Of a stretch of 64,000 bases of DNA, positions 1 to 64,000 are shown in pieces. Origin of the DNA: Pseudobythopirellula maris. GTDB taxonomy: Bacteria; Planctomycetota; Planctomycetia; Pirellulales; Lacipirellulaceae. The stretch spans positions 992,001-1,056,000 of the forward strand of contig NZ_SJPQ01000001.1 of NCBI RefSeq assembly GCF_007859945.1, given 5' to 3'. Positions within the stretch are counted from its first letter, which is position 1. Every line of letters begins with the position of its first letter. The translations under genes were made by a program, and so were the position numbers. Below the pieces are notes generated by a model. The model searched no databases. It had not been told where the DNA came from and saw only the letters and a program-made list of their open reading frames with translations.

Positions 1-209
1 TGGCCTATCGCCCCGAGGCGAACGGCTTGGTCCCCCGTCAAATAGCCCAGCCGTCACAACCGGCGCCCGGCGGCGCCCCCTTGGCCGCGGCGACCTCGGA
101 TCGCCCGCCCGGGACGGAGCCGGTAAGATGCATCGCGAAGGTGTTCACGCCTGCCCGCTGCCGGCGGGTGCGGAGAAAAGGACCGAAGGAACGACCCCGA
201 GAAGCAAGC

Positions 210-869
210 ATGGCGAAACGAATCACCCCCCAAGAAGCCGACGCGTTCATGCGGCAGCTCAAAACGCTGGTCATCGCCGGCGTGCTGCTGGTGCTCGTGC
301 CGCTGATCTTTTACGCGGTCTACCTCGACAAGCGGCTGGCCACGTTCGAAGAGTCGCTGAGCCACAGCCCGCCGGACGAACTCGAGGTCGACGACTTCGG
401 CCGCGACGACCTCAAGCACCTGGCCGCCAACGCCACCGAGGGCGAGGTGGTGTACGTGCCGGCCTACTCGCACATCTACCACGGCAGCGGCGAGCCTTAC
501 CTGCTGACGATCACGCTGAGCGTGCGCAACACGAGCGTAAACGACGCCATCGTGGTCAAGTCGGTCCGCTACTTCGACACGAAGGGCAAGGAGGTCAAGT
601 CGTACCTCGAGAAACCGGTCCGTCTCGCCGCCCTGGGGACGACCGAGGTGGTCATCAAACGCGAAGACGCCACGGGCGGCAGCGGGGCGAATTTCCTGGT
701 CGAGTGGTTCGCCAACACGCCCGTCCCGCAGCCGATCATCGAGGCCGTGATGATCGACACGAACTCGCAGCACGGGATCTCGTTCGTAGGACGCGGCAAA
801 GTCATCAGCCAGGCGTCGGCGGGCGACGAGGCGCAAGGCACGACCGAGCCGCCGCCGGCCGCTCCCTGA
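210..869 (+). CDS. DUF3124 domain membrane-anchored protein
   Basis: The 219-residue product has one hydrophobic segment at about residues 17-39, consistent with an N-terminal anchor. A DUF3124-like domain follows from about residue 75, with the block [11 protein letters not shown] and a beta-rich region containing [11 protein letters not shown]. The reading frame is open upstream to position 27, but I place the start at ATG 210 because homologous-looking sequence and the charged N-terminus preceding the membrane segment begin there. The tail from about residue 195 is low-complexity and rich in Ala, Pro and Glu. The DUF has no known biochemical function; the topology suggests an extracytoplasmic domain. 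The gene stands alone, followed by a 230-base spacer holding a repeat element. Confidence 0.75.
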
Positions 870-906
870 TCGGCCAGCGGTTCAGGGCCCCAACGAACGG
901 GCCAGC

Positions 907-1063
907 TAGAGCGGTATTCGAATTGGTGTGGACGAGCGGGGAAGCGATTGGGGTCGTGGCGAGGAAGCCGAAGCAGGCAATGCGGTGCATTGTCGATGCA
1001 GGCTGACGAAGCCATGACGCCGATCGCGAGACGAGCGTCTACACCAATGAGCAAACCGTTCTA
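907..1063. repeat. MITE-like interspersed repeat, copy 1
   Basis: This ~157-base non-coding block resembles 32813-32972 in the same orientation. The ends are imperfect inverted repeats (TAGAGCGGTATTCG on the left; on the right the reverse complement of GCAAACCGTTCTAA). The best-conserved core is GCGGTGCATTGTCGATGCAG, which contains the small inverted repeat TGCAT-TGTCG-ATGCA, followed by GACGAAGCCA. There is no convincing ORF. This organisation fits a miniature inverted-repeat element or another small mobile repeat. Confidence 0.6.
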
Positions 1064-1099
1064 AGTTACGCCCAGGCGTGGGCGTTCCGTCGCACGGCT

Positions 1100-2266
1100 T
1101 CACGCCATCGGATCGGACTCGTTGTGCTCAGTGACATTGACGCTCCGCGCCAGGTCGTCGCGCACCCGCTCGTGCAGCGACGACACACGGAGCCGATTAA
1201 CCGCCCGCTCGACCTTGGCCAGCGAGCCCTCGCTCGGGAAAGCCAGGTGGCAGACCGGGTCGCCGGGACTCACCGACGGGATGGTGGTCATGCCGAGGAT
1301 GATGCCCTCGCGCGGCGCCGCGATAACGCCCAGGTCGTCGCCGTGCAGCGAGTGGGCCGTGGCGATCGGTTCGCCGGCCGAGACAATCTGCCCCGGCGCC
1401 ACGTGGAACGAAAGGAAGCCGCCATGCTCGGCGCGGATCCACTTGGTGGCGTCGGTCTCAAGGCGGTAAGGCGGCTCGATCGGCTTGCCAGCGACCATGC
1501 CCAGAAACCGCAGGCAGTTCGTCACGCCGCGGATGGCGTACTCGACTACCGTCGGCTCGGTCTTCCAGACCTCGCCCGCCTCGAGGATCAACGTCGCGCA
1601 GCCCGCCTTGCACGCCTCGGACCGCAGCGACCCTTGCGGACCATCGCCGTTGATCGTGAGCTCGGCCCCAAACGCGCGAGCAAAAGCCGCCAGCCGGTCG
1701 ATCGACAGGTTGGCTCGCACGTTCGGGAAGTTCGTGCGACGCACCGCGGCGGTGTGCAAGTCGATGCAGTAGTCGCAGCGCTCGATCACCTGCGTGAAGT
1801 AAGCGTGCGCCAACCGGCCGGTGAGCGTGCCTCCGACCGAGCCGGGGAAGCTGCGGTTCAGGTCGCGGCGGTCGGGCATGTAGCGGGCGTTGCGCTCGAA
1901 GCCGATCAGGTTCACCACCGGCACCAAGATCAGCGTGCCCGCACGCAGCTCGAACGGCCGATCGCGCAATATCTGCAAGATGGCGCCGGCGCCGTTGATC
2001 TCGTCGCCGTGCACCGCGGCCTGCAGGCAGACGGTGGGCCCCGGTTCACGGCCGCGCCAAACAGTGACCGGCGCCGAGATGTCGTAGCCAGAAAAGCTCT
2101 GCGAGACCACCAGAGAGCCGTTCGCTTCGCCCCCCAGTGGAACCGGCGCCTCGAGAAACGGGGCGTCGAAGTCGGAGGCGCGGTGGGCGCCGCCGCTAGC
2201 GCGTTGCGTGGCGGGCTTAACGGCGGGGGCCTGCTGCAGGGACTCGTCGTCCGATTGAGGGGCCAC
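1100..2266 (-). CDS. Succinylglutamate desuccinylase/aspartoacylase family zinc deacylase
   Basis: The 388-residue protein belongs to the M14-like AstE/AspA family, which removes acyl groups from N-acyl amino acids using one zinc. Visible zinc ligands are the HGDE block (H86, E89) and the later DLHT histidine (H171). The ILEAGE motif supplies the likely catalytic glutamate. The last ~110 residues form a beta-rich domain (G-x-L-S-F-H-V...PGQIVSAGEPI) resembling the C-terminal domain of this family. I chose a GTG start because AAGGA lies 8 bases upstream; the frame is open to 2389 without a better signal. The substrate cannot be told from sequence. The gene is transcribed away from the neighbouring tRNA-Arg's 3' end and has no operon partners. 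Confidence 0.8.
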   Translation of the reverse strand: MAPQSDDESLQQAPAVKPATQRASGGAHRASDFDAPFLEAPVPLGGEANGSLVVSQSFSGYDISAPVTVWRGREPGPTVCLQAAVHGDEINGAGAILQILRDRPFELRAGTLILVPVVNLIGFERNARYMPDRRDLNRSFPGSVGGTLTGRLAHAYFTQVIERCDYCIDLHTAAVRRTNFPNVRANLSIDRLAAFARAFGAELTINGDGPQGSLRSEACKAGCATLILEAGEVWKTEPTVVEYAIRGVTNCLRFLGMVAGKPIEPPYRLETDATKWIRAEHGGFLSFHVAPGQIVSAGEPIATAHSLHGDDLGVIAAPREGIILGMTTIPSVSPGDPVCHLAFPSEGSLAKVERAVNRLRVSSLHERVRDDLARSVNVTEHNESDPMA

Positions 2267-2382
2267 GGTGCTTGTCCTTAAGCGGCTCGACCAGGGACAA
2301 TCGGCCGCCCGATCGACGGGCCGATGACGGGCCAAGCCAGGCAAGCGTTCGGCCCCACGGCGCGGCGGCCAGCAGGGAAAGA

Positions 2383-2458
<76 letters not shown>

Positions 2459-2534
2459 TTAGGCCAAATTGCCCTTGTTTTTATGGGCTAAGCTTCAAGA
2501 AGCAGGCCCATGGCAATAAAGCGAGATCCAGAGT

Positions 2535-2724
2535 ATGGCAGGTCGACGCGAAGGTGGCAAGAACCGAGGCTACTACTTTCGGTCAGGTCGGGGGTGGTAC
2601 GCCACTGAAGGTGGGATTTTACGCGATCCCCGCGGCGAACCGCTCCGAGAGCGGAAAATCCCTGAGGCTCAACTGCGAGAAGCCCTGCTGCGCTGGATGT
2701 CAGATCGTAAGCAAAAGGTCTTAG
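2535..2724 (+). pseudogene. Integrase-like N-terminal fragment, truncated by an IS
   Basis: From ATG 2535 the frame encodes a basic, Gly/Arg-rich start with GGKNRGYYFRSGRGWY, then a charged helix-like stretch (IPEAQLREALLRWMSDRK). From memory, this opening block resembles the N-terminus of many planctomycetal tyrosine recombinases; this has not been searched. After about 63 residues the frame runs into the left end of an IS element at 2725 and stops at 2756 inside it. Its position, divergent from and 76 bases from the tRNA-Arg 5' end, is what one expects of an island integrase. A second, more decayed copy without a start codon lies at 36271-36390. Confidence 0.5.
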
Positions 2725-3277
2725 AGCGTATCTCAAAACTTCGGTTTGCTAGCTAAACGTTCCGGCGTTGCGGTTCGTAGAAGGTCTCGAAAGGAGACCT
2801 TGGATGACAGACCGATCCCGCTTGTGCGCGGGGTCCAGGACGGAACCCTGTGCTGAAGACCTGCAGGCGGAGCCAGTGACCGACGCACGTGGCCTCCCGC
2901 TGTCGATCGACACCGCTTCGGCTAGCGAAGCCGAGGTGAACCTCATCGAGCCGCTGCTCGACGCGGCGGCGACGCCGCTGGTCCCCGGCACGCTGATCGA
3001 CGACAAGGCGGCCGACTGCGACGCCCTCCGCGATCGGCTTGCCGACCGCAACGTCGATCTCGTCACGCCGCACCGCAAGAACCGCGTCCGCCCCAGCAAA
3101 CAAGACGGCCGCAAGCTCCGACGCTACCGGCGCCGCTGGAAGATCGAACGCACCGTCAGCTGGCTGCACGACTTCCGCCGCCTGATCGTCCGCCACGAAT
3201 TCTACTGGTCGCTCTACCACGGATTCGCCAAGCTAGCCTGCATCGTCATGGCGGTCAGGAGGTTATGAGATACGCTC
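2725..3277 (+). mobile_element. Internally deleted IS5-family (IS427-like) insertion sequence
   Basis: The ends are inverted repeats: GAGCGTATCTCAAAACTTC at the left, and GAGCGTATCTCATAACCTC as the reverse complement of the right end. TA dinucleotides flank both ends (2723-2724 and 3278-3279), consistent with the TA target duplication of IS427-type elements. The element is 553 bases long, shorter than the roughly 850 bases usual for the group, because the 5' half of the transposase is missing. It interrupts the integrase remnant on its left and touches the stop codon of the response regulator on its right. Confidence 0.7.
2768..3268 (+). pseudogene. Truncated IS5/IS427-type DDE transposase
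   Basis: The frame contains the C-terminal half of an IS5-family transposase. The segment LIDDKAADCDALRDRL carries the second catalytic Asp region, RNVDLVTPHRKNR follows, and YRRRWKIERTVSWLHDFRRL holds the catalytic Glu helix. The N-terminal DNA-binding part and first Asp are absent; the first ~50 residues look unrelated to the family and probably result from the deletion that shortened the element. It is unlikely to be active on its own but might be mobilised by a full-length relative elsewhere in the genome. Confidence 0.75.
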
Positions 3278-3947
3278 TAGCTAGATGCCTGGTGTCCCCA
3301 AAGCACTGCCCGCCGTGCCAGCTCGCCCGACGATGCGATCCCCAGCTTGCGCTTGATGTTCTCGCGGTGGGTCTCGACCGTGTGGACGCTGAGATGCAAC
3401 TGCTCAGCGATCTGCCGGGTCCCGCTCCCTTCGCCGATCATGCGGAAGATCTGCAACTGGCGGTCGGTGAGCGTGGCGACCGGGTCGGCGAACGGGTCGC
3501 CCTTGCCGCAGCTGCGTCCGAGCATCTGCCGGGTCATCGTTTCGCTCAGGTAGACGCGGCCGGCCATCACGACGCGGATGGCGTCGGTCACCACGTCGGG
3601 GTCGGCCTCCTTGTTGACGTAACCAACCGCGCCCGCACGCAGGGCGCGATCGGCGTAGAACGATTCGTCGTACATCGAGTGGACCACCGCCCGCACATTG
3701 TGGTGCCGGGCGTGCAGGTCCTTGATCAGGTCCAGGCCACTGCCCTCTTTCAGGGCGAGGTCGACGATCACCACGTCGGGACGCATCTGGGCGTATCTTT
3801 CCAGCGCTGCAACGCAGTCCGCCGCCTCGCCGCATACGGACATGTCGCTCTGCGAAGCGATCCGTCGGGCGAGGCCCTCGCGCACCGTGGGGTGATCATC
3901 GACGATCATTACGCTGATGGCATTGAGGGCCGCAGAGATCACTTCGC

Positions 3948-3951
<4 letters not shown>
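3277..3951 (-). CDS. NarL/LuxR-family response regulator
   Basis: The 224-residue protein has a receiver domain (residues ~12-130) with acidic pair D18-D19, phospho-acceptor D64 in VIVDLALKEGSG and the conserved Lys in YVNKEADPD. A LuxR-type helix-turn-helix follows (about 155-210: LTDRQLQIFRMIGEG...HLSVHTVETHRENIKRKLGI). Its ATG overlaps the stop of the upstream kinase in an ATGA arrangement, so the two are translationally coupled and surely form a two-component pair. The TAG stop overlaps the right end of the IS element, so the last two or so residues may have been set by the insertion. It should act as a DNA-binding transcription factor; targets are unknown. Confidence 0.9.
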
Positions 3952-8597
<4,646 letters not shown>

Positions 8598-8619
8598 CCC
8601 TAGACTCGTTCCCTGAGGA

Positions 8620-8636
8620 GTGAACAAAACGTTCAC
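8620..8636. promoter_or_regulatory. Inverted repeat upstream of the CheB-CheR kinase
   Basis: GTGAAC-AAAAC-GTTCAC is a perfect 6-bp inverted repeat 22 bases before the kinase start. It could be an operator or a leader hairpin. It would lie inside the coding region if the upstream GTG were used. Confidence 0.3.
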
Positions 8637-9138
8637 GTTGAGGCGTTATTCGTCTCGCCAGTGTATCAGCCGTGCGACGGCGGCCGCAGGCGCCAATCCC
8701 CCACGATCGGAGAGATCCGATCCATGGTGGATTCCGCCACGGCGGAATGGCGGTCTCGCTGATTTTCTACGGGCCGGGTCACCGCAAGAATAGCGTTCAT
8801 CACGGGCGGGGTTGCTGCAGGACGCAGCGATCCCGCCCGCCGAGTCAACCAGCCCGTCGCAACACTAGGGCTGCCGACGCGGGAGTTAGGAGTGCCGCGT
8901 TCGCCGTCACGAGCCGGGCCGATTGAGCAGACCACGGTCGATCGTCATCGAAGGTGTCTCGCAGCGGAGTCTGTGAGCGGCGGAGACTGTGAATCTGCCG
9001 GTTGTGTGGGGCTGGGAATACCTGCCAAGAAGACTGGCCTCACACAGCCGGCGCATCTCCGGCGGTGCGATCACACGATTAACCGTCAGACGAGGCTTGG
9101 TCATCGAGAATCATCCGACACGAAACGGAGTCAACGTG
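8637..9138. other. Divergent intergenic region without a gene
   Basis: The 500 bases between the minus-strand kinase and the plus-strand zinc-ribbon gene show no convincing ORF on either strand. A perfect 8-bp inverted repeat, ATTCCGCC-AC-GGCGGAAT, lies at 8731-8748. The region should hold the promoters of both flanking genes, but I cannot identify -35/-10 elements. Confidence 0.5.
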
Positions 9139-9423
9139 ATGAGCTGCAAGAACTCTTCGTACTATCCCCCCGTTCCCCACGGGCCACGCTACAAGCCGAA
9201 CGCCGCCGTGGCTTGGCCGATGACTTGCTTCATGACCCCCTGCGACACGTGTGGTCGCCGCCTGCAGGTTGGCGTGAATCAGTTGGGCGCCGAGGTTGCC
9301 TGTCCGCACTGCGGGGGCCGTTTCCGCGCTGTCGAGGCAGACGCGTCGCAGTCGCTGGACGACGAGCCCCTCTTAGCCCGCGCCGACCGACTGCTAGAGA
9401 CGGTTGAGTCCGCTCACCATTGA
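9139..9423 (+). CDS. Small zinc-ribbon protein
   Basis: The 94-residue protein has a four-cysteine zinc ribbon: C35-x2-C38 (CDTC) and C55-x2-C58 (CPHC), with GRRLQVGVNQLGAEVA between. Such ribbons are common in planctomycetes and resemble the zf-ribbon found in front of larger membrane proteins, but here nothing follows except an acidic tail. The frame is open upstream to 8989; I chose ATG 9139 because GGAG lies 7 bases before it. A kinase-like gene follows 52 bases later and may be co-transcribed. Its function is unknown; nucleic-acid or protein binding is plausible. Confidence 0.6.
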   Translation: MSCKNSSYYPPVPHGPRYKPNAAVAWPMTCFMTPCDTCGRRLQVGVNQLGAEVACPHCGGRFRAVEADASQSLDDEPLLARADRLLETVESAHH

Positions 9424-9475
9424 TGAACCTTTTGGTGTGCGGTCCCACTACGAGAACTAGGAAAATCGGCATTCA

Positions 9476-10267
9476 ATGGAAAACGCTCTCAACGACGAAG
9501 CCAAACAATGGAGGGACACTCCGTCAAACACTCCACCCCGAGTCAGCGTGAGGCCGTCAGATGCCGCATGCCCCGAATCGTTCACCCCGCCGATGCTGCA
9601 CAAACTTCGGGACCTCCTTAGCGCATTATCGCTAGCAAGCCAGGCGATCCGCGCAACTCCTACCGAGGAGATCCCCGCCCAGGAGTATGTGGATGTGATT
9701 TACGACAGCGCGGAGGAGGCGTGCGTGCTCTGCACGGAATTGCACACCGCTTGGATTGGAGAGGGCCTAAAGCGGAAGAAACAACCGATTGATCTGAACG
9801 AGATGATCCGGCGTCTGAAGCCGTTGCTCGAGGCACGCGCCCCGCCGGAGACCGAGTTGCGCATCGAATACGCCGAAGGGCTGCCACTGCTCATCGTGAA
9901 CCCTTCGCATATGAGCGCGGTGCTCTACGACCTATTCATCAACGCCACGGAGTCGCTCGGGAACGGTCCTGGTCGCATCACGATCCATACGGATTATTTG
10001 AACAAAGGGGCCGAGGACCTTGCCGGAACGCCCCTGCTCGACGGCGACGGCGTCCCGCCTAGCGGCGTGCTCGTAGAGATCGTTGAAACCGGTATTAGAG
10101 AAGGGGCGACCCTCTTGCCAGTGGGATCTCAGGATTCGGCTGCGAGTCCAGACGCCTACGGGCCGGGCGTGGACGCGATCAATAAAACAGTAGCCCTGCT
10201 CGGCGGACGGCTGGCGATCGACAGCCTGGTGGACGGGGGCACCCGTACCCGTTGCTGGTTCTCGTAG
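9476..10267 (+). CDS. Histidine-kinase-like ATPase protein, apparently degenerate
   Basis: In this 263-residue protein only the second half matches a kinase. YDLFINATESLGNG is the N-box of an HATPase (N156), VEIVETGIREGA sits where the G1 box DxGxG should be but lacks the Asp and first Gly, and GPGVDAINKTVALLGGRLAI resembles the G2/F region. The first half is helical with no clear HExxN phosphorylation site; LHKLRDLLSALS (residues 41-52) is the only candidate dimerisation helix. No sensor or membrane domain is present. It may be a non-phosphorylating partner or a decayed kinase. The start ATG 9476 follows shortly after the zinc-ribbon gene. Confidence 0.6.
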   Translation: MENALNDEAKQWRDTPSNTPPRVSVRPSDAACPESFTPPMLHKLRDLLSALSLASQAIRATPTEEIPAQEYVDVIYDSAEEACVLCTELHTAWIGEGLKRKKQPIDLNEMIRRLKPLLEARAPPETELRIEYAEGLPLLIVNPSHMSAVLYDLFINATESLGNGPGRITIHTDYLNKGAEDLAGTPLLDGDGVPPSGVLVEIVETGIREGATLLPVGSQDSAASPDAYGPGVDAINKTVALLGGRLAIDSLVDGGTRTRCWFS

Positions 10268-10395
10268 GGGCGAACACGAGCCTCAGCACGGCGCACGTCC
10301 CCAGGCGGATGAAATCGGAAGGGGGTCCGACGTCGTACCTTTGACCGTCCAAGGGAACTTAATCCCCCACTGCCCTACCTCGCGCCGCCGGCAGC

Positions 10396-11096
10396 TTACT
10401 GCTCTGGCAATGAGGCATAGTATAGCGAGACGTCCTGGAATGCCGATTCTGGCAGGACCCTGGTGACGGGATTCATCAGAGAAGCGTCGGGCCCCCGCCC
10501 CGCTGGCCGCGGTGGAAAAGCCGCAGTTGGCGTTCCAAGTAGCGTGCCGGCTGGCCACTGAGTCGGGGGTAAGAATCCGACAATCGCTGCTCACCCGGCC
10601 CGTGGCAGTCGACGCACGAGGGAACATTGAGTTTGGGAACGCCATTCTCGGCGATCTCTTTCCCACGCAAGATCGCATCGCGCTGTTCCTTGGGCGCCGG
10701 TGAGGTCCCATCAGAGCTGACTTGAGAGGGTTCTTCCTCGGCGAAGTGATTAGCCAACGACTCACGTTCTTGCTCGGTCAGCAGCGCCGCCACGGTTTGC
10801 ATAACCCCGCTGTGTCGATCGCCATCGGCAAAGGCTTCGAGCGAGGTCAGCAGGTACCCGCGTTGTTGCCCCACCAGCCTCGGGAAGGCGCCGTCGTCGT
10901 GGGCCCCGTGGCAACGAGTGCAACTCGCGAGGCCCTCGGCGGCGGCGCCAGCGAGGGCGGGCGGGGCTCTCTTTTCGCTCTCGAGCACGGGCTCGTCGTG
11001 CGTGAGCACGGGATCCGCGTGCGAGAACACGAGGCGGCTGTATTCGTCTCGCTCCATTTTCGGCAGCCTCACTAGGAACGAGACCATGTCCCACAC
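10396..11096 (-). pseudogene. Cytochrome c (c4-like, two haem sites), truncated and frameshifted
   Basis: Two haem-binding motifs are present, CTRCH and CVDCH, each with the FPRLVGQ/YPRLSGQ-type block of class I c4/c553 cytochromes. The opening (DMVSFLVRLPKMERDEY) looks like the end of another cytochrome c domain. There is no signal peptide, and the sequence begins just after the stop codon of the DsrE gene, so the 5' part has been lost. At about 10487, in a run of G and C, the frame shifts: the sensible C-terminus (DASLMNPVTRVLPESAFQDV, then SLYYASLPEQ, stop at 10396) is in a different frame from the first part, which otherwise stops at 10476. It was probably a periplasmic electron acceptor for the sulfur operon. 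A sequencing error at the frameshift is possible; the missing 5' end is not explained that way. Confidence 0.7.
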
Positions 11097-11141
11097 CTCG
11101 TCCTCACGGCTCCGGCTGCAGCTCCCGCCCCTGCTCGGGGC

Positions 11142-11711
11142 TCAGTGGAAAGGGAGGTAAGCGTAGCCCTCCATTTGCAGGCTGATGTTCAACGTCGCCG
11201 CAGAGACGGCGACCTTCGCCTCCGAAGCAACCTCGTTAGTGGCATAGCCGTGGTGAGCAAGAGCTTGACCACAGACGAAGATCTCGACGCCCGCTTTCTT
11301 GAGTCCGGCCATCAATTCAAGGTTGGGATTCTTCGTCTTCCCTTTGTCGGTCAGATAGGAGTTGGTGTGCTTGGCGAAGCCTTCGTGGGACAAAGCAGCT
11401 TTCGTGGCGGATCCGTGCAAAATGATCGCCATTTTAAAACCGTTCTCCCACCCGGCCTTAGCTTGGGTGTATTGGTTGAGGATCAACGCCGCCCGGTCAA
11501 AGCCCTTGACGACGCTCCCCGATTTGCCGTCCGACGTGATGTCGAGAATCACCTTCGATTTTCTCTTGGGCTGGTGCGCCGCTTCCGGCAGCACGACAAT
11601 GCCGCCGTGGTTCTCGATGACCGGGTGCTTGTACTGAGGGTCGCCCGTAGGATCGGCGAAGGCCGTGGTTACGGCGAGCATGGCGACGGTGAGGATGGCG
11701 TGGAATTTCAT
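11142..11711 (-). CDS. Secreted DsrE/DsrF-like sulfur-relay family protein
   Basis: The 189-residue protein begins with a signal peptide (MKFHAILTVAMLAVTTAFA) and then a DsrE-like fold. IILHGSATKAAL and the Cys-containing VEIFVCGQALAHHGY correspond to the conserved strand and active cysteine of the family. AAGGAG lies just upstream of ATG 11711. DsrE proteins bind or transfer persulfide sulfur, and a periplasmic version here fits the neighbouring YeeE/YedE, rhodanese and cytochrome genes. It is the penultimate gene of a long minus-strand run and appears intact, unlike the genes on either side. Confidence 0.8.
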   Translation of the reverse strand: MKFHAILTVAMLAVTTAFADPTGDPQYKHPVIENHGGIVVLPEAAHQPKRKSKVILDITSDGKSGSVVKGFDRAALILNQYTQAKAGWENGFKMAIILHGSATKAALSHEGFAKHTNSYLTDKGKTKNPNLELMAGLKKAGVEIFVCGQALAHHGYATNEVASEAKVAVSAATLNISLQMEGYAYLPFH

Positions 11712-11858
11712 CGTGAGTCTCCTTGATTGGTTTGAAGCGTTGGAAAGGTGGTTGGGTGTTCTGTTCTATCGCTCTTCGGACCACACCCGATGGCGAGCGG
11801 GTTCGACTTTGATGTGGTTGAAACACTTGGTTTCGGCGAAATATGAAAGTGCCGACAC

Positions 11859-12455
11859 TCATTGGCGAACAGCGTCCATCGCATACTGAGCGCGAGCGTT
11901 TCCAGGTTGATCTGCGGCGTGGGAGACGCCTGAGAAATTGCCTCGGATCGCTTTCAGGGCGTACCGCTCCTGCTCGATTTCAGGCTGCGTGCGGATTCCC
12001 AAACGCCGGAAGAGTGGCACTGGAGGGCACCACCCTTGGATTGCGTGCTGGAGTAAGAAACCGGCCACGACCGCGGGCAAGGCATAGAAGCGGCGATCGA
12101 CGAGCGCTCCCAAACCCAAGCCCACCAGACTGAGCTAGGCGGCGTTGGCTTCCAACGTGCGTTCAATATCCCATTCGCGGTCCAGTTCGTGCAGACGCCG
12201 TTCAATCGTTTCTGGACCGGCAGAGCCGTACCGCTCGATATTTCCTTCGGTCTGACACTGGATTGCTTCATTGACTTCTTCGGCAGTATGCTCAGGCACT
12301 CGGCCTACGGTTGTTGGAATCGTGACTTTTTCCCTTGAGTTACGAAGACTGAGTTGCACTAGAATACTGGTGGAACGGGGCCGCTCATCAGAAATGCTTG
12401 TGAAGACAGCTTCCGCCGGGTGGAAGCTGCTTGAACGAGTCGCCGGCAAATCCAT
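11859..12455 (-). pseudogene. DUF2892-type membrane protein gene with an in-frame stop
   Basis: Two open segments in the same frame are separated by one TAG codon at 12135-12137. The upstream part reads TIPTTVGRVPEHTAEEVNEA ... ELDREWDIERTLEANAA. The downstream part continues with LSLVGLGLGALVDRRFYALP ... LLQHAIQGWCPPVPLFRRLG, the two transmembrane helices and GWCP motif of the YgaP-like DUF2892 family. Together they match the layout of full-length homologues, which run without a break, so this is a nonsense mutation (or a read error). The true N-terminus is unclear; the first ~45 residues of the open frame (from 12455) look unrelated. DUF2892 proteins accompany rhodaneses in sulfide-handling operons. 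Confidence 0.68.
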
Positions 12456-12471
12456 TTTGGTTCATCGCGCA

Positions 12472-12987
12472 CTAAGGGCTGTTCACTTCCCTGCTTTCTC
12501 TCAACACCGGATGGTCGGAATCGAGCAACCACCATCCCAGCACGATCAGCACAACGCCCGATCCGAGGAACATTAAGTCCCACACGAGGTGGTTACTGGT
12601 TTCGGTGACGTGGTGGACGTGCAGGATATGATGGTCGATCACCCCCTCAACCAAATTGAACAGACCCCAACCGACACTGAGCGATCCGACAAACGTCCGC
12701 GTCGACAGCGAGACATCCTGCTGACGGACGGCGTGCCACAGCATAGCAATGCCCGCGGCTGTCATGACCCACGTGAACGCATGGAACAGCCCGTCCCAGA
12801 ACATGTTGATTTCCAGGTTGACGGCCAGCGTGCGGACATCGACATCCCGCACAGGAAACTTCGCGGACAGCATGTTGTGAAACTGCAGTAGCTGATGAAA
12901 CACGATGCCATCCACGAACCCACCCATGCCGATTCCAAGCGTGACCCCCGCAGAGATCAGCGGTCGCCGGTTAAGATGCTGGTTCAC
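12472..12987 (-). CDS. DUF2243 membrane protein
   Basis: The 171-residue integral membrane protein has about four transmembrane helices and the family hallmark GMGGFVDGIVFHQLLQFHNM, plus a second His-rich region (LVEGVIDHHILHVHHV). The many histidines suggest metal or haem contact, but the family has no established function. It starts with GTG at 12987, overlapping the stop of the upstream gene by four bases (GTGA), so the two are translationally coupled. It lies in the minus-strand sulfur-related operon. Confidence 0.82.
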   Translation of the reverse strand: MNQHLNRRPLISAGVTLGIGMGGFVDGIVFHQLLQFHNMLSAKFPVRDVDVRTLAVNLEINMFWDGLFHAFTWVMTAAGIAMLWHAVRQQDVSLSTRTFVGSLSVGWGLFNLVEGVIDHHILHVHHVTETSNHLVWDLMFLGSGVVLIVLGWWLLDSDHPVLRESREVNSP

Positions 12988-13301
12988 AGTGGGTGCTTTC
13001 CGCTCTTGCGTTGCAGGGTGCTCCGTGCGGACACGCTACTGCGGGCGGATCGAAGCACACCTTTCGGCCACGAGACGCCCGAGTGGATTAACCACACAAT
13101 CGCCATCAGGACTGTAATGGGGAGCAGGGTGAGGACAGCATTCAGAGCAAACGTGTCATTGAAAATCCCGGCGGCCACTTCTCTGCCCACATCCGATTCA
13201 CAATACGGACAAGCCCATGCCGGCGACGCCATCACTGTGGCAATCGCGGTCACGATCGCCGTTGCTGGTTTCAACATCTCCATGTTTCGAGTGCAGTGCA
13301 T
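12984..13301 (-). CDS. Small membrane protein with CPYC motif
   Basis: The 105-residue protein has a signal-like hydrophobic start (KPATAIVTAIATVMASPAWA), a CPYC motif right after it, and a second hydrophobic helix (LNAVLTLLPITVLMAIVWLI). The frame is open upstream to 13412, but that part overlaps the region of the preceding gene's end and looks non-native, so I use ATG 13301. CPYC resembles thioredoxin/glutaredoxin redox motifs, yet the rest is too short for that fold; a redox-active or metal-binding periplasmic loop is possible. It is coupled to the DUF2243 gene by a 4-base overlap. Confidence 0.6.
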   Translation of the reverse strand: MHCTRNMEMLKPATAIVTAIATVMASPAWACPYCESDVGREVAAGIFNDTFALNAVLTLLPITVLMAIVWLIHSGVSWPKGVLRSARSSVSARSTLQRKSGKHPL

Positions 13302-13332
13302 CGTTTTTGCCCTCAGCCCCCGGGTGGTTTCC

Positions 13333-13923
13333 TCAGGTGGATCTTTGTCGACGCGGTGACTTGCCGGGAACGGGGTGAGTCGCGCCGCTACGACCGCGGA
13401 GGGAATAGGCAACCGCTGCTACGGCCACGAGCGCCAGCCCGCCGATCCACAGCCAGGGTGAGGTCCCGGTCCACTCCGGCAGCGTAATCTTGCCAGCATC
13501 GCCCCAGCTCTTTAGCAGACCGGAGAGCTGTGGAAACAGCACGACATACAGGCCGGCGCCGGCCAACATTCCCAGCACGCCGACCATCGCATCTCGGCGA
13601 CCTTCGCCACAGGCGGCCACACTCGTTCCGGGGCAGTAACCGAAGATCGCCATTCCGGCGCCGAAGCAAATCCCCCCGGCAACGATGCCCAGCCAAACGA
13701 GCGGCTTGATGTGCAGGGAGACTGCATCGAGCGGCAACAGTGCATAGATGCCGACCGCCCCGACTACTACGGCGATTCCCATGATCTTGACGACCGTCCA
13801 GTCCCGAAACAGGAACTGCTCGATGATCACCTGGAACTTCGCCACCCGTCCCTTCTGCAGCAGAATGCCGAAAATGATTCCCGTGATTAGACCCAATGCC
13901 AGCTTCCAAAGGGGATCAAACAT
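13333..13923 (-). CDS. YeeE/YedE family sulfur-transport half-protein (C-terminal type)
   Basis: The 196-residue protein has about five helices and the signature GAGMAIFGYCPGTSVAACGEGR, whose cysteine corresponds to one of the conserved transport cysteines of YeeE/TsuA thiosulfate permeases. I start at MFDPLWK (ATG 13923), preceded by GGACGGGAAGCG; the longer frame to 14025 runs inside the upstream gene. The two overlap by 8 bases, so the pair probably assembles into one transporter in which each half gives one repeat. With the persulfide dioxygenase-like neighbour it likely moves reduced sulfur compounds across the inner membrane. Confidence 0.83.
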   Translation of the reverse strand: MFDPLWKLALGLITGIIFGILLQKGRVAKFQVIIEQFLFRDWTVVKIMGIAVVVGAVGIYALLPLDAVSLHIKPLVWLGIVAGGICFGAGMAIFGYCPGTSVAACGEGRRDAMVGVLGMLAGAGLYVVLFPQLSGLLKSWGDAGKITLPEWTGTSPWLWIGGLALVAVAAVAYSLRGRSGATHPVPGKSPRRQRST

Positions 13924-14446
13924 CGCTTCCCGTCCTTCCATACATGAGGAAAGCGGTCCCGATGGCGACCGAGAAGAAGATGATTGAGAAGACCCAGCTT
14001 GACGCCGCCAGCTGCAGGCTACCACTGATGCCGTGCCCGCTCGTGCAGCCCTCGGCTAGGCGGGCACCAAACATCATTAGCCCCGCTCCCCAAAAAGCCA
14101 CCGACAGCCGCAAGCCCATGCTGGATCCAAACCGCTGCTTCCACAGCGGCGGAACGGTGATTGGTTCGTGATCGCCTGAAGTCATCGAACTGATGATGCT
14201 GCCGATCAGCACACCCACGACGAGCATCCATTCCCACCCGATCTTCGGCGACTCCTCTTGAAAGTAGGGATTCGTTTCCGCAACTCCCGGCGCTGCTGCT
14301 TGAATCGCGAGCGCTGCTGTGTGTTCGAAGGCGGTGGTGATTCCCAGGGGATGATCGGCGCTCCAGAAGGTGAACCAGCTTAAAACGCCGATTCCTACAC
14401 CCACCAGATACGGCGACCAAGACTTGCTCTGTAATGGATTGCCCAT
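13916..14446 (-). CDS. YeeE/YedE family sulfur-transport half-protein (N-terminal type)
   Basis: The 176-residue membrane protein carries the signature GARLAEGCTSGHGISG, the first-half conserved cysteine motif of the YeeE/YedE family, and four or so transmembrane helices. A 60-residue periplasmic-looking loop (ALAIQAAAPGVAETNPYFQE) lies between the first helices. It overlaps the following half-protein by 8 bases and starts 37 bases after the MBL-rhodanese gene, so the three are one transcription unit. Confidence 0.83.
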   Translation of the reverse strand: MGNPLQSKSWSPYLVGVGIGVLSWFTFWSADHPLGITTAFEHTAALAIQAAAPGVAETNPYFQEESPKIGWEWMLVVGVLIGSIISSMTSGDHEPITVPPLWKQRFGSSMGLRLSVAFWGAGLMMFGARLAEGCTSGHGISGSLQLAASSWVFSIIFFSVAIGTAFLMYGRTGSDV

Positions 14447-14482
14447 GGGGTTTCTCCTTCAGTTCTCCAAGCGGCTTCTCAA

Positions 14483-15883
14483 TCACTTCTCGACGTCGAA
14501 TCCCGCGTTCTTCCACGCCTGCATGCTGCCCGGCACGTTGTAGACCTTCTCGAAACCGTCCCTTTGGAGAATGCTGGCGGCGATGCTGGCCCGGTACCCG
14601 CTGCCGCAGTAGACGGCGACCGGCTGTTGGCGATCGAGGTCCAGCTCTCCATTCACGCCTTCCCGTAGCTCGGAGACGAACTTATGCTTTGCACCCGCGA
14701 TGCGGTCCTTCTCATACTCGGCCGGGGAGCGCACATCCAGCAGTTGAAAACGGCCCTTCTCCTCAGCCAGTTGCCTCACCGGAACCTGCGGCAACGTCTC
14801 CAGCGGCAGGCCCGCGTTGTCCCAAGCCTTCATCCCGCCAGCCAGATAACCGGCGTAGTCGGTCAGCCCGACGTAGGCGAAGTGCCAGATGATCCGCTCT
14901 AGCTGAGACTCGTCTTCTACGACGAGAAGAATCGGTTTCTCGTAAGACAGCATGTCGCCCACCCAGACCGACAGCTCCGGCCGGTCGCCGATGTTGACCG
15001 CGCCCGGAATATGACCGCCACCGAACGCCAGCATCTGCCGGGTGTCGACCAGCTGTGCCTTGCCCTTGTTGTGCGCTTCTTGAAACTCCTCTGGCGGCAG
15101 TCCTGTGACGGCTGGGGCGCAGCCGATTGGTTCCGGCCCCTTTGCGTTAACCTTTTTGAGAATCGGGTAGTGCTGCGGGACCGGCGGTGCTCCCTCCTTG
15201 ACGAACTTCTTAAACTCCTCGAGGTCGTCGTACTGCAGGAAGTCGTTCGTCCGCCGCTCATAAGCGATTGTGCTCATCGGCCGCTCACCGATGTCCGCTC
15301 CGCAGGCCGAGCCCGCTCCATGGCAGGGATAGATGATCACTCCATCATCAAGCTTAAGGTAATAGTCCCGCAGCGTGTGAAACAGTTGTTTTGTCAACTC
15401 ATCGGTCTCTTGTTCGCCCAACAGATCGGGCCGCCCGGCTGACCCAACAAACAGGGAATCGCCCGTGAACACGCCCCACGGGTCGTCGATGCGGTCCTTC
15501 TCTGCTAGTTCGTACGAAACATGTTCTGGTGTGTGCCCGGGCGTGTGCCGCACAGTCAGCACCACCGACCCGAAGGTAAATTGGTCCCCGCCGTGGATTC
15601 GCTCTACGTCAAACCCGTACTTTGCATCCTGTTCACCACTGGCATAGATCGGGGCTCCTCCCAACTGCGCTGAGAGTTCGCGGGCGCCGCTCATGAAATC
15701 GGCGTGGATGTGCGTTTCGAAAAGGTGCGTGATCGTCACTCCATGCTTACGGGCTAGCTGCAGATAGACCTCAACACCTGGTCGCGGATCAACCACCGCG
15801 GCGGTCTGGCTGCCGTCGTCACCGATCAGATACGACAGCTGCGCGATGCCTGCAGTCTGGATTTTCTCGAATACCATCGTCAT
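14483..15883 (-). CDS. MBL-fold persulfide dioxygenase-like protein with two rhodanese domains
   Basis: The 466-residue protein starts with a metallo-beta-lactamase fold of the ETHE1/Blh type. Metal ligands are visible in THIHADFMSG, HTPGHTPEH, TGDSLFVG and YPCHGAGSACG. Two rhodanese domains follow. The first (about 265-355) has VVEDESQL where the catalytic loop should be and lacks the cysteine; the second has a full loop, YCGSGYRAS. The usual reaction is oxidation of glutathione persulfide to sulfite, with the rhodanese passing sulfane sulfur. I chose ATG 15883 (MTMVFEKI), with GGGGAA upstream. The gene appears intact and is the catalytic centre of the operon. Confidence 0.85.
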   Translation of the reverse strand: MTMVFEKIQTAGIAQLSYLIGDDGSQTAAVVDPRPGVEVYLQLARKHGVTITHLFETHIHADFMSGARELSAQLGGAPIYASGEQDAKYGFDVERIHGGDQFTFGSVVLTVRHTPGHTPEHVSYELAEKDRIDDPWGVFTGDSLFVGSAGRPDLLGEQETDELTKQLFHTLRDYYLKLDDGVIIYPCHGAGSACGADIGERPMSTIAYERRTNDFLQYDDLEEFKKFVKEGAPPVPQHYPILKKVNAKGPEPIGCAPAVTGLPPEEFQEAHNKGKAQLVDTRQMLAFGGGHIPGAVNIGDRPELSVWVGDMLSYEKPILLVVEDESQLERIIWHFAYVGLTDYAGYLAGGMKAWDNAGLPLETLPQVPVRQLAEEKGRFQLLDVRSPAEYEKDRIAGAKHKFVSELREGVNGELDLDRQQPVAVYCGSGYRASIAASILQRDGFEKVYNVPGSMQAWKNAGFDVEK

Positions 15884-15996
15884 GACGCTTCCCCTATCCA
15901 GCAATTGTGGTGAGCGGTGACCGCCTCAAGACATGTCACGGGTCAAAGTTGTGCATATGTCGTTCCATGCTAGGCGTCCACGTTTGTTCGTTCGCC

Positions 15997-16264
15997 CTAA
16001 AGCATCGACCCTCCGTCCATACGCTGTTGCCCGCCGGTGAGAAGAAATCGGTATCCAGCCGCACATGGCCTGCGACTCATGCAGCGGGCGGTACTGCTCA
16101 CAGCCTCCGTTAGCCATACACAAAGCGGCGTGCGTGTGAGGTTTAACGTTGCATTGGAGGTACATACCATCCTCTTGTTCGGATCGATCACGGTCGCTCC
16201 GCCCGGTTTTCCGTCGCCTACGATGCAGCAAGCGATTTCCAAACCGGTTACAACTTCTAAACAC
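15997..16264 (-). pseudogene. Possible relic of an MBL-fold N-terminus
   Basis: In one frame IACCIVGDGKPGGATVIDPN resembles the opening strand pair of MBL-fold enzymes (compare LSYLIGDDGSQTAAVVDP in the neighbour). In the next frame GMYLQCNVKPHTHAAL resembles the following VYLQLARKHGVTITHL. The match is split by a frame change and fades out, so it could be a broken duplicate of the adjacent gene. It might also be chance similarity; no longer homology can be followed to 15905. Confidence 0.3.
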
Positions 16265-16279
16265 TGCTTGTGTCTTACT

Positions 16280-17062
16280 TCAGCTCATCGCGGTGGTTCG
16301 AACACCAGTTGCGGCCAAGCCCCCGATCACCAGTGCAAGCACCACGACGAACCACCCAAACGTTTTTGGTAAAGTTTCGTTAGGGAACCTTTTGGACCAC
16401 CCCAAGCCCCGCAAGAATGCCCACATCGGATAACGCTAGAAAGGCCAGAGTCAACCGCCAGTCTAGCGAGACTTGCTGCAACTGTCTGATCAACCCGCCA
16501 ACAGAATTAAGAGCGATGATGGCCAGCGAAGCGCCAACAGCATTCTTCGTTTCGATACCGGCTAGCAGCACGAGTGCGGGTACAATTAAGAACCCGCCAC
16601 CGACTCCCAAAAAACCCGTCAGCACGCCGACGCTCGCACCAATCAAGAGGCATGGCCACAGCCGACACTGAGCCGATTGACCGCGTTCGGCGTCTCGGCG
16701 AATCATGGCGGCTCCGGTAACAAGCATCAGCGCCGCAAAGCATCCGAGGAGCACTTGCTGCGACACCAGCGACGTCAGAAACGATCCGACGTAAGCCCCA
16801 ATGGTCCCCGCGGCTGCAAACAGCACAGATGCTTTCAGGTGAAATTGCCTTTCCACCAATGCAGCCCCGCTCCAAGCAGACTCGTCGCGCCGACCACTAC
16901 TAATGACATCGCCACGGCCTGCTGGGCCGGAATGCCAGCCACGTAGACGAACACGGGCAGCGTGAGGATAGAGCCACCACCTCCCAGGGCGCCGAGTGTC
17001 AGCCCGATGAGCAGCGCAAACGCCAGTGAAATAACGGCGCCTGTCGTCATCGTGGGCTCCAT
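16280..17062 (-). pseudogene. TauE/SafE family sulfite exporter, two frameshifts
   Basis: Three consecutive segments in different frames together make one TauE/SafE permease of about 260 residues. They are [20 protein letters not shown] ... HWWKGNF (17062 to ~16845), [20 protein letters not shown] ... FLGVGGGFLIVPALVLL ... QKVP (to ~16380), and NETLPKTFGWFVVVLALVIG with TTAMS (stop at 16280). The first break needs one extra base near TTCACC, the second one fewer near CCCTAAC. Both halves retain the GGGG/GVGGGF repeat signatures. The protein would export sulfite made by the dioxygenase. Either the gene is dead or the assembly has two indel errors here. Confidence 0.78.
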
Positions 17063-17080
17063 GCCGGAAACGATTGCGGC

Positions 17081-17536
17081 CTACTGGGACACGGCGTGCG
17101 AGTCGACGTACTGACGCACGAACTGTTCCAGTTGGGGCTGATCACATTCGAAGCCCACCTCCTTTGCTTTCTGTAGCGTCTCTTCACCACTCATGCCTTG
17201 TTCGACCGCAACATGCATCATCACCATGGCTCCGGCACGTTTTCCGCTCTTGCAGTGGGCAAACACCGGCTTGGGAAGCTTCGCATATTTCTCACGGAAC
17301 CGATCCACCAAATCTGGGCCCATCGACTGCATCGATACAGGAATGTTCGAATATTCCATACCCGCCGAGCTGACGACTTCGCCTTCAGCTTCAGGCGAGA
17401 GGGGTTGTTCGTCTTCGTCTGCTGTGCGGAAATTGACCACCGATTTGAATCCCTGACCGCCGAGTTTCTGGATTTCATTCTCTGTAGGTTGTGGTCCCAC
17501 GGTTAATTCGTCGTTTATCTTTGTTTGCTGAGCCAT
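17081..17536 (-). CDS. DUF442 / Blh-type protein-tyrosine-phosphatase-like protein
   Basis: The 151-residue protein has the PTP-loop HCKSGKRAG (HCx5R) and the upstream general-acid region, typical of the DUF442 phosphatase-like domain fused or adjacent to the beta-lactamase-like hydrolase Blh in sulfide-detoxification operons. The start ATG 17536 has AGGAGA upstream. It is the first gene of the minus-strand sulfur operon, 19 bases ahead of the TauE pseudogene. The substrate is unknown; the family may act as a sulfurtransferase rather than a phosphatase. Confidence 0.82.
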   Translation of the reverse strand: MAQQTKINDELTVGPQPTENEIQKLGGQGFKSVVNFRTADEDEQPLSPEAEGEVVSSAGMEYSNIPVSMQSMGPDLVDRFREKYAKLPKPVFAHCKSGKRAGAMVMMHVAVEQGMSGEETLQKAKEVGFECDQPQLEQFVRQYVDSHAVSQ

Positions 17537-17769
17537 GATTCTCTCCTTGTTTTATGTTGTTACGATGGTCACTGAATCTCGAGCGAACCATCATGGGCGA
17601 ATGCAAATCCTGCGCCTCACCCGCTCGGTGTGACCAAGTCACGACATTCGCTTACTTCCAATTTGCTTGCATGCAGGTCACGCTACGGCCGAAGTCGCAT
17701 ATTCGGATAGCCGCTCGCATCGATTTTTGCGACAGGGTCACTGCTAACACCCCAACGCGGCGGCGGCCA

Positions 17770-18338
17770 GACTGCCGACGCGGTCGTTTACGAATCAGAT
17801 TTGCGCATTGCGCTAGCCGCTGGCGAGAGAGGCGGCACCGACGCCACGGGCGTGCAGAGCGGCTCGGCCAGCGTCTATTTCCAGACACGCAGCGGCAGGA
17901 AGCAGAAGCGGTACGTGAAGCTGTCGCTGTGCGTCACCCGCGGCACTATGCTGCCGGGCGCCCTGGCGGTGAGCTGGGGGCCGTTGGGCGACAAGGCTGT
18001 CGCCGGGGCACTGCTGGAGAGAGCGAGCGTCGCCCTGCAGCCCGCTACGCTGCTGGCCGACGCGGGCTACAACGCCGAGTGGGTCCACAAGTTCTGCCGC
18101 GACGACTGGGGCGTTGAGAGCTGGCGTGCACCGAGCGGATGGCGGAGTAAACAGCAAGCACCGGTCGAAGATGACGCCAAGGCGGCTGAAGAAGAACGGC
18201 TACGGCAGGCGTTGGTTCGTCGAGTCGTTCATGAGCGGGCTGAAACGGACCACCGGATCGATGCTCCAGGCCCGTCATGACGCCTGCATGTTCACCGAGG
18301 CCGCCATCCGCGTGCTGGCCTACGCCCTCCAACGTTAA
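17770..18338 (+). pseudogene. IS transposase (DDE, IS5-like) remnant with frameshift
   Basis: The first part (17801-18110) encodes TDATGVQSGSASVYFQTRSG with the first catalytic Asp and LLADAGYNAEWVHKFCRDDW with the second. The continuation (RSKMTPRRLKKNGYGRRW, then VESFMSGLKRTTGSML with the Glu, then EAAIRVLAYALQR) is in another frame from about 18115 to 18338. The N-terminal third is missing. No clear terminal inverted repeats were found. It differs from the IS at 2725, so at least two IS types have visited the region. Confidence 0.72.
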
Positions 18339-18689
18339 CTCAGCATGCGGAACGCTCGTCTGTTCTCAACAAGGCAAAACTGTCTCTAGAGCGTTGTTCC
18401 TCGCACACACCGCGAGGTCTCACATCGCTCCCAACTAACAAAGCAATAAGCATCAGGTTTTTCCCCAACTTCTGGAAACACGCTGTCAGGTCGGCTGCCC
18501 GAATGCCGTTCGGAGCTAAAGCCCGAACACCAGAGTGGTCGCTCACGCTCCAATCCTATTGCCACTCGCTGCCAATCAACGCGTTGACACGAGGCACACG
18601 GATTGCACAGTCCAACAATGTCATTCATCGCCAAAAGAAAGCGATAGACAGTGTTTGCGGCTCGTCTCTAACGGGCAGGGTAGCAAGTT
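18339..18689. other. Intergenic region with no recognisable gene
   Basis: The 350 bases between the transposase relic and the small secreted protein contain only short, unsupported ORFs. It presumably holds the promoter for the plus-strand run that follows. Confidence 0.45.
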
Positions 18690-19001
18690 ATGAAACATCT
18701 TCTTCCCCAGCCGGTAGTTCTTCCCCGACCAGTAGCCAAGTCGTTCGCCATCGCCACGCTCGCTTTCGCCTTCCTATCTCAAACGCCCGAGAAATCAAAC
18801 GCCCAACCTTACCGTTATGTTCCGGCTCCTAGGGTCAGCGTCACGCGGGGTAATTCCTCGCCCTATTACGGGCGCGGCTTCTACCGCAGCTATTCACCCT
18901 ATCGATACCGTTCCGACCTGCGTGGGCTCCTACGCAGCTACTACCGGCCGTCGATCTTCGGGCTTCAGTACTGCTACTGGAACTACCGCGGATGGCGGTG
19001 A
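18690..19001 (+). CDS. Small secreted Tyr/Arg-rich hypothetical protein
   Basis: The 103-residue product has a basic start, a hydrophobic signal-like stretch (SFAIATLAFAFLSQTPEKSNA) and a mature part very rich in Tyr, Arg and Ser (SPYYGRGFYRSYSPYRYRSD). No family is recognised. The composition recalls small planctomycetal envelope proteins. The Shine-Dalgarno is weak. The DksA-like ORF begins 31 bases downstream. Confidence 0.45.
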   Translation: MKHLLPQPVVLPRPVAKSFAIATLAFAFLSQTPEKSNAQPYRYVPAPRVSVTRGNSSPYYGRGFYRSYSPYRYRSDLRGLLRSYYRPSIFGLQYCYWNYRGWR

Positions 19002-19031
19002 TCAACGATTACAAAGCCGGAGGAGGAAACC

Positions 19032-19218
19032 ATGCGTCTGCAAGAGAAAGCCTCCCCCCCGTTTGGTCCTGCAGCAGACCGAGGGAGCTCTCGCGCGGAT
19101 CGAGGCGGGCGAGTACGGCGATTGCGCGCACTGCGGTGAACCGATCTCACATGAACGTCTCGACGCCGTGCCCTACGTGTCGCTTTGCATCGGGTGCGAG
19201 CAAAAGACCGTGGGCTGA
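19032..19218 (+). pseudogene. DksA/TraR-type zinc finger gene, frame-broken at a C7 tract
   Basis: A strong Shine-Dalgarno (GGAGGAGG) precedes ATG 19032. The frame reads MRLQEKAS and then enters a run of seven C residues at 19054-19060. After this run the other frame continues as PPRLVLQQTEGALARIEAGE followed by YGDCAHCGEPI...SLCIGCEQ, an intact four-cysteine DksA/TraR finger. Removing one C would give a 62-residue protein with the expected start and a normal helical lead-in to the finger. Small proteins of this kind bind RNA polymerase in the DksA manner. The broken frame may be a mutation, a read error at the homopolymer, or a slippage switch. Confidence 0.65.
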
Positions 19219-19278
19219 CACCCCCCAAGCCCGCGTGAAGACAGCTACATCAATCCGAACCGAACCATGGAGGAAGCC

Positions 19279-21147
19279 GTGACACCGTCTGATCGCGACC
19301 GTCTCGAAGATCTCTGCCGCCTGATGCGGACCTGGATACTCGAATCGACCCACGCGGCCGGCTCGGGCCACCCCACATCGTCGCTGTCGGCGGTCGAGCT
19401 GATGGCGGGACTGTTCTTTACCGGCCAGCTGCACTACGACCCCTCGGACCCCGACTACGCCAACAACGATCGGGTGATCTTCTCCAAAGGGCACGCTTCG
19501 CCGTTGCTATACGCCTTGTGGGCCGCCGCGGACCAGATCGATGAGGACGACCTGCTCACCTACCGAGACTTCAACAGCCCGCTCGAAGGGCACCCGACCA
19601 GGCGGTTCGAGCTGGCCGAAGCGGCGACCGGGTCGCTCGGCCAGGGTCTGTCGATCGGCGTCGGCAAGGCGCTGTCCGCCAAGCGTCTCGACAGACTGCC
19701 CTGTCGCACCTACGTGTTGCTGGGCGACAGCGAGATGGCCGAGGGGTCGCAGTGGGAGGCGGTGCAGATCGCCGCCCACTATGGACTCGACAACCTGGTC
19801 GGCCTGCTGGATGTCAACCGGCTCGGCCAGCGCGGCCCGACGCAGTTTGGCCACGACCTGCGGGCCTACCAGCAGCGTCTCGAGGCGTTCGGCTGGAACG
19901 TCGAGTTGGTTGAAGACGGCCACGATCTCGAGCGTGTGGAGACGGCCCTGGCGTTTGCCCAGAAGGCGAGCGGGCGGCCGACGATGGTCGTCGCCAAGAC
20001 GCTCAAGGGACGCGGCGTGTCGTTCCTTGAGGACGAGGAGGGCTGGCACGGCAAGGCGCTCGACGAGGACCAGTTGAAGCGGGCGCTCGACGAGATCGGC
20101 GGGGTCGACCGCTCGCTCCGAGGCGAGATCGCGCGGCCCGAACGCATCGAGTTCGCTGAGCCCGCCAAGGAACAGCCGGCGGGCGACGTGGAGTACGCGT
20201 TGGGCGACCAGGTCGCCACGCGCGACGGCTACGGGTCGGCCCTGTGCCGCATCGCCCCTCTATTTCCGGGGCTGGTCGCCCTCGACGGCGAGGTGTCGAA
20301 CTCGACCCGCGCCAAGGCCTTCCGCGAGGAGCACCCCGACCGCTTCTTCGAGATGTTCATCGCGGAGCAGAACATGGCTGGCGTGGCCCTCGGCATGGCG
20401 TTGCGGGGCAAGACGCCGTTCGTCTCGACCTTCGCGGCGTTCCTCACCCGCGCGTTCGACCAGGTCCGCATGAGCGTCCACTCGGGCGCCGGGATCAACT
20501 TCGTCGGCTCGCACGCCGGCGTGTCGATCGGCCAGGACGGACCGTCGCAGATGGGCCTGGAGGACCTGGCGATGTTCCGCCTGCTGCCGGGCTCGACGGT
20601 GCTGTACCCCTCGGACGCGGTCTCGACCGAGCGGCTGGTCGAGGCGATGGCCCGCGAGCCGGGCGTCTGCTACCTCCGCACGACACGCGGCGACACGCCG
20701 GTGATCTACGAGGGCGACGAGGAGTTTCCCATCGGCGGCTGCAAGGTGCTGCGTCACAGCGACCGCGACATCGGCGTGATCGTCGCCGCTGGCGTCACGC
20801 TGCACGAGGCGCTCGCGGCCCACGACACGCTCCGCGAGCGGGGCGTCGCCGTGCGCGTGATCGACCTCTACAGCGTCAAGCCGCTCGACGCCGAGACGCT
20901 GCGGCTGGCGGCCGAGGCGACCGGCTTCGTGCTGACGGTCGAGGACCATTACCCGGAAGGAGGCCTCGGCGAGGCCGTCGCGTCGGCGCTCGCCGACCAT
21001 CCCGCGCCGGTCTTCTGCATGGCCGTCGACCACCGCCCCCGCAGCGGCGAGCCAGAAAGGCTGCGGGATGAAGAGGGTATCTCGGCCAACGCGATCGTGA
21101 ACATGGTCTCGAACCTCGCCAGCACGATGCAGCCGAACTTTCGTTAG
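19279..21147 (+). CDS. Transketolase (single-chain, animal-type length)
   Basis: The 622-residue enzyme has a TPP-binding domain (GHPTSSLSAVELMAGL; FSKGHASPLLY; GDSEMAEGSQWEA...DVNRLGQ), a pyrimidine-binding domain with the catalytic Glu in FIAEQNMAG, and the C-terminal domain (VEDHYPEGGLGEAV). It transfers two-carbon ketol units between pentose-phosphate sugars. The length is closer to the short animal-type transketolase than to the ~660-residue bacterial form. I start at GTG 19279 because GGAGG sits 5 bases upstream and lies inside the alternative ATG 19267 reading. It follows the zinc-finger gene by 60 bases and precedes a cytochrome gene. Confidence 0.93.
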   Translation: MTPSDRDRLEDLCRLMRTWILESTHAAGSGHPTSSLSAVELMAGLFFTGQLHYDPSDPDYANNDRVIFSKGHASPLLYALWAAADQIDEDDLLTYRDFNSPLEGHPTRRFELAEAATGSLGQGLSIGVGKALSAKRLDRLPCRTYVLLGDSEMAEGSQWEAVQIAAHYGLDNLVGLLDVNRLGQRGPTQFGHDLRAYQQRLEAFGWNVELVEDGHDLERVETALAFAQKASGRPTMVVAKTLKGRGVSFLEDEEGWHGKALDEDQLKRALDEIGGVDRSLRGEIARPERIEFAEPAKEQPAGDVEYALGDQVATRDGYGSALCRIAPLFPGLVALDGEVSNSTRAKAFREEHPDRFFEMFIAEQNMAGVALGMALRGKTPFVSTFAAFLTRAFDQVRMSVHSGAGINFVGSHAGVSIGQDGPSQMGLEDLAMFRLLPGSTVLYPSDAVSTERLVEAMAREPGVCYLRTTRGDTPVIYEGDEEFPIGGCKVLRHSDRDIGVIVAAGVTLHEALAAHDTLRERGVAVRVIDLYSVKPLDAETLRLAAEATGFVLTVEDHYPEGGLGEAVASALADHPAPVFCMAVDHRPRSGEPERLRDEEGISANAIVNMVSNLASTMQPNFR

Positions 21148-21215
21148 TCTCAGAAATGACTCCATGCCCCCCCAACGCTGTTACTACCGAAGAATTCCCC
21201 GAAGGAGACGCGTCG

Positions 21216-22634
21216 ATGACTGCTCCGCTATCGATAGCCCAACGTCGCGCAGTGTTCGTGTTGCTCGTTTTTCTAGGCTTTGGTTTGTGCCCGCTGGCCT
21301 CGGGAGAAGAAAACGGAACGAAACTGCCCGTTCAGACCTACATGCCTGTCACCAACGGCAAGAGTTTTGAGAGCGTGATGCGCTCGGACTCGGAGAAGAA
21401 GCAACAGGTCATGGACCGGCAAAAAGAGATTTACGAGTCGCGTTACGACCTCAGCGACAGGCCATCGGACACGATGATGTCGGCGGGCAGGAAGCCGGTC
21501 CAAGAGGGGGTGCGGGTCAAGCCGCCCGAGGGAGCGAACTGGGAACGGCTGGCGGGCATGTCGGCCGCGGAGATCAAGCGACAAGACCTGTTCCCAATGG
21601 GCTTCCGCCCGCTGCCCCACACGAAGCACGCCACCGGCGGTCAGGTGTTCCCCCCCGAGCAGATCGACGCGATCCGCAAGGCGGAGGGCCGCGACCTAGA
21701 GCGGTTCGACGTGGCGTTCGACCTGCCGCCGCACCTGACGCCCGAGTTCCCGCCGCCGGTCTACCTTGCCAGCCGCCCCGACCTGGGCGACGTCTCGCAG
21801 GGCCAGGTGCTGACGATCAAGAACTACTTCGGCCTGCTCAAGGGCAAGGCGACCCCGGTTCAGATGGAGGGGATGCGGCTGCTGCTCACGCCCTTCCCGC
21901 AGCAGCAGTTCAACCAGACCGACGACCGCAAGGTGAGGGAGCCAAGCCTCGGCGTGTCGTGCCTCGACTGCCACACCAACGGTCACACGAACGCGGCGTT
22001 CCACCTCAACCCGGACACAAGGCCCCAGGAGGCGCGCTTCCGCATCGACACGGTGAGCCTGCGGGGCGTGTTCAACCAGCAGATCCACGGCTCGAAGCGG
22101 TCGCTGCGGAGCGTTGAGGACTTCACCGAGTTCGAGCAGCGCACGGCCTACTTCGACGGCGACCACGTCACCGCCGCGAAGAAGGGTGTGCACCTGCCGA
22201 ACCGATCGGACGCGGTGTCGATGATGGCGCAGATGCAGAACATGTTCGACTTCCCGCCGGCTCCGAAGCTCGACGTCTTCGGCAAGCTCGACCCCGCCCT
22301 GGCGAGCGAGCTGGAGCTGCGGGGTCAGGAGGTGTTCTTCGGCCGGGGCCGCTGCGCCGAGTGCCACCCGGCGCCCTTCTACCTCGACAATCAGATGCAC
22401 GACCTGCGTCTCGGGCGTTTTTACGAGCCCGGGATGGTCGCCGGCCAATACAACATGGCTGACGGGCCGATCAAGACGTTCACGCTGCGGGGGATCAAAG
22501 ACTCGCCCCCCTACCACCACGACGGCCGCTTGCTGACGCTCGACGACACGGTGGAATTCTTCAACCTGGTACTCGGCCTTGAACTGAGCACGGAAGACAA
22601 GCGGGCGCTCGTGGCCTTCATGCGATGCCTGTGA
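21216..22634 (+). CDS. Secreted di-haem cytochrome c peroxidase/MauG-like protein
   Basis: The 472-residue protein has a signal peptide (residues ~1-30, VFVLLVFLGFGLCPLASG) and two haem-binding motifs, CLDCH and CAECH. The end has the MauG/CCP-like layout: TLRGIKDSPPYHHDGRLLTL, then LDDTVEFFN. An N-terminal region of about 130 charged residues is not recognised. GAAGGAGA precedes ATG 21216. Related planctomycetal proteins are often annotated as cytochrome B6 or cytochrome peroxidase; the reaction is not established. It is the last gene of the plus-strand run that includes transketolase. Confidence 0.8.
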   Translation: MTAPLSIAQRRAVFVLLVFLGFGLCPLASGEENGTKLPVQTYMPVTNGKSFESVMRSDSEKKQQVMDRQKEIYESRYDLSDRPSDTMMSAGRKPVQEGVRVKPPEGANWERLAGMSAAEIKRQDLFPMGFRPLPHTKHATGGQVFPPEQIDAIRKAEGRDLERFDVAFDLPPHLTPEFPPPVYLASRPDLGDVSQGQVLTIKNYFGLLKGKATPVQMEGMRLLLTPFPQQQFNQTDDRKVREPSLGVSCLDCHTNGHTNAAFHLNPDTRPQEARFRIDTVSLRGVFNQQIHGSKRSLRSVEDFTEFEQRTAYFDGDHVTAAKKGVHLPNRSDAVSMMAQMQNMFDFPPAPKLDVFGKLDPALASELELRGQEVFFGRGRCAECHPAPFYLDNQMHDLRLGRFYEPGMVAGQYNMADGPIKTFTLRGIKDSPPYHHDGRLLTLDDTVEFFNLVLGLELSTEDKRALVAFMRCL

Positions 22635-22791
22635 GGCGACGCTTGGGGAACCAACCGATCGCCCCTCGGCTTGGTTGCAGGCTCCGCTCTTCGTCGACCA
22701 GGATCCGCACGCTGTGCGAGAGCACCTGAAGCACTTGCACGCGGTAGCGGCGATTGACGAGAAAGGACTTCCCCGCCTTCCTTTCCAGCAT
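22618..22791 (-). CDS. CsrA-like RNA-binding protein (small, divergent)
   Basis: The 57-residue frame reads MLERKAGKSFLVNRRYRVQV then LQVLSHSVRILVDEERSL. This follows the pattern of CsrA (LxLxRKxGExIxI...IxVxVLxIxGxxVRLGIxAP) in register, although the terminal Ala-Pro is lost. CsrA family members are translational regulators that bind GGA motifs. The start is uncertain: ATG 22791 or the TTG before it; the frame stays open upstream to 23070 without recognisable homology. It converges on the cytochrome gene, overlapping its last 17 bases. Confidence 0.45.
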   Translation of the reverse strand: MLERKAGKSFLVNRRYRVQVLQVLSHSVRILVDEERSLQPSRGAIGWFPKRRLTGIA

Positions 22792-23653
22792 CAAGAGACA
22801 CTCGCCGCGGCCCGAAACATAATGACCGGGGCAATCGATCGTGGCGGAGCTCACGTGACCGGCGCCGTGGCCAGCGTTCGGCCGCACACGGATGGCGAAT
22901 ACCACCTCTTTACGGCGCCAATCGAGCCGCAACGGCATGAGCTCGTGCGCGTCGCCCAGTCGCAAGGAGTTGCCCCTGAGCAGCGTGTGGAGGCGGCTGC
23001 CGGTGAGGTTGTTGTTGTCGGCGCGCTGGTGAGAGCGCGGAGCGGGCGCAAACGCCGGTGATTCTTCCATGAGAGCTTCCGTACGTTGGGGGATAGCGTA
23101 GGGGGACGACCACGGCCGAGTCCGCTCGGGAGGCTCTGCTCGAACGCGCGTTCAACCCGTGGGGCGCTCGGCGTCCGTCTTCGCAGAGAGGCTCTGTTCG
23201 TCGACGTCGTACCGGGGGTTTTTCTACGAGTCTCTGCGGGTCAATTCGTGGGAGGAACATCTGTTCCGAACAGGGAATAGTGCGAGGCGGCTCACAGCAT
23301 CGCGCGGAGCGGCCTGTTTTTGAGGATATGCAAACTCGGCGCCGTGGCGCCCGCGCGGTTCATGCAGGGCGGGGTCCGAGCGGCGGCGTCCCCCAGATGC
23401 CGTTACAAAACAGCTTGTCCGGCACTGTGTATCCATCGGTCGCGTCACGTCCTCGGTCGCGCCGAGCGGGAAATATCAAGCCGTGACAAGTGGCTCAACA
23501 CCCCTTGCTAGAAATCGACCGATCGGCGGCCGGCCAGACGGTCAAAGTCGAGATCATTTCTGTGAATGCCCCGCTTCCAAACGGGCTCACGAAAGATCAC
23601 ACAATACCAACGACACCGTGCGTGGTGGTCGGATCCGCGAGTGGTGGAATCCA
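22792..23653. other. Region with no recognised gene
   Basis: About 860 bases with several short overlapping ORFs on both strands but none with family resemblance or a good ribosome-binding site. The minus-strand frame of the CsrA-like gene extends open to ATG 23070 (GGAAGC upstream), so a longer 150-residue form of that protein cannot be excluded. Confidence 0.4.
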
Positions 23654-24613
23654 CTACGGCGTAACAACCAACTTGCCGCAGAAGCTCTCGCTCTCGATTC
23701 GTCGGTGGGCCTCGGCGGCTTCCTCGAGAGGGTACACGCGATCGACTGTCACGCCGAGTCGCCCTTCATTGCGCAGCCGCAGAAGCTCCTCCAAGTCTTT
23801 CCCGCGCGAGACGGCGAGCATCGGCTTCGCTTGCCGAGACTGGGGCCACGTGACCAGGGCCACGGCCAACCCGCGGAAGCTCGGCTCGGTCGTGACGTAG
23901 CGTCCCTCGGCGGTTAGGGCGGGCTTGGCGTGTTGGTACGAGCTCTTACCGGCCACGTCGAAGACGAGGTCCCAGCATTGCCCGCTCTGGACCCCCGTCT
24001 GTGCCCCTGTCTCGGCGTAGTCTTGACGCTCGTAATCCAAGAAGTCGTCGGCGCCCAGCGAGCAGACGAACGCCTCATGCTTGCCGCTGGCGACGCCGGT
24101 CACCGTGGCGCCGTACGCCTTGGCGATCTGGACCGCGAAGGCTCCCACGCCGCCGCTCGCGCCGAGCAAGAGCACACGGTCGCCTTTTTGCAGGCGCCCG
24201 TGGTCGCGCAGCGACTGCAGCGCAGTGGAGCCGGCCAGCGGCATCGAGGCGACCTCTTCGAACGGCAGGTCGTCCGGCAGCGGGACGACGCTCGTGGCGG
24301 AGCAGGTCGCCAGTTCGGCGTAGCCGCCCCCGTAGAGGTGGTCGAGGAAGGCCATCACCCGCTGGCCCTCGCCCAGCGGGCAGTCGCGGCCCGCCCGCTC
24401 GACGACCCCCGCCACGTCGTACCCCGGCACGCGCGGGAACCCCCCCGGCAACAACCAGCGGACCTCGCCGCTCCGCAACCGGGCGTCGATCGGGTTGACT
24501 CCGGCCGCGGCGACACGGATCAGCACTTCGTCGGCGGCCGGGCGCGGCGCGGCCGTCTCAGTGGGGAGCAAGACGTCGGGCTCACCGTAATCCTCGTACA
24601 CGATCGCTCTCAT
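23654..24613 (-). CDS. Zinc-independent quinone oxidoreductase-like MDR protein
   Basis: The 319-residue protein is a medium-chain reductase of the quinone oxidoreductase branch. It has N-terminal VLIRVAAAGVNPIDARLRSG, FPRVPGYDVAGVV, and the NADPH-binding loop VLLLGASGGVGAFAVQIAKA. It lacks the zinc cysteines of classical alcohol dehydrogenases. It should reduce quinones or alpha,beta-unsaturated carbonyls with NADPH, typically in stress defence. I use ATG 24613; the open frame continues upstream to 24913 but without homology. It is a single-gene unit on the minus strand. Confidence 0.85.
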   Translation of the reverse strand: MRAIVYEDYGEPDVLLPTETAAPRPAADEVLIRVAAAGVNPIDARLRSGEVRWLLPGGFPRVPGYDVAGVVERAGRDCPLGEGQRVMAFLDHLYGGGYAELATCSATSVVPLPDDLPFEEVASMPLAGSTALQSLRDHGRLQKGDRVLLLGASGGVGAFAVQIAKAYGATVTGVASGKHEAFVCSLGADDFLDYERQDYAETGAQTGVQSGQCWDLVFDVAGKSSYQHAKPALTAEGRYVTTEPSFRGLAVALVTWPQSRQAKPMLAVSRGKDLEELLRLRNEGRLGVTVDRVYPLEEAAEAHRRIESESFCGKLVVTP

Positions 24614-24736
24614 AGTATCTGCGCGCCGTAGGGGGTTTGTGGGGGCGTGGGATGGGGAAGCCGTGTGCAGGTTCCATTCCTGTTCCCGCCTGCCTTCCAA
24701 CCAGTCGCCCCCACACCGCCAAGCGGGGCGCCCCCT

Positions 24737-24766
24737 ATGTTGTGTAGCGCCATGTTGTGTAGCGCC
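24737..24766. repeat. Short 15-bp tandem duplication
   Basis: Two adjacent perfect copies of ATGTTGTGTAGCGCC lie in the 430-base intergenic stretch upstream of the quinone oxidoreductase gene. Nothing else is recognised in that stretch. Confidence 0.8.
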
Positions 24767-25041
24767 TGCGGAGCGCCGGCTCTGGCGTGTCAGCAAACAA
24801 AGCGGTCGGCGGGCGCGTGGGCTGCACCCTAGCGGATCAGAGCGGAGGTCTGATCGAAAACGTGCTTCGGACGGTTGCGCTCGATAACGGGCTGCTAGAT
24901 CCCCGGCTAACAAGCCTAATCCAGTAGCCGGCGGGGCGTCGGCGCGGCGTTTGCGTGTCGCCTCCGCAGGAGACGTTCGTAACGACTCTCGTCACGACAA
25001 GACCACTCACGAGTCACTATTTCGATACAAGGAGATCAGTC

Positions 25042-25554
25042 ATGGGACTCTTCACAAGCAAGCACTTCGACACCCTCAACGAATTGTTTTTGGCGCAGCT
25101 CAAGGACCTCTACGACGCGGAAATCCGGCTGACCGAGGCCTTGCCAAAGATGGCCGACGCGGCCGACTCGCAGGAGCTCAAGCAGGCGTTCCAGAGCCAC
25201 CTCGACGAAACGCAAGGCCACGCGCAGCGTCTCGAGCAGGTGTTCCGCACGCTCGACGCCGAGCCGGAGCGTGAGACCTGCGACGCGATGAAGGGACTGA
25301 TCAGCGAGGGCGACGATGTCGTCAGCGCCAAGGGCGACCCGGCCGTGCTGGACGCCGCGCTCATCGCGGCGGGGCAACGCGTCGAGCATTACGAGATGGC
25401 CGGCTACGGCACCGCCCGCAGCTTGGCGAACCAGCTCGGCTTGGCCCAGGCGGCCGGCCTGCTGCAGCAGACGCTCGACGAGGAGGGTGAGGCCGACAAA
25501 AAGCTCAACGCCATCGCCGAGTCGTACGCCAACGTGGCGGCCGCTCAGGCGTGA
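25042..25554 (+). CDS. DUF892 ferritin-like (YciF/YciE-type) stress protein
   Basis: The 170-residue, mostly helical protein has the DUF892 pattern: LKDLYDAEIRLTEALPKMAD, QAFQSHLDETQGHAQRLEQV, and RVEHYEMAGYGTARSLA. The Glu and His residues in these helices (E in YDAE, E-x2-H in DETQGH, EHYE) match the di-metal ligands of the ferritin-like fold. ATG 25042 is preceded by AAGGAG. Members are induced by osmotic and oxidative stress in other bacteria. It is followed by a probable terminator and a YrhK-like gene. Confidence 0.88.
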   Translation: MGLFTSKHFDTLNELFLAQLKDLYDAEIRLTEALPKMADAADSQELKQAFQSHLDETQGHAQRLEQVFRTLDAEPERETCDAMKGLISEGDDVVSAKGDPAVLDAALIAAGQRVEHYEMAGYGTARSLANQLGLAQAAGLLQQTLDEEGEADKKLNAIAESYANVAAAQA

Positions 25555-25571
25555 GCCCCACAACCATTTAG

Positions 25572-25665
25572 CGTAACCAGCGGGCGGAGCGCCCTTTGCC
25601 GGAAGGCCCCACGCCGATAGGCGCGGCGCCGGAAGGCTTGGCGCCGAGCCTGCTGGTTGCGTTTT
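25572..25665 (+). terminator. Large structured terminator-like element after the DUF892 gene
   Basis: An outer stem CGTAACCAGC (25572-25581) pairs with GCTGGTTGCG (25652-25661) with one G-T pair and is followed by TTTTC. The loop contains two related GC-rich inner hairpin units around CCGGAAGGC. It is placed 17 bases after the stop codon. Confidence 0.5.
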
Positions 25666-25692
25666 CTGCTGCGCCACTGTGAGCCCGACCCG

Positions 25693-26031
25693 ATGACCCA
25701 ACGAATCCAGCCACAAGGAAAGCAGCTTCAGGGCGAGGGGCCTCAAGGCGCCCGGCCGCGACGCCTATCTTCCTTCCGCAGACCACGCTCTTCGTCCGAA
25801 GAGAACAACGGGGAGGAGCCTCAACGCCCGGCGTTCCTCCGACGCTACGCCTGGGCGTTCGTCGTCGTGGGGCTGGCGGGCAACGCGATGTTCTTTGTCG
25901 GCAGCATCTGCTTCTTGAGCGAACGCAGCCAAACGGCCGGGGTGTGGATGTTCATTCTCGGTTCGGGGCTAATGCTCGTCAGCAGCGCCGCGGGCGTGAT
26001 CGATGAGTACGCGCAACGCCAACGTGAATAG
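25693..26031 (+). CDS. YrhK-like small membrane protein
   Basis: The 112-residue product has a polar, Gln/Arg-rich N-terminal 55 residues. Two transmembrane helices follow in the YrhK-domain pattern RRYAWAFVVVGLAGNAMFFV, GSICFL, WMFILGSGLML. The function of YrhK is unknown. ATG 25693 is chosen; a start at 25657 is possible but lies in the terminator region. The long basic N-terminus is unusual for a YrhK protein. Confidence 0.62.
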   Translation: MTQRIQPQGKQLQGEGPQGARPRRLSSFRRPRSSSEENNGEEPQRPAFLRRYAWAFVVVGLAGNAMFFVGSICFLSERSQTAGVWMFILGSGLMLVSSAAGVIDEYAQRQRE

Positions 26032-26086
26032 CGCGAATCGTACGGCTGGGTGGCGAAGATCACGAGGCGGCCCCTGGTTGTGCGCT

Positions 26087-27694
26087 CTAACGGACGAACC
26101 GGTCCCACGAGCCGTAACGCTCACACACCACACCGCGCGGCGCCGAGAGCGCAGCGACGGCGAGGCCCATGGCGGTGCAGGCGACGCCGTACACGACGCC
26201 CCCACCATCGAGCGCCCAGGGGGCGGCGGCGACCGCCACGCCCAACGGGATGTTCAAGAGGCGCCCGACGCGCACCACCTCGCCCATGCAAACGACCGAG
26301 ACGGTCGCGATCAACGCCCCGCCGATGTGGGCGACGTCGGCCGCCGCCGTCTCGACGCCGACGCCCAGCCAGGCGGGCGCCGCCATCAGCGCCACGCCGA
26401 GCGCGGTCGAGGCGGTGAGCGTCCAGGGGAAACTCATCCCCCAGATCGAGGCGAGGAATACCTCGCGCGGGCGACGGGGGAGCTCGATCAACTCGGGCGA
26501 GCGCTCGTCCGGCGTGCAGCCCTCGGCCTCGCCCCCCTTCCAGAAGATCGCCCATAGCGAGCCGCCGCGGTCGCCGCGGCGCTTCGCCCGCACCACGTGC
26601 AGGCACATCGCCACGACCTCGTCGACCTCGAGCGGGATCATCGGCAGCATGATGAGCGCCGCCAGCAGGCACATCGAGCACCAGTGGTGGACGAGAACCG
26701 GCTGCGAAGCGACCAGGAAGATGTGCGTCAGGCCCAGCGGGATGACCAGCACGCCGAAGAACGCGACCATCCATGGCATGGTGCGCCAGCGCGACGGGCT
26801 GCCCATAAAGCCCATCAGGAACTCAAACGTGTAGCTGAGCGACCCGAGGCCGGCGTCGGAGATCGGCCAGGCGTGCGACATCTTCGAGTCGAGCACTTGG
26901 CGGGTCCCCTGGGCGAAGCCGAAGAAAGGGTCCCACACGTAGGTGGTGTAGCCAAGCTGGTACACGGCCAGGTACCGCGACACCAGCCAACCGGCCAGCC
27001 CCGTGGCGATCATGATCCACCGTTGCGGCCAGCTCGAGGGGTTGTAGGTCCAGCCCGGCGGCGTGGGCGGGCCGTGCTTCATGTACATGATCATGTTCGG
27101 CATGCCGGGCACGAGGATCGTCAGCGAAATGAGCCAGGCGCCCACCAGCGTGTCATTGAGGTACCCCGAGGCGGTCGGGGCCCACAGCACCACGGGCGCC
27201 GCAGTGAGCCAGACCCCCACGAAGCAGCATCCCCACAGGCTCACCGGCCGGTCGGTCGAAAGCGCCCGCCAGCCGAGCACAACCAGCACGGCCCCGGAGA
27301 GAATGTCGCTCCAGGTCATGAGCCAGGCCCTCAGGGTCGTGTGCGTCTGGTCGCTGAACCACACGCCCCGGCCGCCGCTGGGGTCGACCCACAGCCCCTC
27401 GTTCAGGTAGCCGAAGCTCCATGGGGCGACGAGCAGCCACAGGCCCAGAGCCACGATCGACCAGTAGCACCACAGCGTCTGCCTGTGGTGCGTCTGGAGC
27501 ATCCGCCGCCGGTCATCGACTGACATGGCGTGGCCGTGCTGGTCTCCGCCGCAGTGATCTTGCCCGCCCGGCGAGTCCTCGCCCCCGTCTCTCTGGTCGT
27601 GTTCGTCATGGCCATGATCGCCGTGATTGGGTTCACCTTGCTGGTGATCGTCGTGCCTGTGATCGCTGTGCAATCCGACTTCCTGTTCGGCCAT
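26087..27694 (-). CDS. SPW-repeat / VKOR-like polytopic membrane protein with His-rich N-terminus
   Basis: The 535-residue protein begins with a ~65-residue His/Asp/Gly-rich segment (LHSDHRHDDHQQ..., HGDHGHDEHDQRDGG). Two or more SPW-type membrane repeats follow (GLWLLVAPWSFGYLNEGLW; VWLTAAPVVLW). The middle resembles vitamin K epoxide reductase, with the redox pair in VLVHHWCSMCLLAALIML. The C-terminal part has another SPW-like pair (TALGVALMAAPAWLGV). About 12 helices are visible. VKOR proteins reoxidise disulfide-forming partners; no DsbA partner is encoded nearby. The His-rich start may bind metal. I use ATG 27694 (GGAG 11 bases upstream); ATG 27727 is an alternative. Confidence 0.68.
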   Translation of the reverse strand: MAEQEVGLHSDHRHDDHQQGEPNHGDHGHDEHDQRDGGEDSPGGQDHCGGDQHGHAMSVDDRRRMLQTHHRQTLWCYWSIVALGLWLLVAPWSFGYLNEGLWVDPSGGRGVWFSDQTHTTLRAWLMTWSDILSGAVLVVLGWRALSTDRPVSLWGCCFVGVWLTAAPVVLWAPTASGYLNDTLVGAWLISLTILVPGMPNMIMYMKHGPPTPPGWTYNPSSWPQRWIMIATGLAGWLVSRYLAVYQLGYTTYVWDPFFGFAQGTRQVLDSKMSHAWPISDAGLGSLSYTFEFLMGFMGSPSRWRTMPWMVAFFGVLVIPLGLTHIFLVASQPVLVHHWCSMCLLAALIMLPMIPLEVDEVVAMCLHVVRAKRRGDRGGSLWAIFWKGGEAEGCTPDERSPELIELPRRPREVFLASIWGMSFPWTLTASTALGVALMAAPAWLGVGVETAAADVAHIGGALIATVSVVCMGEVVRVGRLLNIPLGVAVAAAPWALDGGGVVYGVACTAMGLAVAALSAPRGVVCERYGSWDRFVR

Positions 27695-27936
27695 CGGGCG
27701 TGTGACTCCGCGGGATTTCATCGGCATCGATGGGAGTTAGGGGCCGGGAGGTGAGAGGACGACTGCTTGCGACGTCCATGCAGAAAGCGCGCCACTAGCG
27801 CGGCCGCCCGGTCCACTCCGCCCGGCACACTTTTTGCCCGCAACACTTGGCGAGGGTCGCTCGAAGAGCACGCCTACCGAGACACGAGTTGGAAGTGACC
27901 AACAAAACACAAGCCACTTTGTGAAGGAGTACCGTC

Positions 27937-28236
27937 ATGCCTCAAGCCTGGAGCGACAAAGACGAGCGTCAGTACGAGCACGTCAAAAAGAGCGCTAAAG
28001 ACCGGGGACGCTCCGATGATAGGGCCGAGGAGATCGCGGCCCGAACGGTCAACAAACAGCGCCGTCAAGAGGGGCGTACGCCCAACAAAACGACCCAGGG
28101 CACGGGCAACCCGAACACGGCGTTCGAGGACCGCACGGTCGAGGAGTTGCGAAATCGGGCTACTCAACTTGGCATCAAGGGACGCAGCAAAATGCGCAAG
28201 GAAGATCTGATCCAAGAAATCCGATCCCACCAATGA
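27937..28236 (+). CDS. Small basic protein with Rho_N/SAP-like C-terminus
   Basis: The 99-residue, highly charged protein ends in RTVEELRNRATQLGIKGRSK then MRKEDLIQEI, the helix-extended-loop-helix of Rho N-terminal/SAP domains, which bind nucleic acid. The N-terminal half (WSDKDERQYEHVKKSAKDRG, then EEIAARTVNKQRRQEGRTPN) matches the pattern of small stress proteins often annotated as plasmid-stabilisation or Rho_N proteins. AAGGAG precedes ATG 27937. A clear terminator follows 58 bases after the stop. Confidence 0.72.
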   Translation: MPQAWSDKDERQYEHVKKSAKDRGRSDDRAEEIAARTVNKQRRQEGRTPNKTTQGTGNPNTAFEDRTVEELRNRATQLGIKGRSKMRKEDLIQEIRSHQ

Positions 28237-28293
28237 GAGCCGACTTAAGAATTCTTCCCACGAGCCGGGGCCTGCTCGATTGTCAGCGCTGCT

Positions 28294-28319
28294 CGCCTTA
28301 TGGCCAAGGCGCCTTTTTG
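28294..28319 (+). terminator. Rho-independent terminator after the Rho_N protein
   Basis: Stem CGCCTT (28294-28299) pairs with AAGGCG (28306-28311), with loop ATGGCC, and is followed by CCTTTTTG. Confidence 0.7.
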
Positions 28320-28492
28320 TTAGCCGCATTGCTCCGTGTCTAACCGAGAGGTGCGACTACCAAGGAGGCATTACCGTTGCGAGAGAACACACAGGTTCTT
28401 CAATTAGCCTATGCGACGAGCCTCAGGGAAACCGGCCGGTGAAGGGCTTCAGGCATGACAATTGCTGAAAGACCAGTTGACTGACCCCTCGG

Positions 28493-28541
28493 GTGTTTTG
28501 GATCAAAACACGGAGTCTTCGATTTCGTCAATCGAGACTCC
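28493..28541 (+). promoter_or_regulatory. Two adjacent hairpins in the leader of the 83-aa gene
   Basis: Hairpin 1 is GTGTTTTG-GAT-CAAAACAC (28493-28511, perfect). Hairpin 2 follows at once: GGAGTC-T-TCGATT with AATCGA-GACTCC (28512-28541, one bulged T). The start codon is 40 bases further on. They may be an RNA leader, protein-binding sites or a mobile-element scar. Confidence 0.45.
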
Positions 28542-28581
28542 TCCGATCCCCCCAATCTATTAATCCGAAGGAGATAGCGTA

Positions 28582-28833
28582 ATGGACTTACACGCACAGG
28601 ATGAGATGCAGCATCTCGGCAAGAGCGCCGGTTGTCAGAACCACAACCACGACATCATTCACGAATTGAGTCGACGTCTCGACTCGCTGTGGCGTTACGA
28701 CCAGTACATCGCCAACGCGGACTTCCGCGACGGCCTGAGGACCTTCTGGGAGGACGCCAAGCGCCAGGAGGAAGAGAACATCGAGAGGCTCAAGGGCTTG
28801 CTCTGCGAGGAGCTCAACAGCGGCTGCTTCTGA
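28582..28833 (+). CDS. Small helical hypothetical protein (83 aa)
   Basis: AAGGAG lies upstream of ATG 28582 and an intrinsic terminator lies 43 bases after the stop, so this is a real short gene. The sequence is helical (HDIIHELSRRLDSLWRYDQY; FRDGLRTFWEDAKRQEEENI) with His/Glu spacing reminiscent of ferritin-like or bacterioferritin-related mini-proteins, and three cysteines. No family is recognised with confidence. It sits among stress-type genes. Confidence 0.68.
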   Translation: MDLHAQDEMQHLGKSAGCQNHNHDIIHELSRRLDSLWRYDQYIANADFRDGLRTFWEDAKRQEEENIERLKGLLCEELNSGCF

Positions 28834-28876
28834 TTCGGAAGCGCCGGCAGGGCCGACACCCTGTGTGGCCAGCTCC

Positions 28877-28932
28877 GAACGCCCGTCGTGAGACCGCTTC
28901 CATTCAGCGGCTCGCGGCGGGCGTTCTTTTTG
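28877..28932 (+). terminator. Rho-independent terminator after the 83-aa gene
   Basis: GAACGCCCG-T-CG (28877-28888) pairs with CG-G-CGGGCGTTC (28915-28926) around a 26-base inner region and is followed by TTTTTG. Confidence 0.75.
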
Positions 28933-28995
28933 TTGATCATGCTAAAGGGTGGAGGGGCTTCAAGCTCTATTCCTGAAGCACTATTCCTTGCCGCT

Positions 28996-29640
28996 TCATT
29001 CGAAATCGCTGTACAGGTCTTCTGATTCGAGGCGGACCAGGGCTACTACCAGTCGCGGTAACTCCTTCTTATCAACGAGCCACTTCAGTCCCTGGGCGTC
29101 GCTGGCCAGGCCCAGCCTGCTGGCGGCCCTCAGCGCCCGTGCGTCGGCGAAGGGCGCCTGCTCGTCCCAAACGAGCTGGACCTCGCGGAAGAAGATGTCG
29201 GCGCCAACTTCGCCGATCCCCTTGAACTCCTTTAGCAGCTCGCGCTGCTCCTGCGGGTCGCGTTCAGCCTGCTCGCGGACGCCGCGCAGGTCGCCGCCGT
29301 AAACCTTCTGAAGGTGCTCGCACACTTCGCCGAGCATCCGACTGGTGCTCTCGTCGTAGCGGGCGTATCCCGATTCGTTTAGGGCGCGGGCACGCTGCTC
29401 CCAAGTCGACCGGGCCATCTTGTCGACGGTGGTCCAGCCCTCGTCGGCAAGGCGTTTGGCTGCCGCCGTGGCCAAGTCGACGCTGATCCTCGTGCTGTAG
29501 AGCAGCGACGCGCACAGCCAGAGGAATAGCGGGGCGGCCGTACCCTTCCCAAGGTCGATCCCCAGCTCCTCGGAATACAGCCGCCCGTGACGCTCGACGA
29601 GTTTCCGGGCGAGGTCGTGCTTGGTCGTTGTGACGCTCAT
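28996..29640 (-). CDS. Helix-hairpin-helix (endonuclease III-like) protein
   Basis: The 214-residue protein has an HhH segment, LLKEFKGIGEVGADIFFREV, and the helical surroundings of the HhH-GPD/endonuclease III superfamily (ARSTWEQRARALNESGY; LGEVCEHLQKVYGGDL). The catalytic Lys of endonuclease III is not seen in the usual place and no iron-sulfur cysteine cluster is present, so a glycosylase activity is uncertain. ATG 29640 with GGGGAGA upstream is the natural start; the open frame to 29880 is non-homologous. Transcription converges on the terminator of the 83-aa gene. Confidence 0.68.
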   Translation of the reverse strand: MSVTTTKHDLARKLVERHGRLYSEELGIDLGKGTAAPLFLWLCASLLYSTRISVDLATAAAKRLADEGWTTVDKMARSTWEQRARALNESGYARYDESTSRMLGEVCEHLQKVYGGDLRGVREQAERDPQEQRELLKEFKGIGEVGADIFFREVQLVWDEQAPFADARALRAASRLGLASDAQGLKWLVDKKELPRLVVALVRLESEDLYSDFE

Positions 29641-29876
29641 GGATTTGGTCTCCCCGGCTGGGCCGTGTCTCAAGCGGACGAGCTCCGGCCTGGGCGAACG
29701 ATCGCAGGCCGTTGAGGGTGGGGCTTCCCCCGGCTCGCTCGCGACGAAGCCGACGGGGGCTGTCCCCGTGGGGGCGCTGCGGCGTGACGACGTATCCGGA
29801 CAATCCATCACGAGAGATGCATGGATCGCGGTCGCCGCCTCCGAAGTGGAGATACTCTTTAAAAGTAGGCGGTGTG

Positions 29877-29916
29877 TCAAAGAAGGCGGCGCCGTCGGAT
29901 TGCCGACGGCGCCGCC
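29877..29916 (-). terminator. Rho-independent terminator on the minus strand
   Basis: A perfect 14-bp stem, GGCGGCGCCGTCGG (29885-29898), pairs with CCGACGGCGCCGCC (29903-29916) around loop ATTG. Read on the minus strand it ends in TTCTTTG. It terminates the secreted-protein gene ending at 29996. Confidence 0.72.
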
Positions 29917-29995
29917 CGTTCACTGCACGACGGTTCACGTCGCTGCCTTTCACTTCGCTACTGGCGGCCTCCTATGCCGTGGCGGCCCCCGAGCA

Positions 29996-30973
29996 TCAGC
30001 GGCGCTGCTGGCTGCTCTTGTAGTTCTGCAACGCCTGGGCGAAGCGTTGGATCTCACCATTCCAGCTCGCCGTGACGGTGGCGCCGTCCTGCTGGACCTC
30101 GACGTCCTCCACCATCTTGCGGAGCGGCTCGGAGTCCATGAGACTCACCTTGAGCATCGCGGAGAAGCCCTCGACCACTTGCTTCATTTGCGAGGCGACC
30201 TCCTCGTTACGGGCGACGAGCTTCAACTCGTCGAACAACTTGCCGTCACGCTCGCCGGCCGCAAAACAGGCCCGCTTGTGCTGACGCAGCAGCGGGAACA
30301 TCGCCCCCTCGTGCGGGATCGATTTGAGCTCAATCGCGGAAGCGTACACGACGGCGTTCTCGGGGACGCCGGAGGTCAGCTCCGAGTCCTCCCCCTTGAG
30401 TGAAGCCGAGTGTCCCTCGATCGTCTCCACCGCGTCCTTGACGCTGCGCTTCGATTTGGCGTAGGCGATCGTGTTGTCGTCCACCAGCACCCAGGCGACC
30501 GTGTGCGACTTCTTGTCCTTCTTGGAGGACCACTCGTCGCCCCGCGAGTCGTGCGGCTCTTCTTTGTTCTTGGACGCCTGGCAAGTGTAGATCGTGTGCC
30601 CTCGCCACGCGGTCTCTTGCACGTCTTTCTGCTTATTGATGCGTGAACGCACCTTGTCGGCATTGAAGTCGGCCGTCAGCAGCATCACGCAATCGCCCTC
30701 GCCGTAGCCGCTGCCGTAGAGCGTGACACCCTCGAAGTCCTCCCGCGTGTCAATGCCGTACGTCTCTTGCATCCAGTTACGGAATTTCTGCGCCCGATCG
30801 GGCCACGTGCCGCGGACCTCCTTGAGAGCCTTGGTCTCTTCGAGGGCGGCCAGGTCGACGTGGGCCAACCACTTCGTATCCTCGGGCACCTGATCGGCAT
30901 TGAGCGGTCCGGCCGATGCGATGGTCGGCAGCGCGATCGCCAGGGCGAGCGCCAAAACAGTTCGGTAAATCAT
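29996..30973 (-). CDS. Secreted hypothetical protein (325 aa)
   Basis: A signal peptide is clear (MIYRTVLALALAIALPTIAS followed by A-G). The mature part begins LNADQVPEDTKWLAHVDLAA, an arrangement seen in planctomycetal secreted proteins that compute a per-object barrier-like fold. It has alternating strands and helices, and two free cysteines. I do not recognise a catalytic motif. AAGGAG precedes ATG 30973 and a strong terminator follows the stop, so it is an independent transcription unit. Function is unknown. Confidence 0.72.
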   Translation of the reverse strand: MIYRTVLALALAIALPTIASAGPLNADQVPEDTKWLAHVDLAALEETKALKEVRGTWPDRAQKFRNWMQETYGIDTREDFEGVTLYGSGYGEGDCVMLLTADFNADKVRSRINKQKDVQETAWRGHTIYTCQASKNKEEPHDSRGDEWSSKKDKKSHTVAWVLVDDNTIAYAKSKRSVKDAVETIEGHSASLKGEDSELTSGVPENAVVYASAIELKSIPHEGAMFPLLRQHKRACFAAGERDGKLFDELKLVARNEEVASQMKQVVEGFSAMLKVSLMDSEPLRKMVEDVEVQQDGATVTASWNGEIQRFAQALQNYKSSQQRR

Positions 30974-31196
30974 CTCGATATCTCCTTGGGTTTTAGAAAG
31001 GCTGTTGAGGGTCGGGTCGATTTAGAATCCCTTGAGAATCCCTTGCAACGCTTCTATGCGACGGATTGAGCATTCCGCGTGCGGGTTCGCGAAACCGCTC
31101 CACCACCGCTGCCCCCTTCCTCATCCAATAAAGAGGTTCTTTCCTGGAGAGAGGGGGGCAACGAGTGGAGCCTCCATTCGACCGTGCTAGCTCAGG

Positions 31197-31565
31197 TCAT
31201 TTCGGATCCGCCGGAGTGCGATAATCGTTCGACCTGTAAACCTCGTCGCGCCAATACGACTTTGACGCGTGATAACCCCCGTCCGAGCCGCAACTGTAAC
31301 GGTCGTTATCGCGGCAACCGTTATGGTAGTATCCGCCATGACTTCCACAGCCCTCTTGGTAGTACCCGCCATGGCTGCCGCCACGTTCGTGGTAGTATCC
31401 GCCATGGCTTCCAGATTCATTGTGGTAATAGCCTCCGTGGCTACCGCAGCTATTGCCCCAGCGCCCGAAGTCGCCGCTACCTCGGTCGAACAACCAGCCG
31501 GCATCGGCTGTAGTCGCAACCAACACGCAGCTGCTGAAAAGTGCGATGAACCTAATAGTTCTCAT
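31197..31565 (-). CDS. Secreted Gly/His/Tyr tandem-repeat protein
   Basis: The 122-residue product has a signal peptide (residues 1-22, FIALFSSCVLVATTADA) followed by four 11-residue repeats (residues 41-84) of the form GSHGGYYxxxx: GSHGGYYHNES, GSHGGYYHERG, GSHGGYYQEGC, GSHGGYYHNGC, and a decayed GSDGGYH. His, Tyr and Cys are enriched, which would suit metal binding or an adhesive/structural role. AAGGAG precedes ATG 31565. No family is recognised. Confidence 0.62.
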   Translation of the reverse strand: MRTIRFIALFSSCVLVATTADAGWLFDRGSGDFGRWGNSCGSHGGYYHNESGSHGGYYHERGGSHGGYYQEGCGSHGGYYHNGCRDNDRYSCGSDGGYHASKSYWRDEVYRSNDYRTPADPK

Positions 31566-32463
31566 TCCAAACTCTCCTTATCGTCGGATGGTCTCAGCAT
31601 GCTGACGAGTCAAACCACCTACCGCCAAACCGCCGTGAACGATCCCAACACGGCGCCGCGCGCACTCGTCAACATGAGGACACAACACGGGTTCGTCGCG
31701 CCAGGGGTGAGCAACCATCGTGCCGAGCGCCGCCCCTTTAGGCACGAGCACATAGAATTGGTTGTCGGGAGCGGCGGCGAGAACCGATCTTAGAAGCCAC
31801 GACCGCAGGTACAGAGGCGGTCTAAGAGACACGGTAAGGTTTGTGGCGGATCGAATAAAATGCGTTCTTTGCGACAACACCACACGTGGCGCATGCAAGC
31901 AGTCCCGGTTGGGAGCGCGCGTTGTCCTATCAACTTGTGTTTGGCGCATTCAGTTTGCTTGGTTTGCAATCTTGCACCGTAAGCCGGGTGAGGCCGCGTG
32001 GACCATCGCGCCGGAGGCGTAGGCCCCCGCCTCCCTGAAGACGCCGGGGCCCTGCGAGGTGGCGTTGCGTGGTCAAGTGTCGCCGTGAGATCAAGCACTC
32101 CACAGCGTCAAAACGTGGGGCACACGGATTGTCTCAGGCCGCGTCAACGCAGGCGATTGACGAATCCGCCTGGAGCCACCGAAGACCGCCTTCTGCGTCG
32201 ACTCGCCAGCCGCCGCCTCGCCAGCACGGGCAACTAGAAAGCGAAAGACACCTCTCGGACTCTCCATGCAGGAGATTTACCCCATTACTTTACGAGGCGG
32301 GGGGGAGGGACTGGAACACGCATTGCAGCGATAGGCATCCATGCACACGCACGTGTATCGCCGCGTGCGGCGCTACACTTCCGCCACCGAACGCTGTTCG
32401 AAGTAGAAGTACTGTTTCAGATAGGCGACAATCACCCCTGGCCCTATACGAAGGAGGCATCCG
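31566..32463. other. Long region without a recognised gene
   Basis: About 900 bases between the repeat protein and the small rhodanese contain short ORFs on both strands, none with family resemblance, coding-like composition or a good ribosome-binding site. It may be a decayed part of the island. Confidence 0.45.
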
Positions 32464-32793
32464 ATGAAGAAAATCGACGCGGACCAATTGCGTTCAATGT
32501 TCGACAACAACGCCGATTTCCTGCTGATCAACACCCTATCCGCCGATAACTTCGCCAAGACGAAGATCGAAGGGGCGGTCAATATCCCGCAGGATCAGGA
32601 CCAATTCGTGTCTGAAGTCGAGTCGCGTGCCGCCGACAAGTCGACGCCGATCGTCGTCTACTGCGCGAGCGCGGACTGCAACTCGTCCGACAAGGCGGCC
32701 GAGAAGCTTGACGCGGCGGGGTTCACCAACGTGATGGACTTTGCCGAAGGGGCGGCCGGTTGGCAAAACGAACCGGCGACAGCGCCGAACTGA
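32464..32793 (+). CDS. Single-domain rhodanese-like sulfurtransferase
   Basis: The 109-residue cytoplasmic protein has the rhodanese pattern: FLLINTLSADNFAKTKIEGA, VNIP, active-site strand PIVVYCASADCNSSDKAAEK (catalytic Cys in YCASADC), and the closing GFTNVMDFAEGAAGW. AAGGAGG lies upstream of ATG 32464. It transfers sulfane sulfur to thiophilic acceptors. It stands alone, 15 kb from the sulfur operon. A MITE-like repeat begins 20 bases after the stop. Confidence 0.85.
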   Translation: MKKIDADQLRSMFDNNADFLLINTLSADNFAKTKIEGAVNIPQDQDQFVSEVESRAADKSTPIVVYCASADCNSSDKAAEKLDAAGFTNVMDFAEGAAGWQNEPATAPN

Positions 32794-32812
32794 CACGTGG
32801 CTTTAGCCGTGT

Positions 32813-32972
32813 CTAGAGCGGTTTACGAGTTGTGTGGACGAGTGGAGAAGCGAAAAGCGGCATGGCAACGATGAGGTCGAAGTGAGCAGTGCGGTGCATT
32901 GTCGATGCAGACCGACGAAGCCAAGCCGGCTATCACGATCCGAATGTCCACGCCAACGAATAAACCGCTTTA
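32813..32972. repeat. MITE-like interspersed repeat, copy 2
   Basis: This ~160-base element matches 907-1063 in the same orientation. Its ends are better inverted repeats (TAGAGCGGTTT on the left; reverse complement of the right end TAAAGCGGTTT), and it carries the same core GCGGTGCATTGTCGATGCAG and GACGAAGCCA. It is non-coding. Confidence 0.6.
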
Positions 32973-33271
32973 GGATCGCCGTTTCATCGGGCCGGCGGGC
33001 GACCGCCGGCCCGATCCCTTTGCGGCGGGTTGGCGGCAGGCGTTGGTTGCCATGCAAGGGATAAGCCTCTGCTCATCCGAAGCATTGCTGCTGCACGCCA
33101 TGCGTCGATCTGGTCACCGACGACTCACAGCAACGTGTGCCCACTGGACTGGCGCCACCCGCCGTAGGCTCAACACTGCTCTGATTAACCGGCATAGAGC
33201 CTCGCCGGGGGGACGCGGGCCGTTGGAGGCCACCGGGCCGTTGCTTCGAATTAGCATCGCGGCAGGCAATC

Positions 33272-34435
33272 TCACGACATTTGAACGGCCGGGGTGACCA
33301 ATTCGACCTTGAGCCACCCCTCCTCGCGGCGGTCGAACGCCTCATAGGCCTCGATCGCCGAGACGAGTTTTTCTTGCTGGGTGACGAGCCGCATAGGGTC
33401 GACCGCACCAGTCTGCACCAGCCGCAGCAGCTCGGGCATGTAGCGGCGGTGATTGCAGTTGCCCATGTTGACCGTGAGGTTCTTGTTCATTGCGGCGCCG
33501 ATCGGGAAGCGGTCGTGCTCCGGGGGGTAGACGCCGATGATCGATACCGTGCCCGCCTTGGCGACACTCTGCACGGCCCAGTCAAGCGCCTGCGACGGGG
33601 CGCCACCCGGCTCCCACAGCTCGCCCTCGCCCTCGGAGGGTTCCGAATCGCCCCGCCTCTCGGCGTCGACGCCCACGGCGTCGATCACCCTGTCGGGCCC
33701 GATGCCGCCGGTCAGGTCGCGGAGCGTCTCGACCGGGTCCTCCTCGTCGAAATCGATCGTCTCGGCGCCCTGGGCGGTGGCGATCTCAAGCCGGCTGGGG
33801 AGGTTGTCGATCGCCAGCACTCGGCCGGCGCCGAGCAAGAAGGCGCTGACGATCGCGAACTGCCCCACCGGGCCGCAGCCGAAGACCGCCACTGTGTCGC
33901 CCGGTCCGACTTCGGCCAACTTGGCCCCGAAGTGGCCCGTCGGGAAGATGTCGGACAAGGGGATTGCTTGCTCGTCGCTCACCTCGTCGGGCAGCTTCAC
34001 CAGCCCCACGTTAGCGAACGGGATGCGGGCGTACTCGGCTTGCAGCCCGTCGAAGGGGCCGGTGGGCTCCGGGCCGCCGTAGAACGAGGTGCCCGCCAGC
34101 GATCCGTTGGGGTTGGCCGTGTCACACTGGGCGAAGTATCCATCGCGGCAGTAGGAGCAGCTGCCGCAGCCGATCGTCGATGGGATCACGACCCGGTCCC
34201 CGGCGCGCAGGTTGCGTACGCTCCTGCCGGTCTCGACCACCACGCCGACCGCCTCGTGGCCGAGCACCGTGCCGGGCTTCATGCCGGGCGCCGTGCCTCG
34301 CACAAAGTGGAGGTCGGTCCCGCAGATGGCGCTGGTCGTGATCTGAACGATCGCATCGTTGGGGTCTTGGATCTTCGGCTCGGGGATGTCGTCGAGACGG
34401 ATGTCGCCGACGCCGTGAAAAACTACGGCTTTCAT
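33272..34435 (-). CDS. Zinc-dependent alcohol dehydrogenase (formaldehyde-dehydrogenase-like)
   Basis: The 387-residue MDR enzyme has catalytic-zinc ligands in AICGTDLHFVRG and VLGHEAVGVV, a structural-zinc loop GCGSCSYCRDGYFAQC with all four cysteines, and the NAD-binding strand VAVFGCGPVGQFAIVSAFLL. The long insertion AERRGDSEPSEGEGEL, before ALDWAVQSVAKAGT, is typical of the FDH-like subfamily that includes glutathione-independent dehydrogenases. AAGGAG lies upstream of ATG 34435. It diverges from the P450 gene across 213 bases, so they may share regulation. Confidence 0.88.
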   Translation of the reverse strand: MKAVVFHGVGDIRLDDIPEPKIQDPNDAIVQITTSAICGTDLHFVRGTAPGMKPGTVLGHEAVGVVVETGRSVRNLRAGDRVVIPSTIGCGSCSYCRDGYFAQCDTANPNGSLAGTSFYGGPEPTGPFDGLQAEYARIPFANVGLVKLPDEVSDEQAIPLSDIFPTGHFGAKLAEVGPGDTVAVFGCGPVGQFAIVSAFLLGAGRVLAIDNLPSRLEIATAQGAETIDFDEEDPVETLRDLTGGIGPDRVIDAVGVDAERRGDSEPSEGEGELWEPGGAPSQALDWAVQSVAKAGTVSIIGVYPPEHDRFPIGAAMNKNLTVNMGNCNHRRYMPELLRLVQTGAVDPMRLVTQQEKLVSAIEAYEAFDRREEGWLKVELVTPAVQMS

Positions 34436-34648
34436 GGCAGGTGCTCCTTCGGCTGGTGGGAGGTATGGCGTGGTAGATTCGGCTCGGCAAGCGCCAGGAA
34501 GTGCAACGATACGGCACGAATTACGTTTGCTATTTACGGACTCTCTCTATCTCAATGCTTGCAACTCATGCGCCACAGCCAAGGCCGGCGGCGCCATTGC
34601 GCCGACCAACGGCCGTCGCGACCCCCTTGCGTCAGGAGCGCACGCACC

Positions 34649-35932
34649 TTGAACACGACCGCTAGCAAGACGCCGTCTTACCCCGAGGCGACGCTCGCCC
34701 TGGCCGCCGAGCCGTACGACTTCATCTCGCGCCAATGCAGCCGCTTCGGCACGGACGTCTTCGCGACCCGGCTGCTTCTGCGCAAGACGCTTTGCATGAC
34801 GGGCCCCGACGCCGCCAGGCTCTTTTACGACGATTCAAAGTTCCGCCGCGCCGGGGCGGCGCCGGGCGCTTTGACCAAAACCCTCCTCGGTCGGGGCGGC
34901 GTACAGGGCCTTGATGGCGAGTCGCACCGGCGCCGCAAGGCGATGTTCCTGAGTATGACCGACGACGGGCACGCCGCGGCGATGGCCGCGTGTTTCCACG
35001 CGCGGCTGCATCACGACGCCGGGTCGTGGTCCCGGGCCGGCGAGGTGACGCTCTACGGCGCGCTGCACGAGGTACTATGCCGCGCCGCGTGCGAGTGGGT
35101 AGGCGTCCCCCTGCCCGAGGAGGAAGTCGGCTTGCGGACGCGGCAGCTGACGTCGCTCTTCGACCACGCCGGCTCGCGCGGTCCCAAGCACATCCTCGCC
35201 CGTTGGCGCCGGTGGCGGGCCGATCGCTGGATGGAGCGCGTCGTTCAGTCGGTGCGCTCGGGCGAGCTCGTCCCGCCGCAGGGGGCGCCGCTGCGAATTA
35301 TCGCCGAGCACGTCGACGCCGATGGCGCGCCGATGACCGACCATGAGGCGGCGGTCGAGGCGCTCAACCTGGTCCGCCCGGTGGTGGCCGTCTCGGTCTA
35401 CGTGGTGTTCGTGGCGCTCGCACTCGAGGAGCACGCCGGCTGCCGCGAGCGTGTGAGAGCGGGCGACGACGCACAGCTCGAGTGCTTCGCCCAGGAGGTG
35501 CGGCGCTACTACCCCTTCTTCCCCTGCCTCGTCGCCGAGACGCGGGACCGGTTCGAGTGGCGTGGCCACGAGTTCCCCGCAGGCCGGCGGGTGCTGCTCG
35601 ACGTCTACGGCACGAACCACGACCCGCGCGTCTGGGACGACCCCGAGGCGTTCCGCCCCGAACGGTTCGCCGACGGACGGGAGCGTCCTTTCGGCTTCAT
35701 TCCCCAAGGGGGTGGCGACCCGGCCCTCACCCACCGATGCCCCGGTGAGCGGATCGCTCTGGAACTGATGAAGACGGCGGCCGCGTTCTTGACGCGTGAG
35801 ATCGAGTACACGGTTCCCCAACAAGACCTTCGGGTCAACCGCAGGCGGATGCCGGCGTTGCCGGCCAGCCGATTCCACCTCAATGTATTGAGGCTGAATC
35901 CAGTGCCGCCCCGGCAGAATTCCGCCCCATGA
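34649..35932 (+). CDS. CYP152-type cytochrome P450 (fatty-acid peroxygenase-like)
   Basis: The 427-residue P450 has the haem-thiolate loop FGFIPQGGGDPALTHRCPGE, with the long insertion before the Cys that marks CYP152 peroxygenases. Helix I contains NLVRPVVAVSVYVV, where Arg-Pro replaces the usual Thr pair and binds the substrate carboxylate. The ExxR is in CFAQEVRRYYPFFP. Members hydroxylate or decarboxylate fatty acids with hydrogen peroxide instead of a reductase. No ATG fits the start; TTG 34649 begins NTTASKTPSYPEATLALAAE, the usual N-terminus, with AGGAG 11 bases upstream. The frame is open far upstream only as antisense of the dehydrogenase. Confidence 0.82.
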   Translation: MNTTASKTPSYPEATLALAAEPYDFISRQCSRFGTDVFATRLLLRKTLCMTGPDAARLFYDDSKFRRAGAAPGALTKTLLGRGGVQGLDGESHRRRKAMFLSMTDDGHAAAMAACFHARLHHDAGSWSRAGEVTLYGALHEVLCRAACEWVGVPLPEEEVGLRTRQLTSLFDHAGSRGPKHILARWRRWRADRWMERVVQSVRSGELVPPQGAPLRIIAEHVDADGAPMTDHEAAVEALNLVRPVVAVSVYVVFVALALEEHAGCRERVRAGDDAQLECFAQEVRRYYPFFPCLVAETRDRFEWRGHEFPAGRRVLLDVYGTNHDPRVWDDPEAFRPERFADGRERPFGFIPQGGGDPALTHRCPGERIALELMKTAAAFLTREIEYTVPQQDLRVNRRRMPALPASRFHLNVLRLNPVPPRQNSAP

Positions 35933-36170
35933 TCTAACCGCCTACTTGCTGTTTTGCACCGTCTCTCGTCCTTCTTAGATACGTGCCCTACCCCTATAGG
36001 CTAGTACATCAAAAAAGCCCCAATCGTGTATATAAACGTGGCAATAAACTATGACCACTGATGTAGTAAGAATGCCTAAAAATGGACACTCTTGACGACC
36101 TCACGACTTCGTATTATTGTCGTAAGTCGTTGGGTAATAGCGGCTTAAGAAGCAAGCCAGAATCTAGCCT

Positions 36171-36390
36171 GTTGAGCTGTTGAGCTAGGGGTGCTTAAGC
36201 AAATTGCCGTGTTTTTCAGGGCCGCCCGGCGATGAGCAAGCCCTCGGCAAAAAAGCGAGACCCAGATTATTGCAGGTCATCGCTCGGGTGGCAAGAACCG
36301 AGGCTACTACTATCGGCCGCCCGAAGGGCGATACGCCGCTGCTGGCGAAATTTTGCGATTTCCGGAGCGGGGATCCGCGGCTGAGGGCGT
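36171..36390 (+). repeat. Degenerate second copy of the tRNA-Arg/integrase-start junction
   Basis: TTGAGCTAGGGGTGCTT at about 36182-36198 equals the 5' end of tRNA-Arg (read on the plus strand at 2444-2460). The following bases align with 2461-2660: AAATTGCC-TGTTTTT, AAGCGAGA-CCAGA, GCAGGTC, then GGTGGCAAGAACCGAGGCTA and CTACTA. Translated, AGHRSGGKNRGYYYRPPEGR matches AGRREGGKNRGYYFRSGRGW of the left copy, but the ATG has become ATT. The rest of 35933-36606 is AT-rich with no gene. Confidence 0.7.
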
Positions 36391-36606
36391 AATGAGTCGG
36401 GCGTCGACGGGCGGGCCAGACGTTATCGCTGAGAGTCGGCGGGCGGCTACTGAGCAGCAGTTCCTCTTAGCTAGCCGGCCAACTCGCGAGTCGATCGAGC
36501 CGAATTGCTCTGCGTGAAGGTGGGTTGTAGCGTCCCAATCTCCGTCGATTCGGCTTCCTACAGCGCGGCGCCGCGAGTCCACCTTGTACTCAATGCGTTA
36601 TCGGCC

Positions 36607-37758
36607 TCAGCTGTTGCGGTACTTGCCAGGAGACAAGCCGGTCTCGCGTTTGAACATCACCCCCATGTACTCGGAGTGCTTGAAGCCCGCCAGGCCTGCG
36701 ATGTTCTCTAGCGACAGGTCGGTCATCTTCAGAAGCTCTTTGCAGCGAGCGATCTGCACGTTGCGTATCTCCGCCTTGGGCGACCTGCCAAAGTGCTCGC
36801 GAAAGCCTCGCTCTAGCCAACTCCTCGAGACCGACATGTGGTCCAGGACATCCTGCACCGTGGCGCCTTCGCAGGCGTGATCACGGATGTACCGCAAAGC
36901 CCGGGCGATCTCGGGGTCGGGCACGGCGAAGATATCCGTGGACTGGCGGACCGCGACGCCGAGCGATGGGATCTCGGTGGTCTCGTTTTCGATGGCGCCG
37001 TTCTCCTCGCCTTGCATGATCTGGTCCAGGCGTTTGGCCGCCACGAAACCGATGCGTTCGGGATCGAGGATGATGCTCGACATCGGCGGGTTGGTGAGGT
37101 TGCAAAGCAGCTCGTCGTTGTCGACCCCTAGCACGGCGACCTCTTCGGGGACCATCAGGTTGGCGCGACCGCAGGCGTCGAGCACGTGGTGCCCCAGCAG
37201 GTCATTGGTGGCCAACACCCCCACTGGTCGGGGCAGGCTCACGAGCCACTCGGCGAGCCGCTCTTGGTCTTGGTCCCACTTCTGCGCTTGGACACGGAAC
37301 GGTTGCTCGTAGACGCGGCATTCGTGCTTCGTGAATTCGACTTCCGCCACAAACCCATCGGCCCGTTGTTGCGACCAATGCTGTCCCCGGTAGTGACAGC
37401 AGGCGAAGTGCTTGAAGCCACGCTCGATAAAGTGCTGGGCGCCGGCGCGACCACACGCGCTGTCCGCGGAGCAGATCCGCGGGATTCCCATGCTGGGCGT
37501 GAAGTTGCTCAGGTCGATGACCGCCATGCCGCGGCCCAGGATCGTTTTCTTCGAGTCCTCGGTGAGCTGCCGCGTGATGATGCCGTCGCCGCTCCAGCGA
37601 GAGAGCAGCCGCGTAACGTCACCGCCGATCTCGTGCTGCTCGATGTAGATCGACCACGGACGGCTCGAGATGAGGTACTGAGAGATCCCTTTCAAGATGC
37701 CGCGTCCGTAGAGACGCGAAGTCTCGACATCGAGGGCGACTCTTGGGCGTGATGTCAT
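36607..37758 (-). CDS. XylR-family (AraC-type HTH plus periplasmic-binding-like domain) sugar regulator
   Basis: The 383-residue regulator begins with RPRVALDVETSRLYGRGILK and a LacI/XylR-type sugar-sensing domain (EEVAVLGVDNDELLCNLTNP; PMSSIILDPERIGFVAAKRL). It ends in an AraC HTH pair (VQDVLDHMSVSRSWLERGFR; LENIAGLAGFKHSEYMGVMF). ATG 37758 is chosen; the frame is open to 37890 without homology. It is transcribed divergently from the PEP-CTERM/GH127 gene set, which it probably controls in response to a pentose or related sugar. Planctomycetes have many XylR paralogues, so D-xylose should not be assumed as ligand. Confidence 0.88.
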   Translation of the reverse strand: MTSRPRVALDVETSRLYGRGILKGISQYLISSRPWSIYIEQHEIGGDVTRLLSRWSGDGIITRQLTEDSKKTILGRGMAVIDLSNFTPSMGIPRICSADSACGRAGAQHFIERGFKHFACCHYRGQHWSQQRADGFVAEVEFTKHECRVYEQPFRVQAQKWDQDQERLAEWLVSLPRPVGVLATNDLLGHHVLDACGRANLMVPEEVAVLGVDNDELLCNLTNPPMSSIILDPERIGFVAAKRLDQIMQGEENGAIENETTEIPSLGVAVRQSTDIFAVPDPEIARALRYIRDHACEGATVQDVLDHMSVSRSWLERGFREHFGRSPKAEIRNVQIARCKELLKMTDLSLENIAGLAGFKHSEYMGVMFKRETGLSPGKYRNS

Positions 37759-37900
37759 TGCGTGCGTTCCTGGCCTGGGTCGCGAAACAACAGGCGGCTG
37801 CTCGCTAGCCGCGTTCCGGGTGGGGCTGTGCGAGAGAGTCTTGACGCTGTGGCCAACACGATCCAGCAGGGGACGCGTTGATCGCAGCATGCAGCCGAAA

Positions 37901-37936
37901 AATAACTCTTATATGAAGAATAACTATTCTCATATG
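37901..37936. promoter_or_regulatory. AT-rich repeated site, candidate regulator operator
   Basis: Two direct repeats start with AATAACT (37901 and 37919) and end in ATATG (37911-37915 and 37932-37936). The second also forms an imperfect palindrome, ATATGAAGAATA-AC-TATTCTCATAT (37911-37935). The site stands out in a GC-rich sequence and lies 143 bases upstream of the XylR start and about 410 upstream of the divergent gene at 38350. No other gene is seen in 37759-38349. Confidence 0.42.
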
Positions 37937-38349
37937 CAGCTACAACACAATCGTGTGCCGTCAGACTGGATGCTCTCGGCCTGCACGGCGTCAGTTGAAA
38001 AGAACGGCAATTACCGTGGCTTGGAGCGTTTATGGCAGCGGATCGCCATGCGGGCTGCCGCCGCCCAGCGACCCGCAAAGATCCTCTGTCGCTCCGGCAA
38101 AGAATCTCCTTTGTTATCGCTGCCGAGGTAGGTAGGGTTGGCTGTGGCTTCGGTGATCGAACAAGTGTGCTCGCTAAGCGAGACACACAAACTCATAGCA
38201 ATCGAGGCGGTGCGAGGGAGTATGGACAGAGGGCCGGAAGTTTTTTGCAGGACGATCCAAGTGATTCAGTGACACGACTCTGCGGCCGGTCGAAGCAACG
38301 GCGGAAGCGGCCGAGAGTTTGGCAAGACTACTCTCCAATGGGGGATGCG

Positions 38350-39786
38350 ATGATTCTTAAGACGTGCGCCTATGTCTCTTCTGCACTGACGCTGTGTGTC
38401 GCGTGTGGAGCCCATGCGGCTTCGCCCGTGACGGTGCTTGATAGTTCATTCGAGAATGTCCTCGCCGCCGCGACCCCTGAGGTTGTGGACGGCCCTAGCC
38501 CCTGGCGATTCGCGTGGGGGGGTGGCTTTGCGAGCCTGTACGAGTCGCCCTCGCCGCTGTACCCCAACCAAGATGGCGATTATTTGGGGAATGTCTTTCT
38601 CACCGAAGAAGCCGGCTTCGCCGCTCTCTACCAAGACGTGGTGACCATCCAAGAAGGCACCTACAAGTTCACGCTCGGTGTGGGCCACGAGCCCGACGCC
38701 GAGCCGTCGGATCAGCCGTTCCGGATCAACTTCGAGGCGACCGGCAACGGCCCTACGACGCTTGTGCAAGAGAACACTTATCCGCTCAACGCCTTTGACA
38801 GCGACGGGCTGACCGACATCACGGCCGAGGTGACCTTCGCTCCTGGCCACCCGGAGATCGGACGTAAACTCCGTCCCGTGCTGTTGGCCTCGGGTCCCGA
38901 TGCGGGGACGAACCCCGAGGACCCTCGGGCTAGCTACATGATGGACAACGCACGTCTCGAGTTCACGCCCACCGGCGGTCCCGATGAGATGGTCCGCGTT
39001 GGTCAGCATTCGTTTGACCCGCTTGATTGGAATCTGGCCGCCGGCACGAACGCGAACGCCACGCAGTACCGGCCCGAAGAGCCGCTCTTCGCCAGCCAAG
39101 ACAGCGACCAGCTGGGAGCCTTGACCGTGCGCGGCGAAGGGGGCTGGGGGGCGGCGTTTTATCAAGACACCACCACGATCGAAGAGGGCGTTTACTCGCT
39201 GACCGTCGGTGTGGCCCACGACCCGGAATTCGAGCCGACTAGCGCGCCGTTCCAAATCAACTTTGAATCGGTGGCGGCCAACGGCGCCGTGACCCTCCTG
39301 GGAGAAAACGTCTTCCCTGTGGGCTCGGCCAGCAGCACCGACCTGACCGACCTGACGGCGATGCTATCCATCCCCTCAGGGCTGCCCAACGTCGGCGAGA
39401 CTCTGCGTCTCGTGCTGCTGACGACCGGCACCGACGCCGGCTCGAACACCGAATCGGACGACCCGCGTGCGATCTACCTGCTCGACAACGTGCGTCTAGA
39501 GTTCGAGGCGGCGACCGGCGGCGTGCTTGTCGGTGACTTCAACGACAACGGGGTGGTCGACGCCGCCGACTTTACCGTGTGGCGTGACAACCTCGGGGCC
39601 GGCGACGAATCGTCGATCAACAACGCCGGCGACGGTCTCGGCGGCGTGGACATGGCCGATTATGACCTGTGGGTGGCCAACTTCGGCGACACCGCCGAGG
39701 CGTTGGCGGTCTCGGCGCCGGAACCGGCGGCTCTCTCGCTGCTGCTGCTCTTCGGGGCCTCGTGGGCCCTGCGTCGTCGGCAATGA
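38350..39786 (+). CDS. PEP-CTERM protein with duplicated domain and dockerin-like tail
   Basis: The 478-residue exported protein starts with a signal peptide (ILKTCAYVSSALTLCVACGA). Two copies of a ~175-residue beta-rich domain follow, starting near VTVLDSSFENVLAA and VRVGQHSFDPLDWN; both contain a FYQD/LYQD strand, G-x-Y-x-x-T-x-GV-x-H-[DE]-P and DPRAxYxxDN. Next is a dockerin-like calcium segment (DFNDNGVVDAADFTVWRDNL; GVDMADYDLWVANFG), then the sorting signal APEPAALSLLLLFGASWALR with RRQ. GGGGGA precedes ATG 38350; ATG 38338 is possible. A paralogue lies at 59166. It is likely anchored or released by exosortase and may bind polysaccharide. Confidence 0.83.
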   Translation: MILKTCAYVSSALTLCVACGAHAASPVTVLDSSFENVLAAATPEVVDGPSPWRFAWGGGFASLYESPSPLYPNQDGDYLGNVFLTEEAGFAALYQDVVTIQEGTYKFTLGVGHEPDAEPSDQPFRINFEATGNGPTTLVQENTYPLNAFDSDGLTDITAEVTFAPGHPEIGRKLRPVLLASGPDAGTNPEDPRASYMMDNARLEFTPTGGPDEMVRVGQHSFDPLDWNLAAGTNANATQYRPEEPLFASQDSDQLGALTVRGEGGWGAAFYQDTTTIEEGVYSLTVGVAHDPEFEPTSAPFQINFESVAANGAVTLLGENVFPVGSASSTDLTDLTAMLSIPSGLPNVGETLRLVLLTTGTDAGSNTESDDPRAIYLLDNVRLEFEAATGGVLVGDFNDNGVVDAADFTVWRDNLGAGDESSINNAGDGLGGVDMADYDLWVANFGDTAEALAVSAPEPAALSLLLLFGASWALRRRQ

Positions 39787-40006
39787 AGCCAAGAGGCGCC
39801 CCAGCGACTAAATGCTCTGCAGTAAATAGCGGCCGGTCCGCCGCTCGGCGAAGGGCGTCGATATCGAGGGGCAGCCGCGGGCCGCTGCAACCTGGGGCAG
39901 GGTTGCAGCGGCCATGCCGCACCAACACACCAGCAGCAGGCCGCTATCCCCCACAGGGAAGAGGCCGCCGCGGAACGCGTGAACTCGCTTGAACGAAAGG
40001 GAAAAG

Positions 40007-41011
40007 ATGGTGTCAAGGAATCACATCTCCCGGCTGAGGGAAGAGGGCGAGCCTAACGGGCGTCGCCAGCGTGCTCGGCGAGGATTCACCCTGGTCGAAT
40101 TGCTGGTGGTGATCGCGATCATCGGCATCTTGGTCGCGTTGCTTCTGCCCGCGGTGCAGTCGGCTCGCGAGGCGGCTCGTCGCACGCAGTGCATGAGCAA
40201 CCTCAAGCAGATCAGCCTGGCTTTGCAGAACTTCCATTCCGCCAAGCAGCACTTCCCCCCGGGGTCGCACGCCGAGAACGAAGCCGAGCGGACCGCGGTG
40301 CACCAGTGGACGATCTACCTGATGCCGTACCTCGAGGAGTTCGCGATCGCCGACCGCTACGACTGGAGCGCCGGAGACCGCAGCTCCGGGTTCGCCGCGA
40401 TCAACGGTCCGTTATTCCGCACGACAATCCAGTCGTTCCTATGCCCCAGCGATCAGATCGGCTACGTCAAAGACTGGGGCTGGTCGCACTCAAACTACGT
40501 AGGCTGCTTCAGCGCCGACGGGTCGTGGGTCGAGCCCGAAGGATGGACGGCCGACAACAACATCAACCACGCTTTCTACAACCCCTCGGTCGATTCGGGC
40601 CGGCGGGCCATCTTCAACCTCAACCGGACCCGTGCGATGAAGCACGTGGTCGACGGCACTTCGCACACGTTCGCCTTCTCTGAGGTGATTCACGGGGCCG
40701 ACGGGCAACTCGATTTCCGCGGCACGTGGTGCGTCGATCACGGCGTGGCCTACACGCACCGTCTGGGGCCCAACTCGACCCTGGATGATAAAGACGCCTA
40801 CGCCTGCCCCTACCCGCCTCGGCCCGGTGTTCCGTGCTCCAAGTCACCGAGCTTCGGCACCGCCTACTGGGCCGCCCGCAGTTTGCACGTCGGCGGCGTG
40901 AACGGGGCTCGCGTCGACGGCTCGGTGCAGTTCGTTCCTGACAGCGTCGACTCGGAAGTTTGGATCGCGTTGGGGAGCATCAACGGCGGAGAGGCGGACG
41001 CCAACCTATGA
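40007..41011 (+). CDS. DUF1559 prepilin-like protein
   Basis: The 334-residue protein has a type IV prepilin leader: a basic stretch to G26, then FTLVELLVVIAIIGILVALL with the conserved Glu at +5 (E31), so cleavage by prepilin peptidase is expected after G26. The DUF1559 (SBP_bac_10-like) body includes REAARRTQCMSNLKQISLAL and the C-terminal FVPDSVDSEVWIALGSINGG. AAAGGGAAAAG precedes ATG 40007. Planctomycetes carry dozens of these, commonly beside polysaccharide-degradation genes as here. The stop overlaps the next gene (ATGA). Confidence 0.93.
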   Translation: MVSRNHISRLREEGEPNGRRQRARRGFTLVELLVVIAIIGILVALLLPAVQSAREAARRTQCMSNLKQISLALQNFHSAKQHFPPGSHAENEAERTAVHQWTIYLMPYLEEFAIADRYDWSAGDRSSGFAAINGPLFRTTIQSFLCPSDQIGYVKDWGWSHSNYVGCFSADGSWVEPEGWTADNNINHAFYNPSVDSGRRAIFNLNRTRAMKHVVDGTSHTFAFSEVIHGADGQLDFRGTWCVDHGVAYTHRLGPNSTLDDKDAYACPYPPRPGVPCSKSPSFGTAYWAARSLHVGGVNGARVDGSVQFVPDSVDSEVWIALGSINGGEADANL

Positions 41012-41460
41012 ACAACCGCAGCCGATTCTCACCCGTCGCCGGCCGTCTTGCCTGTGTAGCGATGCTGTTCCTCGCGGGCTGCAGCAGTTCCCCCCAACGG
41101 GAGATCCGCGGCCAGGTCAGCCTCGATGGCCAGCCCCTCGAATCGGGCGAGATCCTATTCAAGCCGACCGCCGGGAGCGTCGGCCCCACCGCGGGCTCTT
41201 CGATCACGGACGGCGAGTACTCGATCCCGGCGGTCGCCCAGGGCGTTATCGCGGGCAACCAATACCAGGTATCGATCACCTCGATGGCGGGCAGCGGCCG
41301 CATGGCCCCCGATCCCAATGAACCGACGGGGCAACGCGAGTTGCTCGAGAACATCGTCCCCGAGCGCTACAACACCGACACCGAGCTGACGATCACCGTC
41401 TCGGCCGACAAGAGCGAGAATGTATTCGACTTCCCGCTGGAAAGCACACCCGAGCTGTAG
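41008..41460 (+). CDS. Lipoprotein with transthyretin-like fold, DUF1559 partner
   Basis: The 150-residue protein has a lipoprotein signal with lipobox LAGC, then a single beta-sandwich domain (IRGQVSLDGQPLESGEILFK; YQVSITSM; LTITVSADKSENVFDFPL) of the carboxypeptidase-regulatory/transthyretin type. It is coupled to the DUF1559 gene by an ATGA overlap, a very frequent planctomycetal pairing. It probably sits in a membrane facing the periplasm and assists the prepilin-like protein; the mechanism is unknown. Confidence 0.82.
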   Translation: MNNRSRFSPVAGRLACVAMLFLAGCSSSPQREIRGQVSLDGQPLESGEILFKPTAGSVGPTAGSSITDGEYSIPAVAQGVIAGNQYQVSITSMAGSGRMAPDPNEPTGQRELLENIVPERYNTDTELTITVSADKSENVFDFPLESTPEL

Positions 41461-41500
41461 CGGCCAGATCTGCTGCCAACGGCTCCGACCACGGACCTCA

Positions 41501-43798
41501 ATGAACGACGGTATGAAACGCAATCGAACCAGTAGCTCGACCGCCGGGCCAGACGCCGCTCGCGGCCGCCAGATCGTAGGCTTCTTGCGAAGCACACGAT
41601 TCACACTCCTTGCCGCGCTGAGCGTTTGTGGAAGCCTCAGCGTTAGTGGGAACGCCACGGCGAGCGACTGGGCGGCCGAGCCGGCCATGCTCCCCTGCCC
41701 GACCGCTCGTATGGAGCTCAGCGGGACGGTCAACGACTACACACAAGCGGTCGTCGAGAACTGGCTGCTGCGGGCGCCACGCGACAATCCGGCCATGCTC
41801 GAGATGTTCGCCGACCGCGATGAGCGGCCACACCGTGAGCTCTTGCCCTGGTCGGGTGAATTCGCCGGCAAGTACCTCACCTGCCTGGTGCAGGTGCTGC
41901 GGCTCTCGGGCGATCCGCGACTCGAAGAGCTCGGCGAGGATTTCGTCGGGAAACTCGTCGCGTTGCAAGCCGACGACGGCTATCTCGGTCCTTTCCCCAA
42001 GGAAAGCCGGCTGACAGGAAAGAAGCCGAACGGCAAACGCACCTGGGACGCCTGGGGGCACTACCACGTGATGCTGGGCCTGTTGCTGTGGCACGACCAG
42101 ACCGGCGACGACGCCGCGTTGGAGTGCGCCAGCCGCATCGGTGACCTGTTCTGCGACAAGTTCCTTGGCACGGACAAGCAAGTCTCCTCGATGGGGAGCG
42201 CGGAGATGAACCAGGCTGTGGTTCACTCGCTAGCGTTACTCTACAACCGCACCGGCGAGCAGAAGTATCTCGACCTGGCCAACGACATTGTCCTCGATTT
42301 CGCCGCTCCGAACGCCGGCAACTACCTGCAGGCGGGGCTCGAGGGGCTGGAGTTCTTCGAGATCCCTAAGCCGCGTTGGGAGAGCTTGCACTCGCTCATG
42401 GGCTTGGCCGAGCTCTACTGGAACACCGGCAAGCGAGACTACCGCGACGTGTTCGAGCACTACTGGTGGAGCATCGTCGAGCTCGACCGCCACAACAACG
42501 GCGGGTTCTCCTCGGGAGAACAAGCGCACGGCGACCCCTACCACCAAGGCCCGATCGAGACCTGCTGCACCGTCGCCTGGATGGCGATGAGTGTCGAGAT
42601 GCTCAAGATGACCGGCGACTCGCGGGTGGCCGATGAGCTGGAGCTGTCGACCCTCAACCAAGCGGTCGGCACGTACTCTCCCGACGGCATGTGGAGCACC
42701 TACAACACGCCGATGGACGGCCGCCGGGTGCCGAGCACGGTCGACATCGCCTTCCAGATCCGACCCGGCAGCGAAGAGCTCAACTGCTGCAGCGTCAACG
42801 CGGCGCGCATGTTCGGCATGATCTCAGACTGGGCCGTCATGCGGGAGGACGACGGCCTCGTGCTCAACTGGTACGGGCCGAGCGAGTTTGAGGAACAACT
42901 GGGCGACGCCAAGGTGAGCCTGCGTCAAGAGACCGACTACCCGCGCGACGGGGCGGTCAAGCTGCACGTCGACCCGGACGAGCCGACGGAATTCACGCTG
43001 AAGCTGCGCATCCCTCACTGGTCAAAGAACACCAAGGTCGCCGTGAACGGCGACCCCGTCGAGGCGTCCCCCGGTTCCTACTTGGCGATCGACCGCCGGT
43101 GGCGGGCGGGCGACGTGGTCACGCTCGAGATCGACGAATCGATCCGCTGCTGGGTTGGCGAGAACGAGTGCGAGGGCAAGGCCGCCTTGTACCGCGGCCC
43201 GTTGCTGATGGCTTACCGCGAGCCCTCCGCGGCCAAGGTCAACTACGGCGAAGCCTGGAACGCGTACGGCCACTTCCGTGCCGCGAGCGAAGCCTCGGCC
43301 AAGGTCGAGTGCGTGTTCTACGGCGACTCGCTCGAGTGGCGTGGCTTCTACATGGACGACGCCGGCAAGGCGCGCATCACGATCGACGGCGAGGCAGTCG
43401 AGGTGGTCGACCAGTACGGACCCAAGCGGAACAAGCCGTTCGTCCGCAAGTTCAACGGACTCGGAGCTGGCAAGCACGTCGCCACGATCGAGGTGCTGGC
43501 CGAGCATCACGCCAAGTCGAAGGGCGTGTGGGTGAACATTCAAGACCTGAAGACCTCGGCCGACATCCCCACGCTGGGCCCCGAAACCATTCGGCAACCG
43601 AGCAGCATCATAGCCGTCGCCGATGGCTTCCTGGAGTGCAGCCTTCCCGGCGAAGGCCGTGCCCCTGTCAAGTTGCGTGATTTCGCGACCGTCGGCTTAG
43701 GCGGCGCGACCTATTCCTCGTGGCTGCCCGCCGAGGGAATCCCCGCGACACCCTTCAGTCGCGACAACCCCTCACGCACCTCGGTGGTCTCGCCGTGA
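41501..43798 (+). CDS. GH127-family beta-L-arabinofuranosidase-like glycoside hydrolase
   Basis: The 765-residue exported protein has an N-terminal hydrophobic segment (STRFTLLAALSVCGSLSVSG) and an (alpha/alpha)6 barrel. The GH127 active-site motifs are visible: IETCCTVAWM with the Glu and Cys, and ELNCCSVNAARMFG with the nucleophile Cys pair that binds zinc. Beta-sandwich domains follow, including FTLKLRIPHWSKNTKVAVNG, typical of the family. The last ~170 residues add a galactose-binding-like extension. Family members release L-arabinofuranose or related sugars. ATG 41501 is chosen. It starts the catabolic part of the cluster, 41 bases after the lipoprotein. Confidence 0.85.
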   Translation: MNDGMKRNRTSSSTAGPDAARGRQIVGFLRSTRFTLLAALSVCGSLSVSGNATASDWAAEPAMLPCPTARMELSGTVNDYTQAVVENWLLRAPRDNPAMLEMFADRDERPHRELLPWSGEFAGKYLTCLVQVLRLSGDPRLEELGEDFVGKLVALQADDGYLGPFPKESRLTGKKPNGKRTWDAWGHYHVMLGLLLWHDQTGDDAALECASRIGDLFCDKFLGTDKQVSSMGSAEMNQAVVHSLALLYNRTGEQKYLDLANDIVLDFAAPNAGNYLQAGLEGLEFFEIPKPRWESLHSLMGLAELYWNTGKRDYRDVFEHYWWSIVELDRHNNGGFSSGEQAHGDPYHQGPIETCCTVAWMAMSVEMLKMTGDSRVADELELSTLNQAVGTYSPDGMWSTYNTPMDGRRVPSTVDIAFQIRPGSEELNCCSVNAARMFGMISDWAVMREDDGLVLNWYGPSEFEEQLGDAKVSLRQETDYPRDGAVKLHVDPDEPTEFTLKLRIPHWSKNTKVAVNGDPVEASPGSYLAIDRRWRAGDVVTLEIDESIRCWVGENECEGKAALYRGPLLMAYREPSAAKVNYGEAWNAYGHFRAASEASAKVECVFYGDSLEWRGFYMDDAGKARITIDGEAVEVVDQYGPKRNKPFVRKFNGLGAGKHVATIEVLAEHHAKSKGVWVNIQDLKTSADIPTLGPETIRQPSSIIAVADGFLECSLPGEGRAPVKLRDFATVGLGGATYSSWLPAEGIPATPFSRDNPSRTSVVSP

Positions 43799-43944
43799 GA
43801 CCGTTGACTCCTAAGGGCAGCATTGAACACACCAACGGCACGGGTCGCTCGAGCGAGCGGCTCACGCCGCTAGGCGGGCCCAGCACGCCCGCCGCCGGCG
43901 AACGATCTCTTCAAGCAGGCGACTCATCACACAGGCGAGACGAT

Positions 43945-45381
43945 ATGGAACAAGCGGCCGAGGCCACCACGAGCGACGGCGATTACCAGAGGGAACCGGT
44001 TCCCGAAGGGTCTCGGCTTGGGTTCAAGAACTTTGTCGGCATGTACGCCGGTGAGCACACCGCCGGCACGGAGCTGATGATCGGGCCGCTGTTCGTAGCG
44101 GCCGGGGTTAGCGCGACCGACATGCTGCTCGGCTTGCTGGTTGGCAACTTGCTGGCGGTCCTCTCTTGGGTGCTGTTCACGGCGCCGATCGCCACCCGCG
44201 CCCGCCTGACGCTCTATTACCAGCTCGAACGCATCTGCGGCCGCAAGCTGGTGGTGGTCTACAACTTCGTCAACGGCGTGATGTTCTGCTTGCTGGCCGC
44301 CTCGATGATCACCGTGGCCGCCACGGCGGTCGGCGTCGGCTTCGACATCTCGATGCCGCAGCTGGACGACGTCTACCCGAACAGCCTCGGCTGGGTCGTG
44401 TCGGTCGCCTGCATCGGGGCGCTGATCTCGATCGTCGCCGCCTACGGTTACGAGACCGTTTCGCGGTTCGCGAACATCGCGGCGCCGTGGCTGGTGCTGA
44501 TCTTCCTCGCCTTTGGGTTGATCGCCCTCAGGCAGTTCATCACCGCCACGGGCAAGGACATCGACTCCCTGGCCGACCTCTGGCGTATGGCGAACACCGA
44601 CATTTGGAAGGGTGGCGAGCCGCTCGAAGGCAAGACCAAGTTCACCTTCTGGCACGTGATGTTCTTCGCCTGGTTCTGCAACATCGCCATGCACATGGGC
44701 ATGTCGGACCTCACGGTTTTCCGCTTCGCACGCAAATCGTGGTACGGCTTCGCGACCGCCTCGGGCATGTACCTGGGACACTTCTTGGCTTGGATCGCGG
44801 CGTCGCTGCTTTACTCACTCCAGTTGTACGAAACGCCAGGCAACACCGAGGTGCTCCCCGGGCCGATGGCTTACAAGGTGCTCGGCGCCGCGGGGGTGAT
44901 CTGTGTGGTGCTCGCCGGTTGGACGACGGCTAACCCAACGATCTACCGCGCCGGACTCGCGTTCCAATCGATCGTGCCGAGCGCATCGCGTTTCGCCGTC
45001 ACCCTGTTTGCCGGCGCCTTGGCCACCGTGGCCGGCATGTTCCCGGCCATCGCCATGCAGTTCCTCGAGTTCATCGCCCTGTACGGGCTGGTGCTGATGC
45101 CGGTAGGGGCGGTGATCTTTGTCGACTTCTGGCTCAGCAAGAGGCTCGGCTTCCAAGACAATTACGCCGAACGCACGGGCAAGGGGTTCAACCCCGCCGC
45201 CGCGGCCGCGTGGGTTCTCACCCTAACCATCTGCATCGCCAGCGTTGTCTGGGGCGGGGTGCAAATTTACTTCGTCAGCTTGCCCGGATGGCTGATGGCG
45301 GCGGTGCTATACATCGTCGTCAGTCGTTTGATCCAGAGAAGACCCTTGGAGAGCCCCGTCGCGGAGGCCCGAACGCTATGA
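43945..45381 (+). CDS. NCS1-family (nucleobase-cation symport-1-like) permease
   Basis: The 478-residue protein has about 12 transmembrane helices. NCS1-like features include the N-terminal [40 protein letters not shown], and [17 protein letters not shown]. Known members import nucleobases, allantoin, hydantoins or thiamine, so placement between a GH127 hydrolase and polyol enzymes is surprising; a sugar, polyol or nucleoside substrate must be considered. ATG 43945 begins the natural polar N-terminus; the open frame from 43795 is unsupported. Its stop overlaps the next gene by 4 bases. Confidence 0.78.
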
Positions 45382-45578
45382 CAGCTTTGCTCAAAACGTT
45401 GTCGCTGCTCGCGCTCGTGGGCGTGCTGGCGCCATCGGTGCTGTTCGTCGTCGACGCGATCGAACTGGAACGCGTCAAGACGCTCACCCTCGTGGCCACG
45501 GTGGCTTGGTTCGTCATCACGCCGATTTGGATGGGGCGCCACACCGTGACACAACTCGAACCCCAGGGGCAACCATGA
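45378..45578 (+). CDS. Small two-helix membrane protein, permease partner
   Basis: The 66-residue protein has two hydrophobic helices ([37 protein letters not shown]) and a short polar tail. It is joined by ATGA overlaps to the permease upstream and the dehydrogenase downstream, which makes it almost certainly a real gene and probably an accessory subunit of the permease. No family name is known to me. Confidence 0.72.
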
Positions 45579-46642
45579 ATGTAGCCACCATGAAAACCGG
45601 CGCGCTCACCCAGGCGCTCGTGCTCGAGAGGGCGGGCGAACTGAGCCTGCGACCGATCGAGATCGAAGAGTCCATGGGGCCCAACGACGTGCGAATCGAC
45701 ATCCACACCGTGGGGGTGTGCGGCTCGGACGTGCACTATTACCAACACGGCAGCATCGGCCCGTTCGTGGTCAACGAGCCGATGATCCTCGGGCACGAGG
45801 CGTCGGGCACGATCAGCGAGTTAGGCTCCAGCGTGCGGGGGCTTCGCGTTGGCGACCGAGTCTGCATGGAGCCCGGAGTGCCGGACGCCGAGAGCCGCGC
45901 CGCGCGGCTCGGCATGTACAACCTCGACCCCGACGTCAGGTTCTGGGCCACGCCGCCGGTGCACGGCTGTTTGCGTCCGTCGGTGGTCCACCCGGCCGCC
46001 TACACGTTCAAGGTCCCCGACAACGTGAGCTTCGCCGAGGCGGCGATGATCGAGCCGCTCGCCGTGGGGCTGCACGCCGCGAACAAGGCGAACGTGCGGG
46101 CCGGCGACCTAGCCGTCGTGCTCGGCGCGGGGCCGATCGGCATGGTGACCGCGCTGTCGGCGCTCGCCGCCGGCGCCAGCCGTGTGGTCATCTCCGACGT
46201 GCAACAGACGAAGCTCGACCTCGCCGCGACGCTCGGCGCCATCACCCCGGTGAACGTGGCCGAGGCGTCGCTCGAGCAAGAGATCGGCCGCCTCACCGAT
46301 GGCTGGGGGGCCGACGTGGTCTTCGAGGCGAGCGGCAACGAACGCGCCGCCGCGGGCGTGTTCGACTGCCTGCGGCCGGGCGGCTGCGTGGTTTACATCG
46401 GCATGCCCTCGGGGCCCATCCCCTACGACGTGCTGGCGGCTTCGGTGAAGGAGGCTCGCGTGGAGCACGTGTTCCGCTACGCGAACGTTTACCCCCAGGC
46501 GATCTCGCTGATGGCCAACGGCAAGATCGATGTCAAACCACTGATCACCGACACCTACACGTTCGCCGAGAGCGTGGAGGCCTTCGACTTCGCCGCGGCG
46601 ATGCCGGCGGGGAGCGTCAAGGTGCAGATCGCTTTGGGCTAA
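45575..46642 (+). CDS. Sorbitol/xylitol/L-arabinitol dehydrogenase-type MDR enzyme
   Basis: The 355-residue NAD-dependent enzyme has the polyol-dehydrogenase pattern: [31 protein letters not shown] with catalytic-zinc ligands, [40 protein letters not shown], and the cofactor loop [20 protein letters not shown]. The four structural-zinc cysteines found in many relatives are absent ([15 protein letters not shown]). Such enzymes oxidise xylitol to D-xylulose, L-arabinitol to L-xylulose or sorbitol to fructose; the exact polyol cannot be read from the sequence. It starts at ATG 45575 overlapping the small membrane protein; ATG 45590 is an alternative. Confidence 0.85.
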
Positions 46643-46788
46643 CGCTTTGCGTCGCATCGGCCATGCGTCGCACGCAAACATTTCTGAGGGACAGGCAACA
46701 GGCGGGATGAATTATGAGTATTGATATATCGGGGCCCCTGCGGTTCCACAGCGGCGTTCGAGTGGGGACCAATGCAAAAAGCGAAGGC

Positions 46789-47520
46789 ATGCGGATCGAC
46801 CTCACCGGCAAGCAGGCCATGGTAACCGGCGCCGGCAAAGGCATCGGCCGCACGATCGCCACTCTGCTGACCGAATGCGGGGCGGAGGTCGTCGCGTTGA
46901 GTCGCACCCGTGAGGACCTCGATTCGCTCTCCAGCGAGATCGGCTGCCGCACGCTCGTGACCGACCTTGAAGACCCCGAGGCCGCGGCCGAGGCGGCCCG
47001 GCAAGCGGGAGACGTCGACCTGCTGATCAACAACGCCGGCATATCGATCCCGCAGCCGTTCCTCAACACCTCGGTCGAGTCGCTCGACCGCACGATGTCG
47101 GTCAACCTGCGTTCGGTGCTGGTTGTCAGTCAGATCGTCGCCAGGGGCATGATCGAACGGGGCGTGGGAGGTTCGATCGTCAACATCTCGAGCCAGGCGT
47201 CGCTCGTGGCGCTAGCCGATCACGCCTCTTACTGCGCTTCGAAGGGCGCCCTCGATCAATTGACCCGCGTGATGGCCCTCGAACTCGGGCCACACGGCAT
47301 CCGTGTCAATTCGGTCAACCCGACGGTCACGCTCACGCCGATGGGCGAGATGGCGTGGGCCGAGCCGAGCAAACGCGACGCGATGCTCGCCAAGATCCCC
47401 TTGGGTCGCTTCGCCAAGCCGAACGAGATCGCTCAGGCTGTCGCTTTCTTGCTCAGTGATCACAGCGGGATGATCAACGGAGTCACACTGCCGATCGACG
47501 GCGGCTACCTCATTGCTTGA
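46789..47520 (+). CDS. DCXR-type L-xylulose/dicarbonyl reductase (SDR)
   Basis: The 243-residue short-chain dehydrogenase has TGAGKGIGR (cofactor loop), NNAG, VNISSQASL (Ser), YCASK (Tyr and Lys). The C-terminal pattern is VNSVNPTVTLTPMGEMAW ... KIPLGRFAKPNEIAQAV, and its close match to animal dicarbonyl/L-xylulose reductase, from memory, is striking, including VSQIVARGMIERGV and MALELGPHGIRVNSVNPT. That enzyme interconverts L-xylulose and xylitol with NADPH. ATG 46789 gives the usual ~244-residue length; ATG 46714 would add 25 residues of no homology. It follows the polyol dehydrogenase, suggesting a linked pair. Confidence 0.83.
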   Translation: MRIDLTGKQAMVTGAGKGIGRTIATLLTECGAEVVALSRTREDLDSLSSEIGCRTLVTDLEDPEAAAEAARQAGDVDLLINNAGISIPQPFLNTSVESLDRTMSVNLRSVLVVSQIVARGMIERGVGGSIVNISSQASLVALADHASYCASKGALDQLTRVMALELGPHGIRVNSVNPTVTLTPMGEMAWAEPSKRDAMLAKIPLGRFAKPNEIAQAVAFLLSDHSGMINGVTLPIDGGYLIA

Positions 47521-47547
47521 TCCCCCTTGAAGAGGATTGGCGCCAAT

Positions 47548-48597
47548 ATGAAAAGAGACACCATGACCGATAGCAATATTGCTGGCCGCATGCTCCTTCA
47601 GGCCGCGTTCCTAGGCCTGGCCGTGATGGCGGCCGGCGACGCCAACGCCCAGACCAAGCTGGTTTGGCCGATCGAAGGTACGCCCTTCGAGGAGTGGTCG
47701 ATCGGCAACTACGTCGACCTCGACACGCGTCCCGTCGCCCGCCGCGATTACCGGGGCGGAAGGATCACCTACGACGGCCACGACGCCCTCGACATCGGTC
47801 TGCCTCACTTCCGCGCCATGGAAGAGGGGTACGACATCTACGCCGCCGCCGCCGGCACGGTCACCTTCGCTAAAGATGGCGAGTACGACCGCTACAGCTT
47901 CTCCAACCCGGCGCCCCCGGGCGAATCGGGCAACTACGTCGTGATCGATCACGGCGACGGTCTGACCACGCTGTACGGTCACATGCGTAAGGATTCGGTC
48001 GCGGTCACCGCCGGTCAAACCGTGGCGGCGGGCGAGGTCATCGGCCAGATCGGCAGCTCCGGACAGTCGACCGGCCCGCACCTGCACTTCACGGTGCGGG
48101 TCCACGGGCAGGCGGTAGAGACCTTTCTCGACCCCGATGCGTGGTGGGACGACCCGCTGCCGTACTCGGGCGAAGTGGCGACCGTGATGGACTCAGGGAT
48201 CGCCAGTGATTGGCCCACCACCGAAGAAGTCGAGTACGGGGTGGAGCATCAGGGGGTGTTCCAGGCCCAGTCGACCGGCCAGCTGGTCGTGATGTGGAAC
48301 TACCTGTTCGGCATCGCCGAAGGCTCGTCGGTCAGCCTGAAGATCCACCGTCCGAACGGCAGCGTGTTCTCGGACTTCGCGTGGATCCAGCAAGGCTTGG
48401 GCGGCGGGTACTGGAACCACGGCGTCGTGCTGCCGCCGAACCCCGAGTTGGGGCTGTGGCGCTCGGAGCTCACCGTCAACGGTTCGGTCCTCACGAGCAA
48501 CCCCTTCCGGATAGTCATCCCCGAGCCCTCGTCGGGCTTGTTGCTCGCGGTTGCGGTGGGGACGCTCCGCATCGCTCGCCGTCGGCGTCGCGGCTGA
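47548..48597 (+). CDS. M23 (LytM-type) metallopeptidase with PEP-CTERM anchor
   Basis: The 349-residue protein has a signal peptide ending near GDANA and an M23 domain whose zinc ligands are complete: GHDALDIG (HxxxD) and GPHLHFTVRVHG (HxH), with YVVIDHGDGLTTLYGHM between. A ~130-residue beta domain follows, then a PEP-CTERM tail (VIPEPSSGLLLAVAVGTLRI, ARRRRRG). M23 enzymes cut peptidoglycan cross-links or other Gly-rich peptides. ATG 47548 is chosen over TTG 47527 and ATG 47563. It continues the sugar cluster after a 27-base gap; its link to pentose use is unclear. Confidence 0.82.
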   Translation: MKRDTMTDSNIAGRMLLQAAFLGLAVMAAGDANAQTKLVWPIEGTPFEEWSIGNYVDLDTRPVARRDYRGGRITYDGHDALDIGLPHFRAMEEGYDIYAAAAGTVTFAKDGEYDRYSFSNPAPPGESGNYVVIDHGDGLTTLYGHMRKDSVAVTAGQTVAAGEVIGQIGSSGQSTGPHLHFTVRVHGQAVETFLDPDAWWDDPLPYSGEVATVMDSGIASDWPTTEEVEYGVEHQGVFQAQSTGQLVVMWNYLFGIAEGSSVSLKIHRPNGSVFSDFAWIQQGLGGGYWNHGVVLPPNPELGLWRSELTVNGSVLTSNPFRIVIPEPSSGLLLAVAVGTLRIARRRRRG

Positions 48598-48673
48598 TCC
48601 ACACAGCTGATCCACACCGCTCTGCCGCTCACCACGCGCTCTCCCTTTCACGATTTCCGAACACAAGAAGCCG

Positions 48674-50374
48674 ATGCGCCTCCCGACCAACGTAGCCTCG
48701 ATCAGTCGCCTGACAGTCTTGTTGTTCGCCGCGCAGTGCTGCGGTGTTTGCGCGGCTGCGGATCTCTCCGAGCAGAGCAGCGCGGTGCTCGCCCCGCTTG
48801 AATGGGAAACCGGCGTGCTCGAGCCGGGCGCACGGGCGTTTCTGGATGTCGAGTTCGGCTTTGAGAACGTGCCGGAGGAACTCGCCGGGCGTGAGTTCCT
48901 GCGCACGAACCTGCTCGGGACACGCAAAGTGAGTGTCGAGGCGGGGGCCGTGTACGCCATCACGCCGAGCAAAGGTTCCGGCGAGTTCTCCCAGGCGACG
49001 GAACTCGAGCGGCTCGGCTTCCGCCGAGTGGACGATATCGAAGAGTTCGAGGCCTTCGGCGGCGATTGGGCCGGCACGCCTTGCAGCGTCTACACGAAGC
49101 ACGTCGAGGCCGATGAGCGGATCGACATCGTCTCGCCCGAAATCGTGCTGAAGTCTTACCCCTCGGCCGACGACCCGCAGACCATCCCTTACCGCCAGAA
49201 CAAGTGGTGCGTGATCGTCGCCCGGGCGCCGGCGGCCAGCGGGACGATCGGCGATCTTGCGCCCGAGCCGCGGTCGGTGTTCAACCCGCCGCTGGCGCAG
49301 GATTACACGATCGCCGCCGAGACGCCGAGCCTCGCGTACTTCGTTCACGACCCGGGCATGATCCGGTTGCCCAACGGAGAGTTACTCTCATTCAGCCCAT
49401 GCTGGAAGCGTCCTTCGCGGGTCGGCAAGGCCGAGGGCGCCTACGTGATCATCACCAAGAGCGTCGACGGCGGGAAAACGTGGCGCCGGCTGCCCGACCT
49501 GCCCTACGCCGAGGCGACGCCGTTCGTGGTCAAGGGCAAGCTTTATTTGTTCACCCAACCGAAGCAGCACCACGACGTGCACTTCGTGCGCAGCGACGAC
49601 AACGGCGAGTCGTGGTCCGACCCGGTGAAGGTGCTCGACGGGCCGTATTGGAACTGCCAAACCAGCTACGTCGAGAAGGACGGATTCCTCTATTGGGTGC
49701 TCGACAAACGCCACCAAGGCACGGTCGCGATCGCCGGCGATCTGTCGATGGACCTGCTCGACCCCCAGGCGTGGCGGATCTCCAACGTCCTCGATCCCGT
49801 CATGACGCCGCCCGAATTCCGCCCCCACGGGGTCGAGCGATACGCTGACGCGGAGCAGCAGAGCAAGTTTCGCGACTGGAATCTCGAGGGCAACGTGATG
49901 CTCGTGGGCGACCGGATGCGGATCGCCGCGCGGGTGAACCCCAACCCGGGGGGCACGCCGGCGATCGCCACGCTGTTCGATCTCACCGACGAGGACGGCG
50001 AGCTCAAGCTAACCTATGACCAACACTACCCGTGGCCCGGTGGGCAGAGCAAGTTCGCTATCGTGCAGGACCCGGTAACAAAGCTCTTCTGGATGGCGTG
50101 CAACGTCTCCGCGGGGCCGATGGTCAAGGGCCACGCCCCCGACCGCCGCTACCTGATGCTCTACTTCGGCCACGACGGCATGAACTGGCTGCCGGCCGGA
50201 TGCGTAGCCTTCGCCCCCACGCCCAGCCAATCGTTCATGTACCCCTCGATTCAGATCGACGGCGACGACTTGGTCGTGCTGTCCCGCAGCGGACGCGAGT
50301 CGGGTCACTTCCACGACGCCAACCTTTCGACCTTCCACCGCGTCAAGCGGTTCCGTTCGCTGGCGTGGTATTAA
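48674..50374 (+). CDS. Secreted sialidase/BNR-fold protein
   Basis: The 566-residue protein has a signal peptide (SRLTVLLFAAQCCGVCAAA), an unrecognised ~200-residue N-terminal domain, and a six-bladed propeller with Asp-box-like loops (SVDGGKTWRRLP; SDDNGESWSDP) typical of exo-sialidase-fold proteins. FVHDPGMIRLPNGELLSFSP and NLEGNVMLVGDRMRIAARVN are blade strands. The Arg triad of true sialidases is not obvious, so the enzyme may cleave other glycans or be a lyase-like relative. It is the last gene of the sugar cluster and meets a converging serine-hydrolase gene 46 bases on. Confidence 0.75.
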   Translation: MRLPTNVASISRLTVLLFAAQCCGVCAAADLSEQSSAVLAPLEWETGVLEPGARAFLDVEFGFENVPEELAGREFLRTNLLGTRKVSVEAGAVYAITPSKGSGEFSQATELERLGFRRVDDIEEFEAFGGDWAGTPCSVYTKHVEADERIDIVSPEIVLKSYPSADDPQTIPYRQNKWCVIVARAPAASGTIGDLAPEPRSVFNPPLAQDYTIAAETPSLAYFVHDPGMIRLPNGELLSFSPCWKRPSRVGKAEGAYVIITKSVDGGKTWRRLPDLPYAEATPFVVKGKLYLFTQPKQHHDVHFVRSDDNGESWSDPVKVLDGPYWNCQTSYVEKDGFLYWVLDKRHQGTVAIAGDLSMDLLDPQAWRISNVLDPVMTPPEFRPHGVERYADAEQQSKFRDWNLEGNVMLVGDRMRIAARVNPNPGGTPAIATLFDLTDEDGELKLTYDQHYPWPGGQSKFAIVQDPVTKLFWMACNVSAGPMVKGHAPDRRYLMLYFGHDGMNWLPAGCVAFAPTPSQSFMYPSIQIDGDDLVVLSRSGRESGHFHDANLSTFHRVKRFRSLAWY

Positions 50375-50420
50375 TCGCCGTCCCCGGCGGCCGCAAGCGT
50401 CTCTCCTGCATAAGAGCCGA

Positions 50421-51737
50421 TCACGGCTCTGTCGGTTCGCTCGCCGCTCCGGCTTGCGAGGGAACCGTGGTGCGCTGCATCAGCTCCATTAATTCCGGCA
50501 AGATCGCGTCGCAAAAATGCCAAGTGAACTCGGACTTCCTCGAATTGCAGAGCAACGCGTAGCTCACGCCGTCGCTCTGGCACACCAGCAGCGAGCTGGC
50601 GCCGGACAACGACCCGAGGTGGTTCATCCGCAGGCCTTCGCCGTCCCCGCCGGGGATGACTCGCCAGCCCAGCCCGTAGAAGTTGGGCGTCGGCTCTCCC
50701 TGTGGGGTGTAGCCGGCCGCGCCGCCCGGCCGCTCGGTGGTCGCCGTGAGCGAAGAGGCGGACAGAAGCGATTCGTCCGGCTTGCCGTAGTAGGCCGAGC
50801 CGTAACGCGCCATGTCGCTCGCCGTGGCGATCCAGCCGCCGTGGGCGTCCATCGCCTCCAGGTTCCAGGCGCCATAGGGCTTTGCAACGCGGCGTTCGGC
50901 TGCAAAGACCGACGGGCCATAGCCGGGGTCGTAATACTTCACCTCACGCTCGGCGCGAAACCGAGGCAGCGTGCGGCCGAGTTGCGCGTCGGTCACCCCC
51001 GCCGGGGCGAGCACCCGCTGCTGGACGAAGTCGCCGTACGCCATGCCGCTTGTGTGCTCGATCACCCGGCCGAGCAGGCAATAGCCGAAATTCGAGTAGC
51101 AGTACCGCTCGCCCGGGGCGAAGTCGAGAGGCCGGCTGAGCGTGCTGTGGATCGTGTCTTTCAAGGTCGCGGGCGGCGTCTTTCCCAGCGCCGTGGCGAT
51201 GCGGATCGAGTCGAACATCGGGTCGCCCGAAACGCCGCGATCCCAACCCGCCCGATGCTGCAACAGATGCCGAATGGTGACCTCGCTAAGGCGTTCATCG
51301 CGACCCGGTCCCTCCGCGGGAAGAAACGCCGAGCCTTGCAAGACGTCGAGCAGCTTCGATTCGAGGTTCAACTCGCCCGCTTCTACCAAACGAAGTACGG
51401 CGGTGGCGGTCAGCGGTTTCGACAGGCTGGCGATCCGGAAGCGGCTAGCAGGACGAACCGGCTGGCGGAGCTCTTGATCGGCGTAGCCAAATCCGCGGGC
51501 GTAGAGCACCACCCCCTGGCGTACGACAGCAACCGAGGCGCCGGGGATCTGATGCTTTGCGAGCTGAGCGGCGAGGAATTCCTCCAGCGGGGCCGCCCAC
51601 TCGGGCGTTGGCGGTGTGTTGGCGGCAGCGTCTTCGGACGCTTCGCTCGTCGCGTGAAGGCTTTCGCCCGTGGCGCCGCCAGCCAAAGCGATAACGCCGA
51701 TCAAGGAGAACGTTGCCAGTCGGAATGCAGCGAGCAT
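50421..51737 (-). CDS. Exported beta-lactamase-family serine hydrolase
   Basis: The 438-residue protein has a signal peptide (residues 1-24) and a class C beta-lactamase/DD-peptidase fold: FRIASLSKPLTATAVLRLVE holds the SxxK nucleophile, YCYSNFGYCLLGRVIE the Y-x-N motif, and SLSGASSLLVC lies in the last conserved strand. Family members include D-aminopeptidases, esterases and penicillin-binding enzymes; specificity is not evident. ATG 51737 starts the signal peptide. It is a single gene facing the sialidase-like gene; a small hairpin (AGAGCCG/CGGCTCT, 50413-50430) lies at its stop. Confidence 0.85.
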   Translation of the reverse strand: MLAAFRLATFSLIGVIALAGGATGESLHATSEASEDAAANTPPTPEWAAPLEEFLAAQLAKHQIPGASVAVVRQGVVLYARGFGYADQELRQPVRPASRFRIASLSKPLTATAVLRLVEAGELNLESKLLDVLQGSAFLPAEGPGRDERLSEVTIRHLLQHRAGWDRGVSGDPMFDSIRIATALGKTPPATLKDTIHSTLSRPLDFAPGERYCYSNFGYCLLGRVIEHTSGMAYGDFVQQRVLAPAGVTDAQLGRTLPRFRAEREVKYYDPGYGPSVFAAERRVAKPYGAWNLEAMDAHGGWIATASDMARYGSAYYGKPDESLLSASSLTATTERPGGAAGYTPQGEPTPNFYGLGWRVIPGGDGEGLRMNHLGSLSGASSLLVCQSDGVSYALLCNSRKSEFTWHFCDAILPELMELMQRTTVPSQAGAASEPTEP

Positions 51738-52148
51738 GAACGGGTCCCTGGGTGGGCTGGGCGGGGTCAAGAGACGGTTGGCTACAAGCGCCAAGCGCCT
51801 CTTGCTCGGAGGATGAAAAACGGCGGCCGAGAGCGGCGTATCGCCATCCCTGACCATCGGCGCGCCCGTGTGCGAAGGCAAGGAGAATATGTGTCTGACA
51901 TCATGAGCCTAACGCCGCTGAACACGCCATTGCGACTCGCCGGGTAGGGAACGTCTTTTTTGGGGAGCACGCAAAGAAGCGTGACGCATGACGCACCGCG
52001 AAACACAACAAGACGCCACGTTGGGTGAAGCCTCGACGGCCGGATGACAGCGAACCTACCGACGTATGGCCGTGTTCACCGAGGGGCTTACCGCCACGGC
52101 GGGGACAAATCTTCAATGCTTCCTTCGACACCGTGAGGAGATTATCAG
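51738..52148. other. Divergent intergenic region
   Basis: The 410 bases between the minus-strand serine hydrolase and the plus-strand epimerase operon contain no convincing gene and should hold the promoters of both. Confidence 0.45.
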
Positions 52149-53180
52149 GTGAAACTGCACACCCAAGTCATGACATTAAGGCTCGCCAGGCCGTTCATCA
52201 TCTCGCGTGGCGCCATTACCACGCAGAAGACGGTGATTGTTCGTCTCGAAGAGGCGGGCGAGATCGGATACGGCGAGGTGACCGAGAACGATTTTTACGA
52301 GCACTCGGCCGAATCGATCTTGGCGTCGATCGAGCGCGTCAGGCCACTGGTCGAGGCGTGCGGGTCGCTCGACGCCCAAGAGCTGTGGGCCTCGCTTTGT
52401 GACCCGCTCAAGAACGACCTGTTCGCACTGTGCGCCATCGACATCGCGGCTCACGACCTGCAGTCGAAGCTCGCGGGTCGGCGCTGTCACGAGAGCTTGG
52501 GACTTGAGTGGGTCCCCGGTCCCGAGTCGAGCCTGACGCTCAGCATCGGAACGCCTGAAGAGGTTATTGAAGAGTACAAGCTGAACCCCGGTTGGGCGGG
52601 CTACAAGCTCAAGCTCGGCACGGAGCACGACTTGGAGGTTGTTCGCCGCCTGCGTGAGGAGACCGACGCCGTTCTGCGGATCGACGCCAATTGCGCCTGG
52701 AGCGTTGAAGAGACTATCGAAAACTCTTTCGCCATGCGTGAGTTGGGCGTCGAGTTTCTCGAGCAACCGCTGTCGCGCACCGCCCGGGTCGAAGAGTTGG
52801 TCAAGGTGTTTGAGGAGTCCGCCTTGCCCGTGATCGCCGACGAAAGCTGCTGCGTCGCTTCGGACGTGCGGCTTTGCGTCGACCGCTTTCATGGCGTCAA
52901 CATCAAGCTCTGCAAGTGCGGCGGCTTGACTCCCGCCGTGCGGATGCTGCGCGAGGCCCGGTCGCTCGGGCTCAAGACGATGGTCGGCTGCATGATCGAG
53001 ACTTCGATCGGCATCACCGCGGCGGCGCAGTTGCTGCCGCTGCTGGACTACTGCGACCTCGACGGCGCGCTGCTGCTCGCCGAGGACCCGGCGACCGGCG
53101 CGGAGGTGCGGCAAGGCAAAGTGTCGCTGCCCGACGCGCCGGGTTGCGGCGGAAGGCTCGCCGAAACGGCTTTCGCCTAG
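52149..53180 (+). CDS. Dipeptide epimerase (enolase superfamily)
   Basis: The 343-residue enzyme has the muconate-lactonising/dipeptide-epimerase residue set. KxK is in YKLKLG (K153, K155), metal ligands are D179 in RIDANCAW, E205 in EFLEQP and D231 in VIADES, and the second acid/base Lys is in VNIKLCKCGG. The usual reaction is L-Ala-D/L-Glu epimerisation of murein-derived dipeptides, though many homologues act on other dipeptides. GTG 52149 is the start, with GAGGAGA upstream. It opens a plus-strand operon (serine hydrolase, serine dehydratase, PLP enzyme, transporter), which supports peptide or amino-acid use. Confidence 0.88.
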   Translation: MKLHTQVMTLRLARPFIISRGAITTQKTVIVRLEEAGEIGYGEVTENDFYEHSAESILASIERVRPLVEACGSLDAQELWASLCDPLKNDLFALCAIDIAAHDLQSKLAGRRCHESLGLEWVPGPESSLTLSIGTPEEVIEEYKLNPGWAGYKLKLGTEHDLEVVRRLREETDAVLRIDANCAWSVEETIENSFAMRELGVEFLEQPLSRTARVEELVKVFEESALPVIADESCCVASDVRLCVDRFHGVNIKLCKCGGLTPAVRMLREARSLGLKTMVGCMIETSIGITAAAQLLPLLDYCDLDGALLLAEDPATGAEVRQGKVSLPDAPGCGGRLAETAFA

Positions 53181-53241
53181 AGAAGGCGCATGAAGAAACC
53201 ACAACTATCCACCAACGCTTCCCCGCCCGCCGAGACGCGCC

Positions 53242-54996
53242 ATGTTGATTCCAAGCCTTCCCCCCTTGTCGAGCCGTCTGCGTGCCATCGCTCTCGTCTT
53301 GCCTCTCGTGCTGACGATTAGCGACACCCACGCCGCCGATCCTGTGACGGACTACGAGCCTGTGATCACCCGACTAGAGTCGTTCATCACCGCCGAGCTG
53401 CAAGCCAAGCAACTGCCCGCCGCCTCGATCGCCTTGGTGGCGGACGATCGTGTGGTGTGGTCCGCTGGGTTCGGGCCAGCGAAACAAGAAGGGCCCCCCG
53501 CGTCGGTCGACACGACCTACCGCGTTGGGTCGGTCTCCAAGCTGTTCAACGCCCTGGCGGTGATGCGGCTGGTCGCCGAGGGGAAAGTCGATCTCGACGA
53601 GGACGTGCGGACGTACCTGCCCGACTTCGCACCGCAGAATCCGTTCGATAAGCCGATCACGCTGCGGCTGTTGATGTCGCACCAGTCGGGCCTGGTGCGC
53701 GAGTCGCCCCTGGGAAGCTACTTCGACGCGACTTCCCCGACAATCGCCGCCACGGTCGCCTCGCTCAACGACACCACCGTGCTGCTCGAGCCGGGCTCGA
53801 AGACGAAATACTCCAATGCGGCGGTAACGGTCGCTGGTTTGGTCGTCGAGCGTGTGTCAGGTCAGCCCTACTCGCAGTACGTGCAACGCGCAGTGTTAGA
53901 GCCGTTGGGAATGGGGTCGAGTTCGTTCCGGCCGACCGAGGCGATTAACGCCCGGTTGCCCGATGCTTGGATGTGGTCGTTTCACAGCGACCCTTTCCCA
54001 GCGCCGACGTTCGACATGGGCATACTGCCGGCCGGCAACCTGTGCTCCACGGTCACCGATTTGTCGAAAATGCTGATCGTCATGCTGGGCGATCAGCCCC
54101 CCGCATCGCTTGGGATCGACCGTGCTTTGCTCGATTCGATGATCCGACCGGCCAGCCCCGACAGCGTCGCGGGGCACGAGTACGGCATCGCCTTCCGTCT
54201 CGGCGAACTCGACGGCCGCCCCACCTTTGGACACGGCGGCGCCGTGTACGGTTACGCGACTCAGTTCAAAGGATTGAGAGACGAGAAGATCGGCGTGGTC
54301 GTCGCTCTCGCCCAGGACTGCGCGAACGGCGAGACCAACCGCATCGGCGACTACGCCCTGCGGCTGATGCTAGCGCACCGCGCCGGGGAACCGCTGCCCG
54401 AGATCTCCACCTCCGGTCCTTTAGCGGCGGGCGAGGCAAAGCAGATGGCGGGGCGCTACACCAACGGCAGCGGGCAGGCGATCGAGATTTACGCCAAGGG
54501 AGAGCGGGCCTTTCTGAAGCACGGCCATTGGATGGGCGAGCTGCGCTGCGCGAGCGACGGCTACCTGATCGACGACGTTCTGCGGCACGGCCCCGCGTTG
54601 CAATGGGATGGCGCCGATGGCGTGATCCTATTGGACGGCAAGGAGTGGCGCCCGACCGACGACGAGAACGCGGCGTGCCCGCCGGAGTGGCGTGAGCTGG
54701 TTGGCGAGTACGGCTGGGACCACAACGTCATGTACATCTACGAAGACCACGGGCGGTTGCGTTCGCTCATCGAGTGGTTCTTCGACTACCCGCTCACCGA
54801 GCTAGGCGAAGACGCATTCGCTTTCCCCGATTCGGGACTATACCACGACGAGAAGGTGGTTTTTAGACGCAACGAGCACGGAGAGATCACACACGCCGTG
54901 GCGGGCGGTGTCGCCTTCCCGCGCCGGCCGTCGAGCGGCGCCGACGACTCGGCTTCTCCTTACGCCCGTATCGCGCCTGACAGGCAAGCTGAATAG
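53242..54996 (+). CDS. Exported beta-lactamase-family serine hydrolase with C-terminal extension
   Basis: The 584-residue protein has a signal peptide to about residue 32 and a class C-type catalytic domain: YRVGSVSKLFNALAVMRLVA (SxxK), TKYSNAAVTVAGLVVERVSG (YxN) and FGHGGAVYGYATQF (HxG). A ~200-residue beta-rich C-terminal domain starts near MAGRYTNGSGQAIEIYAKGE, as in D-aminopeptidase-like members. It lies 61 bases after the dipeptide epimerase, so an extracytoplasmic D-amino-acid peptidase feeding the pathway is plausible. It is only distantly similar to the serine hydrolase at 50421. Confidence 0.85.
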   Translation: MLIPSLPPLSSRLRAIALVLPLVLTISDTHAADPVTDYEPVITRLESFITAELQAKQLPAASIALVADDRVVWSAGFGPAKQEGPPASVDTTYRVGSVSKLFNALAVMRLVAEGKVDLDEDVRTYLPDFAPQNPFDKPITLRLLMSHQSGLVRESPLGSYFDATSPTIAATVASLNDTTVLLEPGSKTKYSNAAVTVAGLVVERVSGQPYSQYVQRAVLEPLGMGSSSFRPTEAINARLPDAWMWSFHSDPFPAPTFDMGILPAGNLCSTVTDLSKMLIVMLGDQPPASLGIDRALLDSMIRPASPDSVAGHEYGIAFRLGELDGRPTFGHGGAVYGYATQFKGLRDEKIGVVVALAQDCANGETNRIGDYALRLMLAHRAGEPLPEISTSGPLAAGEAKQMAGRYTNGSGQAIEIYAKGERAFLKHGHWMGELRCASDGYLIDDVLRHGPALQWDGADGVILLDGKEWRPTDDENAACPPEWRELVGEYGWDHNVMYIYEDHGRLRSLIEWFFDYPLTELGEDAFAFPDSGLYHDEKVVFRRNEHGEITHAVAGGVAFPRRPSSGADDSASPYARIAPDRQAE

Positions 54997-55074
54997 ACGC
55001 CCGATTATTCAGCGTCTCCTCATCGTCAGACTTCCGAGTGCTCGCCTCCCATCTACTGCTACGAAACGAACCAC

Positions 55075-56454
55075 ATGTCATTCAGCGTTCTTGAGCTGTT
55101 CACGATCGGCATCGGCCCCTCGAGCTCGCACTCGGTGGGGCCGATGCGCGCCGCCTGTCGATTTGTCACCGGGCTTAGCGATGCAGGCGTGATGGCAAAA
55201 TGCGACCGCATTGAAGTGCGGTTGTACGGCTCGCTTGCGTTGACCGGCAAAGGGCACGGCACCGACATGGCGGTGATGCTCGGCCTCGAAGGGGCGGAGC
55301 CCGAGACAGTCGACCCCGACACGATCGAGACGCGGATCAGCGCGATGCGGGAATCTCGGCAATGCCAGTTGCCGGGCGGGCCTCGCATCTTGTTCCGCGA
55401 AGAAAGCGACCTCCTCTTCCTCCGCAAAGAGACACTGCCTTTCCATCCAAACGGCATGGAGTTCTTCGCCCTCGACGAGCAAGGTGCGGTCCTAGCCACG
55501 CACAAGTGTTACTCGGTGGGTGGCGGGTTTCTGGTCAACGAAGACGAGACCGACGCATCCCAACCCGCCGCGGCGCCCGTCGCAGTCCAGTACCCGTTCG
55601 CGACGGGGAAGGAGCTGCTCGATGCCGCGACGCAGCATTCGCTGTCGATCAGTGAGGTCATGCTCGCCAACGAGACTTCCTGGCGCAGCGAGGAGGATAC
55701 TCGCGACAGGTTGCTGATCGTTTGGAACGCGATGCGAGACTGTGTGAAACGGGGTCTCGAGCGGCCCGGCGTGCTGCCGGGCGGGCTCAAGGTGCGGCGC
55801 CGTGCGCCCGAGCTTTACCAGTCGCTAAGCAAGCGGAGCGACGCGTCGTCGCAGGGGCCGACCGCCGCGATGGACTGGGTCAACTTGTTCGCCATGGCTG
55901 TGGCGGAGGAGAACGCCGCCGGCAGCCGGGTGGTCACCGCCCCCACCAACGGAGCGGCCGGGGTCATCCCGGCGGTGCTCCATTACTACGACCGCTTCAT
56001 CCCGGGGGCGTGCGACGCGGGCGCCGTGCGGTTCCTGCTCACGGCGGGCGCCATCGGCAAGCTCTACAAGCTCAACGCCTCGCTCTCCGGCGCCGAGGTC
56101 GGCTGCCAGGGAGAGATCGGCGTCGCCTGTTCGATGGCCGCCGGCGCGTTGGCCGAGGTCCTGGGGGGCTCGCCACAGCAGGTCGAGATGGCGGCCGAGA
56201 TCGGCATGGAGCACAACCTGGGGCTGACCTGCGACCCGATCGGCGGGCTGGTGCAAGTGCCGTGCATCGAGCGGTGCGCGATGGCGGCCGTCAAGGCGAT
56301 CAACGCCAGCAGCATGGCGCTCAACAGCGACGGCGCCCACCACGTGAGCCTCGACCGTGTCATACGGACGATGCGCGAGACCGGTCGCGACATGCTGACC
56401 AAGTACAAGGAAACATCGCGTGGCGGCCTGGCGGTTGCGTACACGGAATGCTGA
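55075..56454 (+). CDS. sdaA: L-serine ammonia-lyase (iron-sulfur, single chain)
   Basis: The 459-residue protein is the fused form, with N-terminal beta domain ([20 protein letters not shown]) and C-terminal alpha domain ([20 protein letters not shown]). Cluster-binding cysteines appear in [19 protein letters not shown] and in [20 protein letters not shown]. It deaminates L-serine to pyruvate using a [4Fe-4S] cluster. It starts at ATG 55075 (78 bases after the serine hydrolase) and overlaps the next gene by seven bases. In this operon it may convert serine released from peptides. Confidence 0.92.
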
Positions 56455-57626
56455 GCGATCAGCCAACAGAGCGAGCCATCCCTCTCATGCACATGATGCA
56501 AACCGGCCCCGGGCCGAGAACCACCGTCGACGGCAAGGAGTATCTTTACTTCTGCGGCACCGGCTACCTCGGACTCCAGAACGACCCGAGGCTGCTCGAG
56601 GCGGCCTGCGAGGCGACTCGCCAGTTCGGCCTGGGCACGGCTACCTCGCGCAGCGGTTACGGCACGTCGTCGCCCGTCGCCGAGGTGGAGCGCCTGGCCG
56701 CCAACTACTGGGGCTGCGAGAGCGCGTTCTACTTTGCCTCGGGCTACATGGGCAACCACGTCGTGCTGTCGGCCTTGGCCGAATCGGTGGACGCCGTGTT
56801 TCTCGACGCCTACGCGCACTACAGCATCGTCGACGCGTGCCGCAGCTTCGACTTGCCGGTAGAAACGTTCAACCACCGCGATCCCCAATCTCTCAGCGAG
56901 GCGCTGAGCGCGAGCCTCCTTCCTAGGCAGCGGCCGTTGGTGATGAGCGACGGGGTGTTCGCCTCGAGTGGGGCCTTGGCGCCGGCCAACGACTATCTGG
57001 CGGTGCTAGCCGCTTACGAGGGCGCCGCCCTATGCCTGGACGACTGCCACGCCTTCGGCGTCCTGGGCGCCAGCGGCCGTGGCTCCTTCGAGCACCACGG
57101 CGTGGACCTCGACCGGATCAACCAAACCCCGGACCACGACCCAGCGACGGGCGTCCGACTGTTCGCCGTCGGCACGCTTAGCAAGGCGTTCGGCGCTTAC
57201 GGTGGGATCGTGTGTGGCTCTCGGGTGTTTATCGACCTAGCCCGACGCAGTTCGCACTACTACAGCGGCGCGAGCGCCCCGCCCACCCCGGTGGCCGCCG
57301 CCGCGGCCGCCGCTTTGCAACTGATTGCCGAGAACCCCGAACGGATCGCTCGGGTCCAGCAAAACGCCCGTCGGCTCAAGCAGGGACTCAAGTCATTGGG
57401 GCTCACGACCGATGACGCCCCCACGCCGATCGCGGGGCTTGAGATCGGGAACGAGCAGAACATGCGTCGCATCCAGCAAGCGATGGCGGCCGACGGCGTG
57501 CTGATTGCCTATTCGCCGGAATATTCAGGCATTGGCCCAGAGGGCGCCCTGCGGATCTCGGTGTTCGCCACGCACAGCGGAGAGGATTTGCTGCAGCTGC
57601 TGGACTGCTTGTCGCGGCGCCTGTAG
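56448..57626 (+). CDS. Alpha-oxoamine synthase-like PLP enzyme (KBL/BioF/SPT family)
   Basis: The 392-residue fold-type I PLP enzyme has the alpha-oxoamine-synthase pattern: [64 protein letters not shown] and the PLP lysine in [14 protein letters not shown]. Family enzymes condense an amino acid (Gly, Ala, Ser) with an acyl-CoA, or act as 2-amino-3-ketobutyrate CoA ligase; which applies is not visible. It is translationally coupled to serine dehydratase, so serine or a related amino acid is a likely substrate. ATG 56448 is chosen because of this overlap; an inner ATG (MHMMQTG) is also possible. Confidence 0.82.
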
Positions 57627-57673
57627 GGCGTTCCGATGACCTGAGAGACCCACTTTCCCTCGAACGATCGACC

Positions 57674-58855
57674 ATGAACACACTGATCAGCCCCAACGAC
57701 ACGTGGACCTTGTGGGCGGTGATTGTCGCCGGCACGGCGGCCTCGATTTGGCTCGAGCACACCTACAAGTGGGCGGCTAAGCTGAGCGGCCCAGTCCTGG
57801 CGTTGGTGATCGCGATGGCGCTCTCGAACACCTCGATCATGCCGGCCGAGGCGCCCAGCTACGCATTCGTGGGCGATTTTCTGGTGCCGCTGGCGATCCC
57901 GCTGCTGCTGATGCGGGCGAACTTCTTCCGGATCGCGAGGAACACCGGCTGGATGTTCATCGCCTTCCACATCAGCGTCTTCGGCACCGTGCTCGGCGCC
58001 GTGCTGGCGACCTTGCTGCTCAACGGCCACGTCGACCAGATCGCCGAGGTGGCGGCGATCATGACCGCCAGTTACAGCGGGGGAGGTGTCAACTTCTTCG
58101 CCGTGCGCGAGTCGTTCGGCGTGAGTGAGAACCTCACGAACCCGCTGCTCGTGGCCGACAACTTCATCATGGCGGGGATGATCCTGATCCTCATCTCGAT
58201 CGCCGGCAATGCGTGGTTCCGACGCCACTACAACGCCCCGCACGCAACCGCGGCGGACGAAGACGAGGGCCCCGCCCAGGAGCAGTGGCGGCGCAAGCCG
58301 GTCAGCATGATGGACATCGCCGCGGGCTTGGCCGTGGCTTTCGTCGTCATCGCCTGCGCCCACCTGACGCACGACCTCTTGACGAGAAGCTTCGCCGAAT
58401 CGGTCGTCGTCACCATCCTTGGCAATCTGTTTGTACTGATCACTTTCTATTCGATGCTGGCCGCCACGTGCTTCGGCCGGATCGTCGAGAAGATCAACGG
58501 TTCCGAGGAGATCGGCGGCTTCTTGCTGTACGTCTTCCTCTTCGCGATCGGCCTGCCGGCCGACATCCCGGCCGTCATCCAGAACGCCCCGGTGCTCCTG
58601 ATTTTCTGTCTCATCATGGCGATGACGAACCTGATCGTGACTCTGCTGATAGGGCGACTGCTCCGAATCAATCTCGAAGACCTGTTGATCAGCGTCAGCG
58701 CAACGCTCGGCGGACCGCCCACGGCGCTCGCATTGACGATCGCCAAAGGCTGGCCCAAGCTCGCCGCGCCGGCGCTGTTGGTCGGCATCTGGGGCTATGT
58801 GATCGGCACCCTGCTGGGGGTGATGGTCGGTGAGCTGTTGCGGCGCTTCGTCTGA
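57674..58855 (+). CDS. DUF819 family membrane transporter-like protein
   Basis: The 393-residue polytopic protein has about ten helices and the DUF819 signatures YSGGGVNFFAVRESFGV and SATLGGPPTALALTIAKGWP, which look like paired re-entrant loops of a transporter. The family (YjcL-like) is uncharacterised or only recently linked to amino-acid-type substrates. It ends the epimerase-serine dehydratase operon, 47 bases after the PLP enzyme, and is the best candidate for its uptake or export system. Confidence 0.82.
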   Translation: MNTLISPNDTWTLWAVIVAGTAASIWLEHTYKWAAKLSGPVLALVIAMALSNTSIMPAEAPSYAFVGDFLVPLAIPLLLMRANFFRIARNTGWMFIAFHISVFGTVLGAVLATLLLNGHVDQIAEVAAIMTASYSGGGVNFFAVRESFGVSENLTNPLLVADNFIMAGMILILISIAGNAWFRRHYNAPHATAADEDEGPAQEQWRRKPVSMMDIAAGLAVAFVVIACAHLTHDLLTRSFAESVVVTILGNLFVLITFYSMLAATCFGRIVEKINGSEEIGGFLLYVFLFAIGLPADIPAVIQNAPVLLIFCLIMAMTNLIVTLLIGRLLRINLEDLLISVSATLGGPPTALALTIAKGWPKLAAPALLVGIWGYVIGTLLGVMVGELLRRFV

Positions 58856-59165
58856 CAGGCCCACTTCCGGCTGCTAATCAATAGACAGCGCATTGGTTTT
58901 GTATCGCGTGCGATCCACACGCACAAAAAAGCTCGCTTCGAGAGACACGCATTCTCCTTGTGATCGATTCTGCCCCCTGGAAACATAGACAAAGTAGTTT
59001 GCTCCTTCGCTGAATTCTTGACGCAGCAACTTGATGGCGGGTGAGCGCCGCAATTCGAAAGCGACCGTGTCCGGCGCCGCTTGAGCTTCTGGACCACGAG
59101 CCCGCTAGCGGGCGAAGCTTGCTGAACAACTTTCTGACGCACCACGAACGAATAGGTCAGTTCCA
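58856..59165. other. Intergenic region
   Basis: The 310 bases before the second PEP-CTERM gene contain no supported ORF; it presumably carries that gene's promoter. Confidence 0.45.
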
Positions 59166-60413
59166 ATGAAGATGCGACAACTGGGATACACGGCGGCATG
59201 GGCGGCGGGCGCGTTGGTGATGGCGGGCGAGGCGATGGCCGTCTCCGTAGCGGTGCCGAACTCGCAATTCGAGGCCCCTGGATTGGTCGCCACCGCGGCG
59301 CCGACCGAGAGCCGCGGCTCCTGGGGACTCGCCGCGTGGGCAGGCGGGAGCATCAGCGCCTACTCACCCGCAACCGCGTACCCGAGTCAGGACGGCGGCA
59401 ACGTCGGATCGCTCTCGATCGGCGGAGCCCAGTCGGGCGGTTCGGCCTTCTACCAAGACGCCGTGCTGATCAAGGAAGGAACCTACGAGCTCACGGTGGG
59501 TGTCGCGCAAGAGCCCGGCGCCGAACCGACCACCGAGCCGTTCCGGATCAATTTCGAGTCGACCGGTTTCGGCCCCCCCACGGCGCTCCTGGGCGAAAAC
59601 GATTTTGCCCTGGGCTCCTTCAGCAACACCGATCTGACGGACGTTACGGCGACCATCAGCATCCCCAGCGGCTCGCCCGAGATTGGCCGCTACCTGCGCC
59701 CCGTGCTTCTGCTCACCGGTCAAGACGCCGGCGCCAACCCCAGCGACCCGCGGGCGAGCTACGACCTCGACAACGTCCAACTGCAATACACGGCCCCGGG
59801 TGGCGCCCCGGAGTCGCTGGCCGTGGGCCAACATTCTTTTGACCCCTTGGTGTGGCAGCGGCCTGCCGGATCAGGCGGCAACGCCGGCGAGTACCGCCCG
59901 CTGGCGCCGGTCTTCGCCAATCAGGTTGGCGATCAGCTGGGTTTCATCTCGCTGCGTGACCACGCGGGCTCCTGGGGCGCTCTCTACCAAGACGTGACCA
60001 CGATCGGCGAAGGGACCTACACCATGACGATCGGGGTCGCTCACGAGCCCGGCTACGAACCGTTAGCCGCTCCGTTGTCGCTCAACTTCGAAGCGGTCGG
60101 CGGCGGGTTGCCCACCACCCTGATCGGTGCGAACACGATCCCGCTGGGGGCGATCAGCAACAACGAGTTCACCGAGATCACGGTCTCCGTGAACGTTCCC
60201 GTCGGCGCCGCGCAGATCGGCCAAGACCTGAGGCTCGTGATGGTCGCCGCGGGACAAGAGGCGGGCTCGAATCCGCAAGACCCGCGAGCCACTTATCTCT
60301 TGGACAACGTGCGGCTCGATTTTGTGGCGACGCCCGAGCCCACCTCGGCTGCGCTGGCGTGCCTGGTCATTACCGCCGGCGCGTGCCGCCGCGGGTCGCG
60401 CCGGCGATCTTAG
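59166..60413 (+). CDS. PEP-CTERM protein with duplicated domain, paralogue of the 38350 protein
   Basis: The 415-residue exported protein has a signal peptide (YTAAWAAGALVMAGEAMA). Two ~170-residue domains follow, of the same type as in the 38350 protein: AFYQDAVLIKEGTYELTVGV, DPRASYDLDN, GQHSFDPLVW, LYQDVTTIGEGTYTMTIGVA, DPRATYLLDNVRLDF. A PEP-CTERM tail (TPEPTSAALACLVITAGACR, RGSRRRS) ends the protein. It lacks the dockerin-like segment. The start has CCAATG without a strong Shine-Dalgarno. It is a single gene. The shared internal duplication indicates that the domain doubled before the two genes separated. Confidence 0.8.
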   Translation: MKMRQLGYTAAWAAGALVMAGEAMAVSVAVPNSQFEAPGLVATAAPTESRGSWGLAAWAGGSISAYSPATAYPSQDGGNVGSLSIGGAQSGGSAFYQDAVLIKEGTYELTVGVAQEPGAEPTTEPFRINFESTGFGPPTALLGENDFALGSFSNTDLTDVTATISIPSGSPEIGRYLRPVLLLTGQDAGANPSDPRASYDLDNVQLQYTAPGGAPESLAVGQHSFDPLVWQRPAGSGGNAGEYRPLAPVFANQVGDQLGFISLRDHAGSWGALYQDVTTIGEGTYTMTIGVAHEPGYEPLAAPLSLNFEAVGGGLPTTLIGANTIPLGAISNNEFTEITVSVNVPVGAAQIGQDLRLVMVAAGQEAGSNPQDPRATYLLDNVRLDFVATPEPTSAALACLVITAGACRRGSRRRS

Positions 60414-60699
60414 CGGGCGCCTCCAGCAGGTTGGTCTCGCTGCCTTCGAGCCGTCATGCGGATCATGGCGGGGTGGGTGACGCCTTCACGGCGCCACCGA
60501 CAGTAAGTGCTGCAGACGGTCTTCCAGTGGGTAAAGGCGGGCGGCAATTACGGCGAAACGATCCGACATCTGCCAACCGCCAAACCACTGAGATACCCTC
60601 AGTCAGTCAACACGCTGCGGCGTCTCCGGCCAAGGGCATCTAGTCGGAAGGTTGAAGCCGCAGCTGCTCACGCCTCGCGGCGCTACACGTGCAGCCTCT

Positions 60700-60724
60700 C
60701 ACCAGCGTCTTGCAGACGCTGGTG
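60700..60724. other. Perfect 11-bp hairpin
   Basis: CACCAGCGTCT (60700-60710), loop TGC, AGACGCTGGTG (60714-60724). No T tract follows. It could be part of an RNA, a binding site or a mobile-element end. Confidence 0.55.
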
Positions 60725-60783
60725 ATTGGTGTTGCATCTCGTGATGGTTTTCTCGACCACAGACGAGTGAGCAAATGCTCTGC

Positions 60784-60832
60784 CCTGCCGCGATTCAGCT
60801 CTGAACGCTGAATCGTGGCAGGCTCTTCTTTT
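60784..60832 (+). terminator. Terminator-like hairpin of unknown transcript
   Basis: A 16-bp stem pairs CCTGCCGCGATTCAGC (60784-60799) with GCTGAATCGTGGCAGG (60807-60822) with one G-T pair, followed by CTCTTCTTTT. No upstream ORF is assigned, so it may end a small RNA or the distant PEP-CTERM transcript. Confidence 0.55.
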
Positions 60833-61004
60833 GCATGAACCGTTCCTCATGTGATTCGTGAGCCGGGTTCTCTGCCTGCCCACGCTTGCGAACAGCGAAT
60901 TCTTTCGCAGATAAGATTGACCGGGGATCACTCAATCGCTATCGTCTAATTAATTCGCTGATTGGCGGGCTCCTCCTCTCACCCCGACACCCCAGGCGTA
61001 AACG

Positions 61005-61403
61005 ATGGCGCGCTCCGAATCCGAGCACCCGACCGAGCTGGAGCTCGAAATCCTCAAGGTCTTGTGGAACGAATCGCCTTTGCCGGTACGCGAGATCCGC
61101 TCGCGACTCGCCGATCAGGCGGGCCGGGAGCTGGCGCACAGCTCGGTGGTGACGATGCTAGGCATCATGCACCGCAAGGGCTACGTCCGCCGCCGCAAGG
61201 AGGGCAAGGCGTTCCTCTTCACGCCCAAAGAGAAGCGAGAGCTCGTCACCGGCCGGATGATGAGCGATCTCGTGTCGAAGGTTTTTGACGGCTCCCCCGC
61301 GGCGCTGGTGCTCAACCTGCTCGAGTCGACCGACGTCGACGCCGGTGAGCTCGCGGAGCTGCGGGCCCTCATCGCTCGGAAAACGAAGGAGCAAAAATCA
61401 TGA
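61005..61403 (+). CDS. BlaI/MecI/CopY-family repressor
   Basis: The 132-residue winged-helix protein has the pattern PTELELEILKVLWNESPLPV, HSSVVTMLGIMHRKGYVRRR, EGKAFLFTPK of BlaI-type repressors, which dimerise on palindromes and are cleaved on signalling. Its stop overlaps the ATG of a BlaR1-like sensor peptidase (ATGA). In planctomycetes such pairs are numerous and rarely concern beta-lactams. Confidence 0.92.
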   Translation: MARSESEHPTELELEILKVLWNESPLPVREIRSRLADQAGRELAHSSVVTMLGIMHRKGYVRRRKEGKAFLFTPKEKRELVTGRMMSDLVSKVFDGSPAALVLNLLESTDVDAGELAELRALIARKTKEQKS

Positions 61404-64000
61404 TCGCGCTCTTCGATGCAGCGACAAGCGGTTGCCTTTGCCTGACCCTGCTGCACTCTCTCTGGCAGATGGCGGTGTTGGCTGTAGCCGCCTGGGCCGC
61501 TGGCCTTGCGATGGGAAAAGACCGCTTGGCCGATCGCTACTGGGCGCATGTGGTGGCGCTGCTGCTCGGCGTTTTGGCGATGCCGGTGACGCACGCGTTG
61601 CTGCAAAAAGGGATCGCGGCGCCAGCCCTGGCGCCAACGGCTCGGCTAGAAAGTCCCGCCGGATTGTCGCCGGCGCCGAGCCCCGCCCCGCGTTATAGCG
61701 TGTCGGCGCCGATCGGCTTGGCGAATAATCCCACGCCATCCCCCGAAAACGAGGAGACCGTGGGCGTAATAGCCACTGCCGAGCCGACCAAGCCGCTCAG
61801 GGCCAGCGACGGTTGGCGGAAGGTGTCGCCGTGGCTGGCCTTGGCTTATGTCGCCGGCGTCGCACTGATGCTGCTGCGGCTGATCTTGGCGGCGGTGCGA
61901 CTCGAGAGGCTCGGCGGCCGTGCTGAGCCGCTGCTCGAAGGACCGGTCGCCGACGCCCTGCGCGACCTCTGCCGGCGTTGGTCGGTGGCGGTCCCTCCCG
62001 CGTTGGCCCACTCGAGCCGCACCGCGGTCCCCACCGTGGTTGGCCTCATCAAACCGACGATCCTGCTGCCGACCTCCGCCCTGACGGGGCTGTCGACCGA
62101 AGAGCTGGAGATGATCATCGCCCACGAGCTGGCGCACGTCCGCCGGCACGACGTGTGGGTCAACCTCGTTCAGCGGCTGGCCGAGGCGTTGCTCTTCTTC
62201 AACCCGGCCGCCTGGTGGTTGAGCCGCCGCGTCAGCACGCTGCGCGAGTACTGCTGCGACGAGGAGGCGTGCGCCGCCATCGCCCGCCGCGGCAGCGAGC
62301 CGCAACTGCGTTACGCCGCGGCGCTCTTGCGTGTCGTCGAGATGAGCCGGGGCGCCGCGGGCGAGAAGCAAGCCGCCGCCCTGGCCGCCACGGGACGCTC
62401 GCCCTCCGAGCTCCGCCGACGCGTGGCGCGGCTGTTCGGCGAGCCGCTCCCCGAGCCGCTGCGGCTGACCCGCGGCGGCGTGCTGGTCGCGGCGATCGGC
62501 GCGGCGCTGATCCTCGGGCTGCCGCCGCTGGCCGAATCGGAAACATCGACGGAAACATCGACGGAAACGTCAACGGAAACGTCAATAGTCTCGGCTAATG
62601 GGGAAAGTGAACCCGAAAGGGGGACCGCCAAGATCTCGGGGACCGTCGTGCTAGCGGACGGCCAGCCGTCGCCCGCTACGGGATGGATCTACTCCGATTC
62701 GGTCACCGTCAATTCCAGCAGTTACGCCACGGAAGGCCGCTTCAAGAGCGACTTCGAATGCGAAGTTGAATCGGGAACGGTCAACCTGCGGTTTTTCACC
62801 GACATGGGTTACGCCCCCGCTGTGGCAGGCCCGTTCGAGCTGCGCGACGGCGACGATTTGCGTGACGTGGTCGTCCGGCTCGTGCCGGGGTACTCCACTC
62901 CGCTGATTCTGCAGGACGAGAAGAACCAACCGGTCGCGGGCGCCACGGTGATGGTGCATCCTCTGCTGAACGGCAGCACAAACGGCCCCAACCACGAGCA
63001 GAAGACCGACGCAAAGGGACGGCTCCTGCTGGAGCACTTGGCTCCTGGGGTGCGCTACGAGTTCCGAGTCGAGGCCCCCGGCTTCCAGCCTCTGCGCACC
63101 GAACCCTTGAGGATGTACGACGGCGTGAGCCCCGTGCGTCTCTGGATGGCAAGGGCACAACCCGCCACGGGCCTGGTGCGCTTTCCTGATGGGTCGGCAT
63201 CACCGGGGGCTAGCCTGAACGTCCTCGCAGATGTGGAGCCTACGGGGTTCGTGAACAGTTACTCCTCGCCCGAGGAACTAACAACCACCTCGTCGGAGGG
63301 CCGCTACAAGCTCGATTCGTTAGGCGACGGCCACCACTATCTCATCTTGGTGGAAGCGGAGGACCACAACCGCGTGGTTGTCACGGACATCGAGTCCGGT
63401 CAACAAGACTCGCCGATTACTCTGCCTCAGCGGCACGACCTGGTGGTTCGCGTTCGAGGCGATCTTGATCAATTAAAAAAGCGCCACGGCAAACCTTACA
63501 TCAAGATTCAACAACGCTTCAAAGAGACATATGACCTTGGGACTGAACGCCGAGGCTATAGCCATCTGTTTACATCGAAGGCTCAAATCGAGCCCGTCGA
63601 AGGGGGAGGGCAGGCGATCTTCCGCGGCCTGGCGATCGACCTCCGCCCCGACGTCGCGCCGCAGACGGTAGAGGTCACGCTCGGCGAAAATGCCGAGACG
63701 AAGAAGACGGTCGAGATCCAACGCGATTCGGACCGCGCCACGTTCGTCGAGTACGACCTACGCCCGGCGGGAAGCGACAGCGACGAAGCCGTTGTTGCCA
63801 CCTCAGCCCCTCCCGCCCGCGAAGAGATTAACGTCGTGATCGCCAAACACGTGATCCTGCTCGAAGGGCAAGCGATCGCCACGCTCGACGACGTAGAGCA
63901 GCGGGTCAAGCAGCTGCGTGATCCGGGCAGCGCCATTATCAAATTCAGCAGCACGCCGGGCAGCCAGTATCACGGCGACATGTCGGATTTTTGGAAGCGG
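61400..64000 (+). CDS. BlaR1-like M56 sensor metallopeptidase with Cna-B-like repeats (partial at right edge)
   Basis: The open frame runs from ATG 61400 through the window end (867 codons, no stop). N-terminal helices (TLLHSLWQMAVLAVAAWAAG) and an M56 peptidase domain with MIIAHELAHVRRHD (HExxH) and the downstream EYCCDEEAC are followed by a last helix (GVLVAAIGAALILGLPPLAE). Then comes a four-fold ETST repeat linker, then at least three carboxypeptidase-regulatory/transthyretin-like domains (ISGTVVLADGQPSPATGW; PLILQDEKNQPVAGATVMVH; ATGLVRFPDGSASPGASLNV). The end of the window (EEINVVIAKHVILLEGQAIA) may begin an ExbD-like domain. It should sense an envelope signal and inactivate the BlaI-type repressor encoded just upstream. 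Confidence 0.88.
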   Translation, partial: MIALFDAATSGCLCLTLLHSLWQMAVLAVAAWAAGLAMGKDRLADRYWAHVVALLLGVLAMPVTHALLQKGIAAPALAPTARLESPAGLSPAPSPAPRYSVSAPIGLANNPTPSPENEETVGVIATAEPTKPLRASDGWRKVSPWLALAYVAGVALMLLRLILAAVRLERLGGRAEPLLEGPVADALRDLCRRWSVAVPPALAHSSRTAVPTVVGLIKPTILLPTSALTGLSTEELEMIIAHELAHVRRHDVWVNLVQRLAEALLFFNPAAWWLSRRVSTLREYCCDEEACAAIARRGSEPQLRYAAALLRVVEMSRGAAGEKQAAALAATGRSPSELRRRVARLFGEPLPEPLRLTRGGVLVAAIGAALILGLPPLAESETSTETSTETSTETSIVSANGESEPERGTAKISGTVVLADGQPSPATGWIYSDSVTVNSSSYATEGRFKSDFECEVESGTVNLRFFTDMGYAPAVAGPFELRDGDDLRDVVVRLVPGYSTPLILQDEKNQPVAGATVMVHPLLNGSTNGPNHEQKTDAKGRLLLEHLAPGVRYEFRVEAPGFQPLRTEPLRMYDGVSPVRLWMARAQPATGLVRFPDGSASPGASLNVLADVEPTGFVNSYSSPEELTTTSSEGRYKLDSLGDGHHYLILVEAEDHNRVVVTDIESGQQDSPITLPQRHDLVVRVRGDLDQLKKRHGKPYIKIQQRFKETYDLGTERRGYSHLFTSKAQIEPVEGGGQAIFRGLAIDLRPDVAPQTVEVTLGENAETKKTVEIQRDSDRATFVEYDLRPAGSDSDEAVVATSAPPAREEINVVIAKHVILLEGQAIATLDDVEQRVKQLRDPGSAIIKFSSTPGSQYHGDMSDFWKR
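62539..62586 (+). repeat. Four 12-bp tandem repeats within the BlaR1-like gene
   Basis: GGAAACATCGAC occurs twice, then GGAAACGTCAAC and GGAAACGTCAAT; they encode repeated Glu-Thr-Ser-Thr in the linker after the last membrane helix. The unit is a multiple of three, so copy-number change would alter linker length without frameshift. Confidence 0.85.

Follow-up and report, generated by a model that had tools for sequence, protein, structure and literature searches.

A candidate L-xylulose/xylitol redox module in a conserved GH127-permease cassette of Pseudobythopirellula maris

We analyzed a 64,000-nucleotide stretch of the Pseudobythopirellula maris genome (the window) and found a conserved cassette in which genes for a GH127-family glycoside hydrolase, a permease, a SORD-type zinc polyol dehydrogenase and a DCXR-type SDR share one direction. 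The cassette looks like a bacterial sugar-alcohol module rather than the fungal-style L-arabinose pathway proposed by the first-pass annotation. The reading that we tentatively favor, at somewhat less than even confidence, is that the two redox enzymes interconvert L-xylulose, xylitol and D-xylulose, would feed a distant xylulokinase (XylB) and are tied to a cassette for glycoside release and import. In this scheme, the GH127 enzyme would free a sugar and the secondary permease would take it up, the SDR would interconvert L-xylulose and xylitol with NADPH, the SORD-type enzyme would oxidize xylitol to D-xylulose with NAD+, and XylB would phosphorylate D-xylulose, passing it to the pentose-phosphate pathway. 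That the redox pair serves the same compound as the hydrolase and the permease is something that we infer, as is the direction of these reactions.

Gene content and conservation of the cassette

All five genes named by the first-pass annotation are present: those for the GH127 hydrolase (41498..43798, the likely start within an ORF spanning 41420-43798), the permease (43945..45381), the SORD-type enzyme (45575..46642) and the SDR (46789..47520), all on the forward strand, and that for the XylR-like regulator (36607..37890, reverse strand), which combines Peripla_BP_3 with an AraC HTH. The same annotation placed these genes in one run under the regulator; the same-direction run stands, but the regulator is divergent, with about 3.6 kb between it and the gene for GH127. 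The cluster also reaches beyond the named genes. Upstream of the hydrolase, on the forward strand, are genes for a PEP-CTERM-like protein (38332..39786; weak motif, E 0.046, below the cut-off), a DUF1559 protein with a pilin-like N-methylation motif (40007..41011; Pfam) and a small protein without a Pfam match, with a lipoprotein-like start judged by eye (40960..41460). Downstream, on the same strand, an M23 peptidase-domain gene (47548..48597; Pfam) begins 27 bases past the SDR gene, given the chosen start, and is followed by one for a BNR-repeat, sialidase-like protein (48674..50374; BNR match below the cut-off), whose predicted structure had a mean pLDDT of only 33 and was left unused.

Two further genomes of the same family (G018 and G034; loci L036 and L037) show synteny with the cassette, with the aligned parts 53-86% identical and the regulator at the same end; because the gene order is kept there, the cassette is not a chance arrangement. 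The three upstream genes are conserved in both syntenic genomes and the M23 gene in both L036 and L037, and the BNR-repeat gene is found in L036, without a match in the L037 stretch. The distribution is narrow, with an SDR ortholog (73-81% identity) in 2 of 58 other genomes. Among the papers listed in literature searches, none describes this cassette in its title or the beginning of its abstract, and neither 'planctom' nor 'rhodopirellula' occurs in PMC3870299.

The redox pair and its bacterial relatives

The best solved match of the SDR is the L-xylulose reductase 1pr9 (272 bits, 55% identity). Of the 10 positions compared, the SDR has the same residue as this protein, which we take to be the human enzyme, at every one, and mouse carbonyl reductase departs from it at 4. 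The presumably catalytic N106, S135, Y148 and K152, as well as Q136, H145 and W190, which we assume to line the substrate pocket, are as in 1pr9, and mouse carbonyl reductase is without the Q, H and W of this pocket. We predict that the SDR is an NADPH-dependent L-xylulose reductase.

For the SORD-type enzyme, human sorbitol dehydrogenase ranks first among the solved matches (288 bits), and L-arabinitol 4-dehydrogenase (LAD) reaches 220 bits. Its residues C49, H74, E75 and E160, presumably the zinc ligands, align with the human enzyme, as do F64 and F300, which correspond to human F59 and F297. According to PMC2731777, xylitol and sorbitol dehydrogenases have F at both of these substrate positions, where the fungal LAD residues are M70 and Y318 in the numbering of A. 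niger LadA. D208 of the window enzyme is D in human SORD and A in the NADP(H) ketose reductase 1e3j. We thus predict an NAD+-dependent enzyme of the xylitol/sorbitol type, so that the xylitol half of the earlier assignment to a xylitol/L-arabinitol type holds and the L-arabinitol half falls away. Because SORD enzymes are promiscuous, sorbitol is also a conceivable substrate.

In the cassette we see the planctomycete form of a redox pair that occurs in proteobacterial sugar/polyol operons. Rhizobial, Caballeronia and Microvirga sugar/polyol clusters contain both redox enzymes, adjacent or within 2 kb, and the copies measured are 60-66% (SORD) and 46-58% (SDR) identical to the window enzymes. 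Microvirga sp. KLBC 81 (L115), the only one among 80 SDR loci of genome contigs with a close SORD nearby, has its SORD (66%) and SDR (56%) genes clustered with those for an ABC sugar transporter, a XylB (556.5 bits, cut-off 380.25) and an arabinitol/mannitol-type dehydrogenase scoring below its cut-off. Among the 40 plasmid SDR records listed (of 48), the listed SORD place is no more than 2 kb away in 19 and far off in four, one of these four containing a second, unlisted place; the other 17 could not be judged for a SORD neighbor. The copy on the K84 plasmid pAtK84c (L226) is annotated as xylitol dehydrogenase, and in G522 a SORD with Y rather than F at position 64 has upstream of it a xylulokinase that is truncated by the start of the contig. 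The proteobacterial clusters that we read carry ABC transporters, with XylB in Microvirga, whereas in the planctomycete cassette we find a secondary permease and GH127, and no kinase, isomerase or epimerase.

These comparisons bear on a rival reading in which the pair forms a general polyol module that is not centered on pentoses and has hexitols or other ketoses as its substrates; sorbitol, for instance, might be oxidized to a ketohexose while the SDR reduces another ketose. The F/F pattern is common to sorbitol and xylitol dehydrogenases, and the best solved match of the SORD-type enzyme fits this reading as well. Moreover, all five SORD-bearing plasmid stretches that we read lack an annotated xylulokinase (the PLSDB gene tables are incomplete), which weakens our preferred reading and strengthens this one, and in two of the five, further SDRs lie beside the pair. 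However, the XylB in the Microvirga cluster, the partial one upstream of the G522 SORD, and the agreement of the SDR with L-xylulose reductase at the presumed pocket residues all argue for pentoses, and we consider the hexitol reading unlikely, if still a serious competitor.

Hydrolase, regulator and permease

Both GH127 domains of Pfam are present in the hydrolase, the catalytic one scoring 139.6 bits and the middle one 83.6 (cut-offs 24.9 and 24.2); with a signal-peptide-like start judged by eye, the enzyme is probably secreted. E314, E327, C329, C403 and C404 (numbered from base 41579), which we take to be the zinc-cysteine and glutamate residues of the family, are present and invariant in the three cassette copies. 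The solved matches, beta-L-arabinofuranosidases among them, are weak (best 114 bits), and we therefore gave up naming a substrate. The GH127 beta-L-arabinofuranosidase 3wkw, presumably HypBA1, aligns with the window enzyme through its E338, C340, C417 and C418, but at 72 bits only, a similarity from which specificity is not readable; the second glutamate is matched in the 4qjy alignment only. The best equivalog, aceric acid hydrolase, scores 131.7 bits against a cut-off of 950. The family would point to L-arabinofuranosides or related acids, not directly to xylitol or L-xylulose.

The best solved match of the regulator is a 'Xylose operon regulatory protein' (188 bits). Since another XylR-like regulator of this genome lies near its rhaABD run (L041), we set this likeness aside as evidence for xylose.

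No Pfam model covers the family of the permease, which this analysis brings to light: the protein stays without a Pfam match at a threshold as loose as E<=5, and its likeness to the NCBIfam cytosine permease is distant (55.1 bits, cut-off 326). We fetched 20 loci of permease relatives, a set hand-picked from the listed matches in which the best-scoring unbroken ones predominate and some distant ones are included; in 14 of the 20, L-rhamnose isomerase (RhaA) adjoins the permease, with a gap of 0-156 bases. In the permease tree, the three cassette copies nest with RhaA-adjacent permeases in an 11-row clade (96/93) that also comprises seven RhaA-adjacent rows and one whose stretch shows no RhaA. 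The seven nearest RhaA-adjacent copies, from planctomycete L-rhamnose operons, are 61-68% identical to the window permease (BLAST); those operons have RhaA, RhaB and RhaD, where the cassette has SORD and SDR instead. The family is a candidate L-rhamnose importer of planctomycetes, and it points to L-rhamnose-like sugars, not directly to xylitol or L-xylulose.

This raises a second alternative, in which the permease would import L-rhamnose, L-lyxose or L-mannose, chromosomal RhaA would convert the sugar to a ketose, and the SDR and SORD would process it. The nesting of the permease, its RhaA-adjacent relatives and the rhaABD genes elsewhere in this genome are all consistent with such a route. 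However, RhaA is missing from the cassette, RhaB and RhaD are already available for rhamnose in the genome, and the specificity of the permease is only predicted, so that this possibility appears improbable to us. Given that RhaA converts L-lyxose to L-xylulose, the cassette and chromosomal RhaA might also carry an imported rhamnose-shaped L-sugar (L-lyxose or L-xylulose) to D-xylulose 5-phosphate, through a rhamnose-type permease, RhaA, DCXR-type reduction, SORD oxidation and XylB. We regard this combination as quite improbable; if true, it would tie redox epimerization of L- to D-pentulose to GH127 polysaccharide breakdown.

Sugar pathways elsewhere in the genome and the eukaryotic parallels

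On another contig, araB, araD and araA form one run, each passing at least one curated model cut-off: AraB with 671.6 bits (cut-off 428), AraA with 784.9 (622), and AraD with 339.7 (257), although AraD reaches only 315 of the 389 bits of TIGR00760. The genome also has xylA, as well as XylB (584.8 bits, cut-off 380.25) about 0.31 Mb from the cassette. The first-pass annotation rightly expected a xylulokinase elsewhere; it also expected a xylitol dehydrogenase outside the window, whereas a xylitol-dehydrogenase-type MDR is part of the cassette. Of the eight aldo-keto reductases of the genome, three were scanned, all without a match to a model for aldose reductase or xylose reductase.

These findings weigh on the originally proposed conversion of L-arabinose through L-arabinitol, L-xylulose and xylitol to D-xylulose. 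Beta-L-arabinofuranosidases do occur among the GH127 matches, the DCXR-type SDR adjoins a SORD-type enzyme, and XylB is available. However, such a pathway would lead one to expect no isomerase route, and at the gene level one is in place, as the genome has araB-araD-araA, xylA, xylB and rhaABD. Furthermore, the SORD-type enzyme has F/F in place of the LAD-specific M70/Y318, and no aldose reductase was identified among the three scanned. The SORD tree, a 30-row sample with a single LAD and without fungal xylitol dehydrogenases, from which the partial SORD of L221 (G490) and the two SORD paralogs of the P. maris genome were excluded, places the window enzyme in a 21-row bacterial clade (100/100), apart from the animal and fungal enzymes, and the single fungal LAD row groups with the animal enzymes (99/95). 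On the araBDA run, the SORD residues and this tree, we reject the fungal-type pathway as very unlikely.

The SDR tree, a sample of close relatives and 11 distant SDR rows (8 of 30 loci in one set and 4 of 80 in another, with 11 of these 12 kept), omits two long rows, the second R. etli SDR and L131. In it, the branch of human and mouse DCXR among bacterial DCXR-type SDRs falls at an open fork. Fungal L-xylulose reductase, like fungal xylitol dehydrogenase, is in neither tree. Among the rows sampled, none points to fungal descent, and gain from a eukaryote is likewise unsupported.

That the SDR is a dicarbonyl-detoxifying reductase with an incidental SORD neighbor is highly unlikely: DCXR is also named dicarbonyl reductase, and BPSS2242, another bacterial SDR, reduces diacetyl and methylglyoxal with NADPH according to PMC7320009, but the SORD-SDR pairing recurs in planctomycetes and Proteobacteria.

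The redox module that we favor has the predicted steps from L-xylulose to D-xylulose in common with the fungal route for L-arabinose, which uses LAD and L-xylulose reductase, whereas the window genome differs from it in the absence of LAD-specific residues, in having no first-step reductase among the 3 of 8 scanned, and in the presence of araBAD. In the animal glucuronate-xylulose route, DCXR acts first, followed by SORD; the same two enzyme families are involved, with the same reactions predicted from the residue pattern, but the genomic setting is another one and the window SORD belongs to a separate bacterial clade. The claim of a fungal-type L-arabinose pathway thus gives way to a testable one, namely, an animal-like redox exchange between L- and D-pentuloses that would be coupled to a glycoside hydrolase in these planctomycetes.

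Layout and distribution of the cassette

In the window (contig 1, positions 992001-1056000), we located all five genes that the first-pass annotation had named, based on domain and sequence matches. Four lie in one run on the plus strand, encoding a GH127 hydrolase (41498-43798), a permease (43945-45381), a polyol dehydrogenase of the sorbitol/xylitol zinc type (SORD; 45575-46642) and an L-xylulose reductase (DCXR)-type SDR (46789-47520), and the fifth, encoding a XylR-like regulator, is divergent from the cassette (36607-37890, minus strand). Gene starts are in-frame ATGs that we chose ahead of the conserved part of each protein, the mechanical ORFs being longer; with these starts, 146 bases separate GH127 from the permease, 193 the permease from SORD and 146 SORD from SDR, and the M23-domain gene begins 27 bases 3' of the SDR gene. 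The last gene of the cassette, on the plus strand, encodes a BNR-repeat protein (48674-50374), whose substrate could point to the polysaccharide involved.

Searching 59 genomes, own included, yielded clear SDR orthologs only in two other members of the family, G018 (81%) and G034 (73%), with the next-best match dropping to 43%. The run from the regulator to the M23 gene is syntenic in both (aligned parts 53-86% identical); the BNR-repeat gene is kept in G018, and no match to it was found within the G034 stretch. Thus, the cassette is real, and its spread is narrow. Elsewhere, the window encodes a transketolase upstream of the cassette (19267-21144; TPP, pyrimidine and C-terminal domains), a fusion protein of 1562 residues with the order CheB-CheR-PAS-histidine kinase (3948-8636, minus strand) and a protein combining a VKOR domain with an SPW repeat domain (26087-27727, minus strand).

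Isomerase routes in the genome

The proposal of a fungal-style oxidoreductive L-arabinose pathway in place of isomerases finds no support in the 5.07 Mb genome (6 contigs). Contig 3 carries araB, araD and araA in a single run: AraB scores 671.6 bits (cut-off 428), AraA 784.9 bits (cut-off 622), and AraD 339.7 bits (cut-off 257), although AraD falls under the cut-off of TIGR00760 (315 vs 389). Also present are xylA (713.6 bits, cut-off 533) and xylB (584.8 bits with TIGR01312, cut-off 380; 427 with PRK15027, cut-off 912), and contig 3 has, in addition, a rhaA-rhaB-rhaD run, its RhaB scoring under rhamnulokinase cut-offs (419.5 vs 528). One further FGGY kinase resembles glycerol kinase. The genome thus seems to encode isomerase routes of the ordinary kind for all three sugars, L-arabinose, D-xylose and L-rhamnose, which at the gene level, flux aside, is what the first-pass annotation had named as refuting its proposal. 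The genome also encodes eight aldo-keto reductases; among the three scanned, one scores above the L-glyceraldehyde 3-phosphate reductase cut-off, another is under all cut-offs, and the third matched no model at 1e-15.

The oxidoreductase pair

L-xylulose reductase 1pr9, which we take to be the human enzyme, matches the SDR with 272 bits and 55% identity, and the two have in common S38, R39, T40, N106, S135, Q136, H145, Y148, K152 and W190, whose roles we presume; in mouse carbonyl reductase, four of the ten are different. Q136 is replaced (by I, L, A, V or M) in several bacterial SDRs, including SORD-paired copies of Microvirga, Caballeronia and rhizobia, and is therefore not required across the whole group. 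In a 31-row tree, the window SDR, its orthologs and an Opitutae bacterium form a group (support 84/94) nested in a 15-row clade that includes human and mouse (92/94).

The best match of SORD among solved structures is human sorbitol dehydrogenase (288 bits), with L-arabinitol 4-dehydrogenase (LAD) at 220 bits; where LAD has the four cysteines that hold its structural zinc, the window enzyme carries D, S, A and D. F59 and F297 of human SDH correspond to M70 and Y318 of fungal LadA, positions that tell LAD from XDH/SDH according to PMC2731777. Both are F in the window enzyme (F64, F300); F300 is shared by 21 of 21 rows in its clade, and position 64 is F in 14 and Y in 7. A 30-row tree joins LAD, ketose reductase 1e3j and mammalian SORD in a single clade (99/95) and places the window enzyme in another, bacterial one (100/100), whose members come from planctomycetes, rhizobia, Caballeronia and Rhodobacter. 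Neither tree gives a sign of fungal ancestry, with fungi represented by one LAD and without fungal xylitol dehydrogenase or L-xylulose reductase. The window encodes a second zinc alcohol dehydrogenase (33272-34435, minus strand), part of which aligns with SORD at 32% identity.

Across the phylum, 15 of the 392 genomes searched, counting our own, have a SORD relative at E<=1e-70. One cluster of Microvirga sp. KLBC 81 contains SORD (66%) and SDR (56%) along with a xylulokinase, an ABC sugar transporter, an AraC-like regulator and an arabinitol/mannitol-type dehydrogenase (318 bits, under the cut-off of 600). The logic is that of S. meliloti, in which a mannitol dehydrogenase converts D-arabitol to D-xylulose for XylB (PMC10433430). 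Among plasmid records, 231 matched SORD (E<=1e-80) and 48 matched SDR (E<=1e-60). Among 40 listed SDR records, a listed SORD place is within 2 kb in 19 and far from SDR in 4 (one of them with a second, unlisted place), and 17 are not classifiable, SORD places coming from only 40 of the 231 records; many of the records are close Rhizobium replicons and hence not independent. Both genes occur in four of eight annotated plasmid stretches (seven chosen by SDR, one by SORD), each of the four with an ABC sugar transporter, and xylulokinase is annotated in none of the five SORD-bearing stretches, whose gene tables are incomplete. In Skermanella and Deinococcus, SDR is close to an FGGY kinase (annotated as ribulokinase in Deinococcus), without a listed SORD row, and in Phyllobacterium it adjoins D-galactonate-type genes, so this SDR type occurs in other contexts too. 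Among the best 80 SDR loci listed in a genome contig search, the Microvirga locus is alone in having a close SORD in its vicinity, two further loci having a distant MDR (26-30%), a scarcity that counts against a tight SORD-SDR link.

Permease kinship and a proposed route

No Pfam model matches the permease at E<=5, it has no relative of solved structure, and it matches the NCBIfam cytosine permease weakly (55.1 bits vs cut-off 326). Within the order, 80 of 296 genomes, counting our own, encode relatives. Among 20 loci fetched outside cassettes (L085-L104), RhaA directly adjoins the permease in 14 (0-156 bases, same strand); the remaining six are L092 and L093, near contig ends, and L094, L101, L103 and L104, in whose stretches RhaA was not found. 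Cassette permeases form one clade (100/99), nested among rhamnose-operon permeases in a larger clade of 11 rows (96/93). This kinship suggests that the cassette importer may take an L-rhamnose-related sugar rather than a polyol, and therefore lowers our confidence in a simple xylitol story. The family is a candidate L-rhamnose importer of planctomycetes; the main text of a paper on rhamnose pathways (PMC3870299) does not mention planctomycetes.

A Jiulongibacter sp. MAG encodes a permease relative (L147:11183-12532; 50% identity) with no RhaA match in the locus; in a rhamnose locus (L098:10003-11508), the permease is followed by a protein that matches the class II aldolase domain twice; and L101, in the own genome (C4:174000-193000), has a second family copy (48% identity) close to genes for glucose-6-phosphate dehydrogenase and 6-phosphogluconate dehydrogenase.

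In the mechanism that we consider most likely, GH127 would release a sugar that is taken up via the permease; SDR and SORD together would convert L-xylulose to xylitol and then D-xylulose (NADPH in, NADH out), and XylB would phosphorylate the D-xylulose. The basis for the redox steps is residue-level likeness to characterised enzymes, together with the xylulokinase clusters (Microvirga, and partial in G522, where a partial xylulokinase lies upstream of SORD). The connection from imported sugar to L-xylulose is one that we infer. RhaA converts L-lyxose to L-xylulose, and in the boldest reading that we retain, L-xylulose could be supplied in this way. The enzymes of the cassette all belong to known kinds, and the SORD-SDR pair is already recurrent in other bacteria; what is new is its combination with GH127 and this permease family.
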